Shown here piece after piece: positions 1 to 32,141 of a stretch of 32,141 nucleotides of DNA. The position numbers and the translations under genes are program-made. Source of the stretch: Candidatus Eisenbacteria bacterium. Lineage in GTDB: Bacteria; Eisenbacteria; RBG-16-71-46. The first letter of the stretch is position 1. Each line of letters begins with the position of its first letter. Below the pieces are notes generated by a model. It saw only the letters and a list, made by a program, of their open reading frames with translations, was not told the origin of the DNA and made no database searches. The stretch spans positions 1 through 32,141 of the forward strand of contig JABFRW010000120.1 in the NCBI GenBank assembly GCA_013140805.1, read 5' to 3'.

Positions 1-1
1 C

Positions 2-526
2 GGCTCGCACCACGTCGACCTGCTGCGCACCCTGCTCGGCGAGCCGCGCTCGGTGCTCGGCTCGGTGCGAATCGAGCAACCGCTGCGCGGTCCGACCGCC
101 GACGACCCGCGGAGCCTCCGAGCCACGGCGGATGACGCATTCACGATTCTGCTCGAGTGGGAGGGGGGCGCTCACGCGGTGCTCGACATCAGCGCGTCGT
201 CGCCCTATCGATGGGAACGTTTCGAAGTGCATGGCTCCGACGCGGCGCTGCGTTGGGACGAGTCGGGCTACGCGCTGTGGCGCATCGTGGCGGGACACGA
301 GCCGGAGGCGGTCGAGATTCCGACACACCTGCAACTCGAGCCGCGCAGCGGAGACCCCGCACTCGTCGCCCCGTTCGGAGTGCTGGTCGACCGACTGCAC
401 CGGGCGATCGCGCACCACGAACCGATGAGCCCCGACTTCGACGATGCGGTGGCGGTGCAGCGCGTGCTCGATGCCGCTCGCGCCTCGAGTGCCGCCGGAA
501 CCCGAATGCACGTCGACGTGCCCTAG
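2..526 (+). CDS. Gfo/Idh/MocA-family oxidoreductase, C-terminal part
   Basis: The 5' end is outside the window; the frame is already open at base 2 and runs to a TAG. The first visible residues read GSHHVDLLRTLLGEP, which fits the G-x-H-x-x-D helix of the Gfo/Idh/MocA C-terminal domain, where His and Asp sit near the active site. The following beta-rich part (AVLDISASSPYRWERFEVHG) matches the sheet region in which these enzymes check substrate, and the end (ALVAPFGVLVDRLHRAI, then DDAVAVQRVLDAARAS) is the usual last helix pair. Family members are soluble NAD(P)-dependent dehydrogenases acting on sugars, inositols or similar compounds. The Rossmann domain is missing here, so substrate and cofactor cannot be judged. 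Confidence 0.8.
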   Translation, partial: GSHHVDLLRTLLGEPRSVLGSVRIEQPLRGPTADDPRSLRATADDAFTILLEWEGGAHAVLDISASSPYRWERFEVHGSDAALRWDESGYALWRIVAGHEPEAVEIPTHLQLEPRSGDPALVAPFGVLVDRLHRAIAHHEPMSPDFDDAVAVQRVLDAARASSAAGTRMHVDVP

Positions 527-621
527 CCTCGCTTGGAGGCCGTAAAGCCGCTTGTTATGCTGCCCACCGCACGCACGGCCGCCGTGGCCCGCCTGCTCAT
601 CAACCTGCGGGGATCGCATCG

Positions 622-1350
622 ATGGCTGATTGGGATGTCATCGCCAAACAACGACTCACCGAAGACTGGGGCACGTTGCGAGCCTCGTATCTGCCCCTCA
701 ATCAGGCGATGCGTCGCTCCGTCGAGTTCCTGGACAAGGGCAACGGCACGTTCGCCGAGCTGCTCGCGCTGGTCCGCGAGCGCCTCGAGGGCAGCCTCAA
801 GAACCTGTCCGCGCTGAGCAATCGTCGCTCGCCGTGGGTACGGCTCGAAGCGATCCGCAATCTGCGCGTGCTCGCGACCGGAATCCGCGGTGCGGCGAGC
901 GACGATCCGATGGCGCTGCTGCGCTATCTGTTCGCGGTGAGCGAGCTGCTGACGAACGTGTGGAAGGACGCGCCGACCGAAGGGCGGATCAGCACCAACC
1001 TGAGGCTCACGGGCGAGCTGGATTTCTGGTTCGGCTGCGACTGCTGCGCGGTCGGCACGCTCGAGCCGTGCGGTCCCGACGATCCACCAGATCTGCACCG
1101 TGGCAAGGAAGTGCGCCTGGTGTGGGAGGTCGACGCGTTGTTCGCATGGACGCTCGACGAGTTCGAAGACTATCTGGCGGGCGAGCGCTTCACGCTGCCG
1201 ACCACTTCGAAGATCGCGGCGGTGAGCGATCTCTCGGTGCCGATCCTCGACATCGCTGCGGAACATCTGCGGCGTGGCGATGAACGCTTCGGCGGTCAGG
1301 GGGGCGGATTGTTCGGCCCCATCGACTTGAAGTACGTCGATCTGAGCTGA
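622..1350 (+). CDS. Hypothetical soluble protein, 242 aa
   Basis: The protein starts MADWDVIAKQRLTEDWG; the open frame extends further upstream, but that part overlaps the previous gene and reads like noncoding arginine-rich sequence. It is mostly helical in appearance, with no signal peptide or membrane segment. A central cysteine cluster, FGCDCCAVGTLEPC at about residues 136-149, is the only striking motif and could bind a metal; it is followed by an acidic-proline stretch. I do not recognise the family. The gene lies 95 bases after the oxidoreductase on the same strand and could share its transcript. The minus strand is also open over most of this interval, but its translation is a typical GC-rich shadow. 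Confidence 0.7.
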   Translation: MADWDVIAKQRLTEDWGTLRASYLPLNQAMRRSVEFLDKGNGTFAELLALVRERLEGSLKNLSALSNRRSPWVRLEAIRNLRVLATGIRGAASDDPMALLRYLFAVSELLTNVWKDAPTEGRISTNLRLTGELDFWFGCDCCAVGTLEPCGPDDPPDLHRGKEVRLVWEVDALFAWTLDEFEDYLAGERFTLPTTSKIAAVSDLSVPILDIAAEHLRRGDERFGGQGGGLFGPIDLKYVDLS

Positions 1351-1365
1351 GGCTGCCCCGGTGGC

Positions 1366-1464
1366 TTAGCGGCGAGCCTTCTTGGCGGCGCGGGCCTTGG
1401 CCTTCCGAAGCTTTTGAGTGGTCTTGGCTTTCTTACGACGCAGGCGGTGTTTGAAGGAAGTCAT
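1366..1464 (-). CDS. Very small basic protein, 32 aa
   Basis: The frame reads MTSFKHRLRRKKAKTTQKLR and continues with KAKARAAKKARR before TAA. A GAGG ribosome-binding site lies about six bases before the ATG, and this start is preferred over an upstream in-frame one that adds an unlikely arginine/alanine-rich leader. About half of the residues are Lys or Arg. Such tiny polycationic proteins are often ribosome-associated (like Thx or the bTHXc/AURKAIP1-like peptides) or bind nucleic acid. I see no convincing match to a named family, so the role is inferred only from composition. It is convergent with the hypothetical gene to its left, with 15 bases between the stop codons. Confidence 0.6.
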   Translation of the reverse strand: MTSFKHRLRRKKAKTTQKLRKAKARAAKKARR

Positions 1465-1570
1465 GGAGTCCTCGTGGGCGTGAGATCGAGCGGAACGCCT
1501 CTGCGGGGCTCCGCGCCAGCGGGCGAGGAAGTTACGGCACGGCGACCGCGTGGCGCAAGCCCGGCGGGGC

Positions 1571-2029
1571 TCAGCCCGTGGGTCCGCGCTCCTCAAGCAC
1601 TCGCTGCGCGAGCGCGTCGGCGGCCGGTCCGGCCTTGATCTCGCTCGCGGAACCCGCCACCACGTAGATGCGCTTGTTGTTGCTCAGCGCATCGGCCGGA
1701 AACATGAAGAAGCCTTCGCGGTCGGGCAGGTAGGACAGCGAGTAGCCGCACAGCAGCTCGCCGTCCTTGAAACGCACTGCGATCTTCTTGCCCTGGCTGG
1801 ATTCCGGCGGCGCCGCGACGAAGCCCGGGATGTCACGGCGGGTCGGATTGCCGTCGAATTCCTTCACGAAGAACATCGCCTTCATGTGCTTGCAGCGGAG
1901 TTCGATCGCGGCCGCTCCATCGCGCGGCAGGAGATGAAACGTGACGCGGTTGGGAAAGAAATCCTGCGTCGTTCCTTTGAGGATGCGCCCATCGTTCATG
2001 TGGGCGACCACGCGCGTGCTCTCGGACAT
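1571..2029 (-). CDS. DUF6982-like protein, 152 aa
   Basis: The start chosen is MSESTRVVAHMNDGRILKG; an upstream in-frame start would add eleven residues. Two related beta-rich segments are visible: VVAHMNDGRILKGTTQDFFP near the N terminus and KIAVRFKDGELLCGYSLSYL in the middle. The latter is followed by DREGFFMFPADALSNNKRIY, and the linker contains MKAMFFVKEFDGNP. This pattern (a strand-rich K-D-G-x-x-x-x-G segment, an FFVKxFxGNP link, an FFxFPADxxSNN segment) is what I recall for DUF6982 proteins, which occur alone or fused to signalling domains. Function is not known to me. The protein appears cytosolic. Its upstream neighbour on the same strand, the Cys-rich exported protein, ends 143 bases before it. 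Confidence 0.7.
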   Translation of the reverse strand: MSESTRVVAHMNDGRILKGTTQDFFPNRVTFHLLPRDGAAAIELRCKHMKAMFFVKEFDGNPTRRDIPGFVAAPPESSQGKKIAVRFKDGELLCGYSLSYLPDREGFFMFPADALSNNKRIYVVAGSASEIKAGPAADALAQRVLEERGPTG

Positions 2030-2172
2030 GGTGGGGTTCCGTCCTCCGTTGGCCACGAGCAACCGGCCCGGGCGCGGACCCTAGCCCCTCGCCATCAGGC
2101 CGTCAACGAGACGGGGGGCCGCGGCGTGGCCGCAGCCCCCATGGGGGAATTCGTCTCGCAAATCGTTGCGAA

Positions 2173-2541
2173 CTAGTTGCCGCCGCCGTGTCCGCCGCCC
2201 TGGTGATGGCAGTTCTGACGGCACTGCCGGCCCCAGTCCTTGATGCGCAGGAGGGCGATCCGGTGACGCTCGCGCTCGTCGCGCTTGCACTGCCGCTTGT
2301 CACCGCAGTTTTCCATGTTCTCGACGTGCCACCAGTTCTCGACGTCGAGGGAGTCCTGGACGGACTGCGCGCAGGCCTCGAGGCACTCGCCGTTGCGGCC
2401 ACGCCAGAATTCGGAGTCCGTCATCTGGTCTTCGATGAGCTTGCAGGGGGCGAGCACTGCTGCGACCGCGCCGAGCGCGACGAGCAGCACGATCCGCCGG
2501 ACGACGCGCGACGAGAAGGAAGCTGGAGCGAGATGCGACAT
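2173..2541 (-). CDS. Cys-rich exported protein, 122 aa
   Basis: From the chosen start (MSHLAPASFSSRVVRRIVLL) the N terminus has two arginines followed by a hydrophobic stretch ending in AVLAPC, so it is either a signal peptide or a lipoprotein signal with an unusual Pro before the Cys. The mature part is charged and carries repeated cysteines spaced like disulfide pairs: C-x3-C (CLEAC), C-x5-C (CGDKRQC) and C-x3-C (CRQNC). The C terminus is His/Gly rich (HHQGGGHGGGN), which could bind metal. A longer open frame upstream is ignored because it reads like noncoding sequence. Family unknown. It probably acts in the periplasm or on the outer surface. Confidence 0.6.
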   Translation of the reverse strand: MSHLAPASFSSRVVRRIVLLVALGAVAAVLAPCKLIEDQMTDSEFWRGRNGECLEACAQSVQDSLDVENWWHVENMENCGDKRQCKRDERERHRIALLRIKDWGRQCRQNCHHQGGGHGGGN

Positions 2542-2645
2542 CGGCGATCTCCACGCGACGGCAGCAAGGGGCGGCCGTTCTTGAAAGCTGCAGCATCCGT
2601 GCGGGGAATCGTGCGCGCGAATCCGTGCGGCGCCGATGCGAGTCG

Positions 2646-4484
2646 TCAGAAGCCCCAGACCAATCCGAGTCCCAGGGCCGGTTGTTCGAGGTCGAGCCAC
2701 GCGGCACGCAACCGAATCACACCCCACGGGGTGAGGCCGACTCCGAAATTCCAGCGCTCGGAATCGTGTTCGATGGCGACGCTCGCGAGGGAACTGATCG
2801 AGACTTCAGCGGCTCCAAAAGCCCCGTCGAGCGTGTGCCGAGTAGCGTCGAAAGCCCGGGGAGCATAGCCGGTCGAGAGGCTCCACCGCAACGGCCGAAT
2901 GTCGCCCGACCACCCCGCGACCGCATAGGTCGAGTGGAATCGCCGGGTTCCGAAGGCGTCTTCGATCCCGATCGAGACGTCGGGGATCCAGCCGCGCGAT
3001 CTCAGAAGTTGCAGCCTCGCACTGCTCATGCGGTCTGCATCGGTGTAGCGAGAATCCGGGGCCAGGTCCTCGAACGGCCGCAGGCCCGGAATGACCGTCC
3101 AGCGAAGCCCCAGCTCGACCCGGGGCAGGAACCCGATCGTGGCGTACCACACCTCATTCGGGAACGCGTCCCGACCGTCCCACGATGCGCCCTGGCTCAG
3201 ATTTCCATAGCCGACTTCGATGTTCCGCTGCCCGATGACGGTGGCGCTGGGGGTCACGATGAAGCCGGTCGTCCCGACGAACGAGGCCGGGTGACCGGAG
3301 CGCCGCGGTCGTGGTGCCGGGCGCCCTTCGAACGCGGCGGCGCGGCGCGGCTCGTTCGCCTGCAGGGTCGACAGTGCGAGGTCCTCGAGATAGCGCTCTC
3401 GCGACGCCACGCCGCCCATGAACACCCCGAGCGGCGCTGCCTCGTCGCGGTAGTCGATGTCGAAGCTCGCGACCGGGAGCACGCGCACCGGCGCTCGCGT
3501 CGGACGTGTCAGCGGTGGCACCGGGATCCCGAGCCGCAGTCCGGTGATTCGAATGTCCTCAGCGAAGGTCGTGAACAGCGCGACATCGAGATCCCCGAAC
3601 GGGCGCTGGATCTCGAACTCCACGCCGCGATCGTTGTAGACGAACTGCGCGACGCGCATCCGCACCGCGACATCGAGCCCCGGGGGGTGAACAGTGACCC
3701 CCGCGAAGCCCGTCCACAGCCCGGGACGGGAATACGAGATTCCGTCCGGCTCGAACGCGAGGAATCCCGAGTAGTCGGCCTGGGCGTCGAACAGCACCGT
3801 GCCCTGCGCGATCGGTCGGGCGACTCCGAACGAGAACCCGTAGCGATTGTCGTCGAAGATTCCGCCCGTGATCGACGCGAGCCCGACTCCCCGGATCCAC
3901 CCGAACTGTTCCAGTCCCGAAGGTCCGGGACGCAGTTCGTCTGCGTCCGGGTGCACGAAGTCGAAGCCGAAGTCGTTGGTGACCGGAATGCGAAGGCTCG
4001 CGCGCAGGCGTGCACCCGGCCACGGATTGAGCACCAGGCGCGGCTCGACGGTCAGGCTCACGAGCGAAGGATCGTAAAGGCGCCCGAGCTCGTAGCCGAA
4101 TAGCGGGCCGACCAGAAGATCCACCGAGCGATGCGTCGAAGCGGTGCGGGGACCGCCGGGGCCGGCCGGGAAATCCCGCTCGAACGGATAGGTGACCCGG
4201 ATCGGGCGGCCGTCGGCATCCAGCTCGATCGCGGCGGCCGGCAAGTCGAGTCGACGCTCACGAGCCACGCGCAGGCGTGGAAGGGCGGCGACCAGCCGAC
4301 CCAGCGCATCGGCGGTGTGCCGGTGGCGTCGATTCTCGAAGTCCGCGGTCGCCGAGTCGTCGGCCGAAACCGCGAAGTTTTCGAGCCGCAGATCGTCGAC
4401 GTCCGGCGCGGCTTCGGGAGCGGTGGCCGCGGTAACGGCGAGCACGACGAGCAGCAGCAGGGAAGTGGATCGAAGGGGGCGCAT
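2646..4484 (-). CDS. YjbH-domain outer-membrane protein, 612 aa
   Basis: The protein begins MRPLRSTSLLLLVVLAVTAA, a good signal peptide; the frame has another ATG 39 bases upstream whose added residues do not improve it. The body is rich in alternating, aromatic-ended beta strands and ends in Phe, as outer-membrane beta-barrels do. The C-terminal half carries a recognisable YjbH signature: TGFIVTPSATVIGQRNIEVG, then a strand series with YATIGFLPRVELGLR, a YTDADRMSSARLQLL segment and GIEDAFGTRRFHSTYAVAG. In enterobacteria YjbH is linked to exopolysaccharide production (yjbEFGH). No polysaccharide genes are visible beside it here, so the exact role is open. It is divergent from the FKBP lipoprotein gene with 77 bases between the starts. 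Confidence 0.75.
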   Translation of the reverse strand: MRPLRSTSLLLLVVLAVTAATAPEAAPDVDDLRLENFAVSADDSATADFENRRHRHTADALGRLVAALPRLRVARERRLDLPAAAIELDADGRPIRVTYPFERDFPAGPGGPRTASTHRSVDLLVGPLFGYELGRLYDPSLVSLTVEPRLVLNPWPGARLRASLRIPVTNDFGFDFVHPDADELRPGPSGLEQFGWIRGVGLASITGGIFDDNRYGFSFGVARPIAQGTVLFDAQADYSGFLAFEPDGISYSRPGLWTGFAGVTVHPPGLDVAVRMRVAQFVYNDRGVEFEIQRPFGDLDVALFTTFAEDIRITGLRLGIPVPPLTRPTRAPVRVLPVASFDIDYRDEAAPLGVFMGGVASRERYLEDLALSTLQANEPRRAAAFEGRPAPRPRRSGHPASFVGTTGFIVTPSATVIGQRNIEVGYGNLSQGASWDGRDAFPNEVWYATIGFLPRVELGLRWTVIPGLRPFEDLAPDSRYTDADRMSSARLQLLRSRGWIPDVSIGIEDAFGTRRFHSTYAVAGWSGDIRPLRWSLSTGYAPRAFDATRHTLDGAFGAAEVSISSLASVAIEHDSERWNFGVGLTPWGVIRLRAAWLDLEQPALGLGLVWGF

Positions 4485-4561
4485 GAGGGGCGAAAAGGCT
4501 ATCACACGACCGATCGCCGACACTTGCCCGAACTCGGGCGGTTGTGGCAGCGTCCGCCACC

Positions 4562-5065
4562 ATGAAGACCTCGATCGTTCTCAGTGTGCTCGCGTTGTCG
4601 CTCGCGCTGCTCGGTTGCAACCGGCCGAAATCCTCTGGCAGCTCAACGTCCACTGGTGCGTCCGCTCAGACGCCCGCCGGCGATGCCTCGCCGACTTCAC
4701 CTTCCACCGCGGGTGCCGCCGGAGAGGTGATCATGATGCCGAACGGAATCAGGCTGCAGGACCTGGTGATCGGTCAGGGCGCCGAAGCCCTCACCGGCAA
4801 GCAGATCGCGGTGCACTACACCGGCACCTACCCGGACGGCCGCGAGTTCGACACCTCACGCAGGGGCGGTCAGCCGTACGCGTTCATCCTCGGAGCCGGA
4901 AAGGTCATCCAGGGCTGGGACGAGGGTCTGGTGGGCATGCGGGTCGGCGGTCGCCGATTGCTCACGGTGCCGGCGGCGCTCGCCTATGGGGACCGCGGTC
5001 ATCCGGCCGGAATCCCGCCCAATGCAACGCTGCTGTTCGACGTCGAGCTGATGGAAGTGAAGTGA
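4562..5065 (+). CDS. FKBP-type peptidyl-prolyl cis-trans isomerase lipoprotein
   Basis: The start MKTSIVLSVLALSLALLGCN gives a lipoprotein signal with lipobox LLGC and the modified cysteine at residue 19. A Ser/Thr/Pro/Gly linker (about 20-55) leads to a single FKBP domain (about 58-167). Visible landmarks are VHYTGTYPDGREFDTS (Tyr86, Phe96, Asp97), GAGKVIQGWDEGLVGM (Val115, Ile116, Trp119), LAYGDRG (Tyr142) and the last strand LLFDVELMEV (Phe159), all lining the proline-binding pocket. It should speed proline isomerisation during folding of periplasmic or outer-membrane proteins while anchored to a membrane. Its stop codon overlaps the start of the polyphosphate kinase gene (GTGA), so the two are probably translated together. 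Confidence 0.93.
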   Translation: MKTSIVLSVLALSLALLGCNRPKSSGSSTSTGASAQTPAGDASPTSPSTAGAAGEVIMMPNGIRLQDLVIGQGAEALTGKQIAVHYTGTYPDGREFDTSRRGGQPYAFILGAGKVIQGWDEGLVGMRVGGRRLLTVPAALAYGDRGHPAGIPPNATLLFDVELMEVK

Positions 5066-5898
5066 GCGTCAAGCGGCTCGGAGCGGAACTCGAGCGGGCG
5101 CTGCGCGTGCGACCGAAGGGTGCGCCGCTCGCGGGACGCAAGAGCGACGACACGCCGGGCTGCGACGACAAGAAGCGAGCGGGCGCGCTGCTCGAGGCGA
5201 ATCGTGCGCGCCTCGAGCTGCTGCAGAACCGGCTCCACGCCGAGAGCCGCCGATCGCTGCTGGTGGTGCTGCAGGGCATGGACACCTCGGGCAAGGACGG
5301 CGCGATCCGTCATGCGTTGACCGCGTTCAACCCCCTCGGATGCTATGCGTACGCCTTCGGAGTGCCGAGCGAAGTCGAGCGCTCGCACGACTTCCTGTGG
5401 CGCATTCATCAGGTGGTGCCGGCGGCGGGTGAGGTCGCGATCTTCAATCGTTCGCACTACGAGGACGTGCTGGTGGTGCGAGTGAAGGAACTGGTGCCGC
5501 GCGCGGTGTGGTCGCGCCGCTATGACGCGATCAATGCGTTCGAGCACGAGCTCGCCGAGCGCGGCACCACGGTGCTCAAGTTCTTTCTGCACATCTCGCG
5601 CGAGGAGCAGCGCGAGCGCCTGCTCGCGCGCGTCCACGATCCCGAGAAGCACTGGAAGTTCCGTGAGGGCGACCTCGAGGATCGCGAGCGCTGGAGCGAG
5701 TTCCGCGCCGCCTACTCCGATGCGCTGGCGCGCTGCAACACGGCGTGGGCTCCGTGGTATGTGATCCCAGCGGATCGCAAGTGGTACCGAGACCTGGCGA
5801 TCTCACAGATCGTGGCCGACGCGCTCGAGCGCATGGATCCCAGGACTCCGGCGGTGACGCTCGACGTGCCGCGACTCGAGAAGCGCCTCGCCCCCTAG
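5062..5898 (+). CDS. ppk2: Polyphosphate kinase 2 family protein
   Basis: The frame opens far upstream, but the GTG at 5062 overlaps the FKBP stop as GTGA and gives a protein of normal PPK2 length (278 aa). PPK2 enzymes use inorganic polyphosphate to phosphorylate nucleotides, usually ADP, GDP or AMP. All family landmarks are present: Walker A QGMDTSGKDG (about 71-80), Walker B-like FNRSHYEDV (128-136), and the lid with basic and acidic residues VHDPEKHWKFREGDLEDR (191-208). The C-terminal helix includes WYVIPADRKWYRDLAIS, typical of the family. It is a single-domain form; which nucleotide it prefers cannot be told here. The stop codon shares the palindrome CTAG with the stop of the convergent polyferredoxin gene. 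Confidence 0.93.
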   Translation: MSVKRLGAELERALRVRPKGAPLAGRKSDDTPGCDDKKRAGALLEANRARLELLQNRLHAESRRSLLVVLQGMDTSGKDGAIRHALTAFNPLGCYAYAFGVPSEVERSHDFLWRIHQVVPAAGEVAIFNRSHYEDVLVVRVKELVPRAVWSRRYDAINAFEHELAERGTTVLKFFLHISREEQRERLLARVHDPEKHWKFREGDLEDRERWSEFRAAYSDALARCNTAWAPWYVIPADRKWYRDLAISQIVADALERMDPRTPAVTLDVPRLEKRLAP

Positions 5899-8132
5899 TC
5901 GCGCTCGCGCATCTGGACCGGCGACGCCAGCAGCGAGTCGATCGAGATCAGGCTGCCGTCCCTGCGCACCTGTCCGAACGTCAGCACGCCGGTCGGGCAG
6001 CTCTGCACGCACGCCGAACAGCGCACGCACTGGGGGTCCTGCATGGGCGCGCCCTGATTCGCGAAGCTCATCACGTCGATGCCCTGGTGACACACCGAAG
6101 TGCACACATTGCATGAGATGCACTTCTTCTTGTCGGCGACGATCGCGAAGCGGCTGAAGCGTGCGTAGATGTGCATGAGTGCGGCGAGCGGGCAGAAGAA
6201 CCGGCACCAGAAGCGTCCCGAGTACCAGAAGTACACGCCGTAGCCGACGACACCGGCGAGAAACACATCGACCAGCCACTTGTAGCGTTCCTTGAGCACC
6301 GGGTCGAAGACGCGATCGATCGCGTTGCCGTCGGGCAGTATCCAGCCCACGATGCGCAGCACCAGCAACGCGAGGGCGATTGCGAGGATGCCCTGACCCG
6401 CGAGGTTGAGGCGATTCCAACCCGGACCGTGCGGCATCTTGTGACGATGTGTATCACCGAGCGTTTCGGCCAGTGCGCCGCACGAACAGATCCAGCCGCA
6501 GTAGACGCCTTTGCCGAAGAAGTAGATGCCGAGCGGGATCAGCACCAGCGTCTGCAGCCCGCCGATCGCGATCCACGCCCACAGCGGTTCGTGCGTGAAG
6601 ATGTTGTAGACGTTGAGCGGCCACGCGAGGATCAGCCCGTAGGCGCGCCAGAACTCGCGACCATGACCGTAGGTGACAACCGGGAACAATGCGTCAGCGA
6701 GTGTTCGCGGCAGCCAGCCGTGGCGATCCATGAGCGGCAGGATTACTTCGGGCAGCAGGAACAGCGGAACCACTTGAACGGCGATCAGGGTGAGCGTCTG
6801 CGCCGTGATGTAGGGCGTGCGCCGCCGCTGGATGCGCTGAATGCCGAACACCGTGACGACCGTCGAGTAGGCAAGCGTGTACCAGAACGAGGGCCCCGAA
6901 GCGCTGATCGCCAGCGTACCGAGCAGGGTGCCGGGATCTGCGGCGGCGGTCGTGATCGCTCCACCGGCTCGCGCCAGCAACTCGGGAAGATTGGTGGGGA
7001 ACCAGTGGCGCTGGTACCAAAGCTCCGAGAACCATCCGCCCGACTTCCAGTTGTAGAGCCACGCGCAGAACAGCACGAACGCGCCCATCGCGGCCCAGCG
7101 CCGCGGCGTCATCTCGCCTGCGATCGGGACGCCCGATCGGCGGAAGAACTCGAGCGGCGCCGCGCGGCCGAGCATGGCGAACACCACGTGATTCGGGATC
7201 GTGGTGGACTCGCCATCGCGGTTCTTCAGTACCACCTCGTCTGCGCGCACTTCGCTCACGGTCGAGCCGAGCGCCAGTTGGAGCCGGCCTTCGCGCGCGA
7301 GTGATTCGAGACGCGCGAGGTTCTCGCGCTTGGGGCGCGCGAACGACTGCTTTCGATAGGAGAGCGTGACGCGCGCGCCGCACTCGGCCAGCGCGATCGC
7401 GCTCTCGAGCGCCGAGTCGCCGCCGCCGACCACCAGCACGTCGAGGCCGCGGTGGTCGTTCGGGTCGTGGAGCCGATGGAAGACCTTGCCGCTCGAAACC
7501 GGTGCCGACTCGAGCGGACGAAACTCGCCGCTCCGTCCGATCGCGACCAGCACGCGACGTGCGTGTACCGTTTCGCCGTCGGCCATGTGCGCGGTCATTC
7601 GGTCGCCGTCGCGGCTCACGCGCGTCACGCGGCCTGGCGTGGTGACGATTCCCAGCGCCTCGGTCTGCGAGCGCAGCTCGTCGACGAGCGCCTCCTTGAT
7701 TTTCGCGCCGACCTGCACGGCCCCTGCGGGCTGCCAGCCGTGCGGGTAGGTGAAGATCGGTTTGGCGCGCGGAAAATCGATCAGCGTCGCGAGCGGCTCG
7801 GCAGCTTCGATCACGCGATACGAGAGCCCCAGCGCCTGCGCTTCGGCCGCTGCCGCCAACCCGGAAACGCCGGCGCCGATCACCAGCAGATCGGGAACCG
7901 ACGCGTCATTCGAGCGCGCGCGCATGAGCGGGTCGTTCGCGATCGTGCGCGCCACTCGCGCTCCCGAATCGAGCGCGAACTTGAGCAGCGGCACGCCGGT
8001 GAGATCACCCGCCACGTAGAGGCCCGGCACCGCAGTCGAGCCGTCGAGCCCCACCTCGGGCAGCGGTTCGACGGTGCCGGCCGGCCACCGCAAGTGCAGC
8101 CAGCGAGCGAAGCGGCGCAAGTTCTCAGTCAT
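5895..8132 (-). CDS. Flavin reductase / 4Fe-4S polyferredoxin membrane fusion
   Basis: The start used is MTENLRRFARWLHL; an upstream in-frame start adds 28 weak residues. About residues 30-335 form a thioredoxin-reductase-like flavoprotein: FAD site VIGAGVSGLAAA (86-91 glycines) and NAD(P) site VLVVGGGDSALESA (about 232-245). The family's usual C-terminal piece, VPGLYVAGDLTG, sits at the N terminus (35-46), so the domain looks circularly permuted. Residues 350-640 hold several membrane helices with Cys motifs CGWICSCG (545-552) and CRFFCP (643-648), as in NosR/NapH/FixG-like proteins. Two 4Fe-4S sites follow: C671, C674, C677, C681 and C702, C705, C708, C712. It probably moves electrons from NAD(P)H through FAD and Fe-S clusters across or into the membrane; the acceptor is unknown. 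Confidence 0.85.
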   Translation of the reverse strand: MTENLRRFARWLHLRWPAGTVEPLPEVGLDGSTAVPGLYVAGDLTGVPLLKFALDSGARVARTIANDPLMRARSNDASVPDLLVIGAGVSGLAAAAEAQALGLSYRVIEAAEPLATLIDFPRAKPIFTYPHGWQPAGAVQVGAKIKEALVDELRSQTEALGIVTTPGRVTRVSRDGDRMTAHMADGETVHARRVLVAIGRSGEFRPLESAPVSSGKVFHRLHDPNDHRGLDVLVVGGGDSALESAIALAECGARVTLSYRKQSFARPKRENLARLESLAREGRLQLALGSTVSEVRADEVVLKNRDGESTTIPNHVVFAMLGRAAPLEFFRRSGVPIAGEMTPRRWAAMGAFVLFCAWLYNWKSGGWFSELWYQRHWFPTNLPELLARAGGAITTAAADPGTLLGTLAISASGPSFWYTLAYSTVVTVFGIQRIQRRRTPYITAQTLTLIAVQVVPLFLLPEVILPLMDRHGWLPRTLADALFPVVTYGHGREFWRAYGLILAWPLNVYNIFTHEPLWAWIAIGGLQTLVLIPLGIYFFGKGVYCGWICSCGALAETLGDTHRHKMPHGPGWNRLNLAGQGILAIALALLVLRIVGWILPDGNAIDRVFDPVLKERYKWLVDVFLAGVVGYGVYFWYSGRFWCRFFCPLAALMHIYARFSRFAIVADKKKCISCNVCTSVCHQGIDVMSFANQGAPMQDPQCVRCSACVQSCPTGVLTFGQVRRDGSLISIDSLLASPVQMRERD

Positions 8133-8315
8133 GCGTGGCACTGTCGCATCGGCTCTCAGCGATGACAATGCGCTCGCGAGCGGGCGAGCCGCGCACACCG
8201 ATCGGCTTTGCGACATGACGACGAGCGGCTACAGTGGCGATGCGGTGACCCGCGACATTCAGCGTGCGGCGCGCCGCCGGCCTCGCCACGCACCAGCCCT
8301 CCGGCACAGGAGCCC

Positions 8316-8681
8316 ATGCTGAGCTACGACTGGAGACATCCCGAACGAGTGGTTCCCTGGAAGCCGCGGCATCGCTTCCGGGTGACCGAGGCGGGCCGCT
8401 CGGCGTTCGATGACTATTCTCGTGTCTTGAAGCTGGCACAGGATGCCTCGAATCCTCGTGAAGCGCTCGACGGCGCAAAGACCGCGTGGGCCGAACCGTT
8501 CAAGCTGCGGACCTCGGACGGCATCGTGCTCGAGGATCTGGTCTCGGGGCGAACCTGCCTCGCCGACATCGCGGAGACCCTCGCGGCGTGTGATCTCACG
8601 CTGCGAGAGGCGCGCGGTGCGATCGACCGGCTGCTGGCGGCCTCGCTCATCGAGAGCGTGGATCCGCTCCCCGGAAGCTAA
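8316..8681 (+). CDS. Small winged-helix-like (PqqD-like) protein, 121 aa
   Basis: The ATG at 8316 is preceded by AGGAG at good distance; the frame upstream of it overlaps the divergent promoter region and is ignored. The protein starts MLSYDWRHPERVVPWKPRHR. Its C-terminal half, including VLEDLVSGRTCLADIAETLA and then AIDRLLAASLIES, has the pattern of a short winged helix or PqqD-like fold: a start strand, a helix with a Gly-Arg turn, a helix, then a helix leading to a 'L-x-x-x-L-I-E' turn. No catalytic residues are visible. It might be a DNA-binding or peptide-binding adaptor. It is divergent from the polyferredoxin gene and lies just upstream of the broken YHS-like gene on the same strand. 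Confidence 0.6.
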   Translation: MLSYDWRHPERVVPWKPRHRFRVTEAGRSAFDDYSRVLKLAQDASNPREALDGAKTAWAEPFKLRTSDGIVLEDLVSGRTCLADIAETLAACDLTLREARGAIDRLLAASLIESVDPLPGS

Positions 8682-8759
8682 CGAGCCGGCTGGCAGGTTG
8701 TGACCGGCGCCCCGGAACGCTTCCAACCGCTCGAGCGGCTCGTGCGTCTACTGGGAACC

Positions 8760-9272
8760 ATGGTCTCGCGCTGGTGGGTTCCTCTGCTCCTCACACTCGT
8801 CGGGCTGGCCGCCATCGGCGCCGGCCCCGCCGACGAGTTGGGCGCGCGACTCTCCGCGCCGTCGACGCTCGACGCCCTTGCCGGTCAGCCCTCGAACCGC
8901 TTCACTTGAGAACCGATTCCGGTCCCGTTGGGACCGATCGTCGACGCCGACTGGGCGCTCTATCATCTGAGCCGGGTGTTGTGGGACCCGATCGATCCGA
9001 GACGTCTGGGTTCGCTGGAGGACTCGTTGCAGTATCGCGTGAACGGCGAGGTCTATCGGTTCGCGAGTGCCGCGACGCTACGGCGCTTCATGCGCACGCC
9101 CGAGCTGTGGGCCGGTGTGGTGAGGGACCCCATCACCACGCGCCGATTCGTGCCGTCGAGTCGATCGCCCGCCGCTTACTGGTTCGGTGGTCCGTACTTC
9201 TTCGAGAGCGAGTCCACCAAGGCCGAGTTTCTCACTGATCCGGTGCGCTATCAGATCATCCGGCGCATGTAG
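8760..9272 (+). pseudogene. Membrane-anchored YHS-like protein split by in-frame TGA
   Basis: Two open segments lie in one frame, separated only by a TGA at 8907-8909. The first (MVSRWWVPLLLTLVGLAAIG) is an N-terminal membrane helix or signal anchor. The second, after EPIPVPLGP, reads as a small YHS-like domain: YRVNGEVYRFASAATLRRFM, then a segment ending PAAYWFGGPYFFESESTKAE and FLTDPVRYQIIRRM. The join would give one plausible anchored protein of about 170 residues. The simplest explanations are a TGG-to-TGA nonsense mutation or an assembly error, since protein-like sequence continues directly after the TGA. Independent translation of the second half from the TTG at 8928 is possible but has no clear ribosome-binding site. 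An earlier in-frame GTG at 8700 is an alternative start. Confidence 0.55.
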
Positions 9273-10593
9273 CCTGCGCGCGCTCCTTGCGCTGACGCTC
9301 GCCTTCCTCGGCGCCGCGCCTTCGGTCGCCGCGGGCGTGAGTGCTCGCGAGCGCGCGATCGCAGCGCGCGTCGACGCCTCGGTGCCCGCCGGCCTCACGC
9401 TGCTCGAACGCACCGTGAACATGAACAGCGGAACGCTCAATCCAGACGGGGTTCGAAGCGTGGGACGCGCATTCACGCCCGCTTTCGAAGCGCTCGGCTT
9501 TCGGATCCGCTGGATCGACGGCGCGGCATGGGGACGCGCCGGGCATCTGGTCGCCACACGCGTCGGGCGCGCGGGTGGCGCGAACGCGAAACGACTGCAC
9601 GTGCTGTTGATCGGACATCTCGACACCGTGTTCGAGCGCGACAGCCCATTCCAACGTTTCGAGCGCCTCACCGATTCGACGGCGAGCGGCCCCGGCGCAA
9701 TCGACATGAAGGGCGGGATCGTCGTGATGTGGCTCGCGCTTCAGGCGCTCGAGGCCGCAGGCGAGCTCGAGCGACTCGACTGCACCGTGTTCCTGTGCGG
9801 CGACGAGGAACGCTCCGGTGAACCGCTGGCACTCGCGCGCCGCGACCTGATCGCGGCGGCCGATGCGGCCGATGTCGCGCTCGGCTTCGAGGACGGCGCC
9901 GGCGATCCGCGTACCGCGGTGGTGTCGCGACGCAGCTCGGGCGGGTGGGTGCTGCGAACCACCGGCAAGCCCTACCACTCGTCGCAGATCTTTCGCGCCG
10001 ATGTCGGCTACGGCTCGATCTTCGAAGCCGCGCGCATTCTGAATGCGTGGCGGGACTCGCTCGCCGGTGAGGCGCTGCTCACCTTCAACCCGGGGGTGGT
10101 GCTCGGCGGTACGCGTGCCCACTACGACGAGGCCGCGGGCGGCGGCGGCGCGTTCGGCAAGACCAACGTGGTGGCCGAGAGTACGGTGGTGGCCGGCGAC
10201 CTGCGAGCGCTGTCACTCGAACAGCGCGAAGCGGCGCGCGCCGCCATGCGGCGCGTCGCTGCGCGCAATCTGCCGCATGCCTCGGCAACACTCGAGTTCG
10301 AGGACGGCTATCCGCCGCTGGCGCCGAGCGAAGGCAATCGCAGATTGCTGGCGATGTACGACCAGGCGAGTCGCGACCTGGGCCACGGTCCCGTTGCCGC
10401 GGTGGATCCCGCGCGCGCCGGGGCTGCCGACATCTCGTTCTGCGAGGGTCGCGTGGAGATGGCGCTCGACGGCATCGGTCTGATGGGTGACGGCGGGCAC
10501 ACGGTCGGCGAGGTCGCGGATCTGCGCACGCTGGGCTCGCAGGCACGGCGCGTGGCGGTGCTGCTTTCGCGCCTCGGACGCGGAGCGAAGTAG
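9187..10593 (+). CDS. Exported M20-family metallopeptidase
   Basis: Only a GTG at 9187 is available as a standard start, which makes the gene overlap the preceding frame by 86 bases; the true start may be a rarer codon nearer 9270, directly before the hydrophobic signal LRALLALTLAFLGAAPSVAA. The mature enzyme has the M20 zinc-peptidase landmarks: GHLDT (His144, Asp146), AIDMKGG (Asp173, bridging), GDEERSGE (Glu207 catalytic base, Glu208 ligand) and GHTVGEVADL near the end (His438). The lid domain holds KPYHSSQ, the usual dimer-domain histidine. The best-known relatives are glutamate carboxypeptidase (CPG2-like) and other exopeptidases. The enzyme should act in the periplasm on a small peptide or acylated amino acid; the substrate is not deducible. 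Confidence 0.88.
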   Translation: MVRTSSRASPPRPSFSLIRCAIRSSGACSLRALLALTLAFLGAAPSVAAGVSARERAIAARVDASVPAGLTLLERTVNMNSGTLNPDGVRSVGRAFTPAFEALGFRIRWIDGAAWGRAGHLVATRVGRAGGANAKRLHVLLIGHLDTVFERDSPFQRFERLTDSTASGPGAIDMKGGIVVMWLALQALEAAGELERLDCTVFLCGDEERSGEPLALARRDLIAAADAADVALGFEDGAGDPRTAVVSRRSSGGWVLRTTGKPYHSSQIFRADVGYGSIFEAARILNAWRDSLAGEALLTFNPGVVLGGTRAHYDEAAGGGGAFGKTNVVAESTVVAGDLRALSLEQREAARAAMRRVAARNLPHASATLEFEDGYPPLAPSEGNRRLLAMYDQASRDLGHGPVAAVDPARAGAADISFCEGRVEMALDGIGLMGDGGHTVGEVADLRTLGSQARRVAVLLSRLGRGAK

Positions 10594-10669
10594 TCCTACG
10601 AGCTCGGGTTCTGCACGATCGAATCGCGAGACTCCCGATCTGCAAGCCGGGGTGCCAAATCCCCCAGCT

Positions 10670-10684
10670 TCGATCCGGGATCGA
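10670..10684. repeat. 15-bp perfect palindrome before the protease gene
   Basis: TCGATCC and GGATCGA face each other around one central G in the 255-base gap between the M20 peptidase and the HtrA-like protease. It could be an operator, but GATC-rich palindromes also arise by chance in GC-rich DNA. I see nothing else of note in this gap. Confidence 0.3.
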
Positions 10685-10848
10685 TCTCGCTGAACGGCAT
10701 GCGATTGGCGCATTGGTGCCGCAGCCGACGCCGCTGGAACGCCGCTTGCGCTCAGGCGGCACGCTTCGCCGCGATTCGTGGCGAACGAAGTGAACGTCCG
10801 AGCCGACGGCGGCGGACGCAGACCCAGCCGAACGGAGGGCAGTCGCAC

Positions 10849-12189
10849 ATGTCGAGAGGATCGAACTGGCAGACGCGAATTCTGGTCCTGGTGGCAGGCC
10901 TCACGGCGCTGAGCATCGGCGCGCCCGAAGCCGCACCGCGAATCGGAGGCACGGATGCCCAGGCTCAATCGGTCTTCAGAGACGCGCGCGGCTACACGGT
11001 TCGAATCCGGACGCGGATCGAGGCCCCGTTCGGGGCGGACAAGCTGGGCTCGTTCTTCGGGGCCGGATTCCTGGTGGATGCGGAGCGGCGGTGGCTTCTG
11101 ACCAACGCTCACGTCGTCGGAGAGTCTCCCTCGGAAGTCGAGGTCGCCTTCGCGGATGGCGAATTCCAGCCCGCGAAGAAGATCTATGTGGATTCGTTCA
11201 CCGATGTGGCGGTGCTCCAGGTCGAGCACATTCCGACTGGACGCCGGCCCGCGATCCTGGAGACCCGCGACGAGGTCGCGGTCGGTGAGACGGTCGGCGC
11301 CTTCGGCCATCCGCTCGGCATGCACTTCACCGGCACGCGCGGCATCGTCTCGAACGTCACGGATCAGGCCGGACCCGACCTGCTCCAGATCGACGCGACC
11401 GTCGACCATGGCAACTCCGGGGGGCCGGTGATCTCGCTGCGAAGTGGTCGCGTCATCGGGATCGCGACGGCCGGATTCGATACCGACAAGTCCGATCGTA
11501 TGAACTTCGCGACTCCGCTGAAGGACGTCCTTCGAATCATCAAGCTCTTGAAGGCCGGGGAGTCCCCGGTCCCGACATTGTTCGAATTCACCCTGCTACG
11601 GAATGATCAGGGCAGCCACACGATGGAAGTCGGGGCGACCTCAGATCCGGTGCGCTGGCCGCTGCAGTCGGGAGATCGTATCGAGTCAGTCGAAGGGGTC
11701 GGCGAGGTTCAGACCTACTCGAAACTGGTCACGGCGCTTCGAGGTTGCCGCGGATCTGCGCGCCTCTCGGTGCTGCGCAATGGCAAGTCGATCGCGCTTC
11801 AGATCGCGCCGGCCATGGCGGAACCCGTGCTGGAGCGTCGGGGCCTCGGCATGGATGGCGCACTCATCAGTTCGTTCCTGTGGGACGACGGAGCGGTATT
11901 CGTGGAACGGCAGCCGTTGAGGGTGGAGTTCGTGATGCCGGGTTCCGCCGCCGAGGCTCAGGGACTCAGCCCTGGAGATCGCATCGAGAGCATCGACGGC
12001 GTTGGCTACGCGAGTCTCGAGGCGCTGCGGTCGGCGCTGCATGCGCGCCCCGAGGGGAAGGTCGCGCGCATCGTCCTGCGTCGTTGGAGCCCCAGCGACA
12101 ACCGAATCTTCGACTTCCACGTCCGAGAACTTCCGATGGAAGAGATCGTCGAGGTGGGGCCGCAGGCGGAGGAGGTGGCCGCGCGGTAG
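10849..12189 (+). CDS. HtrA-like S1C serine protease with PDZ domains
   Basis: The ATG at 10849 follows GGAGG at about ten bases, and it is followed by a signal peptide (cleavage likely after APEAA near residue 29); the open frame upstream is noncoding. The trypsin-like domain carries the full triad: His88 in TNAHVV, Asp119 in SFTDVAVLQV and Ser190 in DHGNSGGPVIS. Two PDZ-like parts follow, one around residues 240-322 (LQSGDRIESVEGVGEVQTY) and a clearer one at about 362-420 (PGSAAEAQGLSPGDRIESI). Length (446 aa) and order match periplasmic DegP/DegQ-type proteases, which degrade or refold damaged envelope proteins and bind C-terminal peptides by PDZ. The first PDZ is unusual and may be degenerate. 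Confidence 0.9.
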   Translation: MSRGSNWQTRILVLVAGLTALSIGAPEAAPRIGGTDAQAQSVFRDARGYTVRIRTRIEAPFGADKLGSFFGAGFLVDAERRWLLTNAHVVGESPSEVEVAFADGEFQPAKKIYVDSFTDVAVLQVEHIPTGRRPAILETRDEVAVGETVGAFGHPLGMHFTGTRGIVSNVTDQAGPDLLQIDATVDHGNSGGPVISLRSGRVIGIATAGFDTDKSDRMNFATPLKDVLRIIKLLKAGESPVPTLFEFTLLRNDQGSHTMEVGATSDPVRWPLQSGDRIESVEGVGEVQTYSKLVTALRGCRGSARLSVLRNGKSIALQIAPAMAEPVLERRGLGMDGALISSFLWDDGAVFVERQPLRVEFVMPGSAAEAQGLSPGDRIESIDGVGYASLEALRSALHARPEGKVARIVLRRWSPSDNRIFDFHVRELPMEEIVEVGPQAEEVAAR

Positions 12190-12267
12190 CCGTACTCCCA
12201 GTCGCGCCGCGGTACTCGAAATCTGCGGCCGACGACTGACCCGCACTGCCGGAGACAATTTCCAAAG

Positions 12268-12471
12268 GTGCCCGCGTGCTCGACTCCGTCGATCGTCACT
12301 CTTCAAGCCGCTCGCAAGCTCGACATCCGGGTGAGTCGCGTCCTGACCGACAACGGCTTCGGCTACATCGGCCGGTGCTTCGCGCACGCGAGCGCGCTGC
12401 TGCGGATCGCTCAAAAACACACTCGCCTCTACCGCCCACGGACCAACGGACAGGCGGCCTCCCGACTTTGA
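12268..12471 (+). pseudogene. IS481-type transposase remnant (DDE core fragment)
   Basis: The frame reads RVLTDNGFGYIGRCFAHA, then about 20 residues on YRPRTNGQAASRL before a stop. This matches the second half of the integrase core of IS481/IS3-type transposases: the D in LTDNG is the second catalytic Asp, and P-x-T-N-G-x-A-E is the segment carrying the catalytic Glu, here degraded (AAS in place of AER). Neither the N-terminal HTH nor the first Asp region is present, and no terminal inverted repeats are visible. It is a decayed insertion sequence remnant between the protease and the DUF1428 gene. Confidence 0.75.
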
Positions 12472-12646
12472 CGCTCTTCGCACGCGGCCGCTATCCTCGC
12501 CGCTTGCCTCTCGTGCAGCTGGAAGATTCACGCCCGCAGTGCCGCCGTAGAAGCGTGAACTGCCGCGTCGGACGCGTGCCCGTGGGCCCGGCCGCCTGGT
12601 CACCACGCTGAAGCCGCAACCTTCCCACCCCTCGAGGAGGTCCGTC

Positions 12647-13039
12647 ATGCCCCGTTACGTCGATGGATTCGTGATCCCGATCCCGAAGAGCAAGCTCGCC
12701 ACCTATCGCAAGATGGCGAAGTGGGGCGCGAAGACCTGGATGAAGCACGGCGCGCTCGAATACTTCGAATGCGTCGGTGACGACCTGAAGACGCCGTTCG
12801 GCCTGCCCTTCCCCAAGCTCGCGAAGACCAAGCCCGGCGAGACCGTCGTGTTCTCGTGGATCGTCTACAAGTCGAAGGCGCATCGCGACCAGGTCAACAA
12901 GAAGGTCATGACCGAACCGGGCATGATGGACATGGCCAAGTCCATGCCGTTCGACGTGAAGCGCATGTCGATGGGCGGCTTCGAAGTGTTCGTCGAGGCG
13001 GCGGCCGGGAAGCGAAAGACGGCGAAGAAGGCCCGCTAG
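12647..13039 (+). CDS. DUF1428 protein (YbaA-like), 130 aa
   Basis: The ATG at 12647 has GAGGAGG shortly upstream. The sequence fits the DUF1428 family throughout: MPRYVDGFVIPIPKSKLATY at the start, HGALEYFECVGDDL in the first half, then a long stretch with KPGETVVFSWIVYKSKAHRD and the last part around MPFDVKRMSMGGFEVFVE. The family has a dimeric alpha/beta-barrel (ferredoxin-like) fold related to antibiotic-monooxygenase-like proteins; its biochemical role is not established. The C terminus ends in a Lys/Arg/Ala tail (AGKRKTAKKAR) not normally part of the domain. It is soluble and appears to be transcribed alone. The 298 bases that follow contain nothing I can support. Confidence 0.88.
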   Translation: MPRYVDGFVIPIPKSKLATYRKMAKWGAKTWMKHGALEYFECVGDDLKTPFGLPFPKLAKTKPGETVVFSWIVYKSKAHRDQVNKKVMTEPGMMDMAKSMPFDVKRMSMGGFEVFVEAAAGKRKTAKKAR

Positions 13040-13337
13040 GTGTGGAGTCTCACCTGGTTGTTCCCGTCGCTCAGTCGACAGCCCGGGCGAGGCGGGGCGT
13101 CGGTCCCGACCGAGGGGATGAGGACGATTCTCCGCTGGAACTCGACGCTCGCGTGCAGGTAGGCTCGGCCGCGCGCGAATGCGAGTGCTTATTGCTTGTC
13201 CCGGCCCTCGTCGCGTTGCAGATGGTCGAATCTCACCGACGTTGCGAGGCGTTCGAACTTCGCGTTCGATCGGCACCGGCGGACTCCTGCCGAGCGCGTC
13301 CCCTCGAGGCGTTGACTCCCCCAACGGAGGTGACAGC

Positions 13338-14059
13338 ATGCACGCCCGCTCGCTCGCACTCTCGATGATCCTCTGCCTTGGTCCAGCAGCACCAAGTCGG
13401 GCACCTCATTCGTGGCAGGGGGCCTGACCCCCGGCTCGGCGCCGGTTGAAATTCCGGTGCTGCTCCAGGGACCGTGCGCGTACTCCTGCGGTCCCGGCTC
13501 TCCGGGCGACGGCCGCATCGACTACGACACCGACTCGGAAGCCGGGCCGTTCACCATGAGCCTGCCCGCGATGACGTTGGTCTCGTCGACGCCGATCGAT
13601 GTCGAGGTGAACGGCGTGCTGACCGCGTTCGACGTCATCGTCACGCTCAGCGGGCCGGCTCCCGAGGCGGACGATCCGATCACGGGCCTGCTCACGTTGC
13701 CTCCGGCGACGTCCCTTTCGCTCGGGGCGACCGCTCCGGTGGCGAGCAGCACGCTGGACCTTCACGCCACGACGACGTACGTGAACGCCCTCACCGGCGA
13801 ACCGACCGGCACTGTGATCGAAGAGGACTTTCACCTGAGCCTCTTCACGTTCACCCCGGACGCCCTTCCTGTCACGCGGCTGGTCGACGGCACCGCGGAG
13901 GGGAGCATCGTGCTCGGTCTCGGCGATTCGTCCCCCGTCGTGTTCGGCTACGCGAGTGCGGACGGCGACCTGGTGCTGAACCTGGCGAGCCTGTACGACT
14001 CCGGCCCGGTACCGGTGCAGGCCACGACGTGGGGCGCGCTCAAGGCACTCTATCGATAG
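13338..14059 (+). pseudogene. Exported beta-rich protein with frameshifted signal peptide
   Basis: A GGAGG seven bases before the ATG at 13338 opens a clear signal peptide (MHARSLALSMILCLG), but that frame ends at 13427. The mature protein is in another frame from about 13382 onward (a GTG at 13412 is the first start there) to the TAG at 14059. Its sequence is Thr/Ser/Val/Gly rich with alternating hydrophobics, includes GPCAYSCGPGSPGDGRIDYD and ends VQATTWGALKALYR. It looks like a small beta-sandwich protein of the extracellular matrix or surface. A single indel around 13370-13410 would rejoin the parts, so it is either a recent pseudogene or an assembly error. I do not recognise a named family. 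Confidence 0.55.
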
Positions 14060-14158
14060 TGGAGGAGCTCGTCGTCGACGGCGAATGTGCGTCAGCGTCC
14101 ACGTCAAGGCGACAGTTGGAAACTGGACTCACCCGGCGGCGCAAGTCGTTCGAGGAGT

Positions 14159-14215
14159 TGGTGCCGGAGGGGGGGGTCGAACCCCCACTCGGTTGCCCGA
14201 ACGGGATTTTGAGTC
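14159..14215 (-). tRNA. tRNA-Leu(CAA), 3' fragment only
   Basis: Read on the minus strand, the block has an anticodon loop CTCAAAA (anticodon CAA, Leu), a long variable arm with stem TTCGG/CCGAG as expected of a type II leucine tRNA, a T arm with five G-C pairs around TTCGACC, the 3' acceptor strand CTCCGGC, discriminator A and an encoded CCA. The D arm and 5' acceptor strand are missing: pairing in the anticodon stem stops after three base pairs and the flanking sequence is unrelated. It therefore cannot yield a tRNA. This is the usual remnant left when an element integrates in a tRNA gene, the intact copy being expected at the other end of the element. Confidence 0.85.
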
Positions 14216-14340
14216 CAAGAAGCTGAGAAAGTAGTGATGTGACGACCATCACGTACCTGCGTCAATCGCGGTGATTGCAGTCGATTGAAGCGAGTTGCCG
14301 GAGAGGCTCAGCGCGTGTATGTGCGCAAGTAGCGCGGTAG

Positions 14341-14362
14341 TTCCCGCCCAGTTCCCGCCCAG
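14341..14362. repeat. 11-bp tandem duplication
   Basis: TTCCCGCCCAG occurs twice in immediate succession, preceded by G and followed by TT. It is short and could be slippage; it lies in the degraded region next to the tRNA scar. Confidence 0.7.
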
Positions 14363-14372
14363 TTGAGCGGCC

Positions 14373-14419
14373 TCGGGGAATTCTCCCCGGGGTCGACTTG
14401 TTCTCGGTCCGACTAGCGA
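14373..14419. repeat. Diverged repeat of the segment near 17.24-17.29 kb
   Basis: Aligning by eye, about three quarters of roughly 45 bases match the stretch near 17240-17285, including an uninterrupted CTTGTTCTCG and blocks TCTCCCCG and TCCG. The minus-strand reading frame is also kept (SLVGPRTSRPRGE here, SLVAGSRTRRSRGE there), which favours a duplicated gene piece over chance. Confidence 0.4.
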
Positions 14420-14595
14420 GATTCCGGCGTGGCGCAACTAACGTGCGAGGGACTGCGTCTCGAGGTGCACCAGTTGCGTCTCTGCGCTCCAGACCCTCGA
14501 TTCCAGCCTCGCGGGGGCTCTCCCCTTCGTACCGCGACGCATGGAAGCGGCCGAGCCTGCAATCACAGCAAAAAAGATGGTCTCGGCGGAGACCA

Positions 14596-14982
14596 TCATT
14601 TGACTGCTTGAGTGCTCGGAACATAGGCAAGCACTTGATCGCTGGATTCAGCGAACGCGAGGCATCGATGCGGGTCGTCTCGGTCGCGGAATTCTTGAAC
14701 ATCCGCGAGGCCGCCCTCGTTTCGTGCGGACAGACGAAGGGCGTTGTAGCAGGAGAGGACTACTTCGACATCAAACTCGTTCGCGGCATCCTGGCTGAGG
14801 ACTAGTCGCTTATTGAACATCCCGCGCGACTGGTCCTGACCGATGGATCGGTCCCGTTCCAAGCGCACTAGGGGGAGGTTGCCGTCAGCGTCCTCCTGCG
14901 CGATGCGCTTCATAGCCTCCGGGCGCGCAGCGTCGAGGGCGCGGCGGATGATGCGACGAATCTCGTATTGCGGTGAGCGCAT
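14596..14982 (-). CDS. Hypothetical protein, 128 aa
   Basis: The ATG at 14982 has a clear GGAGG six to seven bases upstream, better than most genes here. The protein starts MRSPQYEIRRIIRRALDAAR; the N-terminal third is basic and helical and could bind nucleic acid, while the rest is mixed and has no signal or membrane segment. I recognise no family. A competing plus-strand frame (14668-14805, 45 codons) also has a GAGG before its ATG, so the C-terminal part of this gene is less certain than its start. A strong hairpin with T-rich flanks sits in its leader and could act as an attenuator. The gene is the first candidate right of the tRNA scar. Confidence 0.5.
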   Translation of the reverse strand: MRSPQYEIRRIIRRALDAARPEAMKRIAQEDADGNLPLVRLERDRSIGQDQSRGMFNKRLVLSQDAANEFDVEVVLSCYNALRLSARNEGGLADVQEFRDRDDPHRCLAFAESSDQVLAYVPSTQAVK

Positions 14983-15004
14983 TGTCTGCCTCCAGAAAAA
15001 CGGA

Positions 15005-15046
15005 AAGGCCCCCTCGGCCGTTATCGGCGACAAGGGAGCCTTTTTT
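15005..15046 (+). terminator. Hairpin with six-T tail
   Basis: AAGGCCCCCT (15005-15014) pairs with AGGGAGCCTT (15033-15042) with one mismatch, and the plus strand continues into a run of six T. This is a good intrinsic terminator for plus-strand transcripts, though no clear gene ends just before it. On the minus strand the same hairpin is followed by TTTCCGTTTTT and lies in the leader of the 128-residue gene, so attenuation of that gene is another possibility. Confidence 0.55.
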
Positions 15047-15192
15047 GAGGAGCTTAAAGGTGCGGATCGCTAACTACGGTCTACCTCGCGCGCGTCGGCC
15101 CGTCAACCCCCCTCGGGGTTCTAGTCACTCGCACGCGACTCCATGGTGACGGGACAGTCGAAACACGCACCTCCTGAACTTGGAGACCCACC

Positions 15193-15366
15193 ATGCAGAA
15201 CGAATCGCTGGACTTCCACATCGTCGGGGCGATCATCTTCACGCTCCTCGCGCACCTGCATTCAACGTCTCACACGAAGGATCAGAGGTTTGTTCGGTGG
15301 GTGGCGCTCTGCAGTGTCTGCGGCGTGGCGCTGCTGCTCACGCTGAGGCACGTTGGGGCGATCTAG
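15193..15366 (+). CDS. Small membrane protein, 57 aa
   Basis: A short gene with GGAG before its ATG and an intrinsic terminator directly after its stop. It reads MQNESLDFHIVGAIIFTLLA at the start and, after a polar His/Lys/Arg loop, a second hydrophobic stretch (RWVALCSVCGVALLLTLRHV). The result is a likely two-helix hairpin in the inner membrane with a short basic loop of about 15 residues. I recognise no family. Such two-helix miniproteins occur as membrane-complex subunits, type I toxins or phage holins, but nothing here selects between these. The tidy gene-plus-terminator arrangement supports it being real and expressed on its own. Confidence 0.6.
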   Translation: MQNESLDFHIVGAIIFTLLAHLHSTSHTKDQRFVRWVALCSVCGVALLLTLRHVGAI

Positions 15367-15370
15367 GTCG

Positions 15371-15391
15371 GCCAGGCGATCGCCTGGCTTT
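15371..15391 (+). terminator. Intrinsic terminator after the small membrane gene
   Basis: GCCAGGCGATCGCCTGGC (15371-15388) is a perfect 18-bp palindrome that folds into a seven-pair stem with a GATC loop, followed by TTTC. It begins four bases after the TAG of the 57-residue gene. Confidence 0.65.
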
Positions 15392-15520
15392 CGAGCAATG
15401 AGTGCGAGTGTGGCCTCGCGCCACGCCGGCAGTCTCGCCGGCTCCGATTCCTTCCGGAGGCGCGCTGCTCCGCTCTTCCGTGTACTGCTTCGGCGCCGCG
15501 GCCGATACGGGCCTCGTGGC

Positions 15521-16171
15521 TCAGGCGGAGAGGGTCAGGCGGGCGAGTTCGACGCGGAGATTCTTCTTCGCCCTCACATGCCTCTGGACGACCGTGTTGG
15601 GTAGGGCTCTCAGCTCAGCCGCGATCTGCTTGAGTTCGATGCCGTCGAAATTGTGACGCATGAAAACGTATCGCTCGACCTCGGAGAGCTCATTCAGGGC
15701 TGTCGCTAGTTTGACCTCCCAGGGGTCGGCCGCCGGCCGCGCGCATTTCTCGCCCGCAAGACCGTCTTCCGCCTCCGCCGCGCCCTCGTCAGCCGCTCGC
15801 TGCTCGAAGTACTCGCCGGGAACCAGCTCGAGGAGGTCCAGGTCGCGGGCAGCGCGCCGCACGCGATCCATTACGCGGCGAAAGATCATCCGAGACAAGA
15901 ATCCCACGATGGTGGTGTTGATTTCCGGCGCCTTGAGCCACAGCTCAAAGAGAACGGCCTCGGCAATCTCCGCAGGATCCAGCGCGTGACGGATCGACTG
16001 TTTGTTGACCACCCTCATCGTGCGGTGGAGAACGAACATGTTCACGCTCGTGTTGTCGGTGATTGATGACCGCAGAAAGCGGACGAAGTCGGTGTCGCAG
16101 CGGGATCGGCGCCACTCCCGATAGGCGCTGAGGGCGACTTGCCCCGCTGGCTGACTTGCGGCCAATGTCAT
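15521..16171 (-). CDS. RNA polymerase sigma-70-family (ECF-like) sigma factor
   Basis: The start MTLAASQPAGQVAL (16171) has GGAG about nine bases upstream; the frame continues upstream without a better start. The N-terminal half resembles sigma region 2: FVLHRTMRVVNKQSIRHALD, a short acidic segment, then FLSRMIFRRVMDRVRRAARD, which carries the Arg/Val pattern of region 2.4. A variable acidic linker follows (about 130-160). The C-terminal part, LNELSEVERYVFMRHNFDG followed by IELKQIAAELRALPNTVVQR, is a clear region 4 helix-turn-helix for -35 binding. Length (216 aa) suits group 4 factors. No anti-sigma gene is evident. It is divergent from a small exported-protein gene with 242 bases between starts, which could be its target promoter. 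Confidence 0.8.
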   Translation of the reverse strand: MTLAASQPAGQVALSAYREWRRSRCDTDFVRFLRSSITDNTSVNMFVLHRTMRVVNKQSIRHALDPAEIAEAVLFELWLKAPEINTTIVGFLSRMIFRRVMDRVRRAARDLDLLELVPGEYFEQRAADEGAAEAEDGLAGEKCARPAADPWEVKLATALNELSEVERYVFMRHNFDGIELKQIAAELRALPNTVVQRHVRAKKNLRVELARLTLSA

Positions 16172-16413
16172 CTGCCGATCTCCCGGGTGCTGCTGCGCTT
16201 TGATGTATGTCCGGGTTCGTGACTTCACCTCATAGTCGCACCGACATGACACGCCCGTGACGGCCACCTTTGTAAATCTTGCGTCCGCCACTGAGCATCA
16301 TGCTAGGTCCCATCATCCGTCGCTGTCACCTGGCTGCGACTCGTGGACAGAAGCGAGAGGCAGAGTGGCTCTCGTGATCAACGCGGTTCAACCACCCAGC
16401 CAGGAGAATCATC

Positions 16414-16761
16414 ATGTCGCGCATCTCTGTCGCTCGTTTCGTCGTCTTGTTCTTCGTGTTCGGCGTGGGCGTGGTCGTTGGCTCATTCGCCGCGGATCGC
16501 TTCGACTTCCACGTGTTCCAGGGCTCCGACAACAAGGGCTTCTCTGCCGTGGTCGAGCCGAGCGAGCAGGGCGCTGTGGCATCGGTGGTCGTGTCCCCGG
16601 TCGCGCAGGTGGTGCGGGTCGCGCGCCGCGTGGATGCGGTGGTCCGCGCGACAGTTGCCCTTCGCGTGCACTCGTCGGCCTCCGTGGTTCGCGTTACGGC
16701 ACCCGTGATCGGTCGCGCGGCCGTGGCGTTGACCCGGGTGGTTCACGCCGTAGTCGTGTGA
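16414..16761 (+). CDS. Small exported or membrane-anchored protein, 115 aa
   Basis: The ATG follows CAGGAGAATCATC, a strong ribosome-binding site. The first 27 residues (MSRISVARFVVLFFVFGVG, then VVVGSFAADRF) form a signal peptide or an N-terminal anchor. The remainder is unusual: long runs of Val, Ala and Arg with few other residues (for example VVVSPVAQVVRVARRVDAVV), giving amphipathic strands or helices with arginine on one face. This suggests a membrane-interacting protein. The family is unknown. Its position opposite a sigma-factor gene suggests control by that factor, but I see no clear -35/-10 pair. Codon use is GC-rich and typical of the backbone rather than of the later island. Confidence 0.65.
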   Translation: MSRISVARFVVLFFVFGVGVVVGSFAADRFDFHVFQGSDNKGFSAVVEPSEQGAVASVVVSPVAQVVRVARRVDAVVRATVALRVHSSASVVRVTAPVIGRAAVALTRVVHAVVV

Positions 16762-16774
16762 TAGCGTCCATCGA

Positions 16775-17068
16775 ATGTCGCCAGGGAGAAACGACAATGA
16801 CCAAGAACAAGCGTCCGACGAGGGCCCCGGTTTCTTCCTTTCCGGCCCCACGAAGCCGATAAGGCGTCGTGGGAGGAAACAAGACGGCGCGCAGCTGCCG
16901 CCGGCTTCAGGACCTGAGGCAAACTCAAAGGATGATCCGAAGCGTCGCGCTGCGATTCGACGCGAGATCAGGGAAGCGATCGCTGAGGCGCAGCCGGAAG
17001 TCGATCGACGAATCGCCAGAGCGAGGGAGCGACGCAGGAGTCGTCCCAAGCTGGAGCCGGTGACTTAG
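16775..17068 (+). CDS. Small charged hypothetical protein, 97 aa
   Basis: The protein starts MSPGRNDNDQEQASDEGPGF with an acidic head and ends in a highly basic helical tail (RRAAIRREIREAIAEAQPEV, then RRIARARERRRSRPK). No signal or membrane segment is visible. The ribosome-binding site is poor; the better one (GGGAGA) precedes an ATG at 16798 in another frame that gives only 21 residues, so either the real start is non-canonical or the upstream frame is not translated as drawn. The composition (acid head, long basic helix) would suit a nucleic-acid or partner-binding protein. It lies 13 bases after the Val/Ala/Arg-rich exported gene, probably in the same transcript, and ends 27 bases before a strong hairpin. 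Confidence 0.45.
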   Translation: MSPGRNDNDQEQASDEGPGFFLSGPTKPIRRRGRKQDGAQLPPASGPEANSKDDPKRRAAIRREIREAIAEAQPEVDRRIARARERRRSRPKLEPVT

Positions 17069-17094
17069 GCCATCGACTAGAGAGAGATTGCGAG

Positions 17095-17127
17095 GAAGCC
17101 GGTGTCGACTTACTCGACGCCGGCTTC
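17095..17127 (+). terminator. Strong 14-bp hairpin between convergent genes
   Basis: GAAGCCGGTGTCGA and TCGACGCCGGCTTC pair around the five-base loop CTTAC, with only one G-T wobble, followed by TTCATT. It probably stops transcription from both sides. The stop codon of the minus-strand gene (17110-17112) falls inside the loop. Confidence 0.6.
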
Positions 17128-17508
17128 TTCATTCCCGAGCACGGCCTGAACTCTCTGCGCACGCCGGGCCACGGAAACGCTGGCCCGGAGTTTCAGCCGC
17201 TCGGGATCGGTCGCGAACTGGAACATCAAGCACTGGACCGCGGTGATCTCTCCCCGCGACCGTCTTGTTCTCGATCCGGCTACGAGGCTGGCCGCGCAAT
17301 TTCGACTTGCCGGACACACTCGGCCATCACGAGTTTGGATCGACGCCAGTGGGGAAGTGAGGACGTGGGGCAGGGCCCTAGCGGCCACGAGAGAGAGTGC
17401 CTTGACGACCGGGTTCTCAATCAGGAGACCAGCTGCGAAGAACAACCAACCAACCACAACTAGGGCAATCGACACGAATTGCTGCCAATCACACGAGAAG
17501 TTGGCCAT
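17110..17508 (-). CDS. Small membrane-anchored hypothetical protein, 132 aa
   Basis: The start MANFSCDWQQFVSIALVVVG (17508) has AAAGG about ten bases upstream; a GTG nine bases earlier is in frame but too close to that site. One hydrophobic helix (about residues 10-30, including GWLFFAAGLLI) anchors the protein, and the rest is polar and basic with paired cysteines (VCPASRNCAAS). There is no recognisable domain. Part of its coding sequence (SLVAGSRTRRSRGE) is echoed in the degraded stretch beside the tRNA scar. The gene is convergent with the small charged gene and ends within a hairpin loop. A divergent 195-bp gap separates it from the next plus-strand operon. Confidence 0.5.
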   Translation of the reverse strand: MANFSCDWQQFVSIALVVVGWLFFAAGLLIENPVVKALSLVAARALPHVLTSPLASIQTRDGRVCPASRNCAASLVAGSRTRRSRGEITAVQCLMFQFATDPERLKLRASVSVARRAQRVQAVLGNEEAGVE

Positions 17509-17712
17509 GGAAATCACCGCCTTTCGGATGTGACCACCAGGCTTATCCCTACCCGCACTTCGTGCCCCTCGACCTCACGGTTCCCGACGCCTCGGTCATC
17601 ACGCCCGGCCGCGATCTTGCCGTATCATCGGCAATCGGGCGCACTGGGAAAAGCGGGCCTTCCTGAGCGGTGAGGAACTCGGGATTCGTGGCGAATTCGC
17701 GACGGGGGAGTA

Positions 17713-18525
17713 ATGGCTGAACTTGAACCCGAGGCACGCGATCGGATCATGGACGTCTTCATGGCCCGTTACAACGCGCTGCATGCCACCGACTACGATC
17801 GCTTTGAGGACGGACCGAAGGGCACTGACCACGACTACCTCTGTGTGAGCTCCTCGGGGAAAGCGCCTCTCAAAGTGCAGCACACTCGCGCGTGGGCGGA
17901 TCCTGAAACCGAGTGGCGGGTTCCCAAGGATGTGGAGCGCCTCATCGTCCATGCGCTCCAGCGACGGCTCGATGAACGCAAGATTTGCGACCGTCACGTC
18001 TCCATTCGAGTCGACTCCTTTCCACCCAAGCGTCGCGAAAAGCTCGCCCTCCTTGAAAAGATCTGGATGGCCGTCGAGTTCGGATTGAATCGAGATTGGT
18101 CCAACCCGTCACTTCAGCGTCTGATGCGCTACGAGCGGAACGATTGGACCCAATTCTATCAACCCATCTCGCCGTATGTCGCCGAGCTCGAAATCCTCGA
18201 GCGTGTGCCGCCGGTCCAGGCGCCAGCGCTCGTGGGGTGGTCGGCAACCGGCGAGGAGGGCGACGGCGTGCAGGACGCGGTCTTCCGGACTGTGGAGGCA
18301 CTGAAGAAGAAGGAAGAGCACTACAGAGGCACTAGCGCAGATCTTGTTCTCGTGATCGACTTCGAAGTCATGCCGTACTTTCAAGACGAACTTGAGCGGA
18401 TCCGAGCAGCGCTCGCGGCTCGATCGATTGACTTCCGCGAAGTGTGGCTCGTGAGTCAGTGGCTGCCCGTGTCAGCCGACCAAGTCTGGCCCGCGCCGAA
18501 CGTGCAGAGTGCCGACGCACCGTGA
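17713..18525 (+). CDS. Nuclease-like hypothetical protein A of a coupled pair, 270 aa
   Basis: A GGGGGAG lies before the ATG. The protein is soluble and of no family I know. Near the N terminus it has HDYLCVSSSGKAPLKVQHTR, in which Asp41, Lys54 and Gln56-His57-Thr58 recall the Asp...(E/Q)xK core of PD-(D/E)XK nucleases in a degenerate form. Toward the C terminus, LVLVIDFEVMPYF is followed by FREVWLVSQWLPVSADQVW. The next gene repeats the same order, with Asp43 and Glu56-His57-Thr58 at the same positions and FDEVYLACTMAVPI in its C-terminal part, so the two look like distant paralogs. The stop overlaps the next start (GTGA). I infer a two-subunit complex, perhaps nucleolytic; function is not shown. 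Confidence 0.7.
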   Translation: MAELEPEARDRIMDVFMARYNALHATDYDRFEDGPKGTDHDYLCVSSSGKAPLKVQHTRAWADPETEWRVPKDVERLIVHALQRRLDERKICDRHVSIRVDSFPPKRREKLALLEKIWMAVEFGLNRDWSNPSLQRLMRYERNDWTQFYQPISPYVAELEILERVPPVQAPALVGWSATGEEGDGVQDAVFRTVEALKKKEEHYRGTSADLVLVIDFEVMPYFQDELERIRAALAARSIDFREVWLVSQWLPVSADQVWPAPNVQSADAP

Positions 18526-19430
18526 GGGCGACGCATCGACGCGAGGATGTGGCGCTCTTGCAACTCTGCGCCGTCCTCTCCGAGTTTGATCACCAGCCCG
18601 TTGCCATTGTCAGCCGTCCCGATCGCGAAGGCGCGGCGGGTGGCTGTGATGCGCTCATTCAGCGTGGGCTCACGCGGGTGGCGATCGAGCACACCACCGT
18701 GCACTCCATCGGCGACCGGCCCGGCCTCCCGAAGCGATGGGAGCGGATCGCACCACACCTTCGTGCGCGCATCCAAGCCGAGCTTCCACTCGAGTGGATT
18801 CAGATCTGGCTTCCCCTCTTCGAGCTGCCGCGGTCCCGGCATTGGCAAGCCATGATCGGGCGCATCGCCGAAGCCGTGATCGCGGATGTTCCCGGGATGG
18901 CGCTCGACTCCGAACTGAAGGTTCAAGTCCCGGCACATGGATTCTACGTGCTCGTGCGCCGAGTCAAGCCTTTCACTCCGCAGGGAATCTGCACGATCTC
19001 GTGGCGCGTGCCGGGTCTTCCGTACGACTACGTCGTAAAGGACATGCGTCGCGCGATTGCCGACAAGCGACAGGTGCTGGAGGCGTATCGCCGAGAGGTC
19101 GAGGAGACAATTCTGCTACTTGATTCGGACGAGTGCGGTCTCCCGAGCGAGTTCATGCAGGCATTCCTGGACGCGGTCGTGGAGGAGCCGGTAGAGGCAT
19201 TCGACGAGGTCTATCTGGCTTGCACGATGGCCGTGCCCATACTTCTCTACCCCTTCAAATGGGGGGAGACGCTCATGCCCGAGCCTGAGGCGCGCCGAGG
19301 CTTTCTCGAGGCTCAAGACCGAGCAAATGCGACCCACATCGGGCGAGCACGGCGAGATTCGCGCCTATATGCGCGGCTATTGAGGTCGGCCGAGAAGAGA
19401 CGCCGCGCACAAGAGAGGCGCCCGAAGTGA
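18522..19430 (+). CDS. Nuclease-like hypothetical protein B of a coupled pair, 302 aa
   Basis: The GTG at 18522 overlaps the stop of the previous gene by four bases (GTGA); the frame is open further upstream, but that part lies inside the first gene. The N-terminal region has REGAAGGCDALIQRGLTRVA followed by IEHTTVHSIG, where Asp43 and Glu56 could be acidic residues of a nuclease-like core. The middle holds LPLFELPRSRHWQAM and a beta-rich block with GFYVLVRRVKPFTPQG. A long helical part follows (MRRAIADKRQVLEAYRREVE), then LLLDSDECG and FDEVYLACTMAVPILLYPFK, ending in a basic tail. The two-gene layout inside a probable conflict island suggests a defence-type complex; this is inference. I see no regulatory site of its own. 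Confidence 0.7.
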   Translation: MRATHRREDVALLQLCAVLSEFDHQPVAIVSRPDREGAAGGCDALIQRGLTRVAIEHTTVHSIGDRPGLPKRWERIAPHLRARIQAELPLEWIQIWLPLFELPRSRHWQAMIGRIAEAVIADVPGMALDSELKVQVPAHGFYVLVRRVKPFTPQGICTISWRVPGLPYDYVVKDMRRAIADKRQVLEAYRREVEETILLLDSDECGLPSEFMQAFLDAVVEEPVEAFDEVYLACTMAVPILLYPFKWGETLMPEPEARRGFLEAQDRANATHIGRARRDSRLYARLLRSAEKRRRAQERRPK

Positions 19431-19728
19431 GCGTAGTGTGCGTAGATCGTCGAGTCATCGGATTGTTCGGCGCCACCTCATTGTGGTCCCGTGTACCCTG
19501 TCGAGTATTGCTGGCCGAGCCTCGAGCACATCGTACGGGGCCGACGATGCTAAACGCCGCCTCATCGTGAGCGCGGGGGACCCGATCGGGGGAGCATCGC
19601 TCGGCCTCGTTCGAGCTCAATGTCGCCATACCGAGGTTGCTACGCCATTGCGAGGACGAGCTCGCTCGGGCCGAGTCAGAGTTTCACCGGATCCAGCGAT
19701 GGGCGCAGCGGGCGCCGATACGCCGGTT

Positions 19729-20682
19729 TCAATCGCCATCGCTCTGTCGATTCGGCACCGGACCCCCGACTGGATGGCCGTCGGTCCATTCCATCACCTC
19801 GCCACGAAGTACGAGTTGTGGACACTCCCGCCACGGCCCTTCGGGCAACGGATGAATCGCGTTCGGGTTGTGCAGCATCAGCGAATCATTGTCAGTGCGA
19901 TGCACGTGATCGCCGTCGGCACCGATGGATGACCGGATGTTCTCTTGGACGAAGAGAACGCCCCCCACGCGTGTGTGGCGAGGACCGTCTTCGCCGGGCC
20001 AGACCTTGAGGAATCGCCCGTTGAGGTCGAATTCGATTCGTGACGCGCGGGTCTCCCGCGAGATAAGCAACTTCTCTGCGCCGTAGAATGCCTTCACGAA
20101 AAACTGCCGAACGTGGATGCCAAGCGTCAATCGGCCGACGAGCATCACGAGGTTCCTGGTTCCCTTTCTGAGTTGTTTCGATGCATCCGCAAGGCACCGG
20201 TCGAGAATGTCCGAGTCGTCAAGTGCATGAGCGGCGCCGTCAGCAATGGCCACCCGCAGGGGCGATTTCACTTCGACTAGGATGTCACCTTCCGGCAACT
20301 TCACGAGCAGTTCGAGCTCGCTCGCCCCCTTACCTGGTGGCCGCGCAGAGACCGCAAGCCCGAGCTTCTCGCGCAGGTACCAGGCGGCCTGGCATTCGGC
20401 CATCGCAGATCGAAACTGCTCGTCATCGACGTGTGTCAGTCTTGCCGTCAGATCCCTCCCGAAGCGACCAACAAGGAGACCGCAGTCGGACGCGGCAACG
20501 AGATAGCTGGACCATGCCAATCGCTGCGCTTCAAGCCAAGGCACGTATAGCCCACGCGGTTGAGTTAGGGTGATCGCGGCGACGCGATACACCAGCGAAT
20601 CGGTCGGCGGCGCAGCCCTAAGTCGAGCCAGCACCTGCTCAGTAAATAGCGTTCGCAGCACCTCAACGGAAGGATCATTCAT
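19729..20682 (-). CDS. Putative ExK (PD-(D/E)XK-like) nuclease-domain protein, 317 aa
   Basis: The protein starts MNDPSVEVLRTLFTEQVLAR. A central region fits a restriction-nuclease-type core: a helix with Glu96 (SAMAECQAAWYLREKLG), then SELELLVKLPEGDILVEVKS with Glu124, Glu137 and Lys139 in E-x-K order. This is the pattern 'helix Glu ... strand D/E ... ExK' of the PD-(D/E)XK fold, although the middle acid is Glu instead of Asp. The C terminus is soluble with a beta-rich stretch (RIEFDLNGRFLKVWP). No DNA-binding domain is obvious. It lies 70 bases after a two-helix membrane protein gene on the same strand, so the two probably form one transcript. The 298 bases to its right-hand neighbour (19431-19728) hold nothing I can support. 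Confidence 0.65.
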   Translation of the reverse strand: MNDPSVEVLRTLFTEQVLARLRAAPPTDSLVYRVAAITLTQPRGLYVPWLEAQRLAWSSYLVAASDCGLLVGRFGRDLTARLTHVDDEQFRSAMAECQAAWYLREKLGLAVSARPPGKGASELELLVKLPEGDILVEVKSPLRVAIADGAAHALDDSDILDRCLADASKQLRKGTRNLVMLVGRLTLGIHVRQFFVKAFYGAEKLLISRETRASRIEFDLNGRFLKVWPGEDGPRHTRVGGVLFVQENIRSSIGADGDHVHRTDNDSLMLHNPNAIHPLPEGPWRECPQLVLRGEVMEWTDGHPVGGPVPNRQSDGD

Positions 20683-20752
20683 GAGCGGGTCCAGTCAGAC
20701 GGTCCGGACGCGTTCTGGTGCACATTACCCATCTCCAACAAGGAGGTTCAGG

Positions 20753-21421
20753 CTATTGCCTACGTGGCGGCGCCCACTTCTCATACCCGGCGTGACCTGG
20801 GTGCACACGGGGGAAGTCGAGTTCTTCGAAGAGTCCTGTCGCATCATCCAGCGCGGCCTTGAGGAGCGGCAGGAGCTGGGCTGCGACTTCGGAGTAGATC
20901 GGCGTTGGCGTTTCGCCTGGAGTCGGCGGAGCAAAGGTGTCAAGGGACGCGCGCCAGACTGCCATCTCGCGAAACCACAATTGCACGCGTAGCTTTTCTT
21001 CCTTGTTTTCCCAAAACACCATGCTATCTCTGTTGCGATCGTAGGAACTTCGCCCCTCATCAAGTTGCCCTAGCAGGAGTCGACTGACGAATCGCTTGGC
21101 AGTGATCGCCTCAATGACTTGCGGAAGCCATACAATCGCTGTGCCGAGCCCTTCCCAGACCGCGTCGCGAAGCACCTCCTTCGTATTCGCCCGATCGAGC
21201 TCGTGGCGACGCTCCTGCGCGCGCATGGCCGTCTCCGCCGTTTTCCTCCAGCCAACCATTGCCACCGCTCCTGCGATCAGGATCCCCACGAGCGGAACGG
21301 CGTCGCGAATGGTGAGCTCATTCCAGAACGGAGGCGTCGGTCCGAATGCCGAGTACGCGAGGATGACGGTGCCTGTAGCACCGACGGAGTAGGACAAGTA
21401 GCTGTTGAGGAGCCCAAGCAT
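20753..21421 (-). CDS. Two-helix membrane protein with cytoplasmic domain, 222 aa
   Basis: The start MLGLLNSYLSYSVGATGTVI has AGGAAAGGA at about eight bases; the longer open frame upstream is ignored. Two hydrophobic helices (about 10-30 and 43-60, the second with VGILIAGAVAMVGW) are followed by a charged helical domain. That domain includes a coiled-coil-like stretch (RAQERRHELDRANTKEVLRD) and further helices up to the end. This topology, two membrane helices then a soluble domain, is common for membrane effectors or sensors in conflict systems. No enzymatic motif is visible. It is upstream of, and probably co-transcribed with, the ExK-nuclease-like gene, and divergent from the HEPN gene with about 200 bases between starts. 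Confidence 0.6.
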   Translation of the reverse strand: MLGLLNSYLSYSVGATGTVILAYSAFGPTPPFWNELTIRDAVPLVGILIAGAVAMVGWRKTAETAMRAQERRHELDRANTKEVLRDAVWEGLGTAIVWLPQVIEAITAKRFVSRLLLGQLDEGRSSYDRNRDSMVFWENKEEKLRVQLWFREMAVWRASLDTFAPPTPGETPTPIYSEVAAQLLPLLKAALDDATGLFEELDFPRVHPGHAGYEKWAPPRRQ

Positions 21422-21623
21422 ATCGGAATCCTTTCCTGCGGCCGGCGCCTCCCATAGAGCCCGAGATGAGCGCGATGTCAGACTCGTTAGAGCGGCAGTG
21501 GTGTCTGCGAGACGCCTCGTGACAATTATCGCGCATACCAGGACCACAACGAGGTCGCGCCAGTCACAAATGAAAAGATGACACAGCGCGCGATGACTGA
21601 AATGACCGTGGTAAGCTGTGCAG

Positions 21624-22667
21624 ATGAGCCAACCCCATCATCACACACCCACGAACGGTGCCGAAGGCAGAGCCGATCTCGTGATCCTTCCCCCAGCTCA
21701 CAAGTATGCACTCATGGTGCTCGCCGTCGATGCCGACGCCTCGATTCCTGCCCGTCTCAGCCTTGGCAATGGGCTCTATGCGACCCGAGCGCTCGAACTC
21801 ACTGTGCCGAGCCACTGGAGGGATTGGCTAGGATCTCTCGCCTGGGACGAGCTGCATGACGCGAATCTGTTCCTCTGGACGGTCGCTCCGACCGAGAATC
21901 CCAGCGTGCTAGACGAGGAGAACGCGAGTCTTCAGACACGAGTCTTCATGCTGTACTACGGTTTGATGCTTGCGGCGCGGCGCATCTCGACGAACGGTCG
22001 TGGGAAGGTGCTCACCGGGGCACGGGAAACTGAAGTGGACGTTCGGCAACACGGCTGGATAGATCCGCTCTTTCCTAACGAGGGCTCCTTCCAGGCCGCG
22101 GTTGCTCGTATCGAGCTTCAGGAGGCTGCAGTCCTGGGCAATGCGATCACTGAGATTCAAAACGACACATCATTTCGTCGACTCCGAGTAGCGCTCAGAT
22201 GTTTTCACAACGGCCTCCGGGAGCATGACCCGCCCGAGCGCATCCATCAGTTCGTTCGTGCGATCGAGGGCTGCATTCTTCCACAACCGGGGCGGACCAA
22301 ATCTCAATTTGCGAGCCGCACGGCGCTGTTCGTCGGGCCCCATGAACAAGAGTGGGCTCGGGCGCTTTTCGATGTACGCAGCGCAGTTGAGCACTTGAAC
22401 GACCAACTTGAGTCAGTGGCGATGTCCGTGCGTGAAGAGGCGATCCGGCGAGTGCTTCGTTTCGCGTTCGAGGCCCAGGCCCTCGCCCGGTACTGTCTGC
22501 ATCGGATCTTTGCTGATGCGACGCTCCGCGAGCACTTCCGAGACGAAGAGTCGCTAGGGAGGTTCTGGTCACTCGAAGAGCGCGAGCGAAGGGCTTTGTG
22601 GGGCTCCCCGCTGGATCTGGCGCTCGTCCGATCTGAGTTTGACGCTGAGTTCTTCAACTCCGAATAG
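21624..22667 (+). CDS. HEPN-like protein with RxxxxH motif, 347 aa
   Basis: I take the ATG at 21624 (MSQPHHHTPTNGAEGRADLV); a GTG two codons upstream is in frame, and neither has a strong ribosome-binding site. The N-terminal 200 residues are of unknown fold with aromatic-rich helices. The C-terminal part is all-helical and carries RALFDVRSAVEHLNDQLE, in which Arg252 and His257 form the R-x4-H signature of HEPN ribonuclease domains, followed by further helices. Known HEPN proteins of this kind are toxins or abortive-infection effectors that cut RNA as dimers. Only one motif supports the assignment, so it is tentative. The UvrD-type helicase begins 130 bases downstream, suggesting a functional pair. 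Confidence 0.6.
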   Translation: MSQPHHHTPTNGAEGRADLVILPPAHKYALMVLAVDADASIPARLSLGNGLYATRALELTVPSHWRDWLGSLAWDELHDANLFLWTVAPTENPSVLDEENASLQTRVFMLYYGLMLAARRISTNGRGKVLTGARETEVDVRQHGWIDPLFPNEGSFQAAVARIELQEAAVLGNAITEIQNDTSFRRLRVALRCFHNGLREHDPPERIHQFVRAIEGCILPQPGRTKSQFASRTALFVGPHEQEWARALFDVRSAVEHLNDQLESVAMSVREEAIRRVLRFAFEAQALARYCLHRIFADATLREHFRDEESLGRFWSLEERERRALWGSPLDLALVRSEFDAEFFNSE

Positions 22668-22797
22668 TCGCCGCCGGATCAACGAGACACGATCGGCGTT
22701 CCCCGGCAATACTCCAGCTTCACGGCGGCGATTCTCTCCGCACCGTGGTTTGCGCAGAGACCAGCAAACCTCGTTCTGGAATCAGGAAAGTGCCACC

Positions 22798-24789
22798 ATG
22801 TCATCCCCGCTTGACCAGCCGTACGATCTCAATGCCCCGTGGAATCTGCGAGTCTCGGGAACGCAGGTACTCCCGCTAATTAACGGCGAGTTTCAAGTAC
22901 TGCGCGTAAGTGCTGGCCCCGGCACGGGGAAGACTTTCGGCCTACGACGGCGTGTTCTACGAATCCTCCATCCGGCCGGACTGGCCGTCTCTCCCAATCG
23001 GGTCCTCGTTTGCGCGTTCAATCGTGCGATCGCCCGTGACCTCGCAGATGAGATCAAGGAGGAGCTCAGGCCGCACGAACTGGGGCTTCCGCGAATCAAG
23101 ACGATTCACGGGCTCTGCGCCGAGCTCGCCCGGCTCGCGCCACGCACACTTCTGCCCGAAGAAGAGGAGGCCATGCTCTTCGACATTTGCGAGGAGTATC
23201 CACAACTTCGAGGCGCGGTGACTCGGTCACTGAAGAAGGCCGTGCGCGCACTTCGCGACCATGAAGCCGGGACCGCAGACCACCCGGCGCTCGCCCAGGC
23301 GGCGAGGCGCTGGCTCGGGGACCATGGCACGGAACTGGTCGGCGACCTGCCCCGCGCGGTTGAACGCCGATTCGCCAACGGCGACTTTGCTGACATCGGC
23401 TATGACCACGTCATTGTCGACGAGTTCCAAGATCTGACTGAGGTTGAGGCCAAGGTAGTTGTTCGACTCGTGGCCCCAGGCGGCAGCTTGGTTGTCCTCG
23501 GTGATCGAAAGCAGTCGATCTACTCTTTCCGAGGCAATGATCGTCGGGGGTTGGACGCGATCACCGACCTCGTCACGCAACCAATCACGAATCACACGAT
23601 GAACGAGTGTCAGCGCTGCCCGGAGCACATTGTGGCTCTGGCTAACGCGGTTGTGGCTCTTGAAAACGAGCCGTTGACGTCGGCGACAGACCGGGTTGCA
23701 CAGCTTCATCACGTTCACTTCAAGTCCCCAGAGAGCGAATCCGAAGGCATCGCTGCCGAGGTTGCGCGGGTCTTCGACGCGTTTCCCAAGGAGAAGCACC
23801 TCGTCCTCGTGACTCGGCGAGACTGGGGCTACGCGCTTCGCGAGCGGATACGTCAACTCGAGCCGAGGGCAAATGCGCGGACCATCTTCGCTGAGGACAT
23901 CTTGGAGACCTGGCCGGCCCGCGAGGCATTTCTGTTCTTGTCGATCTTGGCTGATTCAAGTGATGCGGTGGCGCTGCGAGACTGGATTAGCTACCGGCCG
24001 CCGAACGCGCAGGGGAAGAAGTTCAAGGCTCCAAACCGCAACGCCGGCGTCTATCGCCATTTGAGACGAGACGGCGGGGTGCTCTCACTTGGGCGAGTCC
24101 GTCAGCTCGTTGAGTCAGGCGAGATCCGAGGTACTGGCCGCGCGATCGTCCAGGCCCGCCTTCGGCGCCTTGTTGAGCTGGTTGACGCATTGCCACTGAT
24201 TGTGGATCCACAGGCGTTGGTGCAACACATTCTTGCGCCGGATCAGTGGATTAGTTTCAGTGGTCCGACGGCTGAGATGGCACGCGAGGATCTGGGCCGA
24301 CTGTTTCGCGAAGCGACGGCCATTTGTGCGGAGACCACAGATGTCACCTTGAGCAAGATCGTGAGAGCACTGAGGTATCGCATCGCTACACGACAGTCCA
24401 TCGGCGATGACGGCGGAGCCGGAGTCAAGATTGTCACGCTCTGGGGCGCAAAGGGTCTGACGGCGGACCATGTCTTCGTCCTGGGTCTCATTGATCAAGC
24501 CCTACCTGGACCATTCGATACGGACACAGCCGGACTGTCCGAGGGCGAGCACCTTGATGAACAGCGCCGACTGCTCTACGTCTCTCTCACAAGAGCGAAG
24601 AAGACGCTCGTCCTCTCGCGTCCCACGAAGGTTCGTTCGGGTGACGTTCAGGCGCTAGGTCTCGCCGAGGCGCCGGGTCGGGGTTGGTGGAGGGAAGTCA
24701 GACTGTGCCGATTCCTTGAGGACTTGCCGCGCGGAGCACTCCCAGACTCGGTGGCGTTCGAGCACTGGAGCCGCGTCAACATTAGCTGA
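22798..24789 (+). CDS. UvrD/Rep-type superfamily 1 DNA helicase, 663 aa
   Basis: The ATG at 22798 follows AGGAAAG at about nine bases; the open frame upstream overlaps the HEPN gene and is not used. SF1A helicase motifs in order are: Walker A AGPGTGKT (39-46), motif Ia region VLVCAFNRAIARDLADE, Walker B VDEFQD (207-212), motif III GDRKQSIYSFRG (235-246), motif V VTLWGAKGLTADHVFVLG (about 546-563) and motif VI RRLLYVSLTRAK (590-601). It should unwind DNA 3' to 5' with ATP. Domain 2B is shorter than in UvrD. The frame is followed, after one TGA, by 43 more protein-like codons. Helicases of this size occur in defence systems such as Gabija, but no GajA-like ATPase/TOPRIM gene is present here. 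Confidence 0.9.
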   Translation: MSSPLDQPYDLNAPWNLRVSGTQVLPLINGEFQVLRVSAGPGTGKTFGLRRRVLRILHPAGLAVSPNRVLVCAFNRAIARDLADEIKEELRPHELGLPRIKTIHGLCAELARLAPRTLLPEEEEAMLFDICEEYPQLRGAVTRSLKKAVRALRDHEAGTADHPALAQAARRWLGDHGTELVGDLPRAVERRFANGDFADIGYDHVIVDEFQDLTEVEAKVVVRLVAPGGSLVVLGDRKQSIYSFRGNDRRGLDAITDLVTQPITNHTMNECQRCPEHIVALANAVVALENEPLTSATDRVAQLHHVHFKSPESESEGIAAEVARVFDAFPKEKHLVLVTRRDWGYALRERIRQLEPRANARTIFAEDILETWPAREAFLFLSILADSSDAVALRDWISYRPPNAQGKKFKAPNRNAGVYRHLRRDGGVLSLGRVRQLVESGEIRGTGRAIVQARLRRLVELVDALPLIVDPQALVQHILAPDQWISFSGPTAEMAREDLGRLFREATAICAETTDVTLSKIVRALRYRIATRQSIGDDGGAGVKIVTLWGAKGLTADHVFVLGLIDQALPGPFDTDTAGLSEGEHLDEQRRLLYVSLTRAKKTLVLSRPTKVRSGDVQALGLAEAPGRGWWREVRLCRFLEDLPRGALPDSVAFEHWSRVNIS

Positions 24790-24921
24790 GTTCCATTCGA
24801 GCTCACACCTGACGATCTCGAAAAGTATCGACGCCCGATGAGTGAGGAGAGTGGAGTCGACTTCACCTTCGAGGAAGCATGGGCACGGGCCAGCACGCTT
24901 GTGTCCCACATCGCACGTTGA
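24790..24921 (+). other. In-frame protein-like extension after the helicase stop
   Basis: Directly after the TGA (24787-24789) the same frame runs 43 codons to another TGA and reads like coding sequence: VPFELTPDDLEKYRRPMSEE, then SGVDFTFEEAWARASTLV. An internal ATG at 24838 could start a 27-residue peptide. A nonsense mutation or readthrough would make this the end of the helicase. Confidence 0.4.
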
Positions 24922-24957
24922 AGTGCCGATCCCACCGGACTTCCGACTCGCCGAGTG

Positions 24958-25143
24958 TTACGCGGCTAGTGCCTGCGCCTGCTCCGGGTGATCGATGAAG
25001 TTCAGAACGCGCGCGAGGCGTGAGACATCGACCCCATGCTCGACGAGCAGTTTCCGAACGTCGTCCAGCGGTCCCGAAGTGCGAAGTGACTTGTTCTTCG
25101 GGAGGGAGGCCTGCGATGATGCGTGCATCATTTGGCCTGGCAC
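24958..25143 (-). CDS. Short hypothetical ORF, possibly a gene remnant
   Basis: The C-terminal 40 residues look like real protein (DDVRKLLVEHGVDVSRLARV, ending LNFIDHPEQAQALAA), helical and acidic/basic balanced, while the N terminus is weak and the only start is a GTG without a clear ribosome-binding site (an ATG pair lies four codons in). It may be the tail of a truncated gene. I recognise no family. It faces the helicase gene. Confidence 0.3.
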   Translation of the reverse strand: MPGQMMHASSQASLPKNKSLRTSGPLDDVRKLLVEHGVDVSRLARVLNFIDHPEQAQALAA

Positions 25144-25482
25144 TTCCCCTCCGCCATGCAGTCCGCGACGCCATTCGACTCAGTAGCTTGGCTATGCACC
25201 TCTTGGACAGCGCACGGATTCGCTAACTGCGCGTGAAGCCGCTGACATCAGAGCGGGCGCGAAGAGGCCAACCCTAGCGCGATCTGTAATGGTCATCTAC
25301 ACTATGTACGCGCTCGCGTATGTCGCTCACCCTGCACTCACAAGCCTTGCTCTGCCATCATGGACCTACACTCCTCGTCCGATGGCAAATCACGGTCGGG
25401 TAGGTCGCCAAACGTCACCCACTTCCAAGCCCAGCGCCAGTAGGTCTACCATTGGGGTTTAGGCGCGCTTTGTCGCGCATGA

Positions 25483-25494
25483 GTGTGGACAAGT
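25483..25494 (+). repeat. Left copy of a 12-bp direct repeat (GTGTGGACAAGT)
   Basis: The identical 12 bases recur at 29752-29763, on either side of the Schlafen operon and serine recombinase. It includes TGTGGACAA, the reverse of the high-GC DnaA box TTGTCCACA, so an origin-related meaning is also possible. A 12-base match can arise by chance in 32 kb; only the placement makes it notable. Confidence 0.4.
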
Positions 25495-25502
25495 GACGAA
25501 AG

Positions 25503-25525
25503 AGCCGCCATCAGGTGGCTTTTTC
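25503..25525 (+). terminator. Terminator-like hairpin
   Basis: AGCCGCC and GGTGGCT pair (one G-T) around the loop ATCA, followed by TTTTC on the plus strand. No gene clearly ends just before it; it may close a short RNA or shield the operon downstream. Confidence 0.5.
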
Positions 25526-25552
25526 GTTGGCGGTCAGGTGGGTGGAAGCGCG

Positions 25553-25568
25553 GTGACGCACGCGTCAC
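25553..25568. repeat. Inverted repeat GTGACGC-AC-GCGTCAC
   Basis: Two perfect seven-base arms separated by two bases. The symmetry suits a dimeric DNA-binding protein or a recombinase site. Confidence 0.4.
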
Positions 25569-25597
25569 GAAGAGCTGTCCACAAACCAGGAGCGAAG

Positions 25598-25620
25598 TCG
25601 AACTCAGAAGGTGAGTTCGA
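25598..25620. promoter_or_regulatory. Operator-like inverted repeat before the Schlafen operon
   Basis: TCGAACTCA and TGAGTTCGA are perfect nine-base arms around the spacer GAAGG, 73 bases before the first ATG of the operon. A further ten-base palindrome (TCAACGTTGA, 25627-25636) follows immediately. Both are candidates for repressor binding. Confidence 0.4.
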
Positions 25621-25692
25621 ACACGCTCAACGTTGACCCAGGTGGGGAAGGCCGTAGCCTGAAGAGGCTTATCAGCTCACCCCTTCACGCCC

Positions 25693-26493
25693 ATGGAGAC
25701 CCTGGACGATTCTTTACGTTCTTCGGAAGACGAGAACGCCCCGCTCATCCCGCATCCCGACAGTCTGCGTGTCTCCGACCAACAAGCCCGCCGACTGCGG
25801 GAGATCCTGAATGCTTCCGGCGACCGGCAGTACACGAAACTCGAGGCGAAGTACCGCGGCGAGGAACTGCTCCGGCTTACGGTAATGCTGCTCGACCCGG
25901 AGCGGTACAAGCACAACCTAGAGCACCCGCTCCTGCCGCCCGGATTCCCGATGTCTCCGCTGCCGCCGGATACCCCACCAGTACCGCGTGCCTTCCCAAT
26001 CAAGCTCGACGCAGATCATCCGCGAGAGATCGAACGCTCGCTGAAGATGCTGACTGACGAGCTTCGGTTCGTGAAGCGGCGACCGACCCATTGGCGGTGG
26101 GCGCTAGTCGCGCTCTACGAGGCGCTAGGTCACACGCTCGCGGCGCATCGGCCTGCAACGTTCCTGCCGTACACCGGACTCGATCAGGTGACAAGACTGT
26201 TCGACGCAGTCGTTGGTGAGAATCCCGAGCTACCGCAGGTGCGCGAGTCCGTAGGAATGATCGACCGGCTTCGGACGACGTACATAACGTGGGGAATCAC
26301 CCGGTGGCCGGTCGGCCTCAATAACCTGCCCGGCATATTCATCGATTGCATCCAGGTGATGAGGAGACACGATGCGACCGCGGAAACCAGTCTGGGGGGC
26401 ATTGAGCGATGCCTGCTGGGCTCAGCCCCCCGTACCCTTCCCAGACGATCTGCTCCGGGGCATAATGCAGGTGATGACAACCGAAACTCTTGA
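25693..26493 (+). CDS. Hypothetical protein, first gene of Schlafen operon, about 266 aa
   Basis: The frame begins METLDDSLRSSEDENAPLIP. It is soluble, with an acidic N terminus, a helical part (QQARRLREILNASGDRQYTK) and a proline-rich linker (LPPGFPMSPLPPDTPPVP). A second helical domain contains THWRWALVALYEALGHTLAA and an Arg/Trp-rich end (TTYITWGITRWPVGLNNLPG). The last 40 residues, after VMRRHD, read as low-quality sequence and overlap the next gene by 122 bases; either the overlap is real or a base error has displaced the true stop. The ribosome-binding site is weak. I do not recognise the family. Inverted repeats lie just upstream and may regulate it. Its partner genes follow without gaps. 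Confidence 0.6.
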   Translation: METLDDSLRSSEDENAPLIPHPDSLRVSDQQARRLREILNASGDRQYTKLEAKYRGEELLRLTVMLLDPERYKHNLEHPLLPPGFPMSPLPPDTPPVPRAFPIKLDADHPREIERSLKMLTDELRFVKRRPTHWRWALVALYEALGHTLAAHRPATFLPYTGLDQVTRLFDAVVGENPELPQVRESVGMIDRLRTTYITWGITRWPVGLNNLPGIFIDCIQVMRRHDATAETSLGGIERCLLGSAPRTLPRRSAPGHNAGDDNRNS

Positions 26494-27040
26494 AGCCCAC
26501 CTTGAAGCTAGGACTGAGTCACAACGCCTTGATTTCAAGCGGGCGGGAGACTGGGATGTGAGCCGTTTGGCGAAGGACATTCTCGCTATGTCCAACGTTC
26601 AGTACGGCGGCGACCTTATCATTGGCGTTGACGATGGCACATTCCACCGGACCGGCGTGACCCCGGAGCAAGAGTTGACCTACGTGTCGGATGTCATGCG
26701 GGACCAGATGACACGCTTCGCTGATCCACATGTCCAGTTTGATGTTGCCGTGGTGCCAGACCGAAGCGGATTGCGGTATGTGGTCATCCAGGTCCGGCAG
26801 TTCTCGGAGGTTCCCGTCATCTGCCGTGTCGATGACACCAAGGCTGGGGTGAAGAATGGAATCCTCTACTACCGCACATTGCATCGCCGCCCGGAGAGTG
26901 CCGCAGTGTCGAACTCATTCGACATGCGGACGACTCTCGATCTTGCCACGATCAAGATGATGCAGCAGCGCAAGGCCGCAGGCTACACGGTTGAAGAGAG
27001 CGCTGCGGAGGCGTTGACTGAGGAACTTGGTGGCCTCTAG
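26372..27040 (+). CDS. Schlafen/AlbA_2-domain protein, 222 aa
   Basis: The ATG at 26372 has GAGGAGA just upstream; ATGs at 26465 and 26474 are alternatives that would reduce the overlap with the first gene. The core matches the AlbA_2 (Schlafen N-terminal-like) domain: TESQRLDFKRAGDWDVSRLA with Glu49, Asp54 and Lys56, then AKDILAMSNVQYGGDLIIGV and DDGTFHRTG. A strand-rich half follows (LRYVVIQVRQFSEVPVICRV and NGILYYRTLHRRPES). Schlafen proteins of this fold are RNA/DNA-binding or tRNA-cleaving nucleases, and bacterial members occur in defence contexts. Here the domain is nearly the whole protein, with no helicase attached. It is the middle gene of a tight operon, four bases from the next start. 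Confidence 0.82.
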   Translation: MRPRKPVWGALSDACWAQPPVPFPDDLLRGIMQVMTTETLEAHLEARTESQRLDFKRAGDWDVSRLAKDILAMSNVQYGGDLIIGVDDGTFHRTGVTPEQELTYVSDVMRDQMTRFADPHVQFDVAVVPDRSGLRYVVIQVRQFSEVPVICRVDDTKAGVKNGILYYRTLHRRPESAAVSNSFDMRTTLDLATIKMMQQRKAAGYTVEESAAEALTEELGGL

Positions 27041-27043
27041 CCT

Positions 27044-27751
27044 ATGAAGCCTGACCTTCTCGAAAAGATTAAGTCCCGTGGGTACTGGCGAATCCATTTT
27101 CAGCCACTTGTTCACGCTGAGAAGCTGACGACTATCGACCGATGTCGAGAGATCGTCGAGCAGAGCGCGCTTGAACTACGTGGCTGGGAGTACCCAGCAA
27201 TCCTGAATGGCGCATCAGACGTTGGTCGGGAGCGCACCCAACAGTACTTTGAACTCTCAAATGATTGGGAGAATCACATCGAGTTTTGGCGGATGTACAA
27301 GACAGGTCAGTTTCTGCACTACCTTGCACTTCGCGAAGACTGGCTTGCAGACGACCAGCTTGCCTCTATGCGGGAGCGTGGGATTGCTCCCATGGCGAGG
27401 CTAGGCGTTGTGGGCAGTGTCTACACGGCCACGGAGATCTATGCGTTCTTGGCACGTCTTACACGAGCCGGCTTATACGATGAGGGTGTGTCGGTCGGCG
27501 TAACATTGTATGGCACCAAAGACCGTGCCCTCTTGATCGACGACCCCGGTCGCGTTGGGTTTTCCTATGAGCGGAAGACTTCCGCCGAGAAATTGGAGTG
27601 GAATCGGGTGCATTCGAAGGAAGAGGTGCTACAACAATCAACGGAACTGAGTCGAGATCTGATTCGAGAGTGGTTTGATGTATTTGGATGGCAGGCGGCT
27701 CCCGAGCTGATCGCCAAGGATCAAGAGCGACTCCTTACTCGCAGACTGTAA
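27044..27751 (+). CDS. Hypothetical partner of the Schlafen-like protein, 235 aa
   Basis: The ATG lies three bases after the stop of the Schlafen gene, so the two are surely co-transcribed. The protein starts MKPDLLEKIKSRGYWRIHFQ. Its alpha-plus-beta pattern includes ALELRGWEYPAILNGAS, FYMK-like aromatic-rich helices (ENHIEFWRMYKTGQFLHYLA) and a strand block VSVGVTLYGTKDRALLIDDP. No signal or membrane segment is present. I recognise no named family. Because it always directly follows the AlbA_2 gene here, I infer a complex or sensor-effector relation. The operon ends with a weak hairpin (27762-27777), and the serine recombinase gene converges on it 37 bases away. Confidence 0.65.
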   Translation: MKPDLLEKIKSRGYWRIHFQPLVHAEKLTTIDRCREIVEQSALELRGWEYPAILNGASDVGRERTQQYFELSNDWENHIEFWRMYKTGQFLHYLALREDWLADDQLASMRERGIAPMARLGVVGSVYTATEIYAFLARLTRAGLYDEGVSVGVTLYGTKDRALLIDDPGRVGFSYERKTSAEKLEWNRVHSKEEVLQQSTELSRDLIREWFDVFGWQAAPELIAKDQERLLTRRL

Positions 27752-27761
27752 TTCACACGGT

Positions 27762-27780
27762 GCGCGACATGGCGCGCTTT
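27762..27780 (+). terminator. Weak hairpin after the Schlafen operon
   Basis: GCGCG and CGCGC pair around ACATGG and are followed by TTTCCCC. The stem is short, so this is a tentative terminator between the convergent operon and recombinase gene. Confidence 0.35.
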
Positions 27781-27788
27781 CCCCTTCC

Positions 27789-29375
27789 CTAGGCAGCCGG
27801 CCTCTTTCGTGGCACAGTATCTTCCTCGGTGAGGGAATAGCTCGGAATCTGGAAGTTCTTCTCGACGATCCAATTTCGCAGACGCTCAACTACGCCCTGC
27901 CAAGAGCGAGTGGACCCTTTCCCTTCGAAGAAGGAGAAGGGTTCCTTCGCTTTGTAGAGCGCTTTTCTGTCTCGAACCTTCGGGTTCGCGCAGACGGCGT
28001 GGAGAATCGATCGGCGGCGAACCGGATCGCCTTCTTTGAAGGCGCGCGGGAGGGAGACGCTGAAGTTCAAGACCTCCTCGATCTGAGCGACTAGCTCCTC
28101 CGGTGAACGAGTAGGCTCGTCGAGTTGGATCTTCAACCTCGCCTGGCGATCGAGGATCTGCAGCCGGCGACGTTCGTATGTCTCCTCGTCGACCTGTGCG
28201 CGGAGCCGGAGTGTCAGCAGCATCTCGTTCTCTCTCGACGCTTCCAGCAGCGCCTTCTCCAGGGCGTCGCGCCGTGCAGCGTGATGGGAGGAGGTCGCCT
28301 GGAGTTGTTGCCGAATGTTGCTCGAAATCCAGTCCACCGCAGCTTTGGACAACGAGACGCGTCGAAGATCACGCAGAAGTTGGTCCTCAAGGGCAGTTTC
28401 GGGGAGGCACGGATTCGGGCACGGCCGGCCGCTGGTCCGAGAGCGGCAACGATAGTAAACGTAGCGCCTACCTGAGGGCTTGGTGTGGACTTCGGCGACG
28501 AGCGTCCCGCCGCAGATCCCGCACGTGAGCATCCCGGCGTACGCGAAGGTGTGATGCGCGGGCCGCGAACGTCCAGGACGGCCCAGCAGCTCCTGAGCTT
28601 GATCGAACATCGCCATCGTGATCATCGGCGAATGCGCACCGCGGTAGCTCTCACCGGACTTCAGGCGAATTAGCCCGGCGTAGTAAGGGTTGGCGAACAG
28701 TTTGAATACGCCCTGAAAGGTGAGGGGCTTGCCGCCCAGTTTTCCGGCCTTGCGGGTCTGCAGTCCCCACTCGTGCTCTGCCGCGCGAGCAATCTGCATG
28801 GGGCGCATTCGGCCAGAGAGCAGCTCGTCCCACAGCTTTTGCACAAGCGGAAATCGCTCGGGATCGGTGATCACAGTCTTGGTTGCCCGGTCTTCGATGT
28901 AGCCGACGGGCGGGCGAAAGTTCGGCCAACCGCGCTCGAAGCGTGCGCGATTTCCGCGCTTCACGTTTGCCCGCAAGTCGTCGATGAACTTTGTGGCGAT
29001 ACCGAGTTCGAAGTTGCCGAGGAAGCGGTCATTGCCGTCCCCGGTGAAGGTCCGCTCGGGCGTGATGATCTGCTCGATCTTCCTGTCCGCCAGGGCCTGG
29101 AGAATCTGGCCCGAGTCGAAGGGGTTGCGAGCAAGCCGATCCATCTTCCAACAGAACACGCCGGCAATCTCGCCCTTGTTCACCCGCTTCATGAGCTGGC
29201 CGAAGATCGGACGCCCTGGGGCCTTCGCGGAGCGCGCTTCGGTGAGGATTTCGTCGACCTCCAGCCCACGACGCAACGCCAGGAGTTTTAGCTCTTGGAT
29301 CTGAGAGTCGATCGAGAGGACTTGGCGGTCGTCCGACTCGGTCGATTTGCGGGCGTAGATGACGTGAGTGGGCAT
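27789..29375 (-). CDS. Large serine recombinase, 528 aa
   Basis: The ATG at 29375 opens MPTHVIYARKSTESDDRQVL; Ser11 is the catalytic nucleophile of the resolvase/invertase domain, and the second motif WKMDRLARNP supplies Arg80 and Arg83. The N-terminal catalytic domain (about 1-145) is followed by the recombinase DNA-binding domain (about 155-275, with LTFQGVFKLFANPYYAGLIR). A zinc ribbon comes next (CGICGG at 285-290, then Cys310 and Cys319), then a coiled coil around 360-430. This order and length are those of phage integrases and transposon recombinases that move DNA by a 2-bp staggered cut. All key residues are intact, so it is probably active. Its target site in this genome cannot be read from the gene. 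Confidence 0.93.
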   Translation of the reverse strand: MPTHVIYARKSTESDDRQVLSIDSQIQELKLLALRRGLEVDEILTEARSAKAPGRPIFGQLMKRVNKGEIAGVFCWKMDRLARNPFDSGQILQALADRKIEQIITPERTFTGDGNDRFLGNFELGIATKFIDDLRANVKRGNRARFERGWPNFRPPVGYIEDRATKTVITDPERFPLVQKLWDELLSGRMRPMQIARAAEHEWGLQTRKAGKLGGKPLTFQGVFKLFANPYYAGLIRLKSGESYRGAHSPMITMAMFDQAQELLGRPGRSRPAHHTFAYAGMLTCGICGGTLVAEVHTKPSGRRYVYYRCRSRTSGRPCPNPCLPETALEDQLLRDLRRVSLSKAAVDWISSNIRQQLQATSSHHAARRDALEKALLEASRENEMLLTLRLRAQVDEETYERRRLQILDRQARLKIQLDEPTRSPEELVAQIEEVLNFSVSLPRAFKEGDPVRRRSILHAVCANPKVRDRKALYKAKEPFSFFEGKGSTRSWQGVVERLRNWIVEKNFQIPSYSLTEEDTVPRKRPAA

Positions 29376-29422
29376 AGCCGCAGAGTGAGTAGCTTCATCA
29401 ATTCCTCAGAATCGAAGTTCGG

Positions 29423-29686
29423 TCAAGAGCGAGGAAGCGCGAACCCTGCGGATTGCTCATCGCCGCGTGTGAGTGCGCCGCTCGACTGCAGGAGCATCTC
29501 GACGAGAGAGAGCAGCTCGATCGCGCGGCTCCAGGCCTCTGGAAGCGCTAGGTCGAGGCTGCACTGTTCGCGCAGAATCATCTGAAGCCGACGCACCTCG
29601 GCCTCGCTGAGGCCGGCGCCGAAGCCTATGGGTGCCGTCGTGCGCTCGCAAAACTCGCCTAGGTTGTCATCATGCGGCACTGTCAT
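29423..29686 (-). CDS. Small recombinase-associated protein, 87 aa
   Basis: The protein starts MTVPHDDNLGEFCERTTAPI and continues with LSEAEVRRLQMILREQCSLD and a helical end (LPEAWSRAIELLSLVEMLLQ). It is all-helical and soluble and ends 47 bases before the recombinase start, so the two probably form one transcript in which this gene comes first. Small helical partners with this layout occur beside serine recombinases and may act as accessory or directionality factors; this is inference from position. No strong ribosome-binding site is seen. An inverted repeat GTGTC-ACGCGA-GACAC (29694-29709) directly upstream could be its operator. Confidence 0.55.
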   Translation of the reverse strand: MTVPHDDNLGEFCERTTAPIGFGAGLSEAEVRRLQMILREQCSLDLALPEAWSRAIELLSLVEMLLQSSGALTRGDEQSAGFALPRS

Positions 29687-29693
29687 ACATTCA

Positions 29694-29709
29694 GTGTCAC
29701 GCGAGACAC
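29694..29709. promoter_or_regulatory. Inverted repeat upstream of the recombinase operon
   Basis: GTGTC and GACAC face each other around ACGCGA, starting eight bases before the ATG of the 87-residue gene. Its position in the divergent gap (29687-29812) suits a repressor site for the recombinase operon. Confidence 0.35.
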
Positions 29710-29751
29710 GAGTTGTGAGCAGGAGGAGGGAGCGTCATCTCGTGCGCCTTT

Positions 29752-29763
29752 GTGTGGACAAGT
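29752..29763 (+). repeat. Right copy of the 12-bp direct repeat
   Basis: GTGTGGACAAGT is identical to 25483-25494. The two copies enclose the inverted-repeat block, the Schlafen operon, the recombinase and its small partner, that is, 4.28 kb in all. Confidence 0.4.
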
Positions 29764-29778
29764 CGGGTAGTGCGGGGA

Positions 29779-29812
29779 TGGACAGATCGCTCCGAATTGC
29801 TAAGATATTAAT
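29779..29812 (+). promoter_or_regulatory. Promoter for a leaderless ParB-like mRNA
   Basis: TGGACA (29779-29784) matches five of six bases of a -35 box and is followed, 16 bases later, by TAAGAT (29801-29806), which fits four of six bases of a -10 box. Transcription would then start at about 29813, the first base of the ATG. No Shine-Dalgarno sequence is present, which agrees with a leaderless transcript. Confidence 0.4.
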
Positions 29813-30202
29813 ATGAAGCAATATCATCCAATTCTTGTCATACCACTCAGGCAAATCGCAATTGACTCCGAGAGCCCGCACAAGTCCCTAGGAACAGAGG
29901 ATGAGGAGCGCCGCCTGCGGGACTCCGTTGAGAGATTCGGCGTCATGAGCCCCCTGCTCGTCAGCAAGCATGGCCCGCGCCGCTACCTCATCATCGACGG
30001 GTACAGGCGCTTCGTTGTCGCTCGAGACCTCGGAATCAAGAAGTTGGCGTGCGTCATTCACCCGCCGATGGAAAGTGGTGATCGAGAGGCACTCAGACTC
30101 TCCCTGTACATGACGTTCAAGCCGCTAACGCAAGCGGAGCGCCTGCGCCAGTTGCGGCGGCTGCGGAATCTCGGAATCACGTCACCGGGAACTCAGTCCT
30201 GA
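29813..30202 (+). CDS. ParB-like N-terminal domain protein, 129 aa
   Basis: The protein starts MKQYHPILVIPLRQIAIDSE. A ParB/Sulfiredoxin-like fold is visible: EERRLRDSVERFGVMSPLLV, then RRYLIIDGYRRFVVARDLG, where the IIDGYRR segment corresponds to the G-x-R-R nucleotide-binding box of ParB (here G-Y-R-R), followed by KLACVIHPP. A short helical tail (LTQAERLRQLRRLRNLGITS) is the only trace of the usual helix-turn-helix. It is much shorter than chromosomal ParB (about 300 aa), so it is probably an accessory ParB-domain protein of the element, perhaps a regulator, rather than a segregation protein; no ParA is nearby. Its start region is AT-rich compared with neighbours, a sign of foreign origin. 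Confidence 0.75.
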   Translation: MKQYHPILVIPLRQIAIDSESPHKSLGTEDEERRLRDSVERFGVMSPLLVSKHGPRRYLIIDGYRRFVVARDLGIKKLACVIHPPMESGDREALRLSLYMTFKPLTQAERLRQLRRLRNLGITSPGTQS

Positions 30203-30206
30203 GTTG

Positions 30207-30386
30207 ATGGCAGGTCGCGAGCAATCGGATGCCACCTACGCTCTAGGCCCGAACGTCGCAATGGCCCTAGCGTCGACCGCAAGCGGAGCACCACAACCCA
30301 TTCCTCCACGAGACTGGTGTGCTCTTCTCGGCAGCGCACTCGAAGCATTGCGGAGCTTCGACGGGCGTCCTATTCTCCTCGCATGA
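30207..30386 (+). CDS. Doubtful short ORF, 59 aa
   Basis: The ATG lies four bases after the ParB-like stop, and the TGA overlaps the next ATG as ATGA, a tidy coupling pattern. The sequence (MAGREQSDATYALGPNVAMA onward) has no recognisable motif and no clear ribosome-binding site, so it may be chance. Confidence 0.25.
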   Translation: MAGREQSDATYALGPNVAMALASTASGAPQPIPPRDWCALLGSALEALRSFDGRPILLA

Positions 30387-30985
30387 TTGCCGCCACGCGC
30401 CCCCATGTCCTAGCCGCGATCGCCTTGATGGTGATCGTCGCGATCACGTCGCTCTATGCACAGAGCGCGGCGGATCGGCGGGTGCCGAGCATTGGATCGA
30501 CCTCATCACCATCGCTTGGATTGCTCGCGGAGCGGGCGCGGGCAATCGCAAAAGGTAGGATCCTCAGCGTGAGCGACATCAACGAGGAGATAGGCGGAAA
30601 GACTTATCCATTCACCGTCGCGACAATTGCCGTTGAGGCCTCAATCAAGGGAAGTTTGCCTTCCACAATCGAAGTTCGTGATCTCGGTAGTCAGGCCGCG
30701 ACCAAGTCCGGGCTTACTTTCTCGGACGCAGTCACCTTCGTTCCGAACAGCGAAGTGATCGTATTTCTTGAGGAGCTGGGGCCAGCGCATCACCGCTATC
30801 TGTCTCCGCTGGCGCTACGGCGAGGCATGTTCACCGTTGTAAGCGACGCGGCCGGCAGCGGATTTCCACTTGATGGCGATGAGCTCGCGACCTGGCAGTT
30901 CAATGGCGTCATTCCAGAGACCGCGCGAGTACGTGGAACAACCGCCAGCTTCTGGTCAGCGATTCAAACTCTCCAAGGCAAGTAG
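30383..30985 (+). CDS. Exported hypothetical protein, 200 aa
   Basis: The start MIAATRPHVLAAIALMVIVA gives a signal peptide with likely cleavage near YAQSA; the frame extends further upstream into low-quality sequence. The mature protein is beta-rich: ARAIAKGRILSVSDINEEIG, then YPFTVATIAVEASIKGSLPS and SEVIVFLEELGPAHHRYLSP. The pattern 'xxAKGxVxxVxS.....V.T.V.V.V....KG......V...G' is seen in many small secreted proteins of unknown role that sit next to matrixin-type proteases. That fits here: the matrixin gene starts 12 bases after its stop. It may be an accessory or inhibitor of the protease; this is inference. Confidence 0.65.
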   Translation: MIAATRPHVLAAIALMVIVAITSLYAQSAADRRVPSIGSTSSPSLGLLAERARAIAKGRILSVSDINEEIGGKTYPFTVATIAVEASIKGSLPSTIEVRDLGSQAATKSGLTFSDAVTFVPNSEVIVFLEELGPAHHRYLSPLALRRGMFTVVSDAAGSGFPLDGDELATWQFNGVIPETARVRGTTASFWSAIQTLQGK

Positions 30986-30996
30986 GAGACTCGAAG

Positions 30997-32034
30997 TTGC
31001 GAGTGCGCCTTTGGTTCTGTCTCGTCGCGCTTCTGGTGATTCTCTTGCCGGCGCGTTCCCACGCATTCAGATATTTCACTCCGCCGGTTGGCTGGGCACC
31101 CGACCACGGTCCTGTAACCTACAAGGTCAACCCTGCCTCATACCCGGGTGTCGGATGGGATCCGACCTTGAATCTGGTGCATAGCGCTTTTCGGGCCTGG
31201 GAATCGGCCATGTGGGGACGCGTCCGCCTCACCTATGGCGGCTCAACTACCGCCTCCGGCTTCGATCAGGACAACCAGAGCACCGTGTCCTTCAATGACG
31301 CCGATAACATCCTCGGATGCTTGACGTATGCGCGCACCCAGTATCGCCACAGCACGTCTGCGACGTTTCAGGTTGAGAGCGAGACGTTCTACAAGCTCAT
31401 TGAAGCCGACCTGATGTTTAACAACGACGAATTCGTGTGTTTCGACTGGGATAGTCCCGAGGCGGTTGATGGGCCGGCGTGTCCCGCCACACGGAACATG
31501 GACCTTCAAACGGTCGCGATGCATGAGGTCGGGCACTTCATCGGACTCGGGCACTCCAGTGATGCGAGCGCGACCATGTATGGATCTGCCGAGACGTGCG
31601 ACCGGTCGCAGTCGACGCTCGATTCCGATGACATCGCCGGTGGTAGGACGATCTACGCCCCACCTGGGAATGCAGCGCTTCGAAAGAGCTACACCGTCAC
31701 GACCAACGGCGCGGACGATGCCAGACAGTTCTCCGATGGCGATCTTACTGATGGCAGTCTGGTGTACACCGGCTCGGCTTCCGACGCATGCGCCGGCTGG
31801 CAGAACAACACGTATTCGCAACTCATGGAGATCAGAATCCGAATTGACCTGGGCGAGCTCTGCCGCGTCACTAAAATTCGCTACAACATGGGAAACGTGC
31901 AACGTGCCGAGTCTTGGAACGCTGATCTCATGATCTCACCGTTTGGGCAGAGCCCTACGGCGCACGGAACGCCCAATCAAGGTGCCTGGACGGAGCAAAC
32001 TGGTAGCCTCGTCACTAGCCCGGTGTATTCGTGA
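30997..32034 (+). CDS. Secreted matrixin-type metalloprotease (M10), possibly truncated
   Basis: The TTG at 30997 follows AGGAGA and starts a signal peptide (RVRLWFCLVALLVILLPARS, mature from about FRYFTPP). The catalytic motif HEVGHFIGLGH (His176, Glu177, His180, His186) and a Met-turn ATMYG (Met194) define a matrixin-like zinc protease; DDIAGGRTIYAPPG is the usual end of the catalytic domain. A C-terminal beta-domain follows (about 232-345), resembling a discoidin-like carbohydrate-binding fold (FSDGDLTDGSLVYTGSASDA and ELCRVTKIRYNMGN), but it stops at SPVYS, where such domains usually continue with more strands. A long hairpin and another start codon follow at once, so the 3' end may have been replaced by an insertion. 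It probably degrades extracellular protein. Confidence 0.85.
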   Translation: MRVRLWFCLVALLVILLPARSHAFRYFTPPVGWAPDHGPVTYKVNPASYPGVGWDPTLNLVHSAFRAWESAMWGRVRLTYGGSTTASGFDQDNQSTVSFNDADNILGCLTYARTQYRHSTSATFQVESETFYKLIEADLMFNNDEFVCFDWDSPEAVDGPACPATRNMDLQTVAMHEVGHFIGLGHSSDASATMYGSAETCDRSQSTLDSDDIAGGRTIYAPPGNAALRKSYTVTTNGADDARQFSDGDLTDGSLVYTGSASDACAGWQNNTYSQLMEIRIRIDLGELCRVTKIRYNMGNVQRAESWNADLMISPFGQSPTAHGTPNQGAWTEQTGSLVTSPVYS

Positions 32035-32049
32035 AGGGTAGGAAAGACA

Positions 32050-32110
32050 AAGACCTCCATGTGGTAGAAAGCACTTGTTCAGGGAGCTTTCTGCCGACAA
32101 CGGAGGTCTT
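32050..32110. repeat. Long interrupted hairpin at the window edge
   Basis: AAGACCTCC (32050-32058) pairs with GGAGGTCTT (32102-32110), and inside it AGAAAGC (32066-32072) pairs with GCTTTCT (32086-32092). The outer right arm contains GGAGG, the ribosome-binding site of the gene starting at 32114, so folding would hide it. This is either an IS leader that keeps transposase translation low or a regulatory leader. Confidence 0.5.
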
Positions 32111-32113
32111 CGC

Positions 32114-32141
32114 GTGCGCGACTCTATCACGACACCGTGCG
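32114..32141 (+). CDS. Start of a gene running out of the window
   Basis: GGAGG, seven bases, then GTG opens a frame (VRDSITTPC) cut by the end of the window. By position behind a hairpin it could be a transposase, but nine residues cannot show this. Confidence 0.35.

Follow-up and report, generated by a model that had tools for sequence, protein, structure and literature searches.

A candidate genomic island at tRNA-Leu(CAA) and its tyrosine integrase in a Candidatus Eisenbacteria genome

The window, that is, the whole analysed stretch of 32,141 nucleotides, is the entire contig C120 of an incomplete 3.80-Mb genome in 215 contigs. It contains half of a tRNA-Leu(CAA) gene. The initial annotation interpreted this half gene as the scar of an integrated element extending to the right, with the other end outside the window. 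However, the only integrase-like gene in view encodes a serine recombinase, and targeting of tRNA genes by serine integrases is not known (PMC4383910). What truncated the tRNA gene, and which enzyme was responsible?

The truncated tRNA-Leu(CAA) occupies positions 14159-14216 on the minus strand (GGACTCAAAATCCCGTTCGGGCAACCGAGTGGGGGTTCGACCCCCCCCTCCGGCACCA, read from 14216 to 14159) and is identical to the 3' half of an intact gene on another contig of the same genome (G000:C86:18208-18294). It extends from the anticodon stem to the encoded CCA. Of the anticodon arm one half is present, followed by the long variable arm, the T arm, which is perfect, and the 3' strand of the acceptor stem with CCA; the anticodon CAA is at 14211-14209. 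The 3' half was described correctly at the outset, except for its boundary: identity begins at 14216, which is one base beyond the interval initially assigned, and extends 7 bases past CCA. The DNA on the 5' side of the fragment is unrelated to the tRNA gene, and three base pairs of the anticodon stem are still present. ARAGORN found no complete tRNA in the window and there were no Rfam matches in it, as expected given that only half of the gene is present. The fragment is real and not a chance similarity, since together with its immediate flank it matches the intact genomic copy with E = 5e-30 in a genome search. The fragment does not lie within a conserved protein-coding domain: ORF 13412-14059 ends short of it and has no Pfam domain. 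Another ORF, 13474-14226, overlaps the latter in a different frame and looks spurious.

The genome contains one strong second copy of the fragment, located on contig C86. There ARAGORN called the intact tRNA-Leu(CAA) at 18208-18294, the sole intact one with the same 3' half in the genome. The intact gene with the same 3' end that had been proposed as a check was thus found, on a different contig. The two loci share a core of 65 bp (14152-14216, minus strand), with all 65 bases identical over 14216-14152. This identity block runs from GGACTCAAAATCC to 7 bases beyond CCA; weaker similarity continues for some 18 bases further, to about 14134, yielding 95% identity over 83 bp. Outside the shared block the two loci are unrelated. 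Judged by sequence, the fragment and the intact copy are the expected pair of candidate att sites, and the fragment is the displaced original 3' end of the target gene, on the attR side.

The intact tRNA is adjoined by a gene encoding a tyrosine integrase of 373 amino acids (C86:18309-19430), which starts 15 bp beyond the tRNA and converges on it. The protein matches PF00589 with E = 5e-19. No internal stop interrupts its reading frame, in whose translation the R, HxxR and Y motifs can be recognised. No relative of this integrase was found elsewhere in the genome. An integrase at the end of the element opposite to the tRNA scar is the usual arrangement. The original integrase had been supposed missing, decayed or beyond the right edge of the window; it is neither decayed nor lost, and the last possibility was the right one, as the gene sits uninterrupted at the other end of the element, on a different contig. 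This explains why no integrase other than a serine recombinase accompanies the tRNA scar in the window.

The two ends share one more sequence. In the window, an 11-bp unit, AGTTCCCGCCC (which reads AACTGGGCGGG on the opposite strand), occurs twice as a direct repeat at positions 14342-14364 (plus strand). Exactly the same 23 bp, with two direct copies of AACTGGGCGGG, are present inside the other end at C86:18352-18374, within the 3' end of the integrase gene. In the frame of the tRNA the double repeats have the same orientation at both ends. There is no third such site in the 3.8 Mb genome, even with up to two mismatches allowed, and a control pattern had no matches in the same genome-wide search. 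By analogy, these paired repeats flanking the core are probable arm-type binding sites of the integrase. The initial assignment of an integration junction is thus corroborated by three features: the intact copy with the 65-bp core, the integrase beside it, and the arm repeats common to both ends.

The fragment coincides with a compositional boundary. The GC content is 67.2% to the left of the fragment and 60.5% to the right, in agreement with the difference reported initially, and on C86 it is 67.3% in the chromosome upstream of the intact tRNA as against 62.8% to the right of it. The chromosome lies on the 3' side of the fragment and the element on its 5' side. Positions 1-14158 are the chromosomal flank downstream of the original tRNA gene; they contain ordinary cellular genes, one of which, 8928-9272, is shared with a relative (see below). 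The element occupies positions 14217-32141, so that no less than 17.9 kb of it lie in the window, and it continues past the contig end. As had been proposed, the other end lies outside the window: it is the intact tRNA with the integrase on C86. That contig contributes at least 27.8 kb, and the element comprises at least 45 kb overall.

The contig terminates (32015-32141, plus strand) in one end of a repeat that is probably an insertion sequence. The identical 127 bp also end contigs C86 (45895-46021) and C184 (19287-19413), oriented alike in all three. A search aimed at the opposite end of the repeat yielded only a diverged inverted copy of the repeat end on C184 (16186-16205). The middle of the element is not assembled, as the assembly broke on this repeat, probably an insertion sequence. 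Contigs C86 and C120 cannot be joined, since they run into the repeat in the same direction; between them there must be two or more copies of it, and possibly additional sequence. C184 might represent another part of the element.

The neighbourhood of the intact tRNA contains, in this order, genes for a CstA-like carbon-starvation protein, a redox protein, tRNA-Ala(GGC), a HerA-like ATPase and a small secreted protein, and then tRNA-Leu(CAA) itself. This upstream block is kept wholly or partly in five genomes from other genera of the family (G001, G004, G008, G016, G018), so that the intact tRNA evidently occupies its ancestral locus. Two G008 contigs, which share an overlap of exactly 141 bp, put the upstream block, the tRNA and a relative of the window gene 8928-9272 in one order and orientation. 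This arrangement is the nearest thing to an empty site, in another genus. The support that it provides is moderate: the comparison covered many genes, and downstream of the tRNA it found a single shared one, the intervening genes being different. The overlap in G008 involves the end of contig C52 and the start of C169 (L045, L046), and the contigs branch 8 bases beyond the 3' end of tRNA-Leu, as if a part of the population carried an insertion there.

Taken together, these observations make it very probable that this is an island of the integrative-element type, whose own tyrosine integrase inserted it into the single tRNA-Leu(CAA) gene. This enzyme would recombine the chromosomal attB, which begins at the anticodon loop and ends shortly beyond the 3' end of the tRNA, with the copy of that sequence carried by the circular element (attP). 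At the end now found on C86, the copy brought by the element would complete the tRNA, so that the gene would still work, with the integrase right behind it. At the window end, the original 3' half would be displaced, forming the fragment. C86 and C120 would then be the two ends of one continuous element, and this element would still be able to excise.

The arrangement closely resembles the islands described by Islander, specifically those of the anticodon-loop subsite and the 3' fragment class (PMC4383910). These have an intact tRNA and a displaced 3' fragment in the correct orientation, a tyrosine integrase directly at the intact tRNA, and a crossover at the anticodon loop. The same holds here: the genome contains the intact tRNA and a fragment of the same gene, the fragment is a terminal 3' one in the orientation of integration, and the tyrosine integrase is inside the island. 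The difference is that Islander islands are one continuous interval of 2-200 kb between the tRNA and its fragment, whereas here this interval is split over C86 and C120, both broken at the 127-bp repeat. In other respects this is a textbook tRNA-borne genomic island, a clean example of a well-known kind.

Three other explanations were considered. Half a tRNA would look the same if the 5' half of the gene had been lost by deletion or rearrangement, leaving a tRNA pseudogene and no integrated element, and C86 and C120 have no physical link. However, the break is near the anticodon loop, as in the relatives; an integrase adjoins the intact copy; the 23-bp repeats are unique to the two ends; the GC content changes stepwise at the fragment; and the ancestral locus is held by the intact copy, not by the truncated one. 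Loss of the 5' half without insertion, which the initial annotation had named as the outcome that would overturn its reading, is thus contradicted by a second att copy with an integrase and by arm repeats present only at the two ends, and we assign it a minimal probability. The same is true for integration by the serine recombinase encoded in the window at 27789-29375. Although its gene is the sole integrase-like one in the window, it is 13.6 kb away from the junction, enzymes of this type are not known to use tRNA genes (PMC4383910), and the intact tRNA is adjoined by a tyrosine integrase, as in the relatives. The initial annotation was therefore right not to hold it responsible.

A somewhat more plausible, but still unlikely, possibility is that two or more islands are arranged in tandem at the same tRNA, so that the end on C86 and the opposite end on C120 belong to different elements. 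Indeed, tRNA-Leu(CAA) is a hotspot, and some relatives, such as G018, carry several of its 3' halves. The middle of the element is unassembled, and C86 encodes a second recombinase of the XerC/integron-integrase type. On the other hand, the fragment, the intact tRNA and the integrase of the C86 family are each represented only once in the genome, and the same 23-bp arm repeats occur at both ends. The second tyrosine recombinase (214 amino acids, L036:8978-9622) matches the C-terminal part of XerC/integron-integrase models.

Single insertion by the tyrosine integrase thus being the preferred explanation, the gene content of the element may be considered. The integrase is adjoined by a gene for a Replic_Relax protein (L035:1899-2861), which matches PF13814 with E = 6e-13, above the gathering score. 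PF13814 corresponds to MOBC relaxases (PMC5357655), and the protein is thereby assigned to the MOBC type found in integrative mobilizable elements (IMEs). It is accompanied by a 515-aa ATPase, whose DUF87/HerA match is weak (4e-5, just above the cutoff) and which has no NCBIfam or PDB match. This combination is similar to streptococcal class 8 IMEs, in which a MOBC relaxase is paired with a VirD4 coupling protein (PMC5357655). However, the latter elements have serine integrases, whereas here the integrase is a tyrosine one, the phylum is different, and the ATPase is only a weak DUF87 match. The association of the integrase with a MOBC-type Replic_Relax protein and a HerA-like ATPase suggests an integrative mobilizable element, perhaps a conjugative one. 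More tentatively, it might spread by mobilization via the MOBC-like relaxase and the coupling-type ATPase. The scan of the larger proteins revealed no genes of type IV secretion or mating-pair formation, but the middle of the element is absent from the assembly. The Replic_Relax and ATPase genes were not found beside other integrases, at loci that are mostly too short.

The cargo in the window includes a UvrD-type helicase, a Schlafen/AlbA protein, a ParB-like protein, a matrixin-type protease and the serine recombinase, whereas the genes on C86 include one for a TIR protein and another for a very large RHS/YD-repeat protein. The serine recombinase (27789-29375, minus strand) is a large one with a zinc ribbon (PF00239, PF13408), weakly XisF-like, and is a passenger in the element; possibly, it marks a second, nested element. 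The region 17713-27751 contains mostly unassigned genes around the UvrD-type helicase (22639-24789) and the Schlafen/AlbA protein (26372-27040) and resembles defence or accessory cargo. PADLOC yielded generic helicase matches and weak PDC matches in the cargo, and no complete known defence system. The RHS/YD-repeat protein, in the C86 part of the element, is 2414 amino acids long (L035:10772-18016).

Truncation of tRNA-Leu(CAA) is not restricted to this genome. Three other genera have four truncated 3' halves between them (G010:C128, G014:C140, G014:C325 and G018:C31), all of which lose identity at or beside the anticodon loop. Relatives of the C86 integrase are located at tRNA-Leu(CAA) in G005, G010 and G019; in G014, a relative shares its contig with one of the truncated copies. 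The C86 integrase and these proteins, which represent five genera in all, group in one clade (SH-aLRT 97). Of 59 relatives from several phyla, 43 are encoded with their C-terminal end no more than 400 bp from a tRNA, and in 37 the two are convergent; these tRNAs are most often Leu or Ser. Related integrases from Nitrospira, Gemmatimonadota, Acidobacteria, Rokubacteria and Candidatus Eisenbacteria are mostly 39-65% identical to the C86 one over most or part of the protein and, like it, are usually convergent with a tRNA, 10-180 bp away. However, unlike it, most of them use other tRNAs (Leu-TAA, Ser-TGA, Glu, Phe, Lys and others). The integrases in plasmid records are only distant, with less than 30% identity among the matches listed. 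Six relatives (L076, L077, L080, L098, L107, L117) lie at the 5' side of a tRNA (Lys, Arg, Met or Val) in the same orientation, not convergent on the 3' end. They are perhaps a subgroup using the other half of the tRNA gene.

A broader interpretation, which in our view could fall either way, is that an integrase lineage specific for tRNA-Leu(CAA) has made this gene a recurrent hotspot across a family of Candidatus Eisenbacteria, that the wider integrase family has switched among many tRNAs across phyla, with a minority at the 5' side, and that the element in the window is a MOBC-type mobilizable one with its own coupling ATPase. At the locus itself, both ends of a mobile element are fixed and the enzyme that inserted it is named, in a poorly known uncultured lineage. 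As the insertion site in tRNA-Leu(CAA) is common to several genera, it helps to find the cargo of such elements, here a UvrD-type helicase, Schlafen/AlbA and TIR proteins.
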